Positions 1 to 52,968 of a DNA stretch of 52,968 nt are shown here, piece after piece (positions within the stretch are counted from its first letter, which is position 1; every line of letters begins with the position of its first letter). The DNA is from an uncultured Veillonellaceae bacterium (lineage in GTDB: Bacteria > Bacillota > Negativicutes > Selenomonadales > Selenomonadaceae), in the NCBI GenBank assembly GCA_902773295.1, contig CACYDT010000018.1, forward strand, positions 1-52,968, written 5' to 3'. The notes under the pieces were generated by a model that did not search any database, was not told the DNA's origin, and saw only the letters and a program-made list of their open reading frames with translations. Both the position numbers and the translations under genes were made by a program.

Positions 1-52
1 AGAGCGTGTAAGACGGAACGGCTACGGTCGTGCCGCAGTGCTCAGCGAACCA

Positions 53-86
53 AGAATCCCCTGGCTTTAGCCATGGGGAGTGTCAA
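53..86 (+). mobile_element. Right end of an IS200/IS605-type element (3' end of an omega-RNA-like sequence)
   Basis: A stem-loop (CCCCTGGC-TTTA-GCCATGGGG) followed by AGTGTCAA has the layout of the right end of IS200/IS605 elements, where the 3' part of the TnpB guide RNA (omega/reRNA) lies. An almost identical block occurs at 38513-38545. The differences in the stem are paired (GGC..GCC here, AGC..GCT there), so the fold rather than the sequence is kept. The scaffold would end at 86, and the bases that follow would act as guide in an active system. Any tnpB would lie to the left, outside the window. The seen parts are the hairpin and the second copy; the family assignment is from recall of IS605 ends. 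Confidence 0.6.
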
Positions 87-122
87 GATACTATGATATA
101 TGGCGTTGGGGAGGTGAAGCTT

Positions 123-560
123 ATGCGTATCAAGAGAGTGGCAGCAATATTGGTTGCCATGATGATCATGATGAGTTCCGTTGCCATGGCGGAGAATTTT
201 CAATTTGTGGATGCCAATGGCTCTACCGGTTATTATGTGGATATGGATTCTATTGGTTTTGAGGGCGAGAATATCTCAAGAGCCCGCATTGCCGTCAAGA
301 AGGCGGCAGTGAACCGGATGTTCCTCTATGCAATGCGTTTTGATGCGGGTCCGAGAGCCTACCAGGTTCTTGGCTCCCAGGTGATCGAATATGATACGGG
401 AAAGGTGCTGGAGTCCAAGAACGGCTCGGAGGTATCCCGTCCTTATGGAGTGGCATCCCCGATGAATTCGATTGTGGAATACATTCGTTCCCTGAAACCT
501 GAGGAAAAGCATACGGAAAATATAAGCCAGAATGCAGAAACCGCAAGTCAGAATCCGTAA
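123..560 (+). CDS. Small secreted/periplasmic protein, surface-adhesin-E-like
   Basis: This 145-aa protein starts MRIKRV and has a clear Sec signal peptide: a basic start, then a Met/Val/Ala-rich core ending SSVAMA-EN at about residue 22. The mature part is about 120 residues. It contains a FQFVDANGSTGYYVDMDSI stretch and a later YDTGKVL segment, which recall the surface-adhesin E type of small secreted proteins; that match is weak and from memory. The reading frame is open back to position 30, but that part crosses the IS605 end. The GGGGAGGTGAAG ribosome site just before 123 sets the start. The C-terminus is polar and Asn/Gln/Glu-rich. It is followed after 17 bp by the CDF exporter, so the two may be co-transcribed. 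Function is unknown. Confidence 0.75.
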   Translation: MRIKRVAAILVAMMIMMSSVAMAENFQFVDANGSTGYYVDMDSIGFEGENISRARIAVKKAAVNRMFLYAMRFDAGPRAYQVLGSQVIEYDTGKVLESKNGSEVSRPYGVASPMNSIVEYIRSLKPEEKHTENISQNAETASQNP

Positions 561-577
561 ACCTATGGGGAGAGGCG

Positions 578-1507
578 ATGTGCATGGGAGAACTTGATGC
601 GTTGAAGAAGCGGACTGCCTGGCTGTCTGTTTTCTCCAACACAATCCTGGTGATTCTGAAGCTTTTTGTTGGGCTTTACGTGGGAGCCGTGAGCCTCGTA
701 TCGGAAGCACTTCATTCCGGTATCGATCTCATGGCTGCCTTCATTGCGCTCTGGGCGGTGCGCAAGTCGCTTGCCCCGCCGGATGCGGAACACGACTATG
801 GACATGGGAAGTTCGAGAACCTTTCGGCGGCAGTGGAGGCATTGCTGATCGTTGGGGCTGCTGCCGGCATTGTCATGGAGGCCATGGACAAGTTCCATGC
901 GGCTCAGGTGCCGGAGGCCTTGGAGTATGGCATCGCTATCATGCTGGTTTCCATTCTTGTGAATTTCTTTGTTTCCCGGAGGCTCATCCGCGTGGCCCGT
1001 GAGACGGGCTCCCAGGCATTGGAGGCAGACGGCCTTCACCTGCAGGCGGATATCTGGACATCCGTGGGGGTTCTTCTTGGCCTCCTGCTGATGGAACTGA
1101 CCGGCTGGGCATGGCTGGATCCGGTGATTGCCATCTTTGTTGCGGGCATCATCTTTCGAGCCGGTTGGCATATGGTGCGCGAGTCCACGCTGGAGCTTAC
1201 CGATGCCAGCCTGCCGGAGGAAGAGGAAAGGCGCATGGGAGCCATTATCTCGGCAATTCCCGAGGTGCGGGGGTATCACTGCCTGCGTACCAGGAAATCC
1301 GGGTCTTTCAAGCTGTTGGATGTCCATGTGCTCTTCGATGGAACGATGCATCTTTCCCATGTGCATGCGATTTGCGATGAACTGGAACAGAAACTCCGCG
1401 ATGGGGGATTTGGCACTATGGATGTCCTCCTTCATCCGGAGCCGGTGGAAGAGCATGAGGCTGAGACAAAGGCCTCCCGTTATGAACAGGCGAAAAACGG
1501 AAGATGA
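578..1507 (+). CDS. Cation diffusion facilitator (CDF) metal exporter, probably Zn2+
   Basis: This 309-aa inner-membrane protein exports divalent metal in exchange for protons. It has the CDF layout: six membrane helices in residues ~12-200, then a cytosolic C-terminal metal-binding domain (~205-290). The first metal site is in helix 2 (H46-S-G-I-D50), and its partner is H154-L-Q-A-D158 in helix 5. The conserved HDYGHGKFE loop is at ~72-80. HxxxD paired with HxxxD is the pattern linked to zinc preference in ZitB-type CDFs, whereas FieF has DxxxD in helix 2. The length is normal for the family. ATG 578 lies very close to the GGGGAGAGG site; ATG 584 is an alternative with better spacing. Metal specificity is inference. 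Confidence 0.9.
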   Translation: MCMGELDALKKRTAWLSVFSNTILVILKLFVGLYVGAVSLVSEALHSGIDLMAAFIALWAVRKSLAPPDAEHDYGHGKFENLSAAVEALLIVGAAAGIVMEAMDKFHAAQVPEALEYGIAIMLVSILVNFFVSRRLIRVARETGSQALEADGLHLQADIWTSVGVLLGLLLMELTGWAWLDPVIAIFVAGIIFRAGWHMVRESTLELTDASLPEEEERRMGAIISAIPEVRGYHCLRTRKSGSFKLLDVHVLFDGTMHLSHVHAICDELEQKLRDGGFGTMDVLLHPEPVEEHEAETKASRYEQAKNGR

Positions 1508-1547
1508 CAGGGAGACTGTTGGATGATGGAGGAGTGGATGGAATTTG

Positions 1548-2471
1548 ATGCAGAAATGGATGAGACTGCTCGTTTGTGCGATGTTTCTGGTATCCGGCAT
1601 GGGAATGGTTTCCGCCGGGACGCCTGACAGTCTGCCGGAAAAGCTCGCAATGCTTGAGCAGGATACTTATGGGGCAGAGCAGCCGGGAGCCATCATGGAT
1701 CGGCTGAACCGTCTGGAGAAGGATTACAATGGCAGGCACAACGCAGGCAGCATGATGGTGCGCGTGGATGCGCTTTATGATGAGGTCTATGTCAATGAAA
1801 AGTCCCCGTCGAAGCAGGCGATGCTCAATGCCATCGAGTGGAGCCTGCGGAACGTAGTGAGCAGGAAGCCGGTGCAGCAGCGCATTGACGATCTGGAAAT
1901 GGAGATCAGCGGAAAGAACAGCGAGGGATCCTTCTCCGCACGTATTGACGAATTGGCCGGGCTATCCTTTGGGGCGGATGTCCCGCCGATGGTGCAGGTG
2001 CATGTGCCTGCCGATACGCTGGTGAAGGTTGCGCTGTCGGAAGCTGTCAGTTCCAGGAACATCAAAGTGGGGGATACCGTCCGCTGCCGTGTGGCGGAGG
2101 ATGTGATGGTTGATGGCGCACTGGTGTTCCTGAAGGGCGCGGAAGGGGAAGGCGTTGTGACGAAGGTGAAGCAGGCGAAGAGTTTCGGGCGCAGCGCAGA
2201 AATCCATGTCGATTTCAAGAAGGCGCGGACCGTTGACGGCTCTTATGTGGATACCCTCGTCGGCGAAGCTGCCAAGAGCGAGATGAAGAGGCTGTCCATG
2301 GCAGCGGGAGCCAGTCTTGCGGGAATGGCGCTCGTGGGTCCTATCGGCATTGTCACGGGAATCTTCGTCAAGGGGAAGGACGTGGAATTGCCGGAAGGGA
2401 CGGAGGTGTTCATCCAGACGGGACGCGATGAGACATTGTACGGCATCCGGGCAGAAATGGCGGCGCAGTGA
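1548..2471 (+). CDS. Secreted protein with short helical repeats and a C-terminal beta domain
   Basis: This 307-aa protein starts MQKWMRLLVCAMFL, a signal peptide ending near VSAG (residue ~24). Residues ~25-140 hold three diverged units of about 35-45 residues: LEQDTYG..PGAIMDRLNRLEKDYNG, MMVRVDALYDEVY and ..QRIDDLEMEISGKNSEGSFSARIDELAG. The C-terminal half (PADTLVKVAL.., KGAEGEGVVTKVK, GRSAEIHVDFKKARTVDG) looks like a beta-barrel or OB-like fold with a Gly-rich helix (MALVGPIGIVTGIF) near 250-265. I do not recognise a named family. A TTG codon directly precedes the ATG. The stop codon lies in the stem of the terminator that ends the transcript. It is probably periplasmic or outer-membrane associated. 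Confidence 0.75.
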   Translation: MQKWMRLLVCAMFLVSGMGMVSAGTPDSLPEKLAMLEQDTYGAEQPGAIMDRLNRLEKDYNGRHNAGSMMVRVDALYDEVYVNEKSPSKQAMLNAIEWSLRNVVSRKPVQQRIDDLEMEISGKNSEGSFSARIDELAGLSFGADVPPMVQVHVPADTLVKVALSEAVSSRNIKVGDTVRCRVAEDVMVDGALVFLKGAEGEGVVTKVKQAKSFGRSAEIHVDFKKARTVDGSYVDTLVGEAAKSEMKRLSMAAGASLAGMALVGPIGIVTGIFVKGKDVELPEGTEVFIQTGRDETLYGIRAEMAAQ

Positions 2472-2511
2472 AAAGCGGCATCCTTGGGATGCCGCTTTTC
2501 ACTGTTTTTTT
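2467..2511 (+). terminator. Rho-independent terminator
   Basis: A perfect 17-bp stem (AGTGAAAAGCGGCATCC with its complement) closes a 3-nt TTG loop and is followed by G and seven T. It begins inside the last codons of the secreted repeat protein. The convergent diguanylate cyclase ends at its foot, so it separates the two transcripts. Confidence 0.95.
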
Positions 2512-4567
2512 ATGGATTTCCTATGCGGAAACCGTCTCGGCCGTGCTTCTTCACATGGTAAAGAGCATTGTCCGCTGCCTTGAACAGGGATGGGTAGTCT
2601 GTTCCGTGCAGGGGCGCAATGGCAATCCCGATGCTGGCCGTGATTGCGGTCGGCTCTCCGTTGACATGGATTTCACGAGCTGCCTGCCAGATTGCTTGGG
2701 CTTTTTTCTTGATGATATCCTCCGTCAGATTCCCCTCGATCATGAGGACGAACTCGTCCCCGCCGAACCGTCCGGCAAAATCCTCCGCACGGCAGAGGCT
2801 CTTGAGCCGGAAGGCGAATTCCGCAAGGATTTGGTCGCCGAACTGGTGTCCGAAGGTGTCGTTTGCCTCTTTGAAATGATCCAGATCGATGATGTAGAGA
2901 GCAACTTGCCTGCCATCCGGAAGCTCCCGGCATCGTTGTTCGCAAAGCTGCTCCATGGTGGCCTTGTTGTAGAGGCGGGTCAGATCATCGATCTCCGATT
3001 TCGTGCGGTAATTGTCCCTTGCGATGCGCAGGCACTTCACATCATGAAGGGCAGCGGAAAGCTCCTCGTTCTTTTTCCTCAGCAAATCGTTCTGGCATTC
3101 CTGTTCCGTTTTCGCATGTGCAAGGTTTTCCGTGTAGGTTTTCAGGCTGGCCGTCATGTCGTTGAAGCAGTTGGCCAGATGCTCGATCTCGTCCCCGGTG
3201 TCGATGTGGATTTTCTTGTCCAGGTTGCCGGCGGCGATTTCCCGCACACCGTCGCTGAGGATATGGATAGGATCCACAAAGCGGTCGGACAACTTTTTGC
3301 CAACGAGGAACACGGCTCCCAGGAGCCCAAGCACGAGAATGGATGCCATTGCCATGGTGTTCAGCATGTGATTGTCCAGAAGGTGGATATTGTCCTTGGT
3401 CGACTGCCGGATCAGCGCATGGTTCCAAGCAACGGGAGCCATGGCATCATCCTTCGCGATTGCGGCTACGAAACTCCAGCCGGTGTGCCTGATGGGGGCA
3501 AAGGCCAGATAGTAATGTCCTCCGTCGATGTCGATATCGGCAACTCCGTTCCCTCCGGATACCATGTCCGCAACCGTATCTGCGAGCGCTGTATTTTCCG
3601 ATTGGCGGAGGTCGGTCTCCAGATCGACGGAGAGCGTCTTCAGCGGATGATAGTTTTTTTGGTTTGAGAATGCGATCACGTGCCCTCGTTCGTCAATGAC
3701 ACAACAGAAGCCCATATTGTGCAGATTGACTCTGTCCACGATATGGCCAAGGCCCTTCAGCGTGGATTGCAGGCAGGCGACGCCCTCGAGTTCCCCGTTC
3801 TCGTCATAATAGGGGAGCGCGCAGAAGATGCCGAGTTTCTTGCTGAAGACGAACTGCCTGACGGGGGTGAAGACGAGGTCGCGTTTTTCTGCAGCCAGGC
3901 GGTACCAGTCACTGGCGAGGGCATCGTAGAAGATGTCCGGGGGGTTGTATTCCTCCGGGCTTGTTTCGAGCTTGTTGTCCACCGAAAGCGTGTAATTGTG
4001 CCGTGATGCCACGAAGATGGAATCGATGATGGGATCGCATTCGACAATCCCCAGCAGGACATCCCGGATGTTCGCGGACATGCGGATTTCGGGTTCCAGA
4101 GCCTTTGCATCGACCGTTGGCGCATATTGCAGGTAAAAAACAATCTTTCCGGCTCCCGAAGCCGGGGGCTCCCCAACGTTCTGCGGAAGAAAGTCCTGTG
4201 GGGTGGCATGGATCTTCTGCATGGTTGCCGCTGCCAAGCGCACGGGTTTTTCCATGGCGGCCAGGCGCTGGTCGATATCAGCGGCCTTGTCCGACGCGAT
4301 GTCGATGAGTTCTTTTCTTTTTTGTTCTTCCAGCAGGCCGGAACTGTTGAGGTCGGACTGGTATCCGATTTCGCCGCCGTAACGGATTGCCATGTTCCGT
4401 GCGCCGAACATTCCGTAGAACATGATGATGCTCATGACCAGCAGGGTGGCGATGCTGATGGAAAGGACACTCAGTGTCATTTTCTTCCGGATGTTCATAC
4501 GGAAATTCCTGTCCGGAAGCTCGCGGATCCATAGCATCTTTTGGCGTAGTTTGTGCATGGGAGCCAT
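2510..4567 (-). CDS. Membrane diguanylate cyclase: dCache-type sensor, HAMP, GGDEF
   Basis: This 685-aa inner-membrane enzyme is predicted to make cyclic di-GMP from two GTP. A first membrane helix (~32-53) is followed by a large periplasmic sensor (~54-360) of the Cache type, a second helix (ASILVLGLLGAVFLVG), and a HAMP linker (RFVDPIHILSDGVREIAAGNLDKKI.., written here only as its landmark DPIHILSDG and GNLDKKI). A short coiled coil leads into the cyclase domain. The active site GGDEF is intact at 602-606. An inhibitory I-site R593-A-E-D596 sits exactly five residues upstream, so product feedback is expected. The ligand of the sensor cannot be read. ATG 4567 is used; an in-frame Met eight codons before the first helix (MNIRKKM) is an alternative. 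Confidence 0.93.
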   Translation of the reverse strand: MAPMHKLRQKMLWIRELPDRNFRMNIRKKMTLSVLSISIATLLVMSIIMFYGMFGARNMAIRYGGEIGYQSDLNSSGLLEEQKRKELIDIASDKAADIDQRLAAMEKPVRLAAATMQKIHATPQDFLPQNVGEPPASGAGKIVFYLQYAPTVDAKALEPEIRMSANIRDVLLGIVECDPIIDSIFVASRHNYTLSVDNKLETSPEEYNPPDIFYDALASDWYRLAAEKRDLVFTPVRQFVFSKKLGIFCALPYYDENGELEGVACLQSTLKGLGHIVDRVNLHNMGFCCVIDERGHVIAFSNQKNYHPLKTLSVDLETDLRQSENTALADTVADMVSGGNGVADIDIDGGHYYLAFAPIRHTGWSFVAAIAKDDAMAPVAWNHALIRQSTKDNIHLLDNHMLNTMAMASILVLGLLGAVFLVGKKLSDRFVDPIHILSDGVREIAAGNLDKKIHIDTGDEIEHLANCFNDMTASLKTYTENLAHAKTEQECQNDLLRKKNEELSAALHDVKCLRIARDNYRTKSEIDDLTRLYNKATMEQLCEQRCRELPDGRQVALYIIDLDHFKEANDTFGHQFGDQILAEFAFRLKSLCRAEDFAGRFGGDEFVLMIEGNLTEDIIKKKAQAIWQAAREIHVNGEPTAITASIGIAIAPLHGTDYPSLFKAADNALYHVKKHGRDGFRIGNP

Positions 4568-4633
4568 CTCTTCTTTCCGATTGGGAATATACGTTGATAC
4601 GTTCGAATCCTTCTCGTTTGCATTTGCGACAAT

Positions 4634-4663
4634 AGTATATCACATCCGAGCAAGTGAAAACAA
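4634..4663 (-). promoter_or_regulatory. Promoter of the diguanylate cyclase
   Basis: On the minus strand there is TTGTTT (4663-4658), an 18-bp spacer and TATACT (4639-4634). A TG dinucleotide one base before the -10 gives it an extended -10. Transcription would begin about 60 bp ahead of the cyclase start. Confidence 0.55.
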
Positions 4664-4687
4664 CGGATGGAATATGAAGTTTTCTTT

Positions 4688-4876
4688 AGGAACTGGTAAC
4701 AAATAAATTTTAAGATAGGACGAAGGATACATCTCCATAGGCTGGGCGGAGGAAGGAGTCATAGCGGTGCTATGTCGACTGGCTGATGTGCCGGTGGCGA
4801 AGAATTGACCGACCGACAACGACGCATATGGAGATGTAGACAAGTCAAATCTAAAATTTATTTATGAACAGTTCCT
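4688..4876. mobile_element. MITE-like element with imperfect terminal inverted repeats
   Basis: The two ends are imperfect inverted repeats of about 29 bp, both starting AGGAACTG and sharing AAATAAATTTTA. Just inside them a second inverted pair, TACATCTCCATA (left) and TATGGAGATGTA (right), extends the fold. The 189-bp unit could therefore form one long hairpin. The middle is GC-rich with a small palindrome, CATAGCGGTGCTATG. There is no credible gene inside: the short ORFs that cross it follow from the palindrome. No clear target duplication is visible. It lies between the divergent cyclase and LptD-like genes. Confidence 0.7.
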
Positions 4877-4907
4877 TAATAGCAAAACTTGAATCCCCGC
4901 AGGGGAC

Positions 4908-4948
4908 TAGCTTTCGCATCGCAATTGCGTTATAATATCTCCTATAAT
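4908..4948 (+). promoter_or_regulatory. Candidate promoter(s) of the LPS core operon
   Basis: Two perfect TATAAT hexamers lie at 4931-4936 and 4943-4948, just before the LptD-like gene. The only -35 match at 17 bp for the first is poor (TAGCTT, 4908-4913). GCAATTGC forms a small palindrome directly upstream, and CCCCGCAGGGG forms a short hairpin at ~4895. The operon promoter is probably here, but the exact hexamers are uncertain. Confidence 0.4.
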
Positions 4949-4985
4949 GTACTATTGGATACTAAAAGATAGGGGATATTTCTTG

Positions 4986-6536
4986 ATGGAAAAGAGGGCA
5001 AAGCTCCTGGCAGTCCTGGCGGCCGCCATGCTTTTGTCGCCGTCTTATGCTCTGGCAGAGCATAAGACGAGCACGGACACGGGAGCCGATGTATTGGATT
5101 TCATAGAGAACCAGCGCCGCTTGGAAAGGGAGCAGGCATTGACGGAGGAACAGGAAAAGCTGCTGGAGGATGCGCAGTATATCAAGGATCATCTGCGGAA
5201 GCCTCTGGATCCCTCTAAGCCGATGCCTACGATCTTTGAAGGCGACGATCTCATGTACGATCAGAATACGGGGGAATTCATTGCCAAGGGCAAGGTGCAT
5301 ATCGTCCAGATGGATGCCCATCAATTCGATACGCCGGAAGACGGCGTGATTCGGGGCAATACCATTGAACAGGAAATCGAGATCCCGGGCAAGGCTCATG
5401 TCCTGCAGATGACGCAGGATCAGTCCCGCATCACCATGGACGGCTACAACACGTTCTATCGCTATGGCGACAAGAGCGGAACCATGGAAGAAGCCGTCGG
5501 CAAGGTAGACCGGCAGTATGTTACCGGCAAGCGCTTCGAATTCTATCCGGATCGTGTGGTCGTTTATGACGGGACGGCGACGAAGTGCAGTGCGAAGGAA
5601 CCGGACTATCATCTGAGCGCGGACAGGATTACGATTTGGCCGAACGACAAAATGATCATGGAGAACGTGAAGTTCTGGCTGAAAGGCACTGTGATCTATC
5701 AGGAGGCAAGAAGGGAACAGGATCTCCGTCCGGACGCAAAAGGCCCGCAATATCCGAGAGTCGGGTACAGCAAGGATGAGGGACTTTGGATCACCCAGAC
5801 CTTCGACCGCAATCTCCGGAAGAATGTGGATGCCTCCCTCCGCCTGTACTGCAGCACAAAGAACGGGGGGCGCAGCAATGGGGAGCTGAAGTGGAGCAAT
5901 GCCGGTTCCACCTATCGCGTGCTCTATGGATATTATAATGATCTGGATGATAACTGGGTCAAGAGGAATCCGTCGTTTCGGTACGGATACGGGAACCGCA
6001 TCGGGAACACTGCGTTTTCCTACACCGTGGATTGCGAGATCGGCAGATGGAAACGCATGAAGAAGGATGAACCGCCCGTTTCCAGCACGCACCGTTACTA
6101 CAGGGTGGGCTTGTCAAGGGATATCCTTGCGCTGCCGGGGAAGTGGTTTTTGCTCTGGAACGGCGGCTACGAGATCGTGCAGGAAACCTATAACAACAGC
6201 ACGGTGAAAGGCTTTGACTGGACGCTGTCGGCAGTGAAGATGTTTGATGACCGCTGGACGGCCTACACGACATATGCATACTCTGCCGTGAACAAGGGGA
6301 ATTCTCTGTTCGATTATGGGATCAATGATATCGGGAAGGCACTCAAGACAGGGTTCAGCTATCGTTTCAGCGACAAGGACCGCGTGGTCTGCGGCATCCA
6401 GTACGATGTGAAGAACAAGACGCTCAAGGACGTGGACTATTACTGGTTCCACGATATCCATTGCTCCCAGCTCATCCTGCGCTATCGGGCGAAGCGGCAT
6501 AGTTGGCAGGTCAGATGGGAGTTCATTCCGTGGTGA
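4986..6536 (+). CDS. LptD/OstA-like outer-membrane LPS assembly protein
   Basis: This 516-aa protein starts MEKRAK with a signal peptide (LLAVLAAAMLLSPSYALA, cleaved near residue 25). A charged helical stretch (~35-75) is followed by an OstA/LptA-like beta region: FEGDDLMYDQNTGEFIAKGKV, where D-D-L-x-Y and xAKGKV are typical. The second half consists of alternating aromatic/polar strands (..FSYTVDCEIGRW.., ..YTTYAYSAVNKG..) and ends in RWEFIPW, whose final aromatic residue fits an outer-membrane barrel. It is shorter than proteobacterial LptD (~780 aa). In this family the role would be insertion of LPS into the outer leaflet, and its place at the head of the core operon agrees. The frame is open to 4947, but the site before 4986 is better placed. 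It overlaps the next gene by one base. Confidence 0.75.
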   Translation: MEKRAKLLAVLAAAMLLSPSYALAEHKTSTDTGADVLDFIENQRRLEREQALTEEQEKLLEDAQYIKDHLRKPLDPSKPMPTIFEGDDLMYDQNTGEFIAKGKVHIVQMDAHQFDTPEDGVIRGNTIEQEIEIPGKAHVLQMTQDQSRITMDGYNTFYRYGDKSGTMEEAVGKVDRQYVTGKRFEFYPDRVVVYDGTATKCSAKEPDYHLSADRITIWPNDKMIMENVKFWLKGTVIYQEARREQDLRPDAKGPQYPRVGYSKDEGLWITQTFDRNLRKNVDASLRLYCSTKNGGRSNGELKWSNAGSTYRVLYGYYNDLDDNWVKRNPSFRYGYGNRIGNTAFSYTVDCEIGRWKRMKKDEPPVSSTHRYYRVGLSRDILALPGKWFLLWNGGYEIVQETYNNSTVKGFDWTLSAVKMFDDRWTAYTTYAYSAVNKGNSLFDYGINDIGKALKTGFSYRFSDKDRVVCGIQYDVKNKTLKDVDYYWFHDIHCSQLILRYRAKRHSWQVRWEFIPW

Positions 6537-7537
6537 TGGGAAGGACTCATGTGAAAAAGGGACTGAATGAAATCATCGATGCCATGCAGGGACAAAGCAT
6601 CCTTGTCATCGGCGACATGGTGGCGGATATTTACCTGGACGGGAGAATTTCCCGTATTTCCCGCGAAGCTCCGGTGCTGGTTCTGGAGCAGGCGGGGGAG
6701 AAAATCGTGGCCGGGGGCGCAGCCAATGTGGTGAACAATGTGGCGACCCTTGGGGGGAAAGTCTTTGCCGTTGGGATCCTGGGAAAGGATCACAGCGCGG
6801 ATGGCTTGAGGAAGATATTGACCGGCAATGGAGCGGATACCGAAGGGATGTTCTCGGACGAATCGCGTCCCACCATCTCCAAGACGAGGATCATTGCGGG
6901 CGGGCGCGCTACCGTGAGCCAGCAGATCGTGCGCATTGACCATGAGAGCAAAGAGCCGGTTCCCCCTGCGATGGAAGAGAAGCTCCTGGATTATATCGAC
7001 AGGGTTCTTCCCCGGGTGCAAGGCATTGTCATGAGCGATTATGGCGCGGGCACCGTCACGAAGAACATCGAGGAAAAGCTGATAGCTTACAGCCGTGCCC
7101 ACGGAATCCCGAGCATGGTGGATTCCCGCTATGAGATCCGCCGCTTCAAGGGTGTGGGCTATGTGAAGCAGAATGATGCGGAACTGGCCTCGGCCGTGGG
7201 CAGGGAACTTCGGACGGAAGAAGACCTGAGACAGGCAGGCCGGCAGCTCCTTCGGGAACTGGATGCGGATGGCGTCCTTGTGACGCGGGGGGAAAGGGGC
7301 ATGACCCTTTTCGAGAGGAACGGCGCCATCCATGATATTCCCGTGTCGGACAAAAGCGAGGTCTATGATGTTTCCGGCGCAGGAGATACCTGTGTCTCCA
7401 CGGTCATCCTAGCTCTGGCGGCAGGAGCGGAGCCTGTCCGGGCTGCGGAGCTGTCGAACTTCGCTTCGGGCATCGCTGTGCGGAAGCTGGGAACGGCGAC
7501 GGTGAGCAGCGGGGAATTGCGGAAGGTGGTGCGCTGA
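6536..7537 (+). CDS. Divergent RfaE1-type sugar kinase (PfkB family)
   Basis: This 333-aa PfkB-family kinase is predicted to phosphorylate D-glycero-D-manno-heptose 7-phosphate at C1. The substrate loop RISREAPVLVLE and the glycine pair AGGAANVVNN are near residues 40-65. The C-terminal ATP/anion-hole motif DVSGAGDT is intact. It differs from the canonical copy at 12358: it lacks the VDPKG..TPN block and has VDSRYEIRRFKG..VKQND instead, and it has TVSQQIVRID for the usual QQxxRLDFE. It may be a second heptokinase or act on a related sugar. GTG 6551 has a better placed GGGAAGGA site and is an alternative start. The rfaE2 gene follows after one base. Confidence 0.8.
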   Translation: MGRTHVKKGLNEIIDAMQGQSILVIGDMVADIYLDGRISRISREAPVLVLEQAGEKIVAGGAANVVNNVATLGGKVFAVGILGKDHSADGLRKILTGNGADTEGMFSDESRPTISKTRIIAGGRATVSQQIVRIDHESKEPVPPAMEEKLLDYIDRVLPRVQGIVMSDYGAGTVTKNIEEKLIAYSRAHGIPSMVDSRYEIRRFKGVGYVKQNDAELASAVGRELRTEEDLRQAGRQLLRELDADGVLVTRGERGMTLFERNGAIHDIPVSDKSEVYDVSGAGDTCVSTVILALAAGAEPVRAAELSNFASGIAVRKLGTATVSSGELRKVVR

Positions 7538-7538
7538 A

Positions 7539-8015
7539 ATGCTGGTTGCGAGGAAGGATATAGGGATGTTTTGCGATATTCTCCGCAGGGGCGGGAAGCG
7601 CATCGTGTTCACGAATGGCTGCTTCGATCTCCTGCATGCGGGGCATGTCCGATATCTCGCAAAGGCACGCTCCTTCGGTGATTGTCTGGTGCTTGGCCTG
7701 AACACGGATGAATCCGTGCGCCTCCTGAAGGGGCCTTCCCGCCCCATCAACAGGGAAGAGGATCGGGCAGAGGTCGTTGGGGCATTGGAATCCGTGGACT
7801 ATGTCGTGCTCTTTGGGGAACGGACCGCAGAGGCACTCATCGCCGAAGTGAAACCGGATGTCTATGTCAAGGGCGGGGACTATACTCTGGAAACCCTGCC
7901 GGAGGCGAAAATTGTCGGGAGCTATGGCGGCAGGGTGGAATTCATTGCCATGGTGGAAGGGCGTTCCACCACCAATGTCATAGCGAAGATTCAGCAGGAG
8001 AGCGATGGGAAATGA
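7539..8015 (+). CDS. rfaE2: RfaE2: D-glycero-beta-D-manno-heptose 1-phosphate adenylyltransferase
   Basis: This 158-aa cytosolic nucleotidyltransferase joins AMP from ATP to heptose 1-phosphate, giving ADP-D,D-heptose. The cytidylyltransferase-like signature FTNGCFDLLHAGHV at residues ~24-37 contains the nucleotide-binding HxGH. DVYVKGGDYT and the late GRSTTN motif are also present. In E. coli this domain is the C-terminal half of HldE; here it is a stand-alone gene directly after the divergent kinase. It overlaps the next gene by four bases (ATGA), so translation is probably coupled. Confidence 0.93.
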   Translation: MLVARKDIGMFCDILRRGGKRIVFTNGCFDLLHAGHVRYLAKARSFGDCLVLGLNTDESVRLLKGPSRPINREEDRAEVVGALESVDYVVLFGERTAEALIAEVKPDVYVKGGDYTLETLPEAKIVGSYGGRVEFIAMVEGRSTTNVIAKIQQESDGK

Positions 8016-9028
8016 AGAACATTCTCGTAGTGAAGCTCAGCGCCATCGGCGATGTCATCCATGCACTTCCCGTGTCCCATGCCATCAAGGAAACTTTTCC
8101 CGAAGCGCATCTGACCTGGGTGGTGGAGCCGCCGGCCTATGGGCTTTTGGAAGCGAACCCCTGCATTGATGAGCTTCTGGTTTTCAAAAAGAAAGAATTC
8201 CGTACGTTGCAGGGCTTTTTGAAGAATTTTTCGCCGTTTCGCCGCCTCCTCCAGCAGCGTCATTATGATGCTTCCCTGGATCTTCAGGGGTTGTTCAAGT
8301 CAGCGGCGGTGATTTATTTCGGGAAGGCAGATCTCCGTCTGGGCACCTGCAATATGCGCGAGTTCAGCGACCACGTCAGCCGTCCCGTTGTGGGACCGAA
8401 TGCACAGGGGCATATCGTGGAGAGGTACCTGGATGTGGCCCGCGCTCTGGGATGCCGGGTGGAGCGGGTGGTTTTCCCGTTGGAGATCCCGCAGAGGGAT
8501 GTGGATATCGCCCGGAAGCTTATGGCTCAGGCCGGTGGCCGCATGGAGACTCCCTATGCAGTGCTGGTCGTAGGTGCGAACTGGCCGAATAAGCGATGGC
8601 CGGCGAAATATTATGCAGAGATCGGTGACTGGCTCTATGATCGGGGCATTGTTCCCGTGATTGTCGGGGGCGGCGCCGTGGAGGGGCAGATAGCGGCAGA
8701 GATTTCCGCGCTGGCAGAGATTCCGCCGGTCAATCTCGTGGGGCGCACGTCGCTTCTCCAGCTGGCATTTCTGGTTCAGCGGGCGTGTGTTGTCCTGGGA
8801 GGCGACACGGGACCGGTGCATCTCGCGGCAGGTCTCGGAACGAAGACGGTCATGGTCATGGGGCCTACGGATGCGAACCGCAATGGCCCTTATGGACAGC
8901 TGGAAAATGCCCTGGAGGTGGACCGCCCCTGCAGGTACTGCTGGAAGCGGGCGTGCCCCAAGGGCTTCGACTGCCTGGAAAACATCAGTGTCCGGCGGGT
9001 TGAGGAGAAACTGGGTGCATTGCTATGA
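8012..9028 (+). CDS. GT9 heptosyltransferase (WaaC/RfaF family) 1
   Basis: This 338-aa GT-B enzyme is predicted to transfer L,D-heptose from ADP-heptose to the LPS inner core at the cytosolic membrane face. The N-terminus KNILVVKLSAIGDVIHALP is the acceptor-domain signature of this family. The ADP-heptose site GGDTGPVHLAAGLG is near residues 265-278. A Cys-rich tail (PCRYCWKRACPKGFDC) is typical of bacterial GT9 proteins. Its place directly after rfaE1/rfaE2 suggests the first heptose transfer onto Kdo (WaaC role), but that assignment is inference. Confidence 0.9.
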   Translation: MKNILVVKLSAIGDVIHALPVSHAIKETFPEAHLTWVVEPPAYGLLEANPCIDELLVFKKKEFRTLQGFLKNFSPFRRLLQQRHYDASLDLQGLFKSAAVIYFGKADLRLGTCNMREFSDHVSRPVVGPNAQGHIVERYLDVARALGCRVERVVFPLEIPQRDVDIARKLMAQAGGRMETPYAVLVVGANWPNKRWPAKYYAEIGDWLYDRGIVPVIVGGGAVEGQIAAEISALAEIPPVNLVGRTSLLQLAFLVQRACVVLGGDTGPVHLAAGLGTKTVMVMGPTDANRNGPYGQLENALEVDRPCRYCWKRACPKGFDCLENISVRRVEEKLGALL

Positions 9029-11025
9029 GAATGGAAAAATATATTCAAAACATCCAGCAGGATCTGAAGCTGTTTTTCTTCGTGCTTTTCCTGCTCTGCG
9101 CTTATCGTGCCTTTTTCATGTGGCACATGTCCTCCTATATGGGCGACGGGGTGACGGGGGAGAGCATTGCCCTCGCCCTTTGGACGGGGCTGCGCCTGAG
9201 CATGAAGACGGCGGGCTGGTTCATGGCTCTTTCTTTCCTTTTCTGCACCTTGCCGAATCTCTTTTTTCCCCGGCTGGGTACCGGGCGCCTGCGGCTCGCC
9301 ATCGGCGTGGCGGCTTCTTTTTTCTTTTCCGTGCTGTTTCTGGCAAGGTTCCCCTATTACCGGGAGTTCGGCATGGGATATAATCTTCAGGTGATGCAGG
9401 GGGCTCATGATGATTGGTGGGCTCTTTTCATGACCATGGCGCAGGAATACGGCATGGCATGGCGTTTCCTGGTCGTCCTGCTCCTGGTGGCGGCGGCATG
9501 GTATCTTCTGCGCTTCCTGCTGCGTTTGCCGGTCTTTTTCTGGCAGGGAACAGGACATCATATTTTCCGGAGGCAGGATCGCGCAAGGCGTTTGGCGGCT
9601 TCCCTTGCCTTGGCAGGTCTGACGGTTCTCTTTGCCATATTTGTCCGCTATGGCGGTTCCTTCAACTATGAGCATGGCATCAACTGGGAGAATGCCGGGG
9701 TGACGGGGAATGCATTCCTCGATGAGTGCATTCTCGATGATGGGCAGGCGCTCTATCGCGCATGGAAATCGGAGAAGCGCATGGCCCAGGGGGAAATCAG
9801 CGGCGTGGATCAGGCAAGGGTCACGGAGTTTGCCCGCCGGATTGCGGGCCATGAGGATCTCTCGGGGAAGGATATCACGCCTTATCTTTCCCGCAGAGCT
9901 GCGGGAGCGCGGATTCCGAAGCCGCGCCATATCTTCATTGTTCTCGGCGAGACGCTGGCGCAGTGGCCCATGATGGAGAAGTACAAGGACCTTCATGCGG
10001 CGGATGGCATCAAAAGCCTTATGGCAGAGGATTGCGCTTTTTATACGTCCTCTTTCATGCCCAATGGGGATTTCACATCCATCGCCATTACGGGGCTCGT
10101 CACGGGCCTTTCCGATGTCAATGTGCGGCCGAATTACCAGCCGCGCAGCTTCAAGGAGATTTATCCCACGGCCATGGCGCCCCAGTTCAAGGGGCTTGGG
10201 TATGCGGTGGATTTCTGGTATGGCGGCGTTCCTTCCTGGGACAATATCAATCGGCTGGCCATAGCCCAGGGGTTCGATCATTTTTACGGCTATCCGGACT
10301 ACCATGCGCCGAAGCAGAGCACATGGGGGACGACAGACCGGCATCTCTTTGATGCTCTTTCCGGGCATCTGGACGAGGAGCCGCCGACGGTCCATCTCAT
10401 CATGACCGTCAGCAACCATCCTCCCTATAATCTGGATCTCGCGGCGGAAGGCTTTGATATGGAACGGGAAAAAGAAGCCGTAGCAAAGCTTCCCCATGTG
10501 GAGGATGCAGACCAGCTCGCTTTGGAACTGGGGCATTATTGGTACATGGACAAGGTGGTTGCGGAATTTGTCCGGGACACCATGAAAAAGTACCCGGACA
10601 GCCTGTTCGTCATCACCGGCGATCATGCCGTGCGCATGAACCCGGGGACAGAGCCCACGATGTTCGAGAGGCAGAGCGTTCCTTTCCTGCTGTATGGGCA
10701 GGGAGTCAGAGGGGATCTCCTGCCTGCAGGGGTGGCCGGAGGCCATACGAATATCGTGCCGACGCTTGTGGAGCTCATCGCGCCACGGGACTATGAGTAT
10801 CATTCCATTGCTCCGTCCATGACGGAGGGAACCCGCGCGGGATTCAATCGCGAGTTCTGGATTGCCCAAGGCGTCATGGGCATGGTGGACAGCGACCGCA
10901 CAGAGCTCTTGCCCGGTGTGGGATCTGCGGAAGCCGGCCCGGCACGGGCAGAAGTGGACGCAGTGCTTCCTGCCATGCGCACGCTTTCCTGGTGGCTTTT
11001 GGAAAAAGGCACGGAACTTCCTTGA
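9025..11025 (+). CDS. LtaS-like membrane phosphotransferase (sulfatase/alkaline-phosphatase fold)
   Basis: This 666-aa protein has about five N-terminal membrane helices (to residue ~200) and a large extracytoplasmic catalytic domain of the LtaS/MdoB/EptA superfamily. Metal and catalytic residues can be read: E309 in VLGET, a likely Thr nucleophile T351 in GDFTSIAITG, and D533-H534 in ITGDHAV. Relatives move phosphoglycerol or phosphoethanolamine from phospholipid to an acceptor. It lies inside the inner-core operon between two heptosyltransferases and starts in a 4-bp overlap with the first. It therefore probably decorates LPS core or lipid A and is unlikely to make teichoic acid. The group transferred cannot be told from the sequence. 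Confidence 0.85.
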   Translation: MRMEKYIQNIQQDLKLFFFVLFLLCAYRAFFMWHMSSYMGDGVTGESIALALWTGLRLSMKTAGWFMALSFLFCTLPNLFFPRLGTGRLRLAIGVAASFFFSVLFLARFPYYREFGMGYNLQVMQGAHDDWWALFMTMAQEYGMAWRFLVVLLLVAAAWYLLRFLLRLPVFFWQGTGHHIFRRQDRARRLAASLALAGLTVLFAIFVRYGGSFNYEHGINWENAGVTGNAFLDECILDDGQALYRAWKSEKRMAQGEISGVDQARVTEFARRIAGHEDLSGKDITPYLSRRAAGARIPKPRHIFIVLGETLAQWPMMEKYKDLHAADGIKSLMAEDCAFYTSSFMPNGDFTSIAITGLVTGLSDVNVRPNYQPRSFKEIYPTAMAPQFKGLGYAVDFWYGGVPSWDNINRLAIAQGFDHFYGYPDYHAPKQSTWGTTDRHLFDALSGHLDEEPPTVHLIMTVSNHPPYNLDLAAEGFDMEREKEAVAKLPHVEDADQLALELGHYWYMDKVVAEFVRDTMKKYPDSLFVITGDHAVRMNPGTEPTMFERQSVPFLLYGQGVRGDLLPAGVAGGHTNIVPTLVELIAPRDYEYHSIAPSMTEGTRAGFNREFWIAQGVMGMVDSDRTELLPGVGSAEAGPARAEVDAVLPAMRTLSWWLLEKGTELP

Positions 11026-11036
11026 GGAGCTTTTTT

Positions 11037-12212
11037 ATGTATCACAACATTCTTGTCATCAACCTGATGCACATCGGCGATCTCATGCTGGCCACGCCTG
11101 TGCTCCGTACGCTGCGGGCGAACTATCCCCGCGCGAGGATATCGATTCTTGTGGACAAAAAGCTGGCAGATCTCGTGTATTTCAATCCGCATGTAGATGA
11201 GTGCCTTCTCCTTGACAAGAAGGGGGAGGACAATAAAATAAGGAACTTTATAAAGTTCCTGTTAAAAATTCGCGCCAAGAAATACGACCTTGTGATCAAC
11301 CTGCACCGGAACGAACGGGCCTCGGCTCTGGCAGCTTTCAGCGGGGCGGAACGCATTGTCGGGTACAGCAAGCCGCTCTTTTCCCTCTGGTTTGACAAGG
11401 TCTTGCCGAATCCTTCCGTGGCGCATCATCTCGGCCATGGCCCGTTTTCCCTCATTCCTCCTTATCGCTATGTCCCGGGCTGGAAGCATCAGGTCCAGGC
11501 TCATTTCGATGTGCTTCGGGAGGCGCTGGGGCTTGAGCGGATGGAGGACGGAGGATTGGAGATGCAGGTTCCGGAGGAGGCCGAGAAAAGCGCAGCGCGG
11601 CTTTGGAAGGAGAACTTCCCTCCGGGTCAGAGGGTCATTGCCTTCAATATCGGTGCCAGCTGGGAGACGAAACGATGGATGGCCGGCTATTTTTCCGAAT
11701 GTGCCGACAGGTTTGTTGCGGATGGGTATGCGGTGGCTTTTTTTGGCGGTCCCATGGACATCCAGATGGTGCGCGATTGTGTCAGCGAGATGAAATACCG
11801 CCCGAACCCGTCGGAGGAAAGCAGGGTGCATGTGTTCACGGGAAAGCTCTCCCTCGGGGAGCTCGGAGCCATGCTGAGGCGGTGCAGCCTCTTCTTGACG
11901 ACGGATTCCGGCCCCATGCATATCGGCGTTGCCATGAACATCCCCATCGTCACGATGTTCGGCGCCTCGCCGGTGCCCGGTTTCTATCCCTATGATGCCA
12001 AGGATGTCCTCATCCGTTCCCGGGAACCATGCCATCCCTGCGGTCTCCATAAATGCCCGAGGGCAGGGGAGGACAACCTGGCCTGCATGAAGCGGATTTC
12101 CGTGGATTCTGTCATGAAATATGCGGGAGAGCTCCTCGCGGCCTATGGAGGGAAACCGGCATTTGAGCTTCCTCCCCATGATGGACAATATGAATGTCGT
12201 GTTGTATACTAG
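11037..12212 (+). CDS. GT9 heptosyltransferase-family enzyme 2
   Basis: This 391-aa protein starts MYHNILVINLMHIGDLMLATPVL, the family's N-terminal signature. FNIGASWETKRW and the donor-site motif TTDSGPMHIGVAMNIP follow. The Cys-rich tail motif is HPCGLHKCPRA. It is predicted to add heptose to the core. The frame opens at GTG 10992 inside the previous gene, but the TTGAGGAGC site places the start at ATG 11037. A perfect 20-bp palindrome (11241-11260) interrupts the usual base composition inside the gene. The stop codon lies just ahead of the dispersed palindromic element, and the last residues (ECRVVY) may derive from its left flank. Confidence 0.88.
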   Translation: MYHNILVINLMHIGDLMLATPVLRTLRANYPRARISILVDKKLADLVYFNPHVDECLLLDKKGEDNKIRNFIKFLLKIRAKKYDLVINLHRNERASALAAFSGAERIVGYSKPLFSLWFDKVLPNPSVAHHLGHGPFSLIPPYRYVPGWKHQVQAHFDVLREALGLERMEDGGLEMQVPEEAEKSAARLWKENFPPGQRVIAFNIGASWETKRWMAGYFSECADRFVADGYAVAFFGGPMDIQMVRDCVSEMKYRPNPSEESRVHVFTGKLSLGELGAMLRRCSLFLTTDSGPMHIGVAMNIPIVTMFGASPVPGFYPYDAKDVLIRSREPCHPCGLHKCPRAGEDNLACMKRISVDSVMKYAGELLAAYGGKPAFELPPHDGQYECRVVY

Positions 12213-12220
12213 AGAATGTT

Positions 12221-12285
12221 ATACTGGAGAGCGTTAGAATTTCCCGAAGGGAAAGCTCTTACGCTCTCTGCATATACCGCGGACG
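12221..12285 (+). repeat. Dispersed palindromic element, copy A
   Basis: This 65-bp sequence matches copy B (33257-33321) at 63 positions in the same orientation. It folds as GAGAGCG...CGCTCTC with an inner TTTCCC-GAA-GGGAAA hairpin and is followed by CATATACCGCGGAC. A partial duplicate of its left edge (TATACTAGAGA) precedes it at ~12205-12215. A further shared CGCGAGTAT lies ~30-35 bp downstream in both copies. In copy A this runs into TATAGAATAATGG, a -10-like sequence. The rest of the 145-bp gap holds nothing else that I can name. Confidence 0.8.
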
Positions 12286-12357
12286 GCATGGACAAACAGG
12301 AACCGTTTTTCCTTCGCGAGTATAGAATAATGGCAAACAGGTAAAGGGGCGTTCAGG

Positions 12358-13350
12358 ATGGACAGGCAGTCAATTTGCGAGTTCGTCGCGAAGAAGACAG
12401 GGAAATGCAAGATTCTCGTCATTGGCGATGTTATGCTGGATAAGTATTACTATGGGGAAGTCAAGCGCATCTCACCGGAGGCGCCGGTTCCCATTACCCA
12501 TGTGACAGCAGAGAAGGAGACCTTGGGCGGCGCGGCAAATGTCGCCCACAATTTGGCGCTGATGGGCTGCCAGACGGCTATCTGCGGTTTCGTGGGAAGC
12601 GACTATCACTGCCAGAGCCTCATGGAGAAGTTCATTGCCTGCGGCATTGACATCCGGGGGCTTGTGCCGACGGACTCCCCCACTACGACCAAGATCCGTG
12701 TCATCGGCGGCCATCAGCAGATGCTTCGTCTCGATTTCGAGGATACCGCCCCGGTGGAAGGGCATTATGCGGACCGCATGAAGAACTATGTGGCGCAGAA
12801 GCTCAGCGAAAGCCTGGACTGCGTTGTCATTTCCGATTATGGCAAAGGCGCCTGCACAGAGGACACCTGCCAGACCATCATCAAGCTTTGCCATGACCAT
12901 GGCGTTCCCGTAGTGGTAGATCCCAAGGGAAGCAATTGGACGAAGTATTCCAGGGCCGACTATATCACGCCGAATGTCAGGGAAATCAATGAAGTCCTTC
13001 TGGATCCCATCAGGAACGAGGATTTTGCCGTGGAGCGGGCGGCCCGCTATGTCATGCGCAAGTTCAAGGTGAAGAATGTCATTGTCACCCGCTCGTCCCA
13101 GGGGCTTTCCCTCGTGCGGGACGATGAGACGATGCATGTTCCCACCCGGTCGCAGGAAGTCTTCGATGTCTCCGGTGCAGGAGATACGGTCATCGCTGTG
13201 TTTGCCACGGCTCTCGCGGGAGGGCTCAAGCCATCGGAAGGCGCCTATATGGCGAACATGGCGGCCAGTGTTGTCGTGGCGAAGCTTGGCACCTACGCTG
13301 TGAGCAAGGAAGAATTGTTGAAAGTATTGCGGGAGGGGGATGAAACATGA
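12358..13350 (+). CDS. rfaE1: RfaE1: D-glycero-beta-D-manno-heptose 7-phosphate kinase
   Basis: This 330-aa PfkB-family kinase makes heptose 1,7-bisphosphate. It carries the full family signature in order: ILVIGDVMLDKYYYG, RISPEAPVPI, GGAANVAHNLA, QQMLRLDFED, VISDYGKGA, VVVDPKG, YITPN, and the anion hole DVSGAGDT. It matches the N-terminal half of E. coli HldE far better than the copy at 6536 does. It is followed by hldD and gmhB in 4-bp and 11-bp overlaps, so three successive steps are translationally coupled. The dispersed element lies upstream, and a local promoter there is possible. Confidence 0.95.
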   Translation: MDRQSICEFVAKKTGKCKILVIGDVMLDKYYYGEVKRISPEAPVPITHVTAEKETLGGAANVAHNLALMGCQTAICGFVGSDYHCQSLMEKFIACGIDIRGLVPTDSPTTTKIRVIGGHQQMLRLDFEDTAPVEGHYADRMKNYVAQKLSESLDCVVISDYGKGACTEDTCQTIIKLCHDHGVPVVVDPKGSNWTKYSRADYITPNVREINEVLLDPIRNEDFAVERAARYVMRKFKVKNVIVTRSSQGLSLVRDDETMHVPTRSQEVFDVSGAGDTVIAVFATALAGGLKPSEGAYMANMAASVVVAKLGTYAVSKEELLKVLREGDET

Positions 13351-14318
13351 TTATTGTGACGGGAGGAGCCGGGTTCATCGGCAGCAATCTCGTGAAGGAA
13401 CTCAATCGCCGCGGCCACAGCGACATCCTCGTTGTGGACGATCTCAAGGATGGCAGCAATTACAAGAATCTTCGCGGTATCCGGTTCATCGACTACCAGC
13501 ACAAGGATGACTTTCTCCAGTCCATAGAGGATGACGATTTCGACGGCACGGACATTGATGCGGTCTTTCATGAGGGCGCCTGCTCCGATACCATGGAATA
13601 CGATGTGAATTACATGATGCGGGTGAACTATGAGTATTCCAAGAGCCTGCTTCATTTTTGCATGCAGCACCGCATCCCTTTCTTCTATGCTTCTTCCGCA
13701 TCCACTTACGGCAGCGGGAAGAACGGCTTCCGGGAGGGAGACGGGTGCGAGGATGCCCTCAATCCCTACGCCTTCTCCAAGCTGGCCTTTGACCGTTACG
13801 TACGGCAGGTTATGCCGGAGGCTCACAGCCGGATTGTCGGCTTCCGGTATTTCAACGTGTACGGACCTCAGGAGCACCACAAGGGGAAGATGGCATCCAT
13901 TGTCTACCAGCTTTATCATCAGGTCAAGGAAACGGGCAAGGCCCGTCTGTTCGAGGGGACGGACGGATATGCGGACGGTGAGCAGCGACGGGATTTCGTA
14001 TATGTCAGGGATGTCGTGAATGTCAATCTCTGGTTCTGGGAGCATGAGGCTCCGAGCGGCATCTACAACTGCGGGACGGGGCATGCCCATTCCTACAACG
14101 AAGTGGCAAGGGCCGTCATCGCGGCTCTGGGGCAGGGCGAGATCGAGTACCGGAGTTTCCCGGAGGTCCTTCGCGGGAAGTACCAGAATTTCACGGAATC
14201 CGACCCCGCGCAGCTCTTGGCCGCAGGCTATGACCAAGGGTTCCATGAGCTGGAGGATGCCGTGAAGGAATACTGCGATTTCCTGGACAATGGGGGCTAT
14301 TTCACCTATGATGAGTGA
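13347..14318 (+). CDS. hldD: HldD: ADP-L-glycero-D-manno-heptose 6-epimerase
   Basis: This 323-aa extended short-chain dehydrogenase converts ADP-D,D-heptose to ADP-L,D-heptose, the donor for the GT9 enzymes. The NADP-binding GGAGFIGSN lies at residues 6-14. The catalytic set is Ser in FYASSASTYG (~114-122) and Y141-A-F-S-K145. FHEGACSDT and RYFNVYGP are family hallmarks. The length is normal for RfaD/HldD. It overlaps the canonical rfaE1 by four bases and gmhB by 11. Confidence 0.95.
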   Translation: MIIVTGGAGFIGSNLVKELNRRGHSDILVVDDLKDGSNYKNLRGIRFIDYQHKDDFLQSIEDDDFDGTDIDAVFHEGACSDTMEYDVNYMMRVNYEYSKSLLHFCMQHRIPFFYASSASTYGSGKNGFREGDGCEDALNPYAFSKLAFDRYVRQVMPEAHSRIVGFRYFNVYGPQEHHKGKMASIVYQLYHQVKETGKARLFEGTDGYADGEQRRDFVYVRDVVNVNLWFWEHEAPSGIYNCGTGHAHSYNEVARAVIAALGQGEIEYRSFPEVLRGKYQNFTESDPAQLLAAGYDQGFHELEDAVKEYCDFLDNGGYFTYDE

Positions 14319-14820
14319 CAGCGTGAAGCACAAGGCCGTTTTTTTTGACAGGGACGGCACGCTCAATGTGGATACGGCATATCTCTGCAAGATTGAGGAT
14401 TTCCGGTGGATCGAGGGGGCTGTGGATGCCATCCGCTATTGCAACGACAAGGGATATCTGGTCATTGTGGTGACGAACCAAAGCGGTGTGGCCAGGGGAT
14501 ATTTCACGGAGGAGGACGTGCGCCGTTTTCACGATTGGATGAACGGGGAACTCGGCAAGCAGGGCGCCCGCATTGATGCCTTCTATTTCTGTCCCCACCA
14601 TCCGGGGGGCATCGTGTCGGAGTACGCGAGGGAATGCGATTGCCGCAAGCCTGCTCCCGGCCTTGTGGACAGGGCTTGCAGGGAATATTCGATCGACCGT
14701 TCGGCCTCCATCCTCATCGGTGACAGGGAACGCGATGTGCAATGCGCCGAGCGGGCGGGAGTGACCGGTATTTACTATAGGGGAGGCAATCTCCTGGAAA
14801 CGCTTCGGAAATATATTTGA
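14308..14820 (+). CDS. gmhB: GmhB: D-glycero-beta-D-manno-heptose 1,7-bisphosphate 7-phosphatase
   Basis: This 170-aa HAD-family phosphatase removes the 7-phosphate before adenylylation. The nucleophile motif FFDRDGTLN has D14 and D16. The VVTNQSGVARG motif supplies the second HAD loop. The CPHHPGG....CDCRKP cluster is the structural zinc site typical of GmhB, and IGDRERD is motif IV. The start is set at the tandem ATG-ATG (14308/14311) overlapping the end of hldD; an upstream ATG at 14290 would lie deeper in hldD. With rfaE1, rfaE2 and hldD it leaves only gmhA missing from this window. Confidence 0.93.
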   Translation: MMSDSVKHKAVFFDRDGTLNVDTAYLCKIEDFRWIEGAVDAIRYCNDKGYLVIVVTNQSGVARGYFTEEDVRRFHDWMNGELGKQGARIDAFYFCPHHPGGIVSEYARECDCRKPAPGLVDRACREYSIDRSASILIGDRERDVQCAERAGVTGIYYRGGNLLETLRKYI

Positions 14821-14831
14821 GGAGTGATTTC

Positions 14832-15977
14832 ATGCGCCTGGCTATCTTTGAGAACATTATGACCCCCGGCGGGCACGAGGTGGATTTTGACCGCATCATT
14901 GTCGAGGAATTCCGGAAGCTGGGGCATGAGGTCTTTTTTTATACGCCGGAGGAGTTCCGCTTTGCCTTTGACTATCATGTTCCGGTGAAAACACTGAAAA
15001 AAAGCGCCATCAGCTATACCAATGTGCGGGGAATCAAGAAGCTCATCTGGTCGGTGCGGAGGGAACTGCATCGCCAGTCATGGTACAAGCAGCTATATCA
15101 GGAAGCGCAGGCGGGACGTATGGATGCCATTCTGGTGCCTACCTCCACATGGCGCTATCAGAGAGCCTTGGCCAAGAATATCCTGAAGGAGTCTCCCGTG
15201 CCGCTGGTGTTCATCCTTCACGGCATCAATCCGGGGGAAGCGCCGAAGTTCTTTCATGAGGCAGGGAAACTTTTGCCCAACAAGAAGATCAGGCTTGTGG
15301 TGCTCACGTTTGAGGACAGTATCTTCGGCCAGAGGCAGGAGAATGTCCACCCTATTTTCCCGCCGGCCTATACGCCGCGGGATGTCAAGGAGATTCCCCC
15401 GCGCCGGAAGCTGTCTCCAAAGGAGCCGTTGAGCATTGGATTTTTCGGGCAGTATCGCAGAGAAAAGCGCTTGGAAGATTTTTTGAAAATTTTTGCGGAG
15501 GGAACCTATACGCGCCCCGTGAAGCTCCTTGTCCAGGGCTCTACCATGCATCCGGAGGACGCGGAGGATTTTGAGCGGATCATTGCCATGTATCGGGGAG
15601 ACGAGCGCATGGAATTCCTTCACAAGGGGCTCATCGGCGAGGAATGGCAGAAGGCCATCCTGGGCGTTGACGCGCTTCTCATGCCTTACTCCGCCCCGCG
15701 ATATCTCTACCATTGGGGCGGCATGCTCTTCACGGCCATCGGCTGCCGGAGGCCTGTGGTGGCCAGCGATGATATCAATCCCGAGGTATTTCGGAGATTC
15801 CATATCGGGGAGACGTTCCGGAGTGGTGATATGGCGGAATTGAAACGGGTGCTGGAGGAGTTCATCAATGGCTTCGACGGCCGTGCGGGGCTTTATGGGA
15901 CCGAGCTGGAACTCGCGGCGAAGGCATTTTCGCCGGAGGGATTTGCAAGGAGGTTGGAACGGCTCCTGCAGGAGTAA
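14832..15977 (+). CDS. GT4-type glycosyltransferase
   Basis: This 381-aa GT-B glycosyltransferase is predicted to act in LPS core assembly at the cytosolic face. The N-terminus RLAIFENIMTPGGHEVDFDR sets up the acceptor domain. The C-terminal half contains IGFFGQYRREKRLEDFLK and the donor-site stretch ALLMPYSAPRYLYHWGGMLFTA, in the position of the family's E-x7-E region. The sugar and linkage cannot be read. The frame opens at 14817, but GAGGAGTG five bases before ATG 14832 fixes the start. It is in line with gmhB and the next GT2. Confidence 0.82.
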   Translation: MRLAIFENIMTPGGHEVDFDRIIVEEFRKLGHEVFFYTPEEFRFAFDYHVPVKTLKKSAISYTNVRGIKKLIWSVRRELHRQSWYKQLYQEAQAGRMDAILVPTSTWRYQRALAKNILKESPVPLVFILHGINPGEAPKFFHEAGKLLPNKKIRLVVLTFEDSIFGQRQENVHPIFPPAYTPRDVKEIPPRRKLSPKEPLSIGFFGQYRREKRLEDFLKIFAEGTYTRPVKLLVQGSTMHPEDAEDFERIIAMYRGDERMEFLHKGLIGEEWQKAILGVDALLMPYSAPRYLYHWGGMLFTAIGCRRPVVASDDINPEVFRRFHIGETFRSGDMAELKRVLEEFINGFDGRAGLYGTELELAAKAFSPEGFARRLERLLQE

Positions 15978-15995
15978 AATCGAGGGGGTGATGGC

Positions 15996-16790
15996 GTGAA
16001 ACTGCCGCTTTCCGTACTGATACTGGCAAAGAACGAGGAAATGAATATCGCAGATTGCATCAGGAGTGCCCTGTTTGCGGAAGAAATCATCGTCATTGAC
16101 GATTCCAGCACGGACCGGACAGCAGAAATCGCAAAATCCCTGGGAGCGAAGGTGGTGCAGCATGAACTGGCGGGGAACTGGGGCGCCCAGCAGACCTTTG
16201 CCATTCAGCAGGCATCCTATGACTGGATCTATTTCCTGGACGCCGATGAGCGCATCTCGGAAAAACTGGGCAGGAAGATCCGGGAACTCGTGGAGAAGGA
16301 TGACCGGCGCTATGCCTATTGCAATGCGCGCCTCAGTTACTTCTGGAACCAGCCGCTCCGTCATGGCGGCTGGTTCCCGGACTATGTCGTTCGCCTCCTT
16401 CCGGCGAAGGGCACCTATGTGACAGGTTTTGTGCATCCGCAGTTCCATCACGATTATGAGGAAGTACGGCTGCCGAGGGAGGAGTACCTCATCCACTATC
16501 CCTACCGGGACTGGAACCATTATTTCGGCAAGCTGAACTTCTACACGACCCTGGCGGCGGAGAAAAGCAGGGCAGCAGGCAAGCGTTCCAGCCTGTTTGC
16601 CATGATCAGCCATCCCATTTGGGCATCGTTTCGCATGTATATCCTGCAGGGAGGCTGGAGGGACGGGCGCATTGGTTTTGTCCTCGCCATGTTCCATTTT
16701 TTCTATACGATGGCGAAGTACGTAAAGCTCTACTATCTCGACAAGAGCAATGATCATGTGGGGGATAAGGAAGCATGCAGGAATTCATAG
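15996..16790 (+). CDS. GT2 glycosyltransferase, WaaE/KdtX-like
   Basis: This 264-aa GT-A enzyme resembles the WaaE/KdtX beta-1,4-glucosyltransferases that act on inner-core heptose. The order is LSVLILAKNEEMNIADCIRS, IIVIDDSSTDRTAEIA, the metal-binding YFLDADERIS, then NARLSYFWNQPLRHGGW and a C-terminal amphipathic or membrane-contact region. It starts at GTG 15996 behind GAGGGGG. It overlaps the next gene by 16 bases. Function as a core glucosyltransferase is an inference from family and neighbours. Confidence 0.85.
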   Translation: MKLPLSVLILAKNEEMNIADCIRSALFAEEIIVIDDSSTDRTAEIAKSLGAKVVQHELAGNWGAQQTFAIQQASYDWIYFLDADERISEKLGRKIRELVEKDDRRYAYCNARLSYFWNQPLRHGGWFPDYVVRLLPAKGTYVTGFVHPQFHHDYEEVRLPREEYLIHYPYRDWNHYFGKLNFYTTLAAEKSRAAGKRSSLFAMISHPIWASFRMYILQGGWRDGRIGFVLAMFHFFYTMAKYVKLYYLDKSNDHVGDKEACRNS

Positions 16791-17680
16791 ATCTCGGCAA
16801 AAAGATATATGATATGAAAAACCCGAGGGAACGGCATCGCATGGTGGTATTCGTTGCCCGTGCGCTCCTGCACAGGAGCGCCATGAAAAAGCTCATGGAA
16901 TGGTTCCGGGAGGAGCCCCTTCGCAGGCAGGCCATTGAGGAGAGCCCGTTTCCGCTGGAGCAGGTGACCCGATCCTTTTTCTACCGCGGCTCTACGTTCG
17001 CGGAGCGCGCGGAGCTCATCAAGGCCCATGTGGCCTTCCTTCAGAGGACGCTGAAGCCCGAGGCGTTCCTGACCCTTTCCAGCGTCTACAGGGATGCATG
17101 CGAGGTCTGGAGGAGCGAGTACGAGGGCGAGACATGGAATGCCATTCTCAAGACAGAACCGGGGCAGCGCAAGGAAGGGCTTCTTTCCCTGGAGATGAAT
17201 CTCGGGAAGGAGCATCTCTATCAGATGATGTTCTGGATTGCCCCGAACGAACAGGGGGAGGCATCTCTCTGGATCGGTGCCATGCAGGGGCCGAACATGC
17301 AGGATGCGCGGGAGGTCATCAAGAAGATCACGAAGCAGTGCTTCGGATACCGCACGAAGAACCTCATTCTCTATATGCTGCAGGCGGTTGCCCGTGCATG
17401 GGGAATCCGGCGCATCTATGCCGTGTCGAATTTCGGCTATTATGCCAACAACCACATGCGCAGCAACCGCAAGCTCAAGACGAATTTCGGGGATTTCTGG
17501 GCGGAGGCCGGCGGGCATCCCTTGGAGGATGCCCGCTTCTATGAGCTTCCTCTGGTGGAGCCGCGGAAATCCATGGAGGAGGTCAAGACCCACAAGCGGA
17601 ATCTCTATCGCAAGCGGTTTGCCATGCTGGATTCCATGGATGAGGAAATCGGGCGGAACATGCAAAGGATTCTGCAATGA
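16775..17680 (+). CDS. DUF535 (VirK/YbjX-type) protein
   Basis: This 301-aa protein with no signal or membrane segment resembles the DUF535 family (VirK, YbjX). Landmarks are the mid-region EGLLSLEMNL...LYQMMFWI, the GAMQGPN motif, and a C-terminal block with NLILYMLQAVARAWGIRRIYAVSN followed by H-M-R-S-N. Family members have been tied to outer-membrane and LPS stress traits, but no reaction is established. Here it sits between a core glycosyltransferase and two GT9 genes, so a role in core or lipid A modification is plausible. The family call is from recalled motifs. Confidence 0.72.
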   Translation: MQEFIDLGKKIYDMKNPRERHRMVVFVARALLHRSAMKKLMEWFREEPLRRQAIEESPFPLEQVTRSFFYRGSTFAERAELIKAHVAFLQRTLKPEAFLTLSSVYRDACEVWRSEYEGETWNAILKTEPGQRKEGLLSLEMNLGKEHLYQMMFWIAPNEQGEASLWIGAMQGPNMQDAREVIKKITKQCFGYRTKNLILYMLQAVARAWGIRRIYAVSNFGYYANNHMRSNRKLKTNFGDFWAEAGGHPLEDARFYELPLVEPRKSMEEVKTHKRNLYRKRFAMLDSMDEEIGRNMQRILQ

Positions 17681-17710
17681 GAGCGGGATCAGTAATTGGA
17701 TGTGAGAAAC

Positions 17711-18781
17711 ATGAAGCAGTATAGCAATATTCTTGTCAATGCACTCGTGAATCTCGGTGATGTGGTATTGACCACCAGTGCCATCGTGCTGCTCAGGAAG
17801 GCTTATCCGAAGGCGAAAATCACGATGCTGGTGAAGCCTGCCGTGAAGCAGGCGGTCATGAACAACCCCGTCATCGACCATGTCATTGTTTTCGATTACC
17901 GCTCCAAGGAGAACGGCTGGAAGAAGACTAGGGAGATGGTGAAGCAGCTCAGGGCGAGGAAGTTCGATCTCTCTGTTTCCTTCGACCGCAAGCTGCGCCC
18001 CGCGCTCCTGTGCTGGTTGGCGCGCATTCCCGTGCGTGTGGGGCCCGACAAGGTTTTTGACGACAATCGGAGCAAGGTGACCTGGCTCTATACGCATACC
18101 GTCCATATCCCCCATGATCTCAACAAGACATTGCAAAGGGAAACCTATCAGGAGATTGTCCGCCGTTTCACCGGCATAGAGGATCATGCCATGCCGGTCA
18201 TGGCCAATATCGAGGAACGCAACGAGAAGAAGGCGCAGATGCTTCTGGCGCAGCTTCCGCGGGCAAAAAAATACATCGCCCTCTGCGTGAAGGGCACGTT
18301 TGGCCTTAAGACATGGCCGAAAGAATATTTTGCCGAAGTGGTGAAGAAGCTGTCGGAGCGCTATGACGCCGCATTTCTCGTGGTGGGCGCCCCGGGGGAC
18401 AAGTCCTATGCGCAGGAAGTCATCGGGGCAATCGATGCCGCCTGCGGGAAGAATATGGGCATTTTGAACAGCTGCGGCGCGACGACATTGCCGGATTTGG
18501 CGGCGGTCATTTCCGGCTGCGATCTCTTCGTGACGGTGGATACGGGAGCCACCCATGTAGCGGCGACGACAGGGACTCCCATGGTGGTCATGTATGGCTG
18601 CACGCATCCCGATCGCTGGCATCCTGCCAGCCATCGGGCACGGGTACTCACATCGAACGAGCCGTGCTGCCCCTGTACCTGCCGTGAGGAAGAATGCCCT
18701 TCCCGGCCCAAGCCGGACTGCCTCTGGCACGTGACGCCGGAAATGGTGCTCAAAGAATGCTTTGCGCTGCTGCATGACTGA
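17711..18781 (+). CDS. GT9 heptosyltransferase-family enzyme 3
   Basis: This 356-aa GT-B enzyme has SNILVNALVNLGDVVLTTSA at the N-terminus, ALCVKGTFGLKTWPKEYF mid-chain and the donor motif TVDTGATHVAATTGTPMV. The usual DSGP is changed to DTGA, which may alter donor choice. The tail is very Cys-rich (PCCPCTCREEECP). The frame opens at TTG 17696; ATG 17711 matches the family start. It is predicted to add a heptose or related sugar to the core. Confidence 0.86.
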   Translation: MKQYSNILVNALVNLGDVVLTTSAIVLLRKAYPKAKITMLVKPAVKQAVMNNPVIDHVIVFDYRSKENGWKKTREMVKQLRARKFDLSVSFDRKLRPALLCWLARIPVRVGPDKVFDDNRSKVTWLYTHTVHIPHDLNKTLQRETYQEIVRRFTGIEDHAMPVMANIEERNEKKAQMLLAQLPRAKKYIALCVKGTFGLKTWPKEYFAEVVKKLSERYDAAFLVVGAPGDKSYAQEVIGAIDAACGKNMGILNSCGATTLPDLAAVISGCDLFVTVDTGATHVAATTGTPMVVMYGCTHPDRWHPASHRARVLTSNEPCCPCTCREEECPSRPKPDCLWHVTPEMVLKECFALLHD

Positions 18782-18789
18782 ATGGGGGG

Positions 18790-19806
18790 ATGGGGATGGA
18801 CTGGAATGGGAAGCATATCATGGTCACGAGCTGCGGGGGGCTGGGCGATCTCGTCATGTTCACGCCGGCTCTGCGGCGACTGAAAGAAAAGTTTCCTTCC
18901 TGCCATTTGACCTTCCTCTGCCGGGACAATCATCGGGGGATCCTGGAAGGGCTTTCCTATATCGACCGGGTCTTGTGCATCTATCGCGGCAGGTTCCTGG
19001 GGCGCTATCGGGCAGTTCCCTTTCTCCGGCAGATGGATGCGATTGTCTTCACGGACTGGCATCCCGTGCTCCTGCCCTTTGCAAAACTTTTCGGCGTGCC
19101 GATCCGGGCGGGATACGGGCGGAAGGGGCACAGATTCACAGGCTGCCTGACCAAGGAACTCAGGAACAATGTCTTCACCTCGACGGATTATGCGGCGCTT
19201 ACCCAGTCACGGGTGATTTCGGAGGCCTTGGGCATTACCTTGGAGGGAGATATGACGGAGACGGAAGTCTCTCCTTCCGGGGCAAGGGAGAAGGAGTCCG
19301 TGGACCGCTTGCTGGAAGGAGCCGGTCTGGAGGCGGGGAAGCCATATATCCTGCTGAGTCCTTTCGCGGGCATGGAGCAGAGAAACTGGCCGGAGGAGCA
19401 TGCGCGTGAATTCGTCGGAAGAGCCGAAAAAAGGTACGGGATGCCGGTGGTGGTCGCAGGCTCTCCGGGACAAGGGGAGTCTGCGGCGTATATTTCCGGC
19501 CATAACCTCGCAGGAGCGACCACGGTGCCGGAGCTCATCGAGCTTGTCCGGCGGGCGCGCCTCCTGGTCACGCCGGACAGCGGTCCCATGCATATCGCAG
19601 GCGCTGTGGGAACGGCATGTGTGGCGCTTTTCAGCAAGGATCTGCCTTCCCGCTGGGCTCCCAAGCGGAACTGCTTTCCCCTGACACTGGGGATGGAGTG
19701 TTCTCCCTGCGATGACGAAACGGCAAGAGCCTGCCCGCATGTGAAGTGCATGCGCGGGATATCCGCGGATATGGTGATGGAAGCATGTGACAAGTTCCTG
19801 GGGTGA
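18790..19806 (+). CDS. GT9 heptosyltransferase-family enzyme 4
   Basis: This 338-aa protein starts KHIMVTSCGGLGDLVMFTPAL, then LLSPFAGMEQRNWPEEHA and the donor motif TPDSGPMHIAGAVGTA. The Cys tail is CSPCDDETARACPHVKC. It is the fourth GT9 member in 12 kb, so the core probably carries several heptoses, or some members use other sugars. A second ATG at 18796 is possible. The following ligase frame starts in its stop codon. Confidence 0.88.
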   Translation: MGMDWNGKHIMVTSCGGLGDLVMFTPALRRLKEKFPSCHLTFLCRDNHRGILEGLSYIDRVLCIYRGRFLGRYRAVPFLRQMDAIVFTDWHPVLLPFAKLFGVPIRAGYGRKGHRFTGCLTKELRNNVFTSTDYAALTQSRVISEALGITLEGDMTETEVSPSGAREKESVDRLLEGAGLEAGKPYILLSPFAGMEQRNWPEEHAREFVGRAEKRYGMPVVVAGSPGQGESAAYISGHNLAGATTVPELIELVRRARLLVTPDSGPMHIAGAVGTACVALFSKDLPSRWAPKRNCFPLTLGMECSPCDDETARACPHVKCMRGISADMVMEACDKFLG

Positions 19807-19823
19807 GGAAGGAGAACGATTTT

Positions 19824-21065
19824 GTGTGGAAAAACTTGAACATCTATGATCGGTGCATGTTCGGCATCTTGCTGATCGTGATTGTGTCATCGTGCCTTTC
19901 GATGACGGGAGTCGCAGGTGCCGGCATTGGCCTTGGCGCTGTCCTCATGATAGTCCGGGGATGGAAGATGCGGCAATGGCCGAGGCTTGACAAGGGAATT
20001 CTTGGAATCATCGCTGTCTATGTCCTGCTCTGGTCGATTTCCTCTGTATTTTCCTTGGATCCGGGAAGGAGCTTCCATTCTTTGGCCAGTCAGGTGCTCC
20101 GCATGCTGCCCTTGTTCATTGCCATGCTCTGCATCAAGGACAAGTGGCAGCTTCGGTGGATCTGGATCGTCTTTGCCCTGTCAATCCTCGTCGATGATGC
20201 CAAGGCAATCGGGCAGTATGTTGCCGCCGCGGACGAGAATTGGGGGGAGAGGCCCAAGGGCTTCAATCGGTCGCCCACCTTCCTCGCCAGCCATATGCTC
20301 ATGGCGATTCCGGCGATGGTGTTTGCCGCCGGGCGGGATTACATGGGGACTTGGGGGAGGAGGCTGCTTCTGCTTGCCGCAGGGATGGCGCTGCTGACGC
20401 TGCTCTTGTCCGGCACGAGGGGCGGCTGGCTGGCCTTCCTCGGGACGGCCGTCGTTTATGCTCTTTGCGACAAGGCTTATCGGCGCCGTGCGTTCATGGC
20501 CATTTCTTCCCTGCTCGTGGCGCTCTGCGTGGCGGCGGCATGTTCCACGGTCTTCCAGGCGAGGCTGCTGACCATGACGGATCCATCCTTCCAGAGCAAC
20601 AATGAGCGCCTGCTCATGTGGCAGTCGGCGGTTGACATCATCAGGGACAATCCCGTGTTGGGGGTTGGCATGGATCAGTTTGTCATTGTGTACAATACGG
20701 AGTACATTTCGCCCTTGGCGAAGGAACGGCCCCGGGATCCATCGAATCCCATGACGGGCCATGGCCACCCTCATAACAACATCCTGAAGGTCTTCACCGA
20801 GGGTGGTATCTTAGGGCTTTCTGCGTTCCTCTTGCTCCATGGGTATTTTCTCTGGCGGTTCGTCCGCCTTTGGCGGCAGGAGCTTCATCCTTTCCCCTAT
20901 GGTCTCATGGCTGTTCTGATATGGACGGCCCTGCAGCTGGAGGGGATCACGGACACGAATCTGAATCAGGTATCCATCCTGCGGGAATATTGGCTGCTGG
21001 CGGGAATCGCACTGGTGGCGGAGGAGGTGGAACATGGAACGATGGCCGGAATTCATGAGAGTTGA
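19824..21065 (+). CDS. waaL: O-antigen ligase (WaaL/Wzy_C family)
   Basis: This ~413-aa polytopic inner-membrane protein has about 11-12 helices. The Wzy_C landmarks are LLLSGTRGGWLAFLGT near 195-210 and, after a large periplasmic loop, GHGHPHNNILKVFTEGG, whose His-Asn pair is characteristic of the ligase. It would join undecaprenol-linked O-antigen to the completed core in the periplasm. The frame opens at GTG 19803, but AAGGAG at ~19808 favours GTG 19824. It overlaps the next gene by 32 bases. It follows four GT9 genes and precedes the O-antigen block, which supports the call over a polymerase. Confidence 0.82.
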   Translation: MWKNLNIYDRCMFGILLIVIVSSCLSMTGVAGAGIGLGAVLMIVRGWKMRQWPRLDKGILGIIAVYVLLWSISSVFSLDPGRSFHSLASQVLRMLPLFIAMLCIKDKWQLRWIWIVFALSILVDDAKAIGQYVAAADENWGERPKGFNRSPTFLASHMLMAIPAMVFAAGRDYMGTWGRRLLLLAAGMALLTLLLSGTRGGWLAFLGTAVVYALCDKAYRRRAFMAISSLLVALCVAAACSTVFQARLLTMTDPSFQSNNERLLMWQSAVDIIRDNPVLGVGMDQFVIVYNTEYISPLAKERPRDPSNPMTGHGHPHNNILKVFTEGGILGLSAFLLLHGYFLWRFVRLWRQELHPFPYGLMAVLIWTALQLEGITDTNLNQVSILREYWLLAGIALVAEEVEHGTMAGIHES

Positions 21066-22524
21066 CAAGAAGTTCGCGGGCGAGCTGGTATTCATCGCCC
21101 TGATATTTTTGGTGATGATGGTCTTCTTTGTGGAGGTCCATCCCATTGTCCTGTTTGACAGCGATGATTGGATCGGTCTCTCGAAGCAGCGCAACATTGC
21201 CTTTCCGAAATGGCATGACCACAATCCCATCAAGGTGTTGCCGGAGTCTCTCATGCCATTGGCTGCCCCATTGGCTGCCTATTTCGCAGCCCCGTTCCTC
21301 GGGGATTTCGTTTCTTCGATTACATGGGTGTCCGCCTTTTTCCTGAGCTGCTTCATCGCGGCCTATGCCTATCTTTTCCTGAAAGTCATGGAGAGGAACT
21401 TCGGCCTGGAGGTTTGGTCGGCCTGTGCTTTGACGTTCCTCTTCCTCTGCTTCCATTTCCTGATTTTCAGGCAGGGGCGGTTTGACAGCGCCTATCTCTT
21501 TGCAACGCCGAATCTTACGAACTACTATCATTACACAATCCCGGCGCTCCTGAATGCCTCCTTGGTATTGTTCTTCCTCTATCGAAGGATTCCGGGGAAC
21601 CGGAGGCTGGATGGCAGCCAATGGAAGGATGCCCTTCTGGTGTTCGCCTTGTTCCTCGCGCTCTGTTCCAGCGTGCTCCACAACATTATTTTCATGGTGT
21701 ATATCCTCGTGGAGCTTCTTTGGCACATTCGCAGCTGGAGGGAGCAGGGGTTCTATTGGAAGCTCCTGGCGGCATGGTGCGTTGTGCTTCTCTTCGAGGG
21801 GCTTGGCGGCAGGGCCGGGCAGATGAGCGAGGGAATGTCGGGGATGCCGGTAATGGAGACCTTCCTTTCTCTGGCGCATGTCTTCCTCCAGAAGAATACA
21901 GGGCTGTTCATCGGACTGGCATTTCTTGTGATTTTCCTTGCCGGCAGCTTTTTCATCTATCGTGGCCGCAAGGAAAAGGATGCCCTGGATGTTTTCTATC
22001 AGGAGCTCCAGCAGAAGTTGTTCCTCTGCGCGGCCATCTGGGTAATCTACGAGGTGCTTGTCTGTGCCAAGGCGGGCGGGAGCTACATCGACTGGCCGGA
22101 TGTCCTCATCGGGCTGTTCTTCTACCTGTTCTTCCTGACGTTTTCCGCAGCAGCGTATGTCTTCCGGCGGAAGCCCGGCGCCTTGGCCGTCCTTCCCATC
22201 CTTTCCTTTATCGTGTTCTGCCGGACCATCAATGCACAGCAGAGCCTTGTGGAGTCCACCGTTGACCGTGTTCCTCCCGCCATCTGCGCCCGGATCAGCC
22301 GTGACATCATCGCACAGGTACAGGCGGCGGAGGCTTCGGGCGCAAGGAAGATGGTGCTCCGCGTCCCGAAGGGGAATGACGTGGACAACTGGCCCCATAC
22401 TCTGTATATGGGGGAGGCTGTGAGCAGGCTGCTCTATGGGCAGGGACTCATCCCCTATCCCATCGAGATCACCGTTGTGCCGGATCCGGAGATGAACGAG
22501 GAGTATGGCATGAGGAAACCATAG
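21034..22524 (+). CDS. Polytopic membrane protein, GT-C glycosyltransferase-like
   Basis: This 496-aa protein has roughly ten membrane helices. Just after the first helix is an extracytoplasmic FDSDDW (residues 41-46), the place and form of the acidic catalytic motif in GT-C enzymes that use lipid-linked sugars. Residues after ~420 (..RISRDIIAQVQAAEASGARKMVLRVPKG) form a soluble tail. I do not recognise the exact family; a DUF6056-type membrane protein is one option. GGAGGAGGTGG directly before ATG 21034 confirms the start inside waaL. A role in periplasmic glucosyl-type decoration of O-antigen is inference. It is the last gene before a new promoter. Confidence 0.7.
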   Translation: MERWPEFMRVDKKFAGELVFIALIFLVMMVFFVEVHPIVLFDSDDWIGLSKQRNIAFPKWHDHNPIKVLPESLMPLAAPLAAYFAAPFLGDFVSSITWVSAFFLSCFIAAYAYLFLKVMERNFGLEVWSACALTFLFLCFHFLIFRQGRFDSAYLFATPNLTNYYHYTIPALLNASLVLFFLYRRIPGNRRLDGSQWKDALLVFALFLALCSSVLHNIIFMVYILVELLWHIRSWREQGFYWKLLAAWCVVLLFEGLGGRAGQMSEGMSGMPVMETFLSLAHVFLQKNTGLFIGLAFLVIFLAGSFFIYRGRKEKDALDVFYQELQQKLFLCAAIWVIYEVLVCAKAGGSYIDWPDVLIGLFFYLFFLTFSAAAYVFRRKPGALAVLPILSFIVFCRTINAQQSLVESTVDRVPPAICARISRDIIAQVQAAEASGARKMVLRVPKGNDVDNWPHTLYMGEAVSRLLYGQGLIPYPIEITVVPDPEMNEEYGMRKP

Positions 22525-22534
22525 AGGGTTGCGT

Positions 22535-22563
22535 TTGTCTTTTTGGCAGGGTTATGATATGAT
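22535..22563 (+). promoter_or_regulatory. Promoter of the O-antigen operon
   Basis: TTGTCT (22535-22540), a 17-bp spacer and TATGAT (22558-22563) with TGA in front form an extended -10 promoter. The expected start of transcription (~22570) falls inside the left arm of the hairpin at 22565-22600, so the hairpin would be at the extreme 5' end of the transcript. Confidence 0.65.
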
Positions 22564-22564
22564 G

Positions 22565-22600
22565 AAGGCGTGGGCGGTTCATTCGTGCCCACGCCTTTTC
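22565..22600 (+). terminator. Terminator-like hairpin at the waaL/wbaP junction
   Basis: AAGGCGTGGGC and GCCCACGCCTT pair perfectly over 11 bp around an 11-nt loop and run into four T and C. It can end the upstream LPS-core transcript. Because the wbaP promoter is directly upstream, most of it would also be the 5' hairpin of the new transcript. Confidence 0.8.
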
Positions 22601-22629
22601 CATATTGTTTTGCGAGGATGGTTGCCACG

Positions 22630-24090
22630 ATGCAGCAAAGAAATACATTTCGGGAAATGAATTTGAAACGGTTTTTGGACAGGTACTCGGATATCCTCCT
22701 GCCTGCCCTGCTCATGCTTCTGGATTATGCCATGATTGTCTCGGCGGAACGGCTGGCCTATGACCTTCGCCGTTATTGGCTTCCCAATGCCAACCCGGAC
22801 TTTTATATTCCGGCAGTTTACCTTTCTATCATTGTGCCCACGATTTTCCTGTGCTTTTTGAAATCCACGGATGCCCACATGCGCAGCACCCCTTTTTGGC
22901 GGATGGCCCAAAACGTGTTCTGGGCCGTTTTTTACAGTATTCTCACCATTACCATGCTCATGTACTTCGGCAAGGTGGGAGAGGTGGTATCGCGCCTGTT
23001 TGTGGGAATGACGGGCTGCTTTTCCTTCCTGTTCATTCTCACGGCCAGGTATCTCTTCAAGCAGTATATCAACCGGCAGAAACTGTTCCAGGTTCCGGTT
23101 CTTTTCATCGGAGCGGGCAGGACAGCCAAGCTCCTTCTGGATGCCTTCGGCGATGATACCGGGTTTGGCTATCGCGTCATCGGCTTTATCGAGGATCATC
23201 CGGAGAAATCCCCGATTGCCGGCAGGGTTCGCATTTTAGGGCGTTTCAGCAATATCGAGAGAGTGATCCAGATGACCGGGGTGCAGAATGTCATCGTTAC
23301 CGTGCCGGGGCTTTCCGCTTCGGAACAGGTGGCGATGGTCAACCGCATCCAGCCGCTGGTGAAGAATGTCTCCTTTGTCCCCGATCTCATCGGTACGCCG
23401 GTAGGCGCTCTTGATATTGAGACTTTGGTGGACTCGAAGCTCATGCTGCTCCGGGTGCGGAACAATCTTGCCCGCTGGTACAACCGTCTGGCGAAGCGCG
23501 TTTTCGATATCCTGGTCAGTTTTTGCGGGATGGTTTTCGTCCTTCCCTTGGGAATCTTCCTCGCCATCGCGATTTATATTGACAGTCCCGGGCCTATCGT
23601 GTTTGCCCATCGGCGCATCGGCCAGCATGGGAAGGAATTCCCCTGCTACAAGTTCCGCTCCATGGTTCCGGATGCCGATACGGCATTGAAGGCATACTTG
23701 GATGCACATCCGGAGGCGCGGGAGGAATGGGAGCGGGATTTCAAGCTCAAGGACGATCCCCGTGTGACACGGGTGGGGCGGATCCTCAGGAAAACGAGCT
23801 TGGACGAATTGCCCCAGCTCCTCAACGTGCTCAAGGGCGAGATGAGCCTTGTGGGCCCCAGGCCCATCGTGCAGGCGGAAATCGTGAAATACGGGGACCT
23901 CTTCCACGATTTTTGCCTTGTGCCGCCAGGCATCACCGGGATGTGGCAGGTGAATGGCCGCAGTGATACTACATACGAGGAGCGCGTTCAGATGGATTCC
24001 TGGTATGTCAGGAATTGGTCGGTGTGGATTGATATCGTATATCTTCTGAAGACCTTCAAGGTCGTATTTTCCGGGAAAGGCGCATATTGA
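22630..24090 (+). CDS. wbaP: WbaP-type undecaprenyl-phosphate sugar phosphotransferase
   Basis: This 486-aa initiating polyprenyl-phosphate hexose-1-phosphate transferase starts O-antigen on undecaprenyl phosphate. It has an N-terminal set of helices to ~150, a Rossmann-like middle domain (VLFIGAGRTAKLLLDAFG), and the catalytic domain: RVFDILVSFCGMVFVLP.., the SPGPIVFAHRRIGQ..F.CYKFRSM block, the KTSLDELPQLLNVLKG motif, SLVGPRP and PGITGMWQVNGRS. A frame open from 22570 would start inside the terminator-like hairpin and is not credible. ATG 22630 is 12 bases from GAGG; ATG 22618 is the alternative. Galactose or glucose phosphate cannot be told apart here. Confidence 0.92.
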   Translation: MQQRNTFREMNLKRFLDRYSDILLPALLMLLDYAMIVSAERLAYDLRRYWLPNANPDFYIPAVYLSIIVPTIFLCFLKSTDAHMRSTPFWRMAQNVFWAVFYSILTITMLMYFGKVGEVVSRLFVGMTGCFSFLFILTARYLFKQYINRQKLFQVPVLFIGAGRTAKLLLDAFGDDTGFGYRVIGFIEDHPEKSPIAGRVRILGRFSNIERVIQMTGVQNVIVTVPGLSASEQVAMVNRIQPLVKNVSFVPDLIGTPVGALDIETLVDSKLMLLRVRNNLARWYNRLAKRVFDILVSFCGMVFVLPLGIFLAIAIYIDSPGPIVFAHRRIGQHGKEFPCYKFRSMVPDADTALKAYLDAHPEAREEWERDFKLKDDPRVTRVGRILRKTSLDELPQLLNVLKGEMSLVGPRPIVQAEIVKYGDLFHDFCLVPPGITGMWQVNGRSDTTYEERVQMDSWYVRNWSVWIDIVYLLKTFKVVFSGKGAY

Positions 24091-24121
24091 AGAAGGCAAT
24101 CCCTGGGGGTGGAATAGTTTC

Positions 24122-25294
24122 ATGCGGTTGGTGTATCTGGATGGGATGAGAGGGCTCTTTGCCCTCTCCGTTGTGGTTTACCATCTTTTTTTTCTTTTTC
24201 TCCCCGCAGCGGTTACGGGGAATCCGGAGGCCATGCATCTTTCGGGGCCTTGGGAGCGCATCCTTGCAGGACTGCCCCAGTTCCTCTATAATGGGAACTG
24301 CAGCGTCTGCGTGTTTTTTGTTCTGAGCGGTTTTGTGCTCTCCTGCCGATTCTGGGAGAAACGGGAAACTTCACTTCTCACATCTGCGGCTCTGCGCCGG
24401 TATCTGCGACTGACATTTCCCGCATTGGCATCCATCCTGCTTGCTTATCTTCTCATGAAGGCCGGCTGGATGAGGACGCAGGAGTTTTTCCCCGTGGCGC
24501 AGTCCATTGATGTCGTGGGTGTGGTCTATCGCCATGCGGCGGATTTCCCGGCGGCATGTTGGGAAGGACTGTGGGGGATGTATTTTTCTTATGATATGGG
24601 ACTTTCCTATAATCCCGTTCTGTGGACAATGGAAATAGAACTCAAGGGTTCCTTCCTTTCCTTTGCCTTTCTTTCCGTTTTTGGCGGAGTGAGGAGACGT
24701 TGGGTCATTTACCTTGTCCTGGCTCTGATCTTGTGGAAGACTTATTATCTTTCGTTCGTCCTCGGTGTTGCACTGAGCGATATGGCCTGTTCCTCCGAGG
24801 GAAGATTCCTTTGGCAGACGCTGGGACGTAGGCGGCTTCTGACGTGGGGCATCCTGGGGCCGGGCATCCTTTTGTCCTCCTATGTTGCTGATGGCAGGCA
24901 TGGAGTGTTCCGGTGGATGAATGCTCCTGTATTCGAAGCCATGCAGGTAAACAGCGAAGCGTTCTATCATATTCTGGGCGCATTTTTTCTGGTCTATGTC
25001 GTTTTGCAGGAGCCGGTTCTGCAGGAACTGTTCCGCAAAAAAATTTTCACGGTACCGGGACGCTATTCTTTTGCGATTTATCTCGTCCATGTTCCAGTCT
25101 TCTGTTCCTTAGGAGGCACTGTTTTCCTGCATTTCCTGCATCTTGGATGGAGCTATGGGGTCAGTGCGGGCTGTGCCGCAGCGGCTTCCCTGCCCGTGAT
25201 TGCCTTGCTGGCATGGGGGATGCACCATTTCGTCGAAAAGCCTGCCAATGGATTGGCGAAGCGCTTCGAGCGAGGCTTTATGGCTTCGTCCTGA
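24122..25294 (+). CDS. OafA-type membrane acyltransferase (Acyltransferase_3)
   Basis: This 390-aa polytopic protein has about ten helices. It opens with LDGMRGLFALSVVVYHLFF, where R-G and the later His are the conserved catalytic-site residues of the family. FVLSGFVLS follows, and a late H..EKP element (MHHFVEKPANGL) closes the domain. Members O-acetylate or acylate exopolysaccharide, O-antigen or Nod factors from the membrane. No fused SGNH domain is present. It is placed between the initiating transferase and a GT2, so O-antigen acylation is likely. Confidence 0.88.
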   Translation: MRLVYLDGMRGLFALSVVVYHLFFLFLPAAVTGNPEAMHLSGPWERILAGLPQFLYNGNCSVCVFFVLSGFVLSCRFWEKRETSLLTSAALRRYLRLTFPALASILLAYLLMKAGWMRTQEFFPVAQSIDVVGVVYRHAADFPAACWEGLWGMYFSYDMGLSYNPVLWTMEIELKGSFLSFAFLSVFGGVRRRWVIYLVLALILWKTYYLSFVLGVALSDMACSSEGRFLWQTLGRRRLLTWGILGPGILLSSYVADGRHGVFRWMNAPVFEAMQVNSEAFYHILGAFFLVYVVLQEPVLQELFRKKIFTVPGRYSFAIYLVHVPVFCSLGGTVFLHFLHLGWSYGVSAGCAAAASLPVIALLAWGMHHFVEKPANGLAKRFERGFMASS

Positions 25295-25328
25295 TATCTT
25301 TGGTTTGTCTTTTCCATGGAGGTATGTT

Positions 25329-26207
25329 ATGATGGAGGCAAATGGGCAATATGAGGGAAGGGTCGGGCTGGCGATTCCTACACTGGATGCAGGGGAGGGA
25401 TTCGAACGGCTCCTGGCGCAGATCGATGGGCAGAGATGCCCGTTGGCGAGGAAACTCGTCCTGGACTCCTCCTCGTCGGACGGGACAGCGGAGCGTGCGG
25501 CAGCCCATGGATTTGAGACCCTTGTCATTCCCCGTGCGGAATTCAATCATGGGCTTACCCGTCAGCAGGCGGTGGATCGGCTGGCAAAGGATGTGGATGT
25601 CCTCATCTTTATGACGCAGGATGTCCTGCTCTATGACGAGGATTCCCTGGAGAATCTCACGGAGGCTTTTGGGGATCCGGCCGTGGGCGCTGCCTACGGG
25701 CGCCAGCTCCCCCATGAGGGCGCATCGTTCGGAGCGGCGCTCCAGCGGCAGTTCAGCTATGGGGAGAAGAGCCGGGTGGTCACGATGGCGGACAAGGAGG
25801 AGCTTGGCATCCGTGCCGCCTTCCTCTCCGATGCCTTCACGGCCTATCGCGTCAGTGCCATGCGCAGGGTGGGCGGCTTCCCGAGGCTCAATGTGAGCGA
25901 GGACATGTACATGGGGGCGAAACTCCTCATGGACGGCTGGAGCCTCGCCTATGTGGCCGGGGCGCAGGTGCGCCATTCCCATGAGTTCTCCCTTCGCTCT
26001 GCATGGAAGAGGTATACGGAAATCGGGAAGTTCCAGAAGCAGGAACGGTGGATCATCGACACCTTCGGCAAGAGCGAGGGAGCGGGACTGAAACTGCTGG
26101 AGCTACAGATGAGGACGGCATGGAAGAATGGGAAGCCCCTTGCCATGCTCGGATTCCTGCTGGATGATGCGGTGAAGTATTTTGCATTCCGCTGGGGGTG
26201 CCGATAG
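25329..26207 (+). CDS. GT2 rhamnosyltransferase-like glycosyltransferase
   Basis: This 292-aa GT-A enzyme opens VGLAIPTLDAGEGFERLL, then KLVLDSSSSDGTAERA and LIFMTQDVLLYDEDSLENL. The metal-binding motif is in the MTQD form often seen in rhamnosyltransferases in place of DxD. The VSEDMYMGAKLLMDGW block and RHSHEFSLR follow. GGAGG six bases before ATG 25329 sets the start; the frame is open to 25200 inside the acyltransferase gene. It is predicted to act in O-antigen repeat assembly. Confidence 0.87.
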   Translation: MMEANGQYEGRVGLAIPTLDAGEGFERLLAQIDGQRCPLARKLVLDSSSSDGTAERAAAHGFETLVIPRAEFNHGLTRQQAVDRLAKDVDVLIFMTQDVLLYDEDSLENLTEAFGDPAVGAAYGRQLPHEGASFGAALQRQFSYGEKSRVVTMADKEELGIRAAFLSDAFTAYRVSAMRRVGGFPRLNVSEDMYMGAKLLMDGWSLAYVAGAQVRHSHEFSLRSAWKRYTEIGKFQKQERWIIDTFGKSEGAGLKLLELQMRTAWKNGKPLAMLGFLLDDAVKYFAFRWGCR

Positions 26208-26241
26208 AGATACAGGAATTAGGAGTGACGGAGGAAAAGAT

Positions 26242-27051
26242 ATGCATTATTTTCGGGCATTGGTATCCCTTCTGGGAGATATTTTCCGGAACAGGGCATT
26301 GCTCTGGCAGATGACGAAACGGGATTTTCACCAGCGGTATGTTGGTTCCTATCTGGGGATTCTTTGGGCCTTCATCCAGCCGGCTGTCACCGTATTGGTC
26401 TTCTGGTTCGTGTTCCAGGTGGGGTTCAAGTCGCAGCCCGTGGACAATTTCCCTTTTATTCTCTGGCTGGTCTGCGGCATGTTCCCCTGGTTCTTCATCT
26501 CTGACAGCCTGCAGGGAGCGGCCAATGCCATACTTGACAGCAGTTTTCTCGTGAAGAAGGTTGTTTTCCGCGTGGAACTCCTTCCCATGGTGAAGCTCAT
26601 GTCGGCCTTTCTGGTGCATGGCTTCTTTGTCCTCGTGCTCTTCCTCATGTTTGCGGTATACGGCTATCCGGTGTCCGTCTACAATCTCCAGGTCCTGTAC
26701 TACGCAGCGGCCATGTTCTGCCTCTGCATCGGAATATCCTGGCTGACCTCGGCGCTGACGGTGTTCCTTCGCGATGTGGGCCAGCTCGTGGCCATGGTGC
26801 TTCAGATTGCCTTTTGGTCCACGCCGATTTTCTGGAGCCTCAAGATGATTCCCGAGGAATATCATTTCCTCCTGAAGATGAATCCTGCCTACTATATCGT
26901 GGAAGGATATCGCCAGAGCTTCATCTACCATGAATGGTTCTGGCAGCATATGACATTGACTTCTTATTTCTGGGGACTCACCATCGTGGTGCTCTTCGTC
27001 GGCGCCCTCGTGTTCAAGCGCTTGCGGCCGCATTTTGCAGATGTTCTGTGA
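26242..27051 (+). CDS. wzm: Wzm: O-antigen ABC exporter, permease
   Basis: This 269-aa ABC-2 permease has six membrane helices. The N-terminal DIFRNRALLWQMTKRDFHQRYVGSYLGILW is the typical interface and coupling segment of O-antigen exporters. A later P-I-F-W-S..MIP turn precedes the last helices. It pairs with the ATPase 11 bp downstream to move completed undecaprenol-linked O-antigen across the inner membrane. GGAGG just ahead of ATG 26242 fixes the start over an earlier frame start at 26182 inside the GT2 gene. Confidence 0.92.
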   Translation: MHYFRALVSLLGDIFRNRALLWQMTKRDFHQRYVGSYLGILWAFIQPAVTVLVFWFVFQVGFKSQPVDNFPFILWLVCGMFPWFFISDSLQGAANAILDSSFLVKKVVFRVELLPMVKLMSAFLVHGFFVLVLFLMFAVYGYPVSVYNLQVLYYAAAMFCLCIGISWLTSALTVFLRDVGQLVAMVLQIAFWSTPIFWSLKMIPEEYHFLLKMNPAYYIVEGYRQSFIYHEWFWQHMTLTSYFWGLTIVVLFVGALVFKRLRPHFADVL

Positions 27052-27062
27052 AGGAGATCGGA

Positions 27063-28400
27063 ATGGCTGATGACATTGCAATAGAAATAAAGGAACTTAC
27101 GAAAGTATATAGATTATATGATCGTCCCGTAGACCGGCTGAAGGAAGCATTGCTTCCTTTCCACAGGCGCTACAGCCGGGACTTCTATGCCCTGCGGGAT
27201 GTCAGCCTTTCCATCCGCAGGGGAGAGACCGTGGGGTTCATCGGGCGGAACGGCGCGGGGAAATCCACCCTGCTCAAGATCATCACGGGAGTGCTGACAC
27301 CCACGGGCGGCACGATCAAGGTCCACGGGCGCATTGCCTCGCTGCTGGAACTGGGAGCCGGGTTCAACCCGGAGATGACGGGCATCGAAAATATCTACAT
27401 GAATGGCATTGTCATGGGCATGTCCCGGGAGATGATGGACGAGAAGCTGGAGGATATCATCGCCTTTGCCGACATCGGGGATTTCATCCATCAGCCGGTG
27501 AAGATGTACTCCAGCGGTATGTTCGCCCGTCTGGCCTTCGCTGTGAACGCCTTTGTGGAGCCGGACATCCTCATCGTGGACGAGGCCCTTTCCGTGGGGG
27601 ATGCTTTCTTTCAGGCGAAATGCATCGACCGCATGAAGCACATGCTGGACGATGGCGTGACCGTCCTCTTCGTGAGCCATGATATCGGCGCCGTGCGGAG
27701 CCTGTGCCAGCGGGGGATTTTCATGGTGCATGGGCAGGTCGTCTTTGATGGTCCCAGCAAGGAGGCCGTGGAGAAATACTTTGCCGCGAGAGTGCGCTCG
27801 GAGCAGACCGTGGTGGAAGCGCTCCCCGATGGGGAGGAATCGGCAGGAATACCGGAGGGCGGCATCTGGCACGGCCCGAATGAGCAGTTCCTGAAGAATG
27901 CCGCCTATGACCGCACGCAGAACGGCAAGGCGGAGTTCCTCAATGTGCAGCTCCTGGACGAGCGGGGGCGGGAACTGCCGCAGGTGGAGAACGGGCAGAA
28001 GGTATGCCTGCGCTTTGCAATCCAGGCCCATGAGGATATCCCCTTGGTGGGGTTTGCCTACCATATCCGCAGTGCGAATGGCGTGGAGGCCGTCTACTCC
28101 GATACGGGGGTGGACAATCTTCCCATGTTTTCCCTGAAAGCAGGGGGATGCTATATCCTCGAATGGAAATTCTGCATGGATCTGCAGGAAGGGAGCTACA
28201 ACGTGGCGGCCTGCATGTCGATTCCCCTGGATGTCACGGTTGCCAAGGTGGATTTCTGCGATTTCGTTCCCTGCGCGGTGCAGTTTTCCGTGGTGACGGA
28301 TCCGCAGCGCCACCTGTATGGCTATGTGCATTGGCACAATGATGTGACGATTTCCCGTTTCACGGAGAATGGACGAATGGAAAGGATTGTTGGAACATGA
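27063..28400 (+). CDS. wzt: Wzt: O-antigen ABC exporter, ATPase with C-terminal glycan-binding domain
   Basis: This 445-aa protein has an N-terminal ABC ATPase: Walker A GRNGAGKST at 61-69, signature YSSGM at 149-153, Walker B ILIVDEA at 169-175 and the switch His in FVSHD. A C-terminal extension of ~180 residues begins near 265 and is rich in beta strands (..FLNVQLLDERGRELPQ.., YHIRSANGVEAVYSDTG). In Wzt proteins this domain recognises the O-antigen non-reducing-end cap, so export here should be coupled to a capping modification. It overlaps the aminotransferase gene by four bases. Confidence 0.94.
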   Translation: MADDIAIEIKELTKVYRLYDRPVDRLKEALLPFHRRYSRDFYALRDVSLSIRRGETVGFIGRNGAGKSTLLKIITGVLTPTGGTIKVHGRIASLLELGAGFNPEMTGIENIYMNGIVMGMSREMMDEKLEDIIAFADIGDFIHQPVKMYSSGMFARLAFAVNAFVEPDILIVDEALSVGDAFFQAKCIDRMKHMLDDGVTVLFVSHDIGAVRSLCQRGIFMVHGQVVFDGPSKEAVEKYFAARVRSEQTVVEALPDGEESAGIPEGGIWHGPNEQFLKNAAYDRTQNGKAEFLNVQLLDERGRELPQVENGQKVCLRFAIQAHEDIPLVGFAYHIRSANGVEAVYSDTGVDNLPMFSLKAGGCYILEWKFCMDLQEGSYNVAACMSIPLDVTVAKVDFCDFVPCAVQFSVVTDPQRHLYGYVHWHNDVTISRFTENGRMERIVGT

Positions 28401-29542
28401 GCGAGAAGATCGAAGGGTTTCGCGAGCCCATCTATGTGACACGGCCGGTGTTCCCGACCATCGAGGAAGTGACGGAGAAACTGGAGGATATCTGGCGGGC
28501 GAAATGGCTCACGAACAACGGCCCGCAGCATCACAAGCTGGAGGAGGAACTCACGGAGTACCTCAAAGTTCCGTACCTCAATCTCTTCAACAACGGCACG
28601 ATTGCCCTTATGGTGGCCTGCCAGAGCCTCCGGCTCATGGGGGATGTCATCACGACGCCCTTCACCTTTGCGGCGACGCCCCATGTGCTGTCCTGGAACA
28701 ATATCCGCCCTATCTTCTGCGATATCGATCCCGTTACCATGAACATCGACGCGGACAAAATCGAGTCCATGATCACGCCCCAGACGACGGCAATCCTGGC
28801 CGTCCATGTCTTCGGAACCCCGTGCGATGTGGAGAAAATCCAGTCCGTGGCAGACAAGTACGGGCTTCGCGTCATCTACGATGCGGCTCATGCCTTTGGC
28901 GTGGAAATCGACGGGAAGGGCATCGGGAATTTCGGGGATATCTCCATGCTGAGCTTCCATGCGACCAAGCTCTACCACACCGTGGAAGGAGGGGCGCTTG
29001 TCCACAAGGACAAGAATCTCAAGGAGCGCATCGACCTGCTGAAGAATTTCGGCATCAAGAACGAGGAAGAGGTCGTCATGCCCGGCATCAACGGGAAAAT
29101 GAACGAGATTCAGGCGGCTGTGGGCCGCATCATGCTCGGCTACGTGGAAGGGGAACGGGAGAAGCGCATTGCCCTTGGAAAAGTCTACGGCGAGGAACTC
29201 GGAGAAGTCCCCGGCATCACGCTCATGCCGAAGGCAGGGGGCAACGTGCGCCTGAACCATCAGTATTATGTCATCCGCATAGAGGAGGAAGCTTTTGGCT
29301 GCTCCAGGGATGAGGTGTATGACCGTTTCAAGGAATACAATGTCTACGCGAGGAAGTATTTCCATCCACTCTGCAGCGAGTATACCTGCTATCGCCAGCT
29401 TTCCTCTGCGGCACAGGGAAAACTTCCCGTGGCGGAGAAGGTCGGCAGGGAAGTCCTTTCCATGCCGATGTACGGCGCTTTGGCGGCAGAGGATGTCAGG
29501 AGGATCTGCCGGATTCTCAAGAGCTTCTATGGGAAGAAATAG
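28397..29542 (+). CDS. DegT/DnrJ/EryC1-family sugar aminotransferase
   Basis: This 381-aa PLP enzyme aminates a keto sugar nucleotide. The PLP lysine is K191 in LSFHATKLYHTVEGGA, and D162 in IYDAAHAFGVE contacts the ring nitrogen. TNNGPQHHKLEEEL and NNGTIALM are N-terminal hallmarks. It resembles VioA/FdtB/RffA-type enzymes that make 3- or 4-amino-deoxyhexoses. The neighbouring acyltransferase and ACP module suggest the amine is then acylated. No dehydratase (RmlB-like) is in the window, so the keto sugar must come from elsewhere. Confidence 0.92.
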   Translation: MSEKIEGFREPIYVTRPVFPTIEEVTEKLEDIWRAKWLTNNGPQHHKLEEELTEYLKVPYLNLFNNGTIALMVACQSLRLMGDVITTPFTFAATPHVLSWNNIRPIFCDIDPVTMNIDADKIESMITPQTTAILAVHVFGTPCDVEKIQSVADKYGLRVIYDAAHAFGVEIDGKGIGNFGDISMLSFHATKLYHTVEGGALVHKDKNLKERIDLLKNFGIKNEEEVVMPGINGKMNEIQAAVGRIMLGYVEGEREKRIALGKVYGEELGEVPGITLMPKAGGNVRLNHQYYVIRIEEEAFGCSRDEVYDRFKEYNVYARKYFHPLCSEYTCYRQLSSAAQGKLPVAEKVGREVLSMPMYGALAAEDVRRICRILKSFYGKK

Positions 29543-29552
29543 GGGGATGTTC

Positions 29553-30188
29553 ATGCTGGATATCGTGATTGCAGGAGCCGGCGGCTGCGGGCGGGAAGTC
29601 TATGAGATGGCGAAGGAAACATATTCCCCGGAGGAATTCCGCATCAAGGGATTCCTTACGGATATCCCCACGGATTTGGATGACTATCCCGATATTCGGA
29701 AAGAGGCAGATATCGTAGGATCGATCCGTGACTATGAGGTGCAGGAGAATGACAGGTTCCTCCTTGCCATCGGAGATGCCGCAGGGAGGAAGAAAGTGGC
29801 CGGAATATTGAAGGGGAAGGGAGCGAAATTCCTGAATCTCATCCATCCCAGCGCGATCTGTTCCGCCTATGCAACTTTGGGAGAAGGGATCATCCTGTAC
29901 CGTATGGCGGGCATCAGCGACCATGCCAAGGTTGGCGACTTCTGTCTCATCAATTCCCTTGGCTCTGTCGGGCACGATGTGGTTTTGGGGGCCTGCACGG
30001 TGGTGTGTCCTTTTGCTGCCATTGGGGGAAATGCGAAGATCGGCGAGGAATGCTTTATCAGCACACATGCGACGATCAGTCCGAAACTGACGGTAGGCGC
30101 GAGGAGCTGCGTTTCGGCGAATTCCTTTGTCGCGCGCAACGTGCCGGAGGATTCCTTTGTCATGGGAGTTCCGGCGAAGAACTATTAA
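29553..30188 (+). CDS. NeuD/PglD-type N-acyltransferase (left-handed beta-helix)
   Basis: This 211-aa protein has an N-terminal Rossmann-like domain (DIVIAGAGGCGREVYEMA) that binds the nucleotide sugar. The C-terminal hexapeptide-repeat domain contains the catalytic His in LGSVGHDVVLG and the repeats IGGNAKIGEE, ISTHATISPKLTVG, with closing VMGVPAKNY. Family members acylate the free amine of UDP- or dTDP-amino sugars, usually from acetyl-CoA. The ACP gene starts 38 bp downstream, so an acyl-ACP donor is possible here. AGGGGG six bases before ATG 29553 sets the start. Confidence 0.9.
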   Translation: MLDIVIAGAGGCGREVYEMAKETYSPEEFRIKGFLTDIPTDLDDYPDIRKEADIVGSIRDYEVQENDRFLLAIGDAAGRKKVAGILKGKGAKFLNLIHPSAICSAYATLGEGIILYRMAGISDHAKVGDFCLINSLGSVGHDVVLGACTVVCPFAAIGGNAKIGEECFISTHATISPKLTVGARSCVSANSFVARNVPEDSFVMGVPAKNY

Positions 30189-30226
30189 TAGCCATTATAT
30201 ATTATATTAGGAAGGGATTTGAATTT

Positions 30227-30442
30227 ATGGAAAAATTTTTGGAGAATATTGCGGATATCATTGATTCAGAGAAGGAAATCCTGCCGGAAACGCGTCTGGA
30301 GGATATCGAGGAATGGGATTCCCTGAGCATCGTGAGCTTCTTGGCCATGGCAAACGTGGAATACGGGAAAAACCTTCGGAAGGTTGACTTTGCCGGTGCT
30401 GAGACGATCCGGGATCTCTATGACATTCTCATGAGAAAGTGA
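30227..30442 (+). CDS. Dedicated acyl carrier protein
   Basis: This 71-aa acidic four-helix carrier protein has S32 in EEWDSLSIVSFLA as the phosphopantetheine site. It is smaller than housekeeping AcpP, and the motif is WDSLS in place of DSLD, as in carrier proteins of specialised pathways. The AGGAAGGGA site precedes ATG 30227. It is followed by KAS III, reductase and KAS III genes, which together look like a short acyl-chain assembly line. Confidence 0.9.
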   Translation: MEKFLENIADIIDSEKEILPETRLEDIEEWDSLSIVSFLAMANVEYGKNLRKVDFAGAETIRDLYDILMRK

Positions 30443-30452
30443 GGCGGTTGCT

Positions 30453-31499
30453 GTGCTGCTTGAGTTTGGCGATGCCTGTCTCAAGGGAATCTGTTCCGTC
30501 GTGCCGAAGGGAATCCGTCGAGCTATAGATATGGAAGGCATCTCGGAGCGCGATGCGAAGCGCTTGGCGAAGAACACAGGCTTCGAGCAGTTCCATATCG
30601 CAGAAGAGGGGAAGACGGCAGCGGATTACTGCGCTCTTGCTGCGGAGCATCTGCTGGAGAAGCTGGGGGTGGATCCCCAAACGCTGGATGCCTTGGTGTT
30701 CGTCACCCAGTCCCCGGATTATATCGCGCCTGCGACAAGCGGCCTTCTCCATGACCGCCTGGGCCTTCGCCGGGATGCCATGGTGTTTGACATCAATCAC
30801 GGATGCCCCGGCTTCGTCTATGGAATGTTCCAGGCATCGGCGTTGGTTCGTGCGGGAGCGCGCCGGGTCTTGCTCTGCGCGGGGGACACGGTTTCCAGGT
30901 ACGCCTCGCCGGAGGACAGATCTACGTATTTCGTCTTCGGCGACGCAGCGGCAGCCGCTTTGGTGGAGGCAGGGGAACAAAGGTCTGCCTACAGCTTCTA
31001 TACCGATGGCAGCCGCTTTTCCGCATTGGGCATACGCGATGGCGGGATGCGGCACATGTTCAGCGAGGCATCCCTGGTGCCACATGCGGATGAACAGGGG
31101 AATATCCACAGCGATTACCAGATCCACATGGACGGTGCGGAAATCATGACCTTTTCCCTCAATGTCGTGCCGAAGATGATAGAGGACTTGCTGGCAGGCG
31201 TTGGGCTGGCCAGGGAGGAGATCGATATCTTCGCCCTCCATCAGGCCAATAAGCTCATTGTGAAGAGCATCGCGAAGAAACTGCAGGTCCCGCCGGAAAA
31301 GGTTCCCTTCGAGGCAGCCGGGTTCGGCAATACGAGCCTCGCTTCCATCCCGCTCCTGCTCTCCGTCCTGTATGGGGATGCCCCCGCAGACGGGAGAGCA
31401 GGACATGCGGTTCTCTGCGGTTTTGGCGTCGGCCTTTCGGCGGCGGCGGTGTATCTTTCGTTGAAGGATGTAGAGATTATGAGGTATATAGAACGATGA
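30453..31499 (+). CDS. KAS III-like beta-ketoacyl-ACP synthase 1
   Basis: This 348-aa thiolase-fold enzyme has an intact Cys-His-Asn triad: C118 in NHGCPGFVYG, H263 in ALHQANKLI and N293 in GFGNTSLAS. It starts at GTG 30453 behind GAGG. KAS III enzymes condense a short acyl-CoA with malonyl-ACP. In this context it would build a 3-oxoacyl chain on the neighbouring ACP. It lies in a four-base overlap with the reductase gene. Being one of two KAS III-type genes in the cluster, it is unlikely to be the housekeeping FabH. Confidence 0.88.
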   Translation: MLLEFGDACLKGICSVVPKGIRRAIDMEGISERDAKRLAKNTGFEQFHIAEEGKTAADYCALAAEHLLEKLGVDPQTLDALVFVTQSPDYIAPATSGLLHDRLGLRRDAMVFDINHGCPGFVYGMFQASALVRAGARRVLLCAGDTVSRYASPEDRSTYFVFGDAAAAALVEAGEQRSAYSFYTDGSRFSALGIRDGGMRHMFSEASLVPHADEQGNIHSDYQIHMDGAEIMTFSLNVVPKMIEDLLAGVGLAREEIDIFALHQANKLIVKSIAKKLQVPPEKVPFEAAGFGNTSLASIPLLLSVLYGDAPADGRAGHAVLCGFGVGLSAAAVYLSLKDVEIMRYIER

Positions 31500-32224
31500 A
31501 TGTGAGTTTTGACTTTCAGGGACAGACGTTCCTTGTGACCGGAGCATCCTCCGGCATCGGCAGGGAAACGGCGCGGGAGCTTCTGTCGGCAGGGGCGGCA
31601 GTCCTCGGCATGGCGCGCCATTTTCCGGAGGCGGATACATTGGCAGAGGAGTTTCCGGAGAGATGGTTCCCAAGATGCGTGGATGTGACCCATTTCGATG
31701 AGCTGGAGCAGGTGATTGCCGATTTCGTCGGAGAGCATGGGAAGCTCCATGGCTGCGTGCATTCAGCGGGGATGGTGACGATGCTCCCTGTGAATGTATG
31801 GAATCCGGAGCTCGCCCACAAGCTCATGGATGTGAACCTTTGGGCGGCCTCCGCCCTCCTGAAAATCCTATGGAAGAAGAAGTACCGCCAGGAAGGGCTG
31901 GCCCACGTGTTCATTTCCACGGTCAGCGTACATCGGGCACAGAAGAGCCTCAGCATCTATGCCGCGAGCAAGGCGGGCATCGAGGCCCTCGTGCGGACGG
32001 CAGCGCCGGAGCTTGCGACGCGCGGGCAGCGGGTCAACAGCGTCTGCCTGGGATGGCTGAAGACGAACATGACGAAGGATGCGGAGTATGTGGTGCCGGA
32101 CTTCCCCTTGGGGAATGGCTCCACAGAGGACGCTGCAGGGATGATCCTCTATCTTCTGAGCGATCGCGCCCGTTGGATCACGGGAGCGAATTTCGTGGTG
32201 GATGGCGGTTTCCTGCAGATGTGA
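31496..32224 (+). CDS. Short-chain dehydrogenase/reductase, FabG-like
   Basis: This 242-aa classical SDR has the cofactor motif TGASSGIGRE (15-24), HSAGM at 89-93, and the catalytic Ser in FISTVSVH with Y155-A-A-S-K159. The C-terminus WITGANFVVDGGF is typical of 3-oxoacyl-ACP reductases and related alcohol dehydrogenases. Between two KAS III genes it probably reduces the 3-oxoacyl-ACP product to a 3-hydroxyacyl group. A sugar reductase role cannot be excluded. Confidence 0.88.
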   Translation: MNVSFDFQGQTFLVTGASSGIGRETARELLSAGAAVLGMARHFPEADTLAEEFPERWFPRCVDVTHFDELEQVIADFVGEHGKLHGCVHSAGMVTMLPVNVWNPELAHKLMDVNLWAASALLKILWKKKYRQEGLAHVFISTVSVHRAQKSLSIYAASKAGIEALVRTAAPELATRGQRVNSVCLGWLKTNMTKDAEYVVPDFPLGNGSTEDAAGMILYLLSDRARWITGANFVVDGGFLQM

Positions 32225-32241
32225 CGGGAAGGTGAGCGTTC

Positions 32242-33273
32242 ATGGGAAAATCAGCCTGCATCAAGGCAATCGCGACTTATCTGCCTCCTAAGGTGGAAAC
32301 GAACGAGAGGGAGGATCAGCGTTTCATCAAGAAGTTGGGCATACAGGAGCGCCATTTGGCAAGCAAGGAAGAGTCTGCCGGGGATCTGGCGTTTGAGGCG
32401 GCGGAAAATCTTTTCCGGCAGTACGATATCCGGCGGGAGGACATCGATTTCATCCTGCTCTGCGTCCAGCATCCCGATTACCAGATGCCCACGACGGCAT
32501 GCGAACTCCAGTCCCGGCTGGGAATTCCAAATTCCTGCGGCGCACTCGACTACAACCTTGGCTGTTCCGGTTACAGCTATGGACTGGCGCTCGCCAAGGG
32601 GCTCATGGAGACGGGGCTGGCAGAACGGGTGCTTCTCCTGACTTCCAGCGTCTATCTGAAGTACATCAACAAGGAGGATCATGCCTGCTATCCCCTCTTT
32701 GGCGACGGCGCGACGGCAACGTATCTTGCGATGGAGGAAGGGGAAGCTCCCTTTCTCCATTCCTTTGTGTTCGGCACGGACGGTTCCCGCTATGACAAGA
32801 TCATCGTACCGGCGGGGGGCAGCCGCAATATGCCGAGGGAAACGCCGGAGGTCTTTGAGACGGACGAGCGGGGGAACACGCATTCTAACTATGAGGTCGC
32901 TATGGATGGCACGGCCATCACATACTTCACATTGCGGGAAGTCCCGCCGTTGGTGGACCGGGTTCTGGAAAAAGCGGGACTCACGAGAGAGGATCTGGAC
33001 TACTGCGTGTTCCATCAGGCCAACAAGTTCATGCTGGACTATGTGCGAAAAAAGTGCAAGCTCCTGGATGTACCCTTCCACAATGACATCGAGAGGATCG
33101 GAAACACCGTATCGGGAACGATTCCTTTCGGGATAGAGGAAATCCTGGAGGAACATGACGGGAAAAATCTGAAGAATGTCCTTCTGGCAGGCTTCGGCGT
33201 GGGACTTTCCTGGGTGGGATGCATTGCGGATCTGAGCAGGATGATGGACAGGAAATATACTAGAGAGCGTTAG
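32242..33273 (+). CDS. KAS III-like beta-ketoacyl-ACP synthase 2
   Basis: This 343-aa protein has the triad C108 (NLGCSGYSYG), H258 (VFHQANKFM) and N288 (RIGNTVSGTIP). It is clearly related to the first KAS III, including the shared DERGN-HSxY block near 210-217, so the pair may be an old duplication. It may extend the chain, act as a second starter enzyme, or work as an acyl transferase as some KAS III relatives do. Its last codons (..YTRER, stop) are encoded by the left edge of dispersed element copy B, so insertion of that element probably redefined the C-terminus. Confidence 0.87.
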   Translation: MGKSACIKAIATYLPPKVETNEREDQRFIKKLGIQERHLASKEESAGDLAFEAAENLFRQYDIRREDIDFILLCVQHPDYQMPTTACELQSRLGIPNSCGALDYNLGCSGYSYGLALAKGLMETGLAERVLLLTSSVYLKYINKEDHACYPLFGDGATATYLAMEEGEAPFLHSFVFGTDGSRYDKIIVPAGGSRNMPRETPEVFETDERGNTHSNYEVAMDGTAITYFTLREVPPLVDRVLEKAGLTREDLDYCVFHQANKFMLDYVRKKCKLLDVPFHNDIERIGNTVSGTIPFGIEEILEEHDGKNLKNVLLAGFGVGLSWVGCIADLSRMMDRKYTRER

Positions 33274-33321
33274 AATTTCCCGAAGGGAAAGCTCTTGCGC
33301 TCTCTGCATATACCGCGGACG
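33257..33321 (+). repeat. Dispersed palindromic element, copy B
   Basis: This copy is identical to copy A (12221-12285) at 63 of 65 positions in the same orientation. It has outer arms GAGAGCG/CGCTCTC and the inner TTTCCC-GAA-GGGAAA hairpin. It begins inside the last codons of the second KAS III gene. The remaining gap to 33385 contains the shared CGCGAGTAT and no recognisable gene. Confidence 0.8.
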
Positions 33322-33385
33322 ATTTGTGGCGAGATGGAAGTTCATTGCTCGCGAGTATCATAACGGAGAATGGTGGGTGTGATGA

Positions 33386-36300
33386 ATGCCGAAGGTGAGT
33401 GTGATCCTGTCTTCCTACAACCATGCAGATTATGTGGCGGAAGCAATCGAAAGTGTTCTGGGGCAGACGTTCCGGGATTTTGAACTTCTGGTTTATGATG
33501 ATGGAAGTACGGATGGCAGCGCGGATGTAATACGGTCCTTCCGGGACGAGAGAATGACGGCGTTTCTCTACGAGGAGAACAGGGGGCCCTTGGAGGCATC
33601 CCGGGAAGCGGCTGCAGCCGCGCGGGGGGAATATATTGCCGTGCACCATTCGGATGATGCATGGGAGCCGGACAAACTGGAGAAGCAGGTGCGGTTCCTC
33701 GACGAGCATCCGGAGTACGCGGCATGTTTTACCCTGGTGAAATACATGGACGAGAACAGCGAGGAGTATGTTCCGCCGGAGGGAAGCTTCTACCGGACGG
33801 TTTTTCAGCAGCCGAACAGGACGCAGGCCGAATGGCTGCGCCATTTCTTTTTCCATGGAAACTGCCTGTGCCATCCGAGCCTCCTCATACGGAGGGAGAT
33901 GTATGAGGCCCATGGCCTCCTCAGAACTGAGGGGATCTGGCAGCTTCCGGACTTCTGCATGTGGGTGAAACTCTCCCTCCATGAGCATATCTACGTCTAC
34001 CAGGAGCCGCTGACCCGCTTCCGCCTGCGTCGGGGGAAGCAGACGCAGACGGGCGGGGAGCGGGCGGATGTGTCCATCCGCTCCCAGTTCGAGCTATACC
34101 AGATCCTGAAGCTGTACACGGGAATCACCCAGAGAAAGATGATGATGGAAGTATTTCCGGAGTCGGCGAAATACCTGAGCGAGGAGAGCGGGAGCATCCT
34201 CTTCTCCCTTGCCATGGAAGCCAGGAGCGTGGGATCTTCGGCCTATCAGATGCTGGCGCTGGATATCCTCTATGGGCTGGTGAGGGACAAGGATACAGCC
34301 GGGGAACTGGCAGAGCGTTATCACTATACATGGAGGGATTTCGTCTCGGACACGGGGAAGGAGGATGTGTTCCACACGGCGAGCCTCCTGACCTATCTCC
34401 ATCTGATGGTCTATGCGGATGATGGCAGCGGAACGGAACGAACCGTGGGCGATGGCATGGTCTATGTGTCCTCCGGGGGCGAGTTCTTCGCGGAGTTCCC
34501 CCTGGAAGACAGCCTCGGGGGCATCCGGGCCGTCGCTGTCGATATCTGCGACAACACCTACAGGAAACTGGCCATTACCGGCATCCGTCTGGATGGGCAG
34601 CCCGTGGACTTCTCCCCGGTGAACGGGAATGGGAAGGAAGGCCCCTATGACGTGTTCCTGACGGTGTGCCCGCAGTATTCCGCCGTGTGCCACGGGGAGG
34701 AAGCTTCGTCCGTGGCGATTTCCGGCATCGTAGATTTTGAGGAATTGCTGGATGTCCGGAAAATCCTGTATGACAAGGATCTGGAACTGGTGCAGCGGCA
34801 CATGGAGCTGGAGCAGCGGGATCTTGAGCTGGAACAGCGGAACATGGAACTGGCGCAGCGGAATCGGGATCTGGGACAGTGCCGCCGGGAACTGGACAAG
34901 AAAAAGGCGGAGCTGGAGAGCAGGGATCGGGAACTGGAGCAGAGAGACCAGGAGCTTGCCGCCATCAAGGCGACACGCGGCTGGAGAGCGCTCCAATGGG
35001 CCAGGGATGTCCGGGATTCCATCAAGAGCGGCGTGAAGGGAACGGCTTACCGGTGCTTGGCGACTCCCGGCGTAAAGTGCCTGGCGCGCGAAATGGACGG
35101 AGCCTTGCGGCAATATATGCCCTCCGTCCATCAGAAAGTCTACCTTCCCTTGCTGGCGAGGGCGAAGCAGCATGTCATGTCCTGCAGCGTGGGAGAACCC
35201 GTGATAGAGGAAGGGAAGATACCTTTCTGGCATTTCCATCCGGGAAAGACGGGGGAATATGCTCCTCTCGTGAGTATCATCGTGCCGAACTACAATCATG
35301 GGGCATATCTCAGGGAGCGGCTGGATTCCATTTACAGCCAGACCTATGGGAACTATGAGGTCATCCTGCTGGATGACTGCTCCACGGACGACAGCCGGGA
35401 CATCCTGCGGGAATACGGGGAAAAGCACCCGGACACGACGCGGCTGGCCTTCAACGAGAAGAACAGCGGCAATGTTTTCGCCCAGTGGAAGAAGGGGCTT
35501 TCCCTGGCAAAGGGGGAGCTCATCTGGATTGCGGAAAGCGATGACTGGTGCGAGACGGGATTCCTTCAGCGCATGGTCGCGGGATTCAGGGATGAGGCCG
35601 TCATGCTGGCTTTCTGCCGCAGCGACTTCATGCAGGACGGTGTCCGTACCTATACGACGGAGGACTATCTGAAGGATCTTCCGGGCTTCGACTGGGGAAC
35701 GTCCTTCTGCATCACGGCAGCCCAGGCTGTGGCTCATGCCTTTTCCATCAAGAACATCATTCCCAATGTGAGCAGCGCGGTCTTCCGGAAGCCTCTCGCC
35801 TTTTCCTCGGAACTGCAGGAGCTTTGGGAGGGGATGCGCCTCTGCGGCGACTGGGCCTTCTATATGGACATCATGAAAGGAGGCTGCCTCTTCTATACGC
35901 CGGAGACCACGAATTTCTATCGGGTGCATGCCTCCAGCACATCTCTGAAGATTCAGAAGGAAGCCCGCTATTATGAGGAACATGAGAGCATTGCGCGCTT
36001 CCTTGCCCGGAACTACCGTGTTCCGCGTTCCAGCCATGAACGCCATCTGCAGCAGTTGGAGGAACATTACCTTTCCTATTTTGGCGGGAAGGATCCGGAG
36101 GATGTGGCCGAGTGGTTCCGCATCCCGGAAATCCTCAAAGAGAAGCGGCGCCCCAATGTACTCATGTGCCTGTTCTCCATGTCCATCGGAGGCGGGGAGA
36201 CCTTCCCTTTGGCGCTGGCCAATGAGCTGAAACGGGACGGGATTCCCGTTGCGGTTTTGGACTTCCAGATGTCGGAGGACATGCCGGGCATCCGCTCGAA

Positions 36301-37243
36301 TCTTCGGGCAGATGTGCCTTACATCCGCCTGAAGGAGACAGAAGGACTTGCGACCGTTGCATGGCAGCTGGGGGCGGATATTGCCCATTCCCATCATGGC
36401 AGCGTGGATGAGGCTGTCCACTATGCCGTTCCGCAGGTGCCGGGGCTGCGGCAGGTCATCACGCTCCATGGCATGTATGAGTCCACGGAGGAGCAATACC
36501 TGAAGCCTCTTCTGGACAAGGTGAGGGAGACCTGTGCGGCTTTTGTCTACATTGCCGACAAGAACCTCGTTCCCTTCCGGGAATACGGCGGCTTTGACTC
36601 CGGGAAGTTCATCAAGATCGGCAACGGCCTTGCTTATTCCACGGGGACACCGATACCGCGCGGGGAACTTGGGGTGCCGGAGGATGCCTTCCTGCTCTGT
36701 GTGGTCAGCCGTGCCATCCCGGAGAAGGGCTGGCAGCCGGCCATGGATGCCGTCTTGCTGGCGAGAGAGAAAGCAGGGCGGGACATCCACCTCCTTCTCG
36801 TGGGAGGCGGGGAGATGTATGACCGCCTTCTGGGGAAGGTACCGGACTGCATCCATCTCATGGGCTTCCAATCCAATGTGCGGGACTATTTCGCTACGGC
36901 GGACATGGGGCTTCTTCCCTCCGAATTCAAGGGGGAGAGTTTCCCGCTGATGATCATCGACTGCCTCTTCTGCGGCAAGCCCGTCATTGCCAGCGACCTC
37001 GGGGAATCCAGGAATCAGCTTCTCGATGAGTCCGGCAACCCGGCAGGGGAAATCTTCGAGCTTGTGGATGGCAAGGTGCCCGTGGAGACCTTGGCGAACA
37101 TGATCGTGAAGGCGGCAGATAATGAGGCGTATTATGAGATATTGAGGCAGAGGGTTGCCTCGGCTTCCGAGAAGTTCCGCATGGAGCGGGTAGCTGCGGA
37201 CTACATGAAGGTATATGAAAGCGTGTTGGGAGCGGAAGGATGA
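33386..37243 (+). CDS. Three-module glycosyltransferase: GT2 - coiled coil - GT2 - GT4
   Basis: This 1285-aa cytosolic protein has a GT2 domain (1-~230: VSVILSSYNHADYVAEAIES, LLVYDDGSTDGSAD, HHSDDAWEPDKL), a linker, and nine seven-residue repeats (467-529). A second GT2 domain (~625-880) has VSIIVPNYNHGAYLRERLDS, ILLDDCSTDDSRD and IAESDDWCETGFL. A C-terminal GT4 domain (~918-1285) has LFSMSIGGGETFPLALANEL, VSRAIPEKGWQPAMDA and LLPSEFKGESFPLMIIDCLF, the last with the E-x7-E-like donor site. Acidic metal sites look intact in both GT2 domains. Such fusions assemble several linkages of a repeat unit. Acceptor and sugars are unknown. It follows dispersed element copy B. Confidence 0.88.
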   Translation: MPKVSVILSSYNHADYVAEAIESVLGQTFRDFELLVYDDGSTDGSADVIRSFRDERMTAFLYEENRGPLEASREAAAAARGEYIAVHHSDDAWEPDKLEKQVRFLDEHPEYAACFTLVKYMDENSEEYVPPEGSFYRTVFQQPNRTQAEWLRHFFFHGNCLCHPSLLIRREMYEAHGLLRTEGIWQLPDFCMWVKLSLHEHIYVYQEPLTRFRLRRGKQTQTGGERADVSIRSQFELYQILKLYTGITQRKMMMEVFPESAKYLSEESGSILFSLAMEARSVGSSAYQMLALDILYGLVRDKDTAGELAERYHYTWRDFVSDTGKEDVFHTASLLTYLHLMVYADDGSGTERTVGDGMVYVSSGGEFFAEFPLEDSLGGIRAVAVDICDNTYRKLAITGIRLDGQPVDFSPVNGNGKEGPYDVFLTVCPQYSAVCHGEEASSVAISGIVDFEELLDVRKILYDKDLELVQRHMELEQRDLELEQRNMELAQRNRDLGQCRRELDKKKAELESRDRELEQRDQELAAIKATRGWRALQWARDVRDSIKSGVKGTAYRCLATPGVKCLAREMDGALRQYMPSVHQKVYLPLLARAKQHVMSCSVGEPVIEEGKIPFWHFHPGKTGEYAPLVSIIVPNYNHGAYLRERLDSIYSQTYGNYEVILLDDCSTDDSRDILREYGEKHPDTTRLAFNEKNSGNVFAQWKKGLSLAKGELIWIAESDDWCETGFLQRMVAGFRDEAVMLAFCRSDFMQDGVRTYTTEDYLKDLPGFDWGTSFCITAAQAVAHAFSIKNIIPNVSSAVFRKPLAFSSELQELWEGMRLCGDWAFYMDIMKGGCLFYTPETTNFYRVHASSTSLKIQKEARYYEEHESIARFLARNYRVPRSSHERHLQQLEEHYLSYFGGKDPEDVAEWFRIPEILKEKRRPNVLMCLFSMSIGGGETFPLALANELKRDGIPVAVLDFQMSEDMPGIRSNLRADVPYIRLKETEGLATVAWQLGADIAHSHHGSVDEAVHYAVPQVPGLRQVITLHGMYESTEEQYLKPLLDKVRETCAAFVYIADKNLVPFREYGGFDSGKFIKIGNGLAYSTGTPIPRGELGVPEDAFLLCVVSRAIPEKGWQPAMDAVLLAREKAGRDIHLLLVGGGEMYDRLLGKVPDCIHLMGFQSNVRDYFATADMGLLPSEFKGESFPLMIIDCLFCGKPVIASDLGESRNQLLDESGNPAGEIFELVDGKVPVETLANMIVKAADNEAYYEILRQRVASASEKFRMERVAADYMKVYESVLGAEG
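34784..34972 (+). repeat. Nine 21-bp repeats encoding coiled-coil heptads
   Basis: Nine consecutive 21-bp units encode seven-residue units of the type ELEQRDL, ELEQRNM, ELAQRNR and ELDKKKA. They form the spacer between the first and second GT2 modules. The constant Leu at the second place and regular Glu/Arg pairs predict a coiled coil or single alpha-helix that acts as a ruler or dimer stalk. Confidence 0.85.
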
Positions 37244-37250
37244 ATGAGTT

Positions 37251-38333
37251 ATGACGGAGCAGAAGAAGGCGCCCCGGCTTTCTGCCTGCATTATCATGAG
37301 GGATGCGGCGGAGGACATTGCGGAGTGCCTGGAGAGCCTCGTGGGTCTGGTGGACGAGTTCATTGTCGTGGATACCGGATCCGTGGACGATTCCAGGGAG
37401 ATTGCGGCGAAGTATGCAGGGAAGGTCTATGAGTTCCCATGGAGGGATGACTTCTCCGCAGCGAAGAACTATGCCATCGAGCAGGCGACGGGGGACTGGA
37501 TTATCTTTCTGGACTCGGATGAGGCATTGACGGAGGACACGCGGAAGAATCTTCGTTCCGTCATCTCGCTGGCAGGTTCGCAGGAGACCGTGGATGCCCT
37601 TCTCGTCCACCGCTACAATGTCCGTTCGGATTCCAGGGAACCTGCCTATGATGAGGACGATTCGGAGCGCATCTTCCGGAGAGATCCGGCTCTGCGCTAT
37701 CATTACACCATCCATGAGTGCCTTCATTTCACGGATGGGCGCAGGCTGCAGGAAGCTTTTGTTTCGCCGCAGATTCTGGCAATCTGGCACACGGGCTATT
37801 CCCCGGAGCGCCTGGAGGCGAAGGCACGGCGCAATGTCAGGATGCTGGAGGAGTTCCGGGCCACGGGGAAGCCGAAGTCTTTTCTCTATTATTATCTTGC
37901 CACGGAATACGGGGACATGGGTGATTACGAAAAGATGGCGGAGTATGCGGAGATTTCCATCCGGCAGGGGGAAGCTCCGGGAGAGGATGCCTCCTTCCCC
38001 TATCGCCGCCTCTGCGAGGCCAGACAGCATCTGGGGGACGAGGAAGGAACGCTCCGCGCTCTGGAACAGGCCATGGGGAAGTTCCCGGGGCACCCGGAGT
38101 TCTTCGCCGCCTACGGGAAGCTCCTGGAGAAGAAAGGACAGCATGCGGAAGCCCTCGCCGCTCTGCAGCGGGCGGCGAAACATGCGAAGTCTTTCCGGGA
38201 CAGTTCATCGAAATGGAAGAACAGGCTGCCGGAGCTATACGAAGAAATGGCCGGCATCTGCTTCCGGATGGGCAATGCCCCAAGGGCGAAGTCTTTCCGG
38301 AAGAAAGCGGAGAAGGAGAGGCGTTCCACTTAG
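37251..38333 (+). CDS. GT2 glycosyltransferase with C-terminal TPR-like helices
   Basis: This 360-aa protein has an N-terminal GT2 domain: LSACIIMRDAAEDIAECLES, EFIVVDTGSVDDSREIA and the metal site IIFLDSDEAL near 87-96. It is followed by a helical region (~210-350) with TPR-like pairs (ALEQAMGKFPGHPEFFAAYGKLLEKKGQHAEALAAL.. is one unit, described here by its PGHPEF..AYGKLL and HAEALAAL landmarks). The architecture is common in Firmicute glycosyltransferases that act on surface polymers or proteins. It starts 7 bp after the large GT. The stop codon lies in the left arm of a palindrome at the edge of the IS605-like segment, so the C-terminus may have been altered by insertion. Confidence 0.87.
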   Translation: MTEQKKAPRLSACIIMRDAAEDIAECLESLVGLVDEFIVVDTGSVDDSREIAAKYAGKVYEFPWRDDFSAAKNYAIEQATGDWIIFLDSDEALTEDTRKNLRSVISLAGSQETVDALLVHRYNVRSDSREPAYDEDDSERIFRRDPALRYHYTIHECLHFTDGRRLQEAFVSPQILAIWHTGYSPERLEAKARRNVRMLEEFRATGKPKSFLYYYLATEYGDMGDYEKMAEYAEISIRQGEAPGEDASFPYRRLCEARQHLGDEEGTLRALEQAMGKFPGHPEFFAAYGKLLEKKGQHAEALAALQRAAKHAKSFRDSSSKWKNRLPELYEEMAGICFRMGNAPRAKSFRKKAEKERRST

Positions 38334-38357
38334 AAACTGCAGTTTCTGGACTAAGTG
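38327..38357. repeat. Palindrome at the left edge of the IS605-like segment
   Basis: CACTTAG and CTAAGTG are perfect inverted arms. Inside them is the exact palindrome AGAAACTGCAGTTTCT (38332-38347). IS200/IS605 elements carry a hairpin near each end, so this could be the left-end hairpin of a deletion derivative whose right end is at 38545. It could also act as a weak terminator of the upstream gene, although no T-tract follows. Confidence 0.5.
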
Positions 38358-38426
38358 AACTATGACGGGTAGAAAAGAAGTGCAAGAGAACCAACAAGTA
38401 AGCGGAAGTTCTAAAGGAACGACCGT

Positions 38427-38545
38427 GTAGAGGCAATTGGCACCGCCTTCGGAAATAAGGTTGCAAGCCAGCGAATAAGGACTGGCCCCTACAGAAACAA
38501 ACTTTCCGTAAAGAATCCCCTAGCTTTAGCTATGGGGAGTGTCAA
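38427..38545 (+). ncRNA. Omega-RNA-like right end of an IS200/IS605 element lacking tnpB
   Basis: A structured segment with no open frame ends in the same right-end hairpin as at 53-86, here CCCCTAGC-TTTA-GCTATGGGG followed by AGTGTCAA. A long-range stem GTAGAGGC (38427-38434)/GCCCCTAC (38485-38492) encloses a small hairpin GCCAG/CTGGC (38467-38486). A pseudoknot or tail segment (AAACTTTCCGTAAAG) links to the terminal hairpin. This is the order expected of a TnpB guide-RNA scaffold. The 5' end cannot be fixed, and related sequence may extend back to ~38358. Bases from 38546 on (CGGTACGGCAAGGAAG) would be the guide. No tnpA or tnpB is nearby, so an intact system would need a protein supplied in trans. 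Confidence 0.55.
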
Positions 38546-38613
38546 CGGTACGGCAAGGAAGAAGTATCATAACAGGCGAAGAAAGTTTTTCGAAAGAAAT
38601 TTTCAAGAATATC

Positions 38614-38642
38614 TTGCAAAAAGCAAAAGAATGGTATAGAAT
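38614..38642 (+). promoter_or_regulatory. Promoter of a candidate small RNA
   Basis: TTGCAA (38614-38619), 17 bp, then TAGAAT (38637-38642), overlapping TATAGA. The string TATAGAATAATGGC is also found at 12321-12334 downstream of dispersed element copy A, which supports it as a used -10 region. Confidence 0.55.
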
Positions 38643-38648
38643 AATGGC

Positions 38649-38743
38649 TAGAGTAAATTAAAATCCTAATGGCATGGATTTGGCTTACTTCGACAACCTC
38701 GTCAGTCCCCATGGATGTATCGCCCATCCGTGGGGATTTTTTT
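38649..38743 (+). ncRNA. Candidate small RNA (~95 nt)
   Basis: The stretch runs from the expected start after the promoter to the terminator T-tract and contains no plausible gene with a ribosome site. Its body is A/T-rich at the 5' side and ends in the strong terminator hairpin. I cannot match it to 6S, SRP, tmRNA or another named family. It could instead be the leader of the RTX gene, but the terminator separates them. Confidence 0.4.
38706..38743 (+). terminator. Rho-independent terminator
   Basis: TCCCCATGGATG pairs with CATCCGTGGGGA (one T-G wobble) around a short loop and is followed by seven T. It ends the candidate small RNA and insulates the RTX gene promoter. A second short hairpin, CCCCCTTCCGGGGG, follows at ~38763. 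Confidence 0.85.
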
Positions 38744-38857
38744 GTGCCTGCGATCGGAAATCCCCCTTCCGGGGGCAGCCAAAATAGCTTTGGAAGCAGG
38801 CGGGACGCGGCTTGGATAAAAAATGAAAAAGAAAATGAAAAAAGATGGAAATTCCTC

Positions 38858-38886
38858 TTTACATCATTTGGGTTCTGTGCTATTAT
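38858..38886 (+). promoter_or_regulatory. Promoter of the RTX surface-protein gene
   Basis: TTTACA (38858-38863), exactly 17 bp, then TATTAT (38881-38886) with TGC in front as extended -10. An A-rich tract (38821-38845) lies upstream like an UP element. The ~100-nt leader contains a CGCCGC-TTG-CGGCG hairpin (~38911-38924). All fit strong expression. Confidence 0.7.
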
Positions 38887-38991
38887 TACATACGAAGTTT
38901 TGATACTTTATGTTCGCCGCTTGCGGCGGGCAGAGGCGATGTAGCTACGGCTACTAGAATTCATTTATATTTTGAGGAGGTTGTTTTATTT

Positions 38992-41469
38992 ATGAGTATG
39001 ACATTTAAGGAAGCATTTGATTTGAAGAACTTGCTGCCCGCAGACATGCAAGAGGGACAGGAAGTAAAAGGCACGCTGCAGGATGGTGTGACGACGTACA
39101 CTCTTAACAAGAAAGATGGGATTTACCACCTCGCAACGGATCCTTCTTCTTCGAAGCAGCTCAATTTTAAGTTTGGACCGACGGTTGGTGAGCAGTGGGA
39201 TATCACTCTTGGCAACAATACGGATAATGCTTTCCATTTCTATGATGCGGCTCATGCGGGATTTGTTGATGGCGTAGAGGCCGAGACGAAAGAGGCTACT
39301 TCCAGCACTTCCAGCACTTCCAGCACTTCCAGCACGGAAGCGGGTCCGGATGTAGTCAGCTTGGGTGCCGGAAGCGATACCGTCTACGGTACCAGCATGG
39401 CTTCCAACAAGACCACCATCAAGGGCGGAGACGGTACCAACAGGTATTATTATGCAGATGTAACGAACGGTGGCGCGAAGGGTTCTGCTTCCGGCGTGAA
39501 CATTGTTGATGGCAAGGGCAACGCTTTTGCAGAGGTCGGTGGTGACTGGACGGTTACCATGGGCAAGGGTGCCGATACGGTCAGCGTTGTGGAAGGCACT
39601 ACGGGCACCTTCACTTGGACGGATTATGATGCTGCTGAAGGCGATATCTTCCAGGTGAGAGAGGCTGTGCTCAACCTTGACAACATCGGCGAGATTGAGT
39701 CTGCCGTGAAGTCCAGCGGCGCAGTCAAGCTCGGCCTCCAGGCAGACGGCACCGCAGCTGTGACGGCATTGCTCAACACGGATAACAAAGAGAACTTCCG
39801 CGTGAAGTTCCAGAATGTGAAGTCCGACGGCTCTGTCAAGCTGGAGGATACTGAGCCGAAGGTGACGGATGTCTGGTATGCAGGCCAGAAGGCCAGCACG
39901 ATGAATGCTCAGGCTGAGGATCATCAGGTCATCATGATCGGCAACAACAACGAGAACGAGGGCGACTCCCTGAAGGGCGGCGCTAAGGGTGATATTCTCA
40001 TTGCCGGCATGAACGATACGGTCAACGGCGGTGTCGGCGACGATACGGTTTACCTCGGTTATACCAGCACGAGCCTCGGCTATGACAAGCAGCGCGAGAC
40101 GGTGGTTCTCGACACGAGGGGCGACAAGGATGAGGTCATCAACTTCCAGGCCGGTCTCAGCGACACTTCCGATGTGATCCATTTCGCACAGGGCTTCGAG
40201 TCCATGGCATCCATCACTTCGGATGGCACGAACATCACGGCTACTCTGACCGATGGCAGTAGCGTGAAGCTCAACAATGTCGGCCAGGATCAGACGAACC
40301 ATCTCCAGGAAATCATCATCTCCAACGGCAAGGACTTCAAGACGGTTGGTGTTGTCCAGACGGATCAGACCGGCTATATCGATGACGATCTCTATGACTA
40401 CTATACGGGTTCCAACTCCACGCTGAACTTCGATAAGTACAAGGGTGTCAACTTCAACCTTGCTGTCGATCTCGGCAACACGGGCAAGTTCGGTGCTCAT
40501 TCCCAGTTCTATGGCATCAATGCTGTCTATGGCATGAACGGCGATAACAACACCCTCGTCGGTGCTGCAGGTGCGAACAACACTCTTGCCGCAGGTTCGA
40601 ACAGCTACAACAACTCCATCTGGGGCGGCGGCCTTGGTAGGGACTTCCTGATTGCTTCCGACAATGCGAAGGATACGTTCTTCTATGGCGAAGGCGACGA
40701 CATGGATACGATCACCGGCTTCAAGACGAACGACGATCGTCTCTATTTCCACAGCGGCGAGGTTACCAGCACGCTCCGCAACAGCTCGACTTCCGACACG
40801 ATCCAGCTCACTTGGAACGACAACAACGTTCTCACGATTGTTTCCGACAACAAGGAAGCGGACAAGGCAATCACCTACACGCAGAACGGTGTGCTTGAGT
40901 TCGGTGCCAAGGTTGGTATCACCGACGTTTCGAACACCTTCACCTATGAGAGCAATGTAGGCGCTTACTACGGCGGTGCGAAGGACGATGTCCTTGTGGT
41001 TTCCACTTCGGACAATGCGAAGCTCTGGCTCGACGACAGCCGTGGCATCACCTTCCAGAACATCGAGACCATCAATGCTTCCGATTCTTCCGGCAACCTC
41101 GAACTCGCTGGCGAGGCTTACGAGAACAACGTTCTCATGGGCGGCCATGGTGAGAACTCCATCTGGGGCGGTCTCAGGGGTTCGGATACTCTCATCGGCG
41201 GCGATGGCAAGAACTCCTTCTACTTCGGTGTGGATGATGGCAACGACACGATCCTCAAGTACAACGATGGCGACAAGGTCATGCTCTACAATGTCAGCAC
41301 GAGCGGCATTGCCAATGCCGGCTTGAATGGCAGCGACATGGTCATCGACCTCAAGGATGGTTCCAAGCTCACTGTTGCGAACTACACCGGCAACGGCTCG
41401 CTGTCCTTCCAGCTCGCAGACGCTACCTTCGAGTATGACAAGGATCAGAACGTTTGGGTTCAGAAATAA
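38992..41469 (+). CDS. RTX-like, S-layer-type secreted surface protein
   Basis: This 825-aa acidic protein has no Sec signal. Gly/Asp-rich calcium-binding style units recur through the chain: GGDGTNRYYY, VNGGVGDDTVYLG, SIWGGGLGRDFLIA, GHGENSIWGG and GSDTLIGGDGKNSFYFG. Between them are beta-rich modules of the YGEGDDMDTITGFKTNDDRLYF type. A TSS x4 linker lies near residue 105. It has only one or two Cys-like positions at most, and its codons are strongly biased (AAC, GAC, ATC, CTC), unlike the neighbouring glycosyltransferases, which suggests very high expression. The FeeV-type start is ATG 38992 behind GAGGAGG; the frame is open to 38845. It is the likely substrate of the type I system at 44609-50212, by analogy with RsaA-like S-layer proteins. 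Confidence 0.8.
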   Translation: MSMTFKEAFDLKNLLPADMQEGQEVKGTLQDGVTTYTLNKKDGIYHLATDPSSSKQLNFKFGPTVGEQWDITLGNNTDNAFHFYDAAHAGFVDGVEAETKEATSSTSSTSSTSSTEAGPDVVSLGAGSDTVYGTSMASNKTTIKGGDGTNRYYYADVTNGGAKGSASGVNIVDGKGNAFAEVGGDWTVTMGKGADTVSVVEGTTGTFTWTDYDAAEGDIFQVREAVLNLDNIGEIESAVKSSGAVKLGLQADGTAAVTALLNTDNKENFRVKFQNVKSDGSVKLEDTEPKVTDVWYAGQKASTMNAQAEDHQVIMIGNNNENEGDSLKGGAKGDILIAGMNDTVNGGVGDDTVYLGYTSTSLGYDKQRETVVLDTRGDKDEVINFQAGLSDTSDVIHFAQGFESMASITSDGTNITATLTDGSSVKLNNVGQDQTNHLQEIIISNGKDFKTVGVVQTDQTGYIDDDLYDYYTGSNSTLNFDKYKGVNFNLAVDLGNTGKFGAHSQFYGINAVYGMNGDNNTLVGAAGANNTLAAGSNSYNNSIWGGGLGRDFLIASDNAKDTFFYGEGDDMDTITGFKTNDDRLYFHSGEVTSTLRNSSTSDTIQLTWNDNNVLTIVSDNKEADKAITYTQNGVLEFGAKVGITDVSNTFTYESNVGAYYGGAKDDVLVVSTSDNAKLWLDDSRGITFQNIETINASDSSGNLELAGEAYENNVLMGGHGENSIWGGLRGSDTLIGGDGKNSFYFGVDDGNDTILKYNDGDKVMLYNVSTSGIANAGLNGSDMVIDLKDGSKLTVANYTGNGSLSFQLADATFEYDKDQNVWVQK
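39298..39333 (+). repeat. Four 9-bp direct repeats encoding Thr-Ser-Ser
   Basis: ACTTCCAGC is repeated four times without a change and encodes (TSS)4, followed by TEAG. It forms a short hydroxyl-rich linker after the N-terminal domain of the RTX protein. Exact 9-bp repeats can change copy number by slippage without breaking the frame, and the Ser/Thr run is a possible O-glycosylation site. Confidence 0.9.
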
Positions 41470-41501
41470 CTCGTTTGAAGGCAGGATTTTAGCCTCATAT
41501 C

Positions 41502-41535
41502 AGTACACCCCGCTTCGGCGGGGTGTACTTTTTTT
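41502..41535 (+). terminator. Strong rho-independent terminator of the RTX gene
   Basis: AGTACACCCCGC and GCGGGGTGTACT pair perfectly over 12 bp around a TTCG tetraloop, followed by a run of T. The next gene starts 27 bp later with no clear promoter, so partial read-through may set the ratio of surface protein to glycosyltransferases. Confidence 0.95.
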
Positions 41536-41562
41536 AGAACAGAAAGGGATGGTTTTTCCAAT

Positions 41563-42777
41563 ATGAATATCTTGTTCCTGCATCCGAACTTTCCGGCGCA
41601 GTTCCTTCATCAGGCCATGTATTTCGCGCGGAATCCCAAGGACAAGGTCTTCTTCCTCACGAAGGAGACCAACGGCAGCCAGCTCAAGAATGTCAACGTG
41701 GGGCTGTACAAGCCGATGCGGGAGGCGACGAAGGGGATCCATCACTATGTGGAGCCTCTGGAGAAGGCTGTGCTGGAGGGACAGGCGGTGGTCCGTGCCA
41801 TCGTGAATCTCAAGCAGAAGACAGGCTTCGTGCCCGATGTGATCGTGGGACATACGGGGTGGGGCTCTACCCTCTTCGTGAAGGATATCTATCCGAAGGT
41901 TCCCGTGGTAGGCTATTTCGAGTGGTACTACAATGCCTTCGGCTCCGATGTGGGCTACTGGCCCGATGAGAAGGTGCCGGAGGATGACCGCATGCGCATC
42001 CGCTGCATGAATGCGACGCAGCTCCTTGCCTATCATGGCTGCGAGGCGGCCTATGCGCCAACGAATTGGCAGCGGGATCAGTATCCTCCCATGTACCGGG
42101 AGGGCATCCGGGTGGCTCATGAGGGCGTGGATACGGATCTCCATCGGCCGAAGCCCGGAACGAAGCTCGTGCTGCCCAGCGTCTCCCTGGATCTCTCCGA
42201 TGCGGAGGAGATCGTCACGTTTGTTTCCCGGGGCTTCGAGCCGTACCGGGGGTTCGACAAGTTCATGGATGCCTTGCGGATCTTCCTGGAGCATCGCCCG
42301 AAGTGCCATGTGGTTCTGGCGGGGAAGGACCGGGTCTGCTATGGGTCGAAACTGAAGGATACGACCTGGCAGAAGATCGAGGAGAAGAAGGGCGGCTATG
42401 ACAAGAGCCGGGTCCACTTCACGGGACTCTTGCGGCGGGATGAGTATCTCACCCTCCTGCAGGCTTCCACGGTGCATGTGTACCTCACGCGCCCCTTTGT
42501 GCTGTCCTGGTCCATGGTGGAGGCCATGTCTGTGGGATGCTGCCTCGTGGCGTCTGCCACGCCTCCTGTGGAGGAGGTCGTGGAGGACGGCGTGAACGGT
42601 CTTCTGGCGAATTTCCGGGAGCCTGCCCATATCGCCATGCGCATCGAGGAGGCGCTGGAGGATGCGGAGCTTCGGAGCCGTCTGGGCAAGGCGGCCAGGG
42701 AGACGGTGCTGGAGCGCTATGACAGGGATGACTGCCTGCGCCGCCAGCTCAATCTCATCTATGGGGTGATGAAATGA
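41563..42777 (+). CDS. GT4 glycosyltransferase
   Basis: This 404-aa GT-B enzyme has an N-terminal acceptor domain of the Glyco_trans_4 type (MNILFLHPNFPAQFLHQA, VIVGHTGWGSTLFVKDIYP). The C-terminal donor domain has VSRGFEPYRGFDKFMDAL, VLAGKDRVCYGS, LQASTVHVYLTRPFVLSWSMVEAM (donor-site E) and a closing ETVLERYD. It follows the RTX gene and overlaps the next gene by four bases, away from the LPS blocks. A role in glycosylating the secreted surface protein is a reasonable guess, without direct support. Confidence 0.88.
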   Translation: MNILFLHPNFPAQFLHQAMYFARNPKDKVFFLTKETNGSQLKNVNVGLYKPMREATKGIHHYVEPLEKAVLEGQAVVRAIVNLKQKTGFVPDVIVGHTGWGSTLFVKDIYPKVPVVGYFEWYYNAFGSDVGYWPDEKVPEDDRMRIRCMNATQLLAYHGCEAAYAPTNWQRDQYPPMYREGIRVAHEGVDTDLHRPKPGTKLVLPSVSLDLSDAEEIVTFVSRGFEPYRGFDKFMDALRIFLEHRPKCHVVLAGKDRVCYGSKLKDTTWQKIEEKKGGYDKSRVHFTGLLRRDEYLTLLQASTVHVYLTRPFVLSWSMVEAMSVGCCLVASATPPVEEVVEDGVNGLLANFREPAHIAMRIEEALEDAELRSRLGKAARETVLERYDRDDCLRRQLNLIYGVMK

Positions 42778-44459
42778 AGAATATGGATTTTTCTGATTTC
42801 CTGCCTTCCGGGGCAGGGCGTATCGTGCATTTCGGCTGCAGGGACGGGAAGACAGCCACTCATTTCCGCCGCATCCGGCCGGAGGTTTCCTATACGGGTG
42901 TTGCGGAGGATCTGCCGGAGGAGGAGATTCCCGGCGTGGATTCCCTTCTTTCGGGGATGCCGGAAGAGGCGGGGGAATCCCTTCTTTCGGGGGCGGACTG
43001 CATCATCTACGAGGGCACGGCTCTTTCCGGCCTGACGCCGGAGCTTCTGGAGCGCCATGCGGCCTGTCTCCCGCCGGGGGGGCAGATGGTGATGGTTCTG
43101 GGGAATCCCGCCTATCTGGGGCATTTCCTCGCGGCTCTTTCGGGGAAGGGGCTTCCCGATGATTTGGATGTGACACTGCCGGGGCTGCAGGAAATGCTGG
43201 CGGAGGCGGGACTGGAAGCCTGCCAGGTGCGCAGGCTGCTCTCCCGGGAGGACGAGAGCCTCTGGGCAGAGCCTGCCATACAGGAACTTCTGCAGGCCGC
43301 AGTGGCATGTCAGAGAGGGCAGGGGGCAGAGGATGCGGATCCCCGCGCTGTGGGCTATCTCGTGCGCGCAGCCAGGAAGGAGGAGGTCCGTCCCCTGCTG
43401 ATCCACAGTGTCCTGGGGGAGGCTCTCGTGACGGCGCGGGTGCGCCTGCTGGAGCCGCAGGCTTTCTGCGCGACGGAGCCTGGGGTCCGCTGCGGCCATT
43501 CGAGGCGGGGGGAGGCGCTGCCCCTGGCGGATATGGGCAAGTCCTTCGAGAGGAAGCTCCTCATCCGGCAGCGTATGAACTTCCATACGCTGGAGGAAGC
43601 AAGACGGCAGATACAGTTCCTGAGGAAGCATGGTTTCCTTATTCTCTTTGAGTTGGACGATAACCCTGTTCGGTGGCTGGAAGACTACGAGGAAACGGAT
43701 TGGATGGATTTCCGCGGGAGCCATGCCTGCCAGGTATCCACCCCGGCGTTGGCGGAGGTGGTCCGACAGTACAATCCCCATGTGAAGGTCTTCCGAAATG
43801 AGCTTCGGGAACTGCCGCCGCCACGGGAATATCGGGAGGATGTCCCTGTGACCGTGTTCTTCGGCGCATTGAACCGTGAGGAGGACTGGAAGGATATCCT
43901 GCCGGCCATCAATGAGACGGCGAAGAAATACGGGGCGGGGCTTCGGTTCCGCGTACTGGCGGACAAGGCATTTTTTGCGGCGCTTGAGACGGAGCATAAG
44001 GAGTTCGTGGGGGATGAAGGCTTCTGCAACGGAGTGTTTGTGCCCTATCCCATCTATTGCTCTGCCCTGCACTCGGCGGATATCTCTCTGCTGCCCCTCC
44101 GTGACACGGAGTTCAACCGCATGAAGTCGGATCTGAAGTTCATCGAGAGCGCGGGCCATGGCGCGGCAGTCCTGGCCTCCCCCACGGTATACGGGGAATC
44201 GGTCCGGGACGGCGAGACGGGGTTCCTCTACCGGAACTCCGGGGAATTCGCGGAGCGGCTGCGGCTTCTCGTGGAGAACCGTTCCAAGCGGCTGGAGATA
44301 GCAGAGGCGGCGTATCGCTATGTGGAGCAGGAGAGGCTCCTTTCCCGGCATTACGGGGAGCGCCTGGCATGGTACGGAGAGCTTCTTGACCGTCGGGAGG
44401 AACTGGATCGGGAGCTTCTTGCACGCATGGCAGGGGCTTCGGAACAGAATAATGATTGA
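42774..44459 (+). CDS. Glycosyltransferase with N-terminal methyltransferase-like domain
   Basis: This 561-aa protein has residues 1-~190 that look like a degenerate SAM-methyltransferase fold (IVHFGCRDGKTATHFR in the place of motif I, LPPGGQMVMVLG later). The usual E/D-x-G-x-G-x-G is not intact. The second half is a GT-B type domain with FLILFELDDNPVRWLED, VTVFFGALNREEDWKDIL and the donor-site stretch RMKSDLKFIESAGHGAAVLAS, followed by GETGFLYRNSGEFAERL. It is coupled by ATGA to the upstream GT4. Two sugar-acting proteins between an RTX protein and its exporter suggest protein glycosylation; this is inference. Confidence 0.78.
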   Translation: MKNMDFSDFLPSGAGRIVHFGCRDGKTATHFRRIRPEVSYTGVAEDLPEEEIPGVDSLLSGMPEEAGESLLSGADCIIYEGTALSGLTPELLERHAACLPPGGQMVMVLGNPAYLGHFLAALSGKGLPDDLDVTLPGLQEMLAEAGLEACQVRRLLSREDESLWAEPAIQELLQAAVACQRGQGAEDADPRAVGYLVRAARKEEVRPLLIHSVLGEALVTARVRLLEPQAFCATEPGVRCGHSRRGEALPLADMGKSFERKLLIRQRMNFHTLEEARRQIQFLRKHGFLILFELDDNPVRWLEDYEETDWMDFRGSHACQVSTPALAEVVRQYNPHVKVFRNELRELPPPREYREDVPVTVFFGALNREEDWKDILPAINETAKKYGAGLRFRVLADKAFFAALETEHKEFVGDEGFCNGVFVPYPIYCSALHSADISLLPLRDTEFNRMKSDLKFIESAGHGAAVLASPTVYGESVRDGETGFLYRNSGEFAERLRLLVENRSKRLEIAEAAYRYVEQERLLSRHYGERLAWYGELLDRREELDRELLARMAGASEQNND

Positions 44460-44475
44460 CTTTTTGACTTTTCCC

Positions 44476-44504
44476 TTGCTTTTTCCGTGGAAATTTGGCA
44501 TAAT
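44476..44504 (+). promoter_or_regulatory. Promoter of the type I secretion operon
   Basis: TTGCTT (44476-44481), 17 bp, then CATAAT (44499-44504) with TGG in front. The -35 is weak and the -10 good. It lies in the 149-bp gap before the first ABC transporter gene, and no terminator is visible between the glycosyltransferase and this point. Confidence 0.55.
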
Positions 44505-44529
44505 GAAGGACATGCGGGTTTCCACGGAA
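44483..44529. promoter_or_regulatory. Candidate operator: perfect 11-bp inverted repeat around the -10 box
   Basis: TTCCGTGGAAA (44483-44493) and TTTCCACGGAA (44519-44529) are perfect inverted repeats 25 bp apart. The left arm lies in the -35/-10 spacer, and the right arm just downstream of the expected start. Placement around the -10 suits a repressor with two half-sites. As RNA only the right arm would be present, so an attenuator is unlikely. Confidence 0.5.
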
Positions 44530-44608
44530 TCTCGCAGGAATCATTCTTTCATATTTATATAGATTATGGGAGCAGGGGAGGTCTGTTCTCTGTATAGGAG
44601 ACTGATGT

Positions 44609-46744
44609 ATGGCAGAAAAGAATAGTTTGGCAGGGTACACGGCCCTGCGATCGGTGGTGGCTGCCCTTCGGCAGTTTGGGTGCGCCGTGGATGAGGATAC
44701 CTTCATCCAGGCGAACCGCTCCCTGCGGGACACGGAGATGAACTGGGACAAGCTCATAGAGGCATTGAAGCCCTACAAGTACCGCGGAACGATCCTGACG
44801 CCCTCGCCGGAGGAACTCAAGACCGTTCCCGTCCCGGCGGTGGTGGGCTTCAAGAACGGCAAGTTCGGCATGATGGGAGTGAACACGGACGAATCCGTGT
44901 TCTTCCTGGATCCGGAGCAGGAGAAATCGGTGGCGATGCCCACCTCGGTCTTCCTTCAGATCTGGTCCGGCAAGGTGCTGACCCTCCATCCCAAGATTAC
45001 GTTGCAGGAGATCATCAAGAGGTACAACCTGGAATGGTTCTACTCGGTGATCCTGCACTACAAGAAGTATTTCGGCGAGGTCCTGCTGGCCTCTCTGTTT
45101 TTGCAGAGCATGGGCATCCTGCTCCCGCTCTTCACCCAGGTGGTGGTCGACAAGGTCATCGACAACCAGGGCATGTCCACCCTCACGGTGCTGGGGGTCT
45201 CCATGGCGATCCTTGCCGTTGTGCAGGCGAGCTTGAACGGGGCGAGAACCTATGTGATGAACTTCACGACGACGAAGCTGGATGCCATCCTGGGCACACG
45301 CATCTTCCGGCATCTCATTTCCCTTCCGGCACCCTATTACGAGCATCGGAAGGTCGGCGAGACCATGATGCGGGTGAATTTCACGAGCGGTATCCGGGAG
45401 TTCCTGACAGGCCAGACGATGACCGTCCTGCTGGATGTCCTCTTTTCCGTGGTTTTCGTGGCGGTCATGTTCTACTACAGCGTCACATTGACCCTCATCA
45501 CCCTCGTGATTGTGCCTCTCTTCACCGTTCAGGCGCTCTGGGCGATGCCGATTTTCTGGAAGAAGCTGATGGCGTCCATGGGTGCCATGATGGCACGGAG
45601 GAATTTCCTCGTGGAGGCCGTCACGGGCATGCAGACGGTGAAGGCGCTGGCCATCGAGCCGCAGTTCATCCGCAAATGGGAGAAGCTTGTGGGCCGGCAT
45701 ATCGGACTTACCTTTGAGATGGATGCTTTCAACCTCGTGGTCTCCAGCGGCAGCCAGGTCATCCAGACCATATCGACCTTGGTGATTCTCTGGTTCGGCG
45801 GCTACATGGTCATGCGTGGGGAGTTCACCTTGGGCCAGCTCATCGCCTATCAGATGATTGCGGGCCAGGCGACGCGCCCCCTCATTGAGCTATTCACCAT
45901 GTGGCCCCAGGTGCAGCAGATGGTCATGGGTCTCCACATGATCGGCGATATCATCCATTCCCGCATCGAGCCGGTGCTGCGCCCTAGCCCTGCAGGGCTT
46001 CTGGTGCTCCGGGGGGATATCGAGGTGAAGGATGTTTCCTTCCGCTACCGTCTGGATCTTCCCCCTGCCATCGACCATGTGAGCTTCTCCATCAAGGCGG
46101 GGGAGAAGATCGGCATCGTGGGGAGGTCCGGTTCGGGCAAGTCCACCATGGCGAGCCTCATCCAGAAGATCTATTTCCCGGACTCGGGGCAGATCACGAT
46201 TGACGGCACGGATCTCCGGGAGGCGGACTATCCTTGGCTGCGCCATCAGATGGGCGTGGTCATGCAGGACAATTACCTCTTTGACGGAAGCGTCCGGGAC
46301 AATATCGCGGCGGGGAAGCCGGCGGCGCCCATGGCAGAGGTCATACGGGCAGCACAGCTGGCCGGTGCCCATGAGTTCATCCTGGAGCTGGACGAAGGGT
46401 ATGATACGAAGGTGGGCGAGCGCGGCGCAGGTCTCTCCGGGGGTCAGCGGCAGCGCATTGCCATCGCCCGCGCCCTCATGACGGATCCCAGGGTCCTCAT
46501 CTTTGACGAGGCGACCAGTGCTCTGGACTATGAGTCGGAGCGCATTGTCATGAAGAATCTGGAGCGTATTGCCGGCGATCGCACGATGATCATCATTGCC
46601 CATCGCATGGTGACGGTGGAGAAATGCGACCGCATCATCGTCATGGATCACGGGCATGTGGCGGAGCAGGGCACGCATCAGGAGCTCATGGCTCTGGGAG
46701 GCATCTATAAGAATCTGTATGAAATGCAAGAGGTAGGAGCATGA
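44609..46744 (+). CDS. Type I secretion ABC transporter 1 (HlyB-type, inactive C39-like domain)
   Basis: This 711-aa inner-membrane exporter ATPase has an N-terminal ~130-residue C39-like domain without the catalytic Cys and His (ALRSVVAALRQFGC.., NGKFGMMGV), so it should bind and not cleave its substrate, as HlyB does. Six membrane helices follow (~150-440). The ATPase has Walker A GRSGSGKST (505-513), Q-loop MQDNYLFDG, signature LSGGQRQR, Walker B VLIFDEATSALD and switch His in IIAHRMV. AGGAG eight bases before ATG 44609 sets the start. It overlaps the hlyD gene by four bases. The RTX proteins on either side are the obvious substrates. Confidence 0.93.
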   Translation: MAEKNSLAGYTALRSVVAALRQFGCAVDEDTFIQANRSLRDTEMNWDKLIEALKPYKYRGTILTPSPEELKTVPVPAVVGFKNGKFGMMGVNTDESVFFLDPEQEKSVAMPTSVFLQIWSGKVLTLHPKITLQEIIKRYNLEWFYSVILHYKKYFGEVLLASLFLQSMGILLPLFTQVVVDKVIDNQGMSTLTVLGVSMAILAVVQASLNGARTYVMNFTTTKLDAILGTRIFRHLISLPAPYYEHRKVGETMMRVNFTSGIREFLTGQTMTVLLDVLFSVVFVAVMFYYSVTLTLITLVIVPLFTVQALWAMPIFWKKLMASMGAMMARRNFLVEAVTGMQTVKALAIEPQFIRKWEKLVGRHIGLTFEMDAFNLVVSSGSQVIQTISTLVILWFGGYMVMRGEFTLGQLIAYQMIAGQATRPLIELFTMWPQVQQMVMGLHMIGDIIHSRIEPVLRPSPAGLLVLRGDIEVKDVSFRYRLDLPPAIDHVSFSIKAGEKIGIVGRSGSGKSTMASLIQKIYFPDSGQITIDGTDLREADYPWLRHQMGVVMQDNYLFDGSVRDNIAAGKPAAPMAEVIRAAQLAGAHEFILELDEGYDTKVGERGAGLSGGQRQRIAIARALMTDPRVLIFDEATSALDYESERIVMKNLERIAGDRTMIIIAHRMVTVEKCDRIIVMDHGHVAEQGTHQELMALGGIYKNLYEMQEVGA

Positions 46745-48087
46745 AGATAACGGAACTTTGGAGAAAATTCATTGATGGGGACAAGGACAAGCAGGAAACC
46801 GAGTTCCTTGCCTCCATCCTGGAAGTGACGGAGACGCCTCCTTCTCCTGTGGGGCGCATGGTACTCTGGACAATCGTATTGCTCATTGTCGTGGCGGGGA
46901 TCTGGCTCTTCGTGGGCGAGGTGGACGAAGTCGCGGTGGCCCGCGGCAAGGTCATCCCCGTGGGCAATGTGAAGATGGTCCAGTCCCCCAACAAGGGGGT
47001 CATCAAGGAGCTTTATGTGAAGGAAGGGGATTTCGTGGAGCAGGGGCAGACGCTTCTCCTGCTGGACACGACGAAGACCCAGGCGGATGTGGACCAGCTC
47101 AGGAAGCAGGTGGCCTACTACGATATGACGGTGAAGCGCCTGCAGGCGGAGATGAATGACGAGCCTTTCGTGCCGCCGGTTTCCGAGGATCTCGACAAGA
47201 AGGACGTGGAGTCCCAGCAGGCTCTCTACCAGAGCCGCCGGGTGAAGCTGGCGGCAGACCAGCAGAAGAATGCGGCGGCGATTGCCCAGGAGCAGGCGGC
47301 CATTCAGTCCGCCATGGCAACCCAGCAGAAGTTCGTGTCTATGCTGGCGGTGGCCAAGGAGAAGGAAGCCCGCCTGGAGGATCTCTACAAGACGGATGCG
47401 GTGTCCTACTTCCAGCTTCTGGAAGCCCGCCAGACCCGTGTGGAGTACCAGAAGAGCGCGGAGGCCGTGACGGAGGAGATCGCGAAGGAGAGGGCGAAGC
47501 TCGCCGAGGCCATGGACAACCAGGCGACGACGGATTCTGCCTACCGGCAGGAGACCATGACTCAGCTCGTGGAGGCCAAGAAGCAGCTCAATACCCATCA
47601 GGAAGAGCTCACGAAGGCCACGGAGACGAATGCCCAGTCCATCATCACGGCTCCGGTGTCGGGGCGCATCAACCAGCTTGCCGTGCATACGGTGGGCGGC
47701 GTTGTCTCGGAGGCGCAGTCCCTCATGATGGTGGTTCCGGAGGATGCTGTCATGGAGATTGAGGTCTATGCGGACAACAAGGACATCGGATTCATCGAGG
47801 TGGGGCAGGCGGCTGAGGTGAAGGTGGAGACCTTCAATTTCCAGAAGTTCGGCATGGTGAATGCCGAGGTGACGGAGATCAGCCCGGATGCCATCGATGA
47901 TGCGAAGGACAAGGACAAGGACAAGAAGTACCGCCTCTATCTTTCCGCAGAGAAGGATGACAGCGGCATTACCATCCAGCCGGGCATGAACGTGACGGCA
48001 GAGATCAAGATCAAGAAGAAGCGCATCATCGATTTCTTCCTCGACCCCTTCCGCCAGTACCAGGATGAAGCTTTGAGGGAGAGATGA
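46741..48087 (+). CDS. HlyD-type membrane fusion protein
   Basis: This 448-aa periplasmic adaptor has a cytosolic N-terminus of ~40 residues, one membrane helix (LWTIVLLIVVAGIWLFV) and the lipoyl half-motif KMVQSPNKGVIKELYVKEGDFVEQGQ. A long coiled coil (~120-300, Gln/Ala/Lys-rich) is followed by the returning lipoyl half IITAPVSGRINQLAVHTVGGVV and a beta domain ending near MNVTAEIKIKKKRI. In type I secretion it links the ABC transporter to a TolC-type channel. No TolC gene is in the window. It is translationally coupled to both flanking transporters (4-bp overlap, then a 1-bp gap). Confidence 0.93.
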   Translation: MKITELWRKFIDGDKDKQETEFLASILEVTETPPSPVGRMVLWTIVLLIVVAGIWLFVGEVDEVAVARGKVIPVGNVKMVQSPNKGVIKELYVKEGDFVEQGQTLLLLDTTKTQADVDQLRKQVAYYDMTVKRLQAEMNDEPFVPPVSEDLDKKDVESQQALYQSRRVKLAADQQKNAAAIAQEQAAIQSAMATQQKFVSMLAVAKEKEARLEDLYKTDAVSYFQLLEARQTRVEYQKSAEAVTEEIAKERAKLAEAMDNQATTDSAYRQETMTQLVEAKKQLNTHQEELTKATETNAQSIITAPVSGRINQLAVHTVGGVVSEAQSLMMVVPEDAVMEIEVYADNKDIGFIEVGQAAEVKVETFNFQKFGMVNAEVTEISPDAIDDAKDKDKDKKYRLYLSAEKDDSGITIQPGMNVTAEIKIKKKRIIDFFLDPFRQYQDEALRER

Positions 48088-48088
48088 T

Positions 48089-50212
48089 ATGGCGAATATA
48101 GATACAGCCCTGGCCTGCCTCGTGCAGATCGCGGGCCATTTCTCCATCCCGGCGGACTACCGGCAGCTGGAACGGGCCTATGTGGTGGATGCCAATGCCG
48201 TGGATACGGTGACGCTCCTGAGGGCTACGAGGGAGATCGGCCTCAAGGCGCGGAAGTTCGAAGGGGTGGACGCGGCAAGGCTCGTGCAGATGCCCATGCC
48301 GGCGGTGTGCCGCATGGAGCAGGGCAATTATGTGGTGGTTCTGGGGGGCAACGAGGAGCAGGTGGCGATCTTCGACCCCCTCCATCCGGAGGGCCGTCTG
48401 GCGGTCAAGCGGGAGTCGTTCCAGAAGCTTTGGTCGGGGGAGGTTGTCCTCTTCACGAAGCGGTTCCACGTGGAGAAACTGACGGACAAGGTGGAGGGCT
48501 TCGGCTTTTCCTGGTTCATCCCGGTGGTGATGAAGTACAAGACGCTTTTGCTGAAGGTGCTTTTCATCTCGCTTTTGCTGCAGCTTTTCGGCCTCTTGAC
48601 GCCGCTGTTTACTCAGTTCATCATTGACATGGTGCTCATCCATCACAGCCTGAGCACCATGGATGTGCTCATCATCGGCATGATTGGTGTAGCGCTCTTC
48701 AACAACTGGATGCTGGCGCTCCGGTCCTATCTTTTCGTCAATACGACGAACAAGATCGACGTGGTGCTTTCCTCTCATCTGTTCCGCAAGATTTCGGAGC
48801 TTCCCGTGAAGTATTTCGACAAGTGGCAGGTGGGCGACGTGGTGTCCCGCATGAACGAGCTGGATACGATCCGGGGCTTCCTGACGGGCTCGGCTCTGAC
48901 GGTTGTGCTGGATGTCGTGTTCGCCATTGTCTACATTGTGGTCATGTTCATCTACAGCGATCAGCTCAGCTATATCGTCTGGGTGACCATTCCCATCTAT
49001 GTACTCCTGAATGCCTTCATTGCGCCGATTTACAAGCGGCGTATCAATGAGAGGTTCCTTCTGGGGGCGGAGCAGCAGTCCTTCCTCATCGAGACGGTGA
49101 CGGGCGTCCGCACGGTGAAGACCATGGGCATGGAGCATAGCTTCGTGGAGCGCTATGAGGAAGTCCTCTCCCGTTTTCTGAAGAGCGCCCTCGGGGTGCT
49201 CAACGTGGCGAATGCGGCGGGGAGCATCGGCATGTTCCTGCAGCAGGCGTTCAACCTGGCAATTCTCTGGATCGGTGCCTACAATGTCATGGACGGGAAG
49301 CTCTCCGTCGGTGAGCTCATTGCCTTCCAGATGCTGGCGGGGCAGGTCATTGCGCCGATCCTGCGGCTGGTGAATATGTGGCAGCAGTTCCAGGGGGTCC
49401 GCGTCTCCATGAGCCGTCTCGGCGATATCATGAACGAGAAGAGCGAGCCGGCCTTCAATCCGAACCGCACGACGCTTCCCAGCCTCAAGGGGGAGATCAT
49501 CTTCGACGATGTGAATTTCCGCTACAAGGCAGACAGCAAGAATGTGCTCTCGGATGTGAAGCTCCGCATTCCGGCGGGGGCAAGGGTCGGTATCGTGGGC
49601 CATTCCGGCTGCGGCAAGTCCACGCTCACGAAGCTCATCCAGAGGCTCTATGTGCCGGACAGCGGCCGCGTGCTCATCGACGGCGTGGACATCTCCCAGG
49701 TGGAGACGGCGTGGCTGCGCCGCCAGATCGGCATCGTGCTGCAGGAGAATTTCCTCTTCGCGGGCACGATCAAGGAGAATATCTCCATTGCCATGCCGAA
49801 CATCGGGGATGAGGCTGTCATGACGGCGGCGGATCTGTCAGGCACGGATGAGTTCGTCCGGGAGATGCCCCATAAGTATGAGACGTTTGTCGGCGAGCGC
49901 GGCAGCCTCCTTTCGGGCGGCCAGCGGCAGAGGGTGTCCATCGCAAGGGCGCTCCTCCTCGACCCGCGCATCCTCATTCTCGATGAGGCCACGAGCGCAC
50001 TGGACACGGAGTCGGAGCAGCATATCCTGCAGAATCTGGATCGCATCGCGAAGGGCCGCACGACCATCATGATCGCCCACCGCCTTTCCACGGTGAAGGA
50101 TTGCGATTTCATCGTGGCTATGGACAAGGGCCGCATCATGGAGATCGGCACCCACAAGCAGCTCATGGAGCACAAGGGGTATTACTACCACCTCTATGCT
50201 TCGCAGGAGTGA
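48089..50212 (+). CDS. Type I secretion ABC transporter 2 (HlyB-type, inactive C39-like domain)
   Basis: This 707-aa protein has the same architecture as the first transporter. The N-terminal C39-like domain (ALACLVQIAGHFSIPAD, GNYVVVLGG) again lacks a recognisable Cys-His-Asp triad. About six helices follow. The ATPase has Walker A GHSGCGKST (504-512), Q-loop LQENFLFAG, signature LLSGGQRQR, Walker B ILILDEATSALD and switch His in MIAHRLST. Both ATPase sites look competent, so it is not a degenerate partner. It may form a heterodimer with transporter 1 or serve a different substrate through the shared HlyD. It is followed by a strong terminator. Confidence 0.93.
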   Translation: MANIDTALACLVQIAGHFSIPADYRQLERAYVVDANAVDTVTLLRATREIGLKARKFEGVDAARLVQMPMPAVCRMEQGNYVVVLGGNEEQVAIFDPLHPEGRLAVKRESFQKLWSGEVVLFTKRFHVEKLTDKVEGFGFSWFIPVVMKYKTLLLKVLFISLLLQLFGLLTPLFTQFIIDMVLIHHSLSTMDVLIIGMIGVALFNNWMLALRSYLFVNTTNKIDVVLSSHLFRKISELPVKYFDKWQVGDVVSRMNELDTIRGFLTGSALTVVLDVVFAIVYIVVMFIYSDQLSYIVWVTIPIYVLLNAFIAPIYKRRINERFLLGAEQQSFLIETVTGVRTVKTMGMEHSFVERYEEVLSRFLKSALGVLNVANAAGSIGMFLQQAFNLAILWIGAYNVMDGKLSVGELIAFQMLAGQVIAPILRLVNMWQQFQGVRVSMSRLGDIMNEKSEPAFNPNRTTLPSLKGEIIFDDVNFRYKADSKNVLSDVKLRIPAGARVGIVGHSGCGKSTLTKLIQRLYVPDSGRVLIDGVDISQVETAWLRRQIGIVLQENFLFAGTIKENISIAMPNIGDEAVMTAADLSGTDEFVREMPHKYETFVGERGSLLSGGQRQRVSIARALLLDPRILILDEATSALDTESEQHILQNLDRIAKGRTTIMIAHRLSTVKDCDFIVAMDKGRIMEIGTHKQLMEHKGYYYHLYASQE

Positions 50213-50223
50213 ACAGAAGAAAG

Positions 50224-50268
50224 AAGAGGCACCATCCCGGGAAGTTGGGATGGTGCCTCTTGTATTTT
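50224..50268 (+). terminator. Rho-independent terminator of the secretion operon
   Basis: AAGAGGCACCATCCC and GGGATGGTGCCTCTT pair perfectly over 15 bp around an 8-nt loop, then TGTATTTT. It closely resembles the hairpin at 50970-51008. Confidence 0.9.
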
Positions 50269-50342
50269 GGGGATGAGTACGATATGGATGTACAATGGTT
50301 TTTTTATAAAAGATAAAATCAGTATATTCCAAGGAATTGCTA

Positions 50343-50371
50343 TTTACAAATAAATTAGAATATGTTATCAT
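50343..50371 (+). promoter_or_regulatory. Promoter of the orphan 182-aa gene
   Basis: TTTACA (50343-50348), 17 bp, then TATCAT (50366-50371) with TGT in front. The surrounding 120 bp are notably A/T-rich compared with the genes on either side. The same TTTACA/17/extended -10 pattern drives the RTX surface-protein gene. Confidence 0.6.
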
Positions 50372-50414
50372 AAATACATAAGTTCAAAATACATATTCTA
50401 AAGGAGGAATGGAA

Positions 50415-50963
50415 ATGCAAGGACATGGGTTTGACGAGCTGGATATGATCGTGACGGGGTATAGCGAGCGGGGGATCTGCACGAGGATCTACTGGTCGGA
50501 TGGCAGCATGGAGGAGGCGCCCGTGAAGGTGGCGACGATGCTGAAGCGCATTGCGGCGGCATACGGGAAGACGCCCCAGTCGGTGCGGCATCATTGGCGG
50601 CAGGCTCATGCAATCCCGGGGGACGGGCGTTTCGGCAGGATGGCTGTCCTCCCCATCAGCCCCGGTGTCATGCTCATGCCGGTGAAGCTTCCGGAGAAGA
50701 TGGTGGGGCGGGATGCCTCCATCGGCTATGTGAATCTTGCCCAGCCGATCCGGATCCTTGAGGAGAAGGCGGAAAGCGGCGCGAGGAGCAGGATTCTCTT
50801 CCGGAACAACAGCCACGGACTTGCCACGGTCTGGACCTGCAGGACGCTTCGGAAGCATTGGACTGAGGCGCGGAGGTTCTGGCTGGAGGAGGAGCAGCGC
50901 CATGCGCTGGAGCGCGCCCGCACGGAACGGGCGAATGTGTACCTGAACTGGTACGAGAACTGA
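50415..50963 (+). CDS. Hypothetical 182-aa protein
   Basis: The protein starts MQGHGFDELDMIV and has no signal or membrane segment. The AAGGAGG site at 50401-50407 sits one base from ATG 50409 but seven from ATG 50415, so 50415 is preferred. The N-terminal ~55 residues (ICTRIYWSDGSMEEAPVKVATMLKRIAAAYG) and basic, Trp-containing middle and end (SVRHHWRQAH, VWTCRTLRKHW) suggest a small nucleic-acid-binding or regulatory protein. The layout with a late FRNNSHGLATVWTCRT faintly recalls ComK-type regulators, but I cannot support that. It is a single-gene unit between two similar hairpins, with its own promoter, inside the secretion locus. Confidence 0.7.
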   Translation: MQGHGFDELDMIVTGYSERGICTRIYWSDGSMEEAPVKVATMLKRIAAAYGKTPQSVRHHWRQAHAIPGDGRFGRMAVLPISPGVMLMPVKLPEKMVGRDASIGYVNLAQPIRILEEKAESGARSRILFRNNSHGLATVWTCRTLRKHWTEARRFWLEEEQRHALERARTERANVYLNWYEN

Positions 50964-50969
50964 AATCAA

Positions 50970-51008
50970 AAGAGGCGCTGTCCCTTTGGATGCGGGATGG
51001 CGCCTCTT
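50970..51008. terminator. Terminator-like hairpin after the orphan gene
   Basis: AAGAGGCGCTGTCCC pairs with GGGATGGCGCCTCTT around a 9-nt loop with two weak pairs. The following plus-strand sequence (GGTATTG) is a poor T-tract, while the minus strand has TTTTGATTT, so it may work in both directions. It shares most of its stem with the terminator at 50224-50268. Confidence 0.65.
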
Positions 51009-51012
51009 GGTA

Positions 51013-51041
51013 TTGCCGTGAAATTCTTTTCGTGGTAAAAT
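51013..51041 (+). promoter_or_regulatory. Promoter of the RTX metalloprotease
   Basis: TTGCCG (51013-51018), 17 bp, then TAAAAT (51036-51041) with TGG in front. It starts five bases after the terminator hairpin. A TTTTTTCTTTTTT run (~51072-51084) in the leader may affect folding or expression. Confidence 0.5.
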
Positions 51042-51121
51042 GGCATAGGATAGGAGAACGGAGATATCGCATTTTTTCTTTTTTGCAAGCACCGGAAATT
51101 CGGTATGTAGGAGTGATTCTT

Positions 51122-52968
51122 ATGGCAACGACGGAACAGGATGTTATCAGGAAATTCATGAATTCCTTGGACAATACAAGCAAGAAAGGGACGGCTGCAC
51201 TCAATGAGGCGGTGAACTATGCCTCGGGCGGAAAGTTCTCCACGATGCAGTCCCTGATCAACAGCTTTGCAAGCGATTTGTCGAAGTATGGCGGAGACAG
51301 TTACGGCACGTCTGCGGATTCCAGATTCCTGAGGGAATCTTGCGGGATTGTCCTGTCGAATGCCGATACGGGGGCAATCACGGGGGCAGATGCCGGCGGG
51401 GCAGGGGTCAAGACAGCGGAGAGTATCGTGCCGGAAGCCGGCACGGCGGCCAACCTTGTCTATCCTGCGGGAAGCTCGTCGACGATTGATGGTATGACCA
51501 TCAAGTGGCCGAATCAATCGAGCCTGACTTCCGTGCAACAGGCAATCGTTTCCAAACTCAATACCTGGTGGATTTCCGGCGCATTGGATCTCATCGAGGA
51601 TTCTTTTGGCCTGAGTTTCAGGGAAAGCGGGGCAACGGTCAGGACGATTCCGCTGAATTTTTATGATTCCTCCGGGAGCATGATGGCTTATGTGAACCAC
51701 TTTAACAATTCCTTCACGGGCAATGCGACCTCGATTTCCTTGAATATCAATATGAATTACTACAGGAATCAGAAATTGGATGATGTGAATGGGATATCTT
51801 CCAGTTCCAGCGGTGTGTATCTTGATCGTATTTTGGCACATGAACTGACCCATGCGGTCATGGCAACGAATATCAAATGGTATGCCGATCTTCCCCAATT
51901 TGTGAAAGAAGGGCTTGCGGAGCTCGTTCATGGCAGCGATGATATACGCACTGCCACGATTACGAAGCTGGCTCAGTCCTCACAAGCCTCTTATGTAAAA
52001 AATACGCTGTTCAATCTTTCCTCGACAAGCAGTTCTGTGGATACGTACTCCGGGGGCTATATGCTGTTCCGGTATCTTGCGAAGCAGGCGGCGGGCGGCA
52101 ATTCGTCACAGGATACTTCTATTGTCGGGACTTCCGGCGATGATATGCTGTATGGGACGGCGCAAGACGATTTGATGAAGGGGCTTGCGGGCAATGATAC
52201 GCTCTATGGTTATAACGGCAACGATACCTTGTACGGAGGGGATGGGAACGACCGTCTCTACGGGGAGGCCGGGAACGATGTCATTGACGGCGGCGCGGGG
52301 AACAATACGATTCGCGGCGGCGCAGGAGCGGATACCATCGTGGGCGGCACGGGCGTCGATAAGTTCATGTATTGCGAGGGAGACGGCAACGATACGATCA
52401 CGGGCTTCGAGAGCAATAAGGACATCATCGACCTGTATCATGTGAACTACAGCTGGGCGCGTTCCGGCGATTCGGATGTACAGCTGACATTGGGTTCGGG
52501 GGGCATTCTTCTGAAGGATGCCTTCGGCAAGACGGCGAAGATCACGGATCGCTATGGCGGGAGCAAAACGGTGAGTTTCACGCAGGCGGCCGCCGCTCCC
52601 ACTACGTCTGATACTTCCACCGCACCGACTGCTCCCACGAATGCCGCCAATGTCATCCGGGGGACGGACGGGGCAGATCGTCTGAATGGTACGGGAGCCG
52701 GTGACGCAATCTATGGCTATGGCGACAATGACTCTCTCTACGGAGGCGCTGGAAATGACTGGCTGTACGGAGGGGACGGGAACGACCGTCTCTACGGGGA
52801 GGCCGGGAACGATATCATTGACGGCGGCGCAGGGAACAATACGATTCGCGGCGGCGCAGGAGCAGATACCATCGTGGGCGGCACGGGCGTCGATAAGTTC
52901 ATGTACTGCGAGGGAGACGGCAACGATACGATCACGGGCTTCGAGAGCAACAAGGACATCATCGACCT
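51122..52968 (+). CDS. RTX-tailed secreted metalloprotease (3' end outside window)
   Basis: The frame runs 615 codons with no stop to the window edge. Residues ~1-335 have no Sec signal and contain a zinc site H240-E-L-T-H244 followed by KEGLAELVHG, where E263 or E267 is the likely third ligand, giving a gluzincin-like layout. HELTHAVMA..EGLAE recalls the metallopeptidase domain described in flagellinolysins (from memory). From ~340 on are RTX nonapeptides (LYGGDGNDRLYGEAGND type), then a beta module, a Thr/Pro/Ala linker (APTTSDTSTAPTAPT) and a second, nearly identical RTX block. AGGAG eight bases before ATG 51122 sets the start. RTX tail, missing Sec signal and position make it a probable substrate of the adjacent type I system. 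Confidence 0.85.
   Translation, partial: MATTEQDVIRKFMNSLDNTSKKGTAALNEAVNYASGGKFSTMQSLINSFASDLSKYGGDSYGTSADSRFLRESCGIVLSNADTGAITGADAGGAGVKTAESIVPEAGTAANLVYPAGSSSTIDGMTIKWPNQSSLTSVQQAIVSKLNTWWISGALDLIEDSFGLSFRESGATVRTIPLNFYDSSGSMMAYVNHFNNSFTGNATSISLNINMNYYRNQKLDDVNGISSSSSGVYLDRILAHELTHAVMATNIKWYADLPQFVKEGLAELVHGSDDIRTATITKLAQSSQASYVKNTLFNLSSTSSSVDTYSGGYMLFRYLAKQAAGGNSSQDTSIVGTSGDDMLYGTAQDDLMKGLAGNDTLYGYNGNDTLYGGDGNDRLYGEAGNDVIDGGAGNNTIRGGAGADTIVGGTGVDKFMYCEGDGNDTITGFESNKDIIDLYHVNYSWARSGDSDVQLTLGSGGILLKDAFGKTAKITDRYGGSKTVSFTQAAAAPTTSDTSTAPTAPTNAANVIRGTDGADRLNGTGAGDAIYGYGDNDSLYGGAGNDWLYGGDGNDRLYGEAGNDIIDGGAGNNTIRGGAGADTIVGGTGVDKFMYCEGDGNDTITGFESNKDIID
52230..52434 (+). repeat. RTX block, first copy of a 534-bp tandem duplication
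   Basis: This 205-bp segment recurs at 52764-52968 with only six differences, five of them silent and one Val to Ile. The offset is 534 bp (178 codons), so the frame is kept. It encodes five to six RTX nonapeptides and the KFMYCEGDGNDTITGFES module. Confidence 0.95.
52764..52968 (+). repeat. RTX block, second copy of a 534-bp tandem duplication
   Basis: This is the second copy of the segment at 52230-52434, cut by the window edge while still matching. More copies may follow outside. The upstream RTX units of the two copies (52150-52229 and 52660-52763) are much less alike, so only part of the period is recently homogenised. Confidence 0.95.

What the first reader, a model, noticed from the sequence alone, without database searches (positions are those of the whole stretch)
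33386..37243. Three glycosyltransferase modules spaced by a nine-heptad rod
GT2, nine 21-bp repeats, GT2 and GT4 in one chain could assemble several sugars in sequence. The regular rod could set the distance between active sites or a chain length, as coiled coils do in some O-antigen chain-length systems (e.g. WbdD).
Basis: partly seen in the sequence, partly recalled or inferred. Interest (0 to 1): 0.5.

Follow-up and report, generated by a model that had tools for sequence, protein, structure and literature searches.

The report
Sugar-chain builder with built-in rod
One bacterial protein joins three sugar-adding enzymes with a helical rod; in related bacteria the rod varies widely in length, often in whole seven-residue steps, which fits a measuring stick for a surface sugar chain, though that job is not yet tested.

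Summary
ORF 33386-37243 (1285 aa) carries GT2, nine heptads (34772-34960), GT2 and GT4. The 21-bp period is purely protein-level. The protein fuses two units that mostly occur apart in relatives: GT2-beta-rod-W-helix (N-module) and GT2-GT4 (C-module). It sits in an ABC-transporter O-antigen locus (WaaL, WbaP, Wzm, Wzt with carbohydrate-binding domain), right behind a viosamine-type acylated-amino-sugar gene set. N-modules tend to keep KASIII/DegT neighbours and a matching Wzt while the polymerase-like partner changes (GT2-GT4 or RgpF, fused or adjacent). Best reading: a WbbB-like polymerise-cap-measure protein. The N-terminal GT2 would add a terminating N-acyl-4-amino-4,6-dideoxyhexose, Wzt would recognise it, and the rod would set its distance from the membrane-side polymerase. 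In 39 measurable proteins (window included) the rod spans 32-156 residues; 13 of 21 distinct lengths share one phase modulo 7 (P about 7e-7). Length varies freely but often in heptad steps. Capping, chain-length effect and oligomeric state are untested; the nearest relative is out of phase. New variant of a known kind.

The parts
33386..37243 (+). fused three-glycosyltransferase rod protein, 1285 aa
33386..34135 (+). N-terminal GT2 (GT-A) domain, res 1-250; proposed chain terminator (inferred)
   Evidence: Pfam; AF2; D38 D39, S89-D90-D91, D189 invariant in 57 sequences (catalytic meaning recalled)
34391..34732 (+). beta domain, res 336-449, diverges much faster than the GT domains
   Evidence: AF2; 34.8% identity vs 82% for the GT2 in nearest relative
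34754..34969 (+). continuous helix / rod, res 457-528
   Evidence: AF2
34772..34960 (+). nine heptads, Leu 9 of 9 at one position
34976..35032 (+). helix with RGWR (SWKxTxPLR-type) motif ending the N-module, res 531-549
   Evidence: ends most stand-alone relatives
35243..35965 (+). second GT2 domain, res about 620-860 (C-module)
   Evidence: Pfam; AF2; 34 sequences
36158..37240 (+). GT4 (GT-B) domain, res about 925-1285 (C-module)
   Evidence: Pfam; AF2; Foldseek BshA and other GT4-type enzymes
26242..27051 (+). Wzm, ABC-2 permease
   Evidence: PF01061
27060..28400 (+). Wzt, ATPase with C-terminal Wzt_C carbohydrate-binding domain
   Evidence: PF14524 77.9 bits, cut-off 30.4
28397..29542 (+). 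DegT aminotransferase, DesI/VioA-like
   Evidence: PF01041; best NCBIfam TIGR04427 323.8 bits, under its 650 cut-off
29541..30188 (+). NeuD/PglB/VioB-type sugar N-acyltransferase
   Evidence: TIGR03570 168.9 bits, over cut-off 160.8
30191..30442 (+). acyl carrier protein
   Evidence: PF00550 22.9 bits, over cut-off 20.8, in the longer ORF 30005-30442; no NCBIfam match
30453..31499 (+). KASIII-like ketoacyl synthase a
31496..32224 (+). SDR reductase (FabG-like)
32242..33273 (+). KASIII-like ketoacyl synthase b; a homologue lies directly upstream of the N-module in 38 of 56 relatives
22570..24090 (+). WbaP-type initiating phosphoglycosyltransferase
   Evidence: TIGR03022 454.4 bits over 403
19803..21065 (+). 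O-antigen ligase (Wzy_C)
   Evidence: PF04932

Best explanation
A single-chain O-antigen assembly protein of the WbbB layout. The C-terminal GT2-GT4 pair extends the chain near the membrane (inferred). The N-terminal GT2, held at the far end of a helical rod, adds a non-reducing-end cap, most likely an N-acylated 4-amino-4,6-dideoxyhexose made by the genes just upstream (DegT, VioB-like, ACP, KASIII, SDR) (inferred). The Wzt binding domain reads the cap and lets the chain out (inferred from precedent). The rod sets how long a chain must be before it can reach the cap site (inferred). Shown here: domain layout, locus, co-occurrence, partner swapping, and rod lengths that vary often in heptad steps. 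Not shown: any activity, cap identity, chain length or oligomeric state.
For: Layout GT2-beta-rod-W-helix then GT2-GT4. WaaL, WbaP, Wzm and Wzt with Wzt_C in the same locus. Viosamine-type gene set just upstream, matching in kind the P. syringae vioA/vioB/vioS/vioR/acp set whose product caps a rhamnan and attenuates its elongation (PMC3927599 passages). rmlA and rmlB over cut-off in the own genome. 50 of 56 N-module genomes carry a close Wzt (E 1e-110), against 9 of 133 without the N-module; outside genus g13 7 of 7 against 4 of 116. G028 keeps a Wzt binding domain 75.2% and DegT 85% identical although its neighbour is RgpF; L036, with the same GT2-GT4, has 75.0% and 90%. In the relatives scanned, C-module or RgpF is fused or adjacent in most. 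Rod phase: 13 of 21 distinct lengths equal 2 mod 7, P 6.8e-7; largest class that big in 0 of 20,000 simulations; periods 3-6 and 8-12 give P at least 0.02.
Against: No activity, product or chain length is known. The nearest relative L036 (rod 62) is out of phase, as are 11 other of 39 proteins. The position that would pair with the Leu in a coiled-coil core is polar in all nine heptads (D,H,D,N,N,R,K,D,D), so a weak coiled coil or a single helix is possible. The W-helix moment is not above chance in the window protein (P 0.09). The C-module stands alone on other contigs in many g13 genomes that also have an N-module, so it may not be the O-antigen polymerase. KASIII-b homologues occur in 36 genomes without the N-module. 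The sugar gene set is not intact everywhere: L036 shows no KASIII-a, and in g13 its parts lie on different contigs. DegT misses the DesI equivalog cut-off.
Confidence: 0.55

Rival explanations
1. All three GTs, including the N-terminal one, build the repeat unit or a side branch; the rod is an oligomerisation and membrane-recruitment scaffold with no ruler role.
For: All three GT domains are about equally conserved between window and L036 (82, 80.5, 79.5%). Length varies from 32 to 156 even among fairly close relatives. RmlT and TarS, among the good structural matches of the N-module, are wall-teichoic-acid GT2 enzymes (their function and oligomerisation through accessory domains recalled).
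Against: N-module, KASIII/DegT neighbours and Wzt tend to travel together while the polymerase-like partner changes. The heptad-phased lengths point to a continuous rod, though not to a ruler as such.
Confidence: 0.27
2. The N-terminal GT2 is the cap transferase, but chain length is set by something else (transporter or enzyme ratio); the rod only tethers.
For: In K. pneumoniae O2a chain length follows transporter:biosynthesis complex stoichiometry (PMC11231755 passages). Rods as short as 32-37 residues exist.
Against: A ruler role of the coiled coil is established for E. coli O9 and K. pneumoniae O12, and the other K. pneumoniae terminator proteins also carry a coiled coil (PMC11231755).
Confidence: 0.14
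3. The repeat is a neutral, slippage-driven linker with no structural constraint.
For: 42-bp repeats at 88-91% DNA match in the L069 and L098 rods.
Against: In the window there is no DNA-level excess; 13 of 21 distinct lengths keep one heptad phase although sequences have diverged; AF2 gives a 72-residue helix with block-mean pLDDT 78-97.
Confidence: 0.04

Closest known systems
WbbB, Klebsiella pneumoniae O12 (PMC11231755: abstract, passages and section 13 part 1 read; the WbbB paper itself not held)
   Same: One polypeptide with N-terminal terminator, coiled coil and two C-terminal polymerase GTs; ABC transporter with binding domain
   Different: WbbB modules are GT99/GT102/GT103 and the cap is Kdo; here GT2, beta domain, GT2 and GT4, and the predicted cap is an acylamino-dideoxyhexose
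WbdD + WbdA, E. coli O9a (PMC5082667 passage, PMC11231755 passages; the WbdD ruler paper not held)
   Same: Terminator on a rod with a membrane-side C-terminal region; polymerase recruited separately; resembles stand-alone N-module relatives
   Different: WbdD is a kinase-methyltransferase, not a glycosyltransferase; its rod is about 20 nm and trimeric, here about 10.7 nm (72 residues x 0.1485 nm, own arithmetic with a recalled rise) and of unknown oligomeric state
K. pneumoniae O7 ORF6 (PMC11231755 passages)
   Same: Terminator module, extra CBM domain, coiled coil, two C-terminal GTs in one protein; some orthologues end after the coiled coil
   Different: Terminator is a methyltransferase-kinase; the C-terminal GTs are both GT2
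Pseudomonas syringae viosamine island, VioT (PMC3927599 passages)
   Same: vioA, vioB, vioS, vioR, acp set with a large (1,173 aa) transferase that caps a glycan; the cap attenuates elongation
   Different: Flagellin glycan, no ABC transporter mentioned in the passages read; a vioM methyltransferase, not recognised among the window genes scanned; VioT domains not compared
RmlT / TarS GT2 enzymes (PDB 8bz7, 5tz8)
   Same: GT2 fold superposes; RmlT was solved with TDP-rhamnose
   Different: Good superposition covers residues about 1-330 only; no long rod recalled in them

Membership tests
Rod-type terminator proteins of ABC-dependent O-antigen assembly | extended coiled coil | tested here: met
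   72-residue helix 457-528, block-mean pLDDT 78-97; nine heptads, Leu 9 of 9; coiling itself not shown
Rod-type terminator proteins of ABC-dependent O-antigen assembly | Wzm/Wzt transporter with C-terminal binding domain in the same locus | tested here: met
   PF01061 and PF14524 over cut-off
Rod-type terminator proteins of ABC-dependent O-antigen assembly | catalytic terminator at the far end of the rod from the polymerase | tested here: inconclusive
   layout fits; activity unknown
Rod-type terminator proteins of ABC-dependent O-antigen assembly | membrane-side amphipathic helix after the rod | tested here: inconclusive
   helix 531-549; shuffle P 0.09 in window, 0.35 in L036, 0.008-0.13 in five stand-alone relatives
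Rod-type terminator proteins of ABC-dependent O-antigen assembly | rod length sets chain length | not testable with these tools
   needs polysaccharide analysis
WbbB orthologue | GT99 N-terminal Kdo transferase with GT102/GT103 | tested here: not met
   Pfam gives GT2, GT2, GT4 over cut-off; GT99/102/103 assignment from PMC11231755
Viosamine-type cap pathway | vioA, vioB, acp, KASIII, SDR genes together | tested here: met
   VioB-type family over cut-off
Viosamine-type cap pathway | DegT enzyme specific for dTDP-4-keto-6-deoxyglucose C4 | tested here: inconclusive
   best NCBIfam DesI but 323.8 of 650 bits; best PDB sequence 2po3; rmlA/rmlB present

The most novel reading that the evidence does not exclude
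A naturally evolving tape measure: in Selenomonadaceae a cap-transferring GT2 sits on a rod that grows and shrinks often by whole heptads (in some species by fresh 42-bp duplications), so that each species resets its O-antigen length without touching catalysis. The cap would be an N-acyl-4-amino-4,6-dideoxyhexose, so capping would be done by an ordinary GT2 enzyme, unlike the ABC-dependent O-antigen caps described in the passages of PMC11231755 that I read (kinase/methyltransferase, Kdo transferases, pyruvyltransferase).
Probability: 0.38. Interest if true: 0.72.

Novelty: new variant of a known kind. Interest (0 to 1): 0.56.

Why it matters
The coiled-coil ruler idea rests on few worked examples (E. 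coli O9 and K. pneumoniae O12 in the papers read). Here one protein family offers 21 natural rod lengths over one conserved N-terminal GT2, including two relatives 89.6% identical in the N-module that differ by exactly one heptad (L094/L104). That makes the ruler claim directly testable by comparing chain lengths among species. It also gives a gene-context route to predict the cap sugar from draft genomes.

Tried and rejected
Recent DNA expansion as cause of the window repeat: rejected. Fixed nine-heptad ruler: rejected, since lengths vary. Rod as mere inter-GT spacer: rejected, since most stand-alone N-modules end with it. Link between identities of DegT and Wzt binding domain: Spearman 0.88 in 8 genomes, but the ATPase domain also correlates with DegT (0.74), so not used as proof. 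Correlation of rod-length difference with N-module identity is weak (rho -0.08). Genome contigs gave one relative only. Literature (listings only): searches showed me no paper on this Selenomonadaceae family, on viosamine caps in ABC-dependent O-antigens, or on heptad-stepped rod lengths in glycosyltransferases. One search listed 20 of 28 papers and 20 of 164; the library holds open-licence papers only, and the WbdD ruler and WbbB papers were not held.

Rows dropped before counts: one search gave 64 N-module ORFs; 7 that repeat a place already held were dropped, 57 kept (window included). Rod lengths: 39 of 57 had a readable W motif; 18 did not (degenerate motif, contig edge, or very long tail). 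by itself gave 25 of 39 in phase, with five anchors misaligned (L073, L107, L080, L115, L117); I corrected these by hand, typed the 39 values into (27 of 39 in phase) and had that script check that a G or A stands at each anchor (0 failures). Four of the 18 could be measured with a looser motif: L066, L070, L074 = 51 (in phase), L076 = 92 (out of phase), i.e. 30 of 43 proteins and 13 of 22 distinct lengths in phase (own arithmetic). L064 is cut by a contig end after the rod. In one search the g13 set was taken as handles G097-G161 plus G014 (66); G129 and G140 were not printed in any table I saw. Three Wzt counted there (G124, G130, G142) matched only the ATPase part; one search aligned them into the binding domain. 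Three counted in genomes without the N-module (G069, G093, G208) matched to residue 370-385 of 446 only.
Full report
WHAT IS THERE. The ORF at 33386-37243 (+) encodes 1285 aa. Pfam finds two GT2 stretches and a GT4-type domain. AlphaFold2 models from alignments of 57 N-modules and 34 C-modules give: a GT-A-like domain 1-~240, helices to 325, a beta domain 336-449, one continuous helix 457-528, a break, a helix 531-549 with the RGWR motif, a low-confidence stretch at 547-562, then helices and two further GT domains. Mean pLDDT is 87.8 and 86.5. The nine heptads are residues 463-525 (34772-34960). Leu fills one position 9 of 9 times, while the position that would pair with it in a core is polar 9 of 9 times. 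The 21-nt period exceeds all of 10,000 codon shuffles but not synonymous-codon shuffles (6182 of 10,000 reach it), so the repeat is kept at protein level only. Typical GT2 and GT4 residues are invariant in the alignments (D38/D39, S89-D90-D91, D189; in C-module numbering D122/D123, S177-D178-D179; the GT4 motif reads E643...D651 in all 34) (motif meaning recalled).

LOCUS. The window is an LPS locus. It holds four GT9 heptosyltransferases, heptose-pathway-type genes (labels recalled), an O-antigen ligase, WbaP (over its NCBIfam cut-off), Wzm and Wzt with a Wzt_C domain, then DegT, a VioB-family acyltransferase (over cut-off), ACP, KASIII, SDR and a second KASIII, then the rod protein. The own genome is a 2.46-Mb draft. 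The only named relative found is a Selenomonadaceae MAG, UBA3796 (L036). rmlA and rmlB are present over cut-off elsewhere in the genome. The Pseudomonas syringae viosamine island has the same kinds of genes (vioA, vioB, vioS, vioR, acp) plus vioM and a 1,173-aa transferase. [quoted passage not shown]

IT IS A FUSION OF TWO UNITS. In 189 family genomes, 58 match at E 1e-60. N- and C-modules mostly lie in separate genes. Full fusions are seen in G000, G002, G105 and G108. In G123 the two open frames lie side by side, overlapping by about 10 bp. Most stand-alone N-modules end right after the rod and the SWKxTxPLR helix, so the rod is the tail of the N-module; L096 and L097 lack the motif and L103 has an acidic tail instead. 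In many relatives the N-module is followed by an RgpF-type protein. By Pfam this is fused in L068, L092 and L099, and separate but adjacent in L088, L089 and L096; L100 has a two-stretch GT2 protein next door, L091 a different GT pair in the same chain, and L101 no GT neighbour. The other N-modules were not scanned for partners by Pfam.

WHAT TRAVELS WITH THE N-MODULE. Immediately upstream lies a KASIII-b homologue in 38 of 56 relatives (window excluded), DegT in 2, Wzm in 1, something else in 13, contig edge in 2. A close Wzt (E 1e-110) is present in 50 of 56 N-module genomes and 9 of 133 others; outside genus g13, 7 of 7 against 4 of 116. KASIII-b: 48 of 56 against 36 of 133, so it is less specific. 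The full set is not intact everywhere: L036 shows no KASIII-a, and in g13 Wzt and parts of the set lie on other contigs than the N-module. G314, from another family, has Wzm, Wzt, DegT and an N-module in one locus, with hardly any rod by eye. In G028 the neighbour is RgpF, yet its Wzt binding domain is 75.2% and DegT 85% identical to the window's. L036, which shares the GT2-GT4 unit, has 75.0% and 90%. So there the binding domain and sugar pathway track the N-module and not the polymerase-like partner. This is two genomes, not a statistical test. Between window and L036 the three GT domains are 80-82% identical, the beta domain 34.8%, the rod 33%.

ROD LENGTH. I measured residues from the last conserved Gly/Ala of the beta domain to the W motif in 39 of 57 N-modules. 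Lengths run from 32 to 156. 27 of 39 proteins and 13 of 21 distinct lengths equal 2 mod 7 (binomial P 6.8e-7 on distinct lengths; 0 of 20,000 simulations give so large a class; the P on proteins is inflated by kinship). Periods 3-6 and 8-12 give P of at least 0.02. Twelve other stretches between conserved anchors show no such stepping, but they have only 1-6 distinct lengths each; the longest control, 258-447, has 11 distinct lengths with at most 3 in one class. The window rod (86) is in phase. L036 (62), L088 (62) and ten more are not. L094 and L104, 89.6% identical in the N-module, differ by exactly 7; L092, 86% identical to L104 and 84% to L094, differs from them by 11 and 4. Among 64 protein pairs at 70% identity or more, 45 differ in length and 16 of those by a multiple of 7, so close pairs alone do not show the rule strongly. 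L069 and L098 rods carry 42-bp repeats at 88-91% match, a visible route for two-heptad steps.

READING. In ABC-dependent O-antigen assembly of the terminated kind, an enzyme at the far end of a coiled coil caps the chain, and the transporter's binding domain accepts only capped chains. The rod is an established ruler in E. coli O9 and K. pneumoniae O12, and in O12 all modules are in one protein, WbbB (PMC11231755, abstract, passages and section 13 part 1; PMC5082667 passage). The present protein has that layout with different enzymes. I therefore propose N-terminal GT2 = cap transferase, C-terminal GT2-GT4 = extension, rod = ruler. Layout, locus and co-occurrence are shown; every activity is inferred.

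DOUBTS. The C-module sits alone in many g13 genomes that also have an N-module elsewhere; in L008 its neighbours look like sucC and lpxD by eye. It may thus serve another step there. The W helix is not significantly amphipathic in the window protein. The heptads have one hydrophobic core position only. Solved folds that match the N-module best are SpsA, RmlT, TarS/TarP and chondroitin polymerase; these say GT2 but not which sugar. A scaffold role without ruling remains open at about one in four.

VERDICT. Real, well placed and more than a curiosity. It is a new variant of the known terminator-rod systems, with an unusual natural length series that would let the ruler idea be tested.

Noticed in passing
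window 38845-41469: Secreted-looking RTX/BapA-prefix-like protein (weak Pfam matches, below cut-off) with a 9-bp repeat at 39298-39335, followed by two GT genes and ABC/HlyD-type secretion genes at 44609-50212 (judged by eye).
   Followed up: no
window 52735-52872: 27-bp tandem repeats at the contig end, perhaps part of another RTX-type gene (by eye).
   Followed up: no
window 16775-17680: A DUF535 gene inside the LPS block (Pfam PF04393, 1e-78).
   Followed up: no
window 6503-7537 and 12358-13350: Two PfkB kinases and four GT9 heptosyltransferases in one core-LPS block.
   Followed up: no
L069 8635-8917 and L098 9812-9979: 42-bp tandem duplications inside rods of related proteins.
   Followed up: partly
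L008 1435-3756: Stand-alone C-module between genes that look like sucC and lpxD by eye; a conserved LPS role outside the O-antigen locus is possible.
   Followed up: partly
L088 11688-12419: KASIII-b homologue matches in three separate pieces, as if frame-shifted, while a second copy lies at 2512-3495.
   Followed up: no
window 34391-34732 versus L036: Beta domain diverges far faster than the GT domains around it (34.8% vs about 80%).
   Followed up: partly
L143 9224-12217: N-module from another family with almost no rod, joined to a different C-terminal region without a Pfam match at E 0.001.
   Followed up: partly

What the first reader, a model, noticed from the sequence alone, without database searches (positions are those of the whole stretch)
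38327..38561. IS605-type omega-RNA-like element with no tnpB or tnpA
The 38.3-38.55 kb segment has a left palindrome, a structured non-coding body and the canonical right-end hairpin ending AGTGTCAA, but no transposase or nuclease gene. It could be a non-autonomous (PATE-like) element, or an orphan guide RNA exapted with a TnpB supplied elsewhere. The candidate guide, CGGTACGGCAAGGAAG, starts at 38546 and lies upstream of a very highly expressed-looking surface protein gene, so a regulatory use is conceivable.
Basis: partly seen in the sequence, partly recalled or inferred. Interest (0 to 1): 0.72.

Follow-up and report, generated by a model that had tools for sequence, protein, structure and literature searches.

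The report
Truncated orphan TnpB guide-RNA element
The segment is a broken copy of a small gene-less jumping element whose RNA matches the guide RNA that TnpB-type transposons carry overlapping their nuclease gene; intact copies in gut and rumen bacteria of two phyla carry an extra, highly conserved RNA domain of unknown function.

Summary
(1) Window 38327-38545 is a repeated element but is 5'-truncated: the 'left palindrome' is an internal hairpin of a longer RNA. Full-length relatives (~400-450 bp) in Selenomonadaceae (Quinella) and Synergistaceae (Fretibacterium) run: left-end hairpin, sigma70-type promoter, ~330-400 nt structured non-coding RNA, IS200/IS605 right end. (2) The 3' domain (38396-38514) is the omega-RNA of one TnpB clade. 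A covariance model of it hits tnpB loci where it overlaps the last ~22-26 codons, including an independently annotated TnpB on a Butyrivibrio plasmid (87 bits, not in the training set), and ignores other TnpBs; 13 of 19 pairs show compensatory changes. tnpB-bearing relatives include plain elements and group I-intron IStrons. The 5' RNA domain (R2) is strongly conserved, was found only in ORF-less copies and matches nothing in Rfam. The cognate TnpB is in a sister species but was not found in this 88%-complete genome. The guide has no better match elsewhere in the genome than chance. The window copy lacks left end and promoter and is most likely an immobile relic. PATE-like is supported; exapted regulator is not.

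The parts
38327..38545 (+). 5'-truncated copy of the ORF-less IS200/IS605-type element (about half of the ~430-450 bp of an intact one)
   Evidence: repeated copies with the same 3' end; upstream part shared by C120/C183 is missing here
   Evidence: model R2 matches 38321-38365 at model positions 26-70 only; covariation
38396..38514 (+). omega-RNA scaffold domain (model R1) of the MYLTQSN... TnpB clade
   Evidence: 89.4 bits, E 1e-15 (the window row is in the training set); independent: Butyrivibrio TnpB 87.1 bits, E 2e-16; covariation
38513..38545 (+). right end: guide tetranucleotide GAAT (38513-38516), hairpin (38517-38537), cleavage tetranucleotide TCAA (38542-38545)
   Evidence: sequence; guide/cleavage covariation across relatives
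38546..38561 (+). flanking DNA that would be the guide if the RNA is transcribed through the right end
   Evidence: position by analogy with ISDra2 reRNA (PMC8612924); no better second site than chance
37251..38333 (+). upstream gene (glycosyltransferase-like, by its start) whose stop codon TAG lies inside the element copy

Best explanation
The segment is a 5'-truncated copy of a non-autonomous (PATE/MITE-like) IS200/IS605 element. Its 3' ~120 nt is the omega-RNA of a TnpB clade with the alternative RuvC-II glutamate arrangement; its right end is a normal Y1-transposase (TnpA) end. Intact family members have no ORF. They would be transcribed from their own promoter just inside the left end into a ~330-400 nt RNA: a conserved 5' domain (R2), the omega-RNA, the right-end hairpin, and flanking DNA as guide. 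They would be moved by a TnpA and served by a TnpB, both acting in trans; TnpB would cut empty donor sites and so favour retention. Shown: homology to the tnpB-overlapping omega-RNA, compensatory base changes, right-end guide/cleavage covariation, multi-copy dispersal, truncation of this copy. Inferred: transcription, use of TnpA and TnpB in trans, guide function. The window copy has no left end, promoter or TAM of its own and is most likely an inert relic.
For: Repeated copies with identical 3' end and different 5' ends. Intact relatives with left-end hairpin and promoter, no ORF. Left end shared with tnpB elements. Model R1 hits that overlap the 3' end of tnpB in the sister species G002 and other Negativicutes and in an annotated Butyrivibrio TnpB outside the training set. 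R1 is specific: among 35 other loci, mostly with other TnpBs, only the cognate one and a cut fragment are hit. Compensatory changes: 13/19 pairs in the 3' domain, 6/19 in the hairpin domain, with controls. ORF-less copies that retain the tnpB start (own contig C171; L238/L255). Guide/cleavage covariation GAAT-TCAA, GAAC-TCAG, GAAG-TCAC (15/27 vs 6.5 expected, p = 2e-4). Four genomes (G346, G350, G354, G067) carry both the ORF-less form and the TnpB clade.
Against: No expression data. Neither the cognate TnpB nor a Y1 TnpA was found in the window's own genome, though it is a draft at 88%. The origin and role of the R2 domain are unexplained, and R2 was never seen directly in front of an intact tnpB. 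The guide/cleavage count is automatic and takes some wrong guides.
Confidence: 0.85

Rival explanations
1. Exapted orphan guide RNA: the host keeps this omega-RNA to target or regulate a gene, with a TnpB (or a nuclease-dead, TldR-like protein) supplied in trans.
For: The omega-RNA domain of the window copy is intact (89.4 bits) and lies in sense between two genes, so read-through transcription is possible. Other TnpBs exist in the genome.
Against: The guide has no second site better than chance in the genome. The copy is truncated and has no promoter. The cognate TnpB was not found. The copies are scattered, each with a different guide, and only weakly biased to sense orientation before genes (19/28).
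Confidence: 0.05
2. The R2-type RNA is a self-splicing intron (an IStron with an unrecognised ribozyme), so that insertions are spliced out of host transcripts.
For: tnpB-bearing relatives of the same omega-RNA family are group I IStrons. Some R2 copies end in TCAG, like group A IStrons (PMC4227781). One copy (L111/L171) sits within codon 4-5 of what reads as an acetolactate decarboxylase gene, and joining its flanks restores the frame (MKYY|QVSTLQAL, read by eye).
Against: No group I or group II match to R2-type elements even at lax thresholds. Intact copies have an internal promoter. Most copies are intergenic or antisense.
Confidence: 0.06
3. Chance resemblance or an ordinary hairpin-rich intergenic region.
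For: The single sequence does not fold better than shuffles.
Against: Multi-copy in the genome, comparative covariation, cross-phylum conservation with 38 pattern hits confined to Selenomonadaceae/Selenomonadales and Synergistaceae.
Confidence: 0.01

Closest known systems
TnpB omega-RNA / reRNA of IS200/IS605 (ISDra2; Karvelis et al. 2021, PMC8612924)
   Same: RNA from the right end, overlapping the 3' end of tnpB in the gene-bearing relatives, followed by flanking DNA in the guide position; insertion after a T-rich target, no target duplication expected
   Different: In this element there is no tnpB; the RNA is longer (~330-400 nt in intact copies) with an added 5' domain and its own promoter; no Rfam model matches it
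IStrons, group A (CdISt1, MspISt1, MfISt1; Tourasse et al. 2014, PMC4227781)
   Same: Relatives with the same omega-RNA in Quinella-type genomes have a group I intron in front of tnpB; T-rich target, TCAG ends in part of the family
   Different: The window family has R2 where the IStrons have the group I intron; no group I match; internal promoter
PATEs / MITEs of IS200/IS605 (named from general knowledge)
   Same: Gene-less, multi-copy, share ends with autonomous elements
   Different: Retains a conserved omega-RNA plus an extra conserved RNA domain, rather than only palindromic ends
Alternative-glutamate (Ealt) TnpBs (Yoon et al. 2023, PMC10711439)
   Same: In the cognate TnpB the canonical RuvC-II E position is replaced (invariant GYN) and invariant glutamates stand just before the zinc-finger position
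   Different: D-I/L/F-G in RuvC-I, not DPG, so not a pro-Fanzor; zinc-finger cysteines largely lost

Membership tests
TnpB omega-RNA (IS200/IS605) | Overlaps the 3' end of a tnpB gene in gene-bearing relatives | tested here: met
TnpB omega-RNA (IS200/IS605) | Conserved secondary structure supported by compensatory changes | tested here: met
TnpB omega-RNA (IS200/IS605) | Ends at the right end with variable flanking DNA in the guide position | tested here: met
   identical 3' ends with different flanks in all well-kept copies; guide use itself not tested
TnpB omega-RNA (IS200/IS605) | Binds TnpB and guides cleavage | not testable with these tools
   needs biochemistry
Non-autonomous IS200/IS605 element (PATE-like) | No transposase or nuclease gene | tested here: met
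Non-autonomous IS200/IS605 element (PATE-like) | Both ends shared with an autonomous family | tested here: met
   for intact relatives; the window copy itself lacks the left end
Non-autonomous IS200/IS605 element (PATE-like) | Right-end guide tetranucleotide covaries with the cleavage site | tested here: met
Non-autonomous IS200/IS605 element (PATE-like) | Y1 TnpA able to act in trans in the same genome | tested here: inconclusive
   none found in an 88%-complete draft
IStron | Group I intron at the 5' end | tested here: not met
   R2-type elements have no Intron_gpI match; the tnpB-bearing cousins L227/L230 do
HEARO / IscB omega-RNA | Rfam HEARO match; guide at the 5' end | tested here: not met
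   no match
Exapted orphan guide RNA (TldR-like) | Guide matching a distant site, with a TnpB-like protein available | tested here: not met
   (draft genome, so absence of the protein is not final)

The most novel reading that the evidence does not exclude
The intact ORF-less elements are a distinct lineage of promoter-bearing, gene-less omega-RNA parasites spread over two bacterial phyla, in which a new ~200-nt RNA domain (R2) takes the place of tnpB and performs a separate function, such as recruiting TnpA/TnpB in trans or a ribozyme activity.
Probability: 0.3. Interest if true: 0.75.

Novelty: new variant of a known kind. Interest (0 to 1): 0.5.

Why it matters
Guide-RNA-only transposons are the expected parasites of TnpB systems but are rarely described together with their cognate nuclease. 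Here one RNA family links ORF-less elements, tnpB elements and group I IStrons in the same bacterial class, with surviving tnpB start codons in some ORF-less copies. That makes it testable whether gene-less elements are retained by a TnpB acting in trans. The R2 domain is a structured RNA domain without an Rfam match, conserved between Selenomonadaceae and Synergistaceae.

Tried and rejected
Rfam at gathering and at lax thresholds on the window and on full relatives: no family for either domain. Single-sequence folding: uninformative. Ordinary TnpB omega-RNAs of the same genomes (e.g. the CCGTGGGACACACGGG...GTAAGAC type, also present as an ORF-less element at L047:1823-2025): a different RNA; R1 does not hit them. 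Group I intron hypothesis for R2: rejected on Rfam and context. An early reading as a retroposon, because of 5' truncation with exact 3' ends, was dropped once the left-end hairpin, the T-rich target and the guide/cleavage covariation were seen; 3'-truncated copies also exist in genus g11. Viral contigs and phages: no match. Orientation bias to downstream genes: weak. The intron-junction scan was too permissive to use statistically.

Full report
What the finding is. The window belongs to a draft Selenomonadaceae genome of 2.46 Mb in 192 contigs, 88% complete (the family is inferred because Selenomonadaceae records such as L139 carry the same sequence as same-family loci such as L130). The segment 38327-38545 recurs in the same genome at 97%, 97% and 92% identity and in more diverged pieces. 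The copies share the 3' end GGGGAGTGTCAA but start at different points. C120 and C183 share further sequence upstream of the window's start (GGAGGAGCACTCCCCCTTGCCGCAGCGTAGCA). So the palindrome 38327-38357 is internal and the window copy is 5'-truncated.

Full-length relatives. A DNA search of the family and a pattern scan of 84,980 genomes (38 hits, only Selenomonadaceae/Selenomonadales and Synergistaceae) gave intact relatives. They run from a left-end hairpin that follows TTATC-like targets (GCGGCGTAAAACCCCTAGCTTTAGCTATGGGGATATAAGCCGC), through a TTGACTTT-17-TAAAAT-like promoter, a hairpin AGCGGTTAGRCTTCCGCT, the CACTTAG...CTGAGTG domain and the 3' domain, to the right end. None has an ORF. 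The left end is shared with tnpB elements (L055).

Structure. For the 3' domain (25 sequences, 19 pairs), 97.2% of cells pair, 13 pairs have double changes, and the covariation score is 0.563 against 0.220 in shuffles (0/500) and at most 0.131 when slid. For the hairpin domain (20 sequences), 98.2% pair and 6 pairs have double changes. Mean column identity is 87% in the hairpin-domain alignment and 57% in the 3'-domain alignment; the first set was fetched partly with a pattern inside that domain, which raises its identity.

Identity of the 3' domain. Models R1 (3') and R2 (hairpin domain) were built. R1 finds 53 of 380 Negativicutes genomes. In several, including the sister species G002 and a single-contig genome G346, the hit covers the last codons of a ~420-aa TnpB and continues to the right end. 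An independent annotated case is Butyrivibrio plasmid pCY360: R1 hit 2502-2618, 87.1 bits, over a TnpB CDS that ends at 2577. Among 35 other loci, mostly with other TnpBs, R1 hits strongly only the cognate one. The 3' domain is therefore the omega-RNA of this clade. The protein is TnpB by NCBIfam (guided_TnpB 1.2e-52) and Pfam. Across ten members the RuvC-I D and RuvC-III D are invariant, the canonical RuvC-II glutamate site is an invariant GYN, and invariant glutamates stand just before a degenerate zinc finger. This is the alternative-glutamate arrangement described in PMC10711439; the assignment is by motif, not by structure.

Relation of the forms. tnpB-bearing relatives come with a short leader containing a tRNA T-arm-like hairpin (L240, L245, L251) or with a group I intron (L213, L227, L228, L230 by sequence; Rfam RF00028 for L230 at E 1.8e-7 and L227 at 2.2e-4 on cut-off stretches, below the gathering score), i.e. 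IStrons. ORF-less forms come with R2, or without it: own contig C171 has the left end, the tnpB start ATGTACTTAACG and the omega-RNA. In G346 the R2 forms keep AAAATGTGTATCTACTCAA, close to the tnpB start AAAATGTGTATCTTACTCAA, between R2 and the omega-RNA. This suggests that R2 once preceded a tnpB, although none of the 30 R2 loci fetched has one now.

Ends. The right ends show the guide/cleavage pairs expected of Y1 transposases: GAAT with TCAA, GAAC with TCAG, GAAG with TCAC. An automatic count gives 15 of 27 matches against 6.5 expected, p = 2e-4; some of its picks take a wrong guide, and related copies are not independent. TCAG ends and T-rich targets are also those of group A IStrons (PMC4227781).

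The window copy. It has the omega-RNA (89 bits) and the right end but no left end, no promoter of the family and no T-rich target at its left junction (GAGAGGCGTTC|CACTTAG). Its upstream gene takes its stop codon from the element. The guide CGGTACGGCAAGGAAG has no other match at 0-1 mismatch; 6 sites at up to 2 mismatches against 11 for the reversed control. The cognate TnpB and a Y1 TnpA were not found in the draft. The most likely state is an immobile relic; read-through transcription from the upstream gene could still make the RNA, but that is untested.

Unexplained. In the window's genus nearly all copies of the window type are cut at different 5' points with exact 3' ends. TnpB-induced breaks repaired incompletely from a sister copy would leave such footprints, but simple deletion is not excluded. 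The function of R2 is unknown.

Noticed in passing
G000 copies C91, C34, C77, C183 and G001 copies C189, C120, C72, C39: All window-type copies of this genus that could be read lack the 5' end at different points while nearly all keep the exact 3' end, with short microhomology at some left junctions; no 3'-truncated copy was seen in the genus.
   Followed up: partly
window 1-86, and the first ~50-130 bases of about ten other contigs of the same genome: A second, abundant IS605-type right end (AAGAATCCCCTGGCTTTAGCCATGGGGAGTGTCAA) with an ordinary TnpB omega-RNA starts many contigs, so the assembly breaks at this tnpB element; contig C16 holds the 3' end of its tnpB.
   Followed up: partly
L047:1823-2025: A ~200 bp ORF-less element carrying the ordinary TnpB omega-RNA (CCGTGGGGCACACGGG...) between its own left end, a promoter-like stretch and a right end: a second, independent omega-RNA-only element.
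   Followed up: no
L240, L245, L251, L237, L239 (leader between left end and tnpB): The tnpB leader holds a tRNA T-arm-like hairpin, e.g. GCGGGTTCGATGCCCGC, whose stem seems to covary between copies (GCAGGTTCGATGCCTGC).
   Followed up: no
L213, L227, L230, L288-L291: Group I-intron IStrons with this TnpB clade in Selenomonadaceae MAGs; in L288 joining the flanks seems to restore a phage-like tail gene frame (RRTY|QAMCN), read by eye.
   Followed up: partly
L240:2053-2099 (minus strand): Rfam DUF3800-XI RNA (61.7 bits, above its gathering score) near the tnpB of the sister species.
   Followed up: no
L306 (Helicobacter suis plasmid pHS_1), about 2501-2543: A 43-base match (91%) to the left end of the Synergistaceae element on Helicobacter suis plasmids, in a stretch without an annotated gene.
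   Followed up: no
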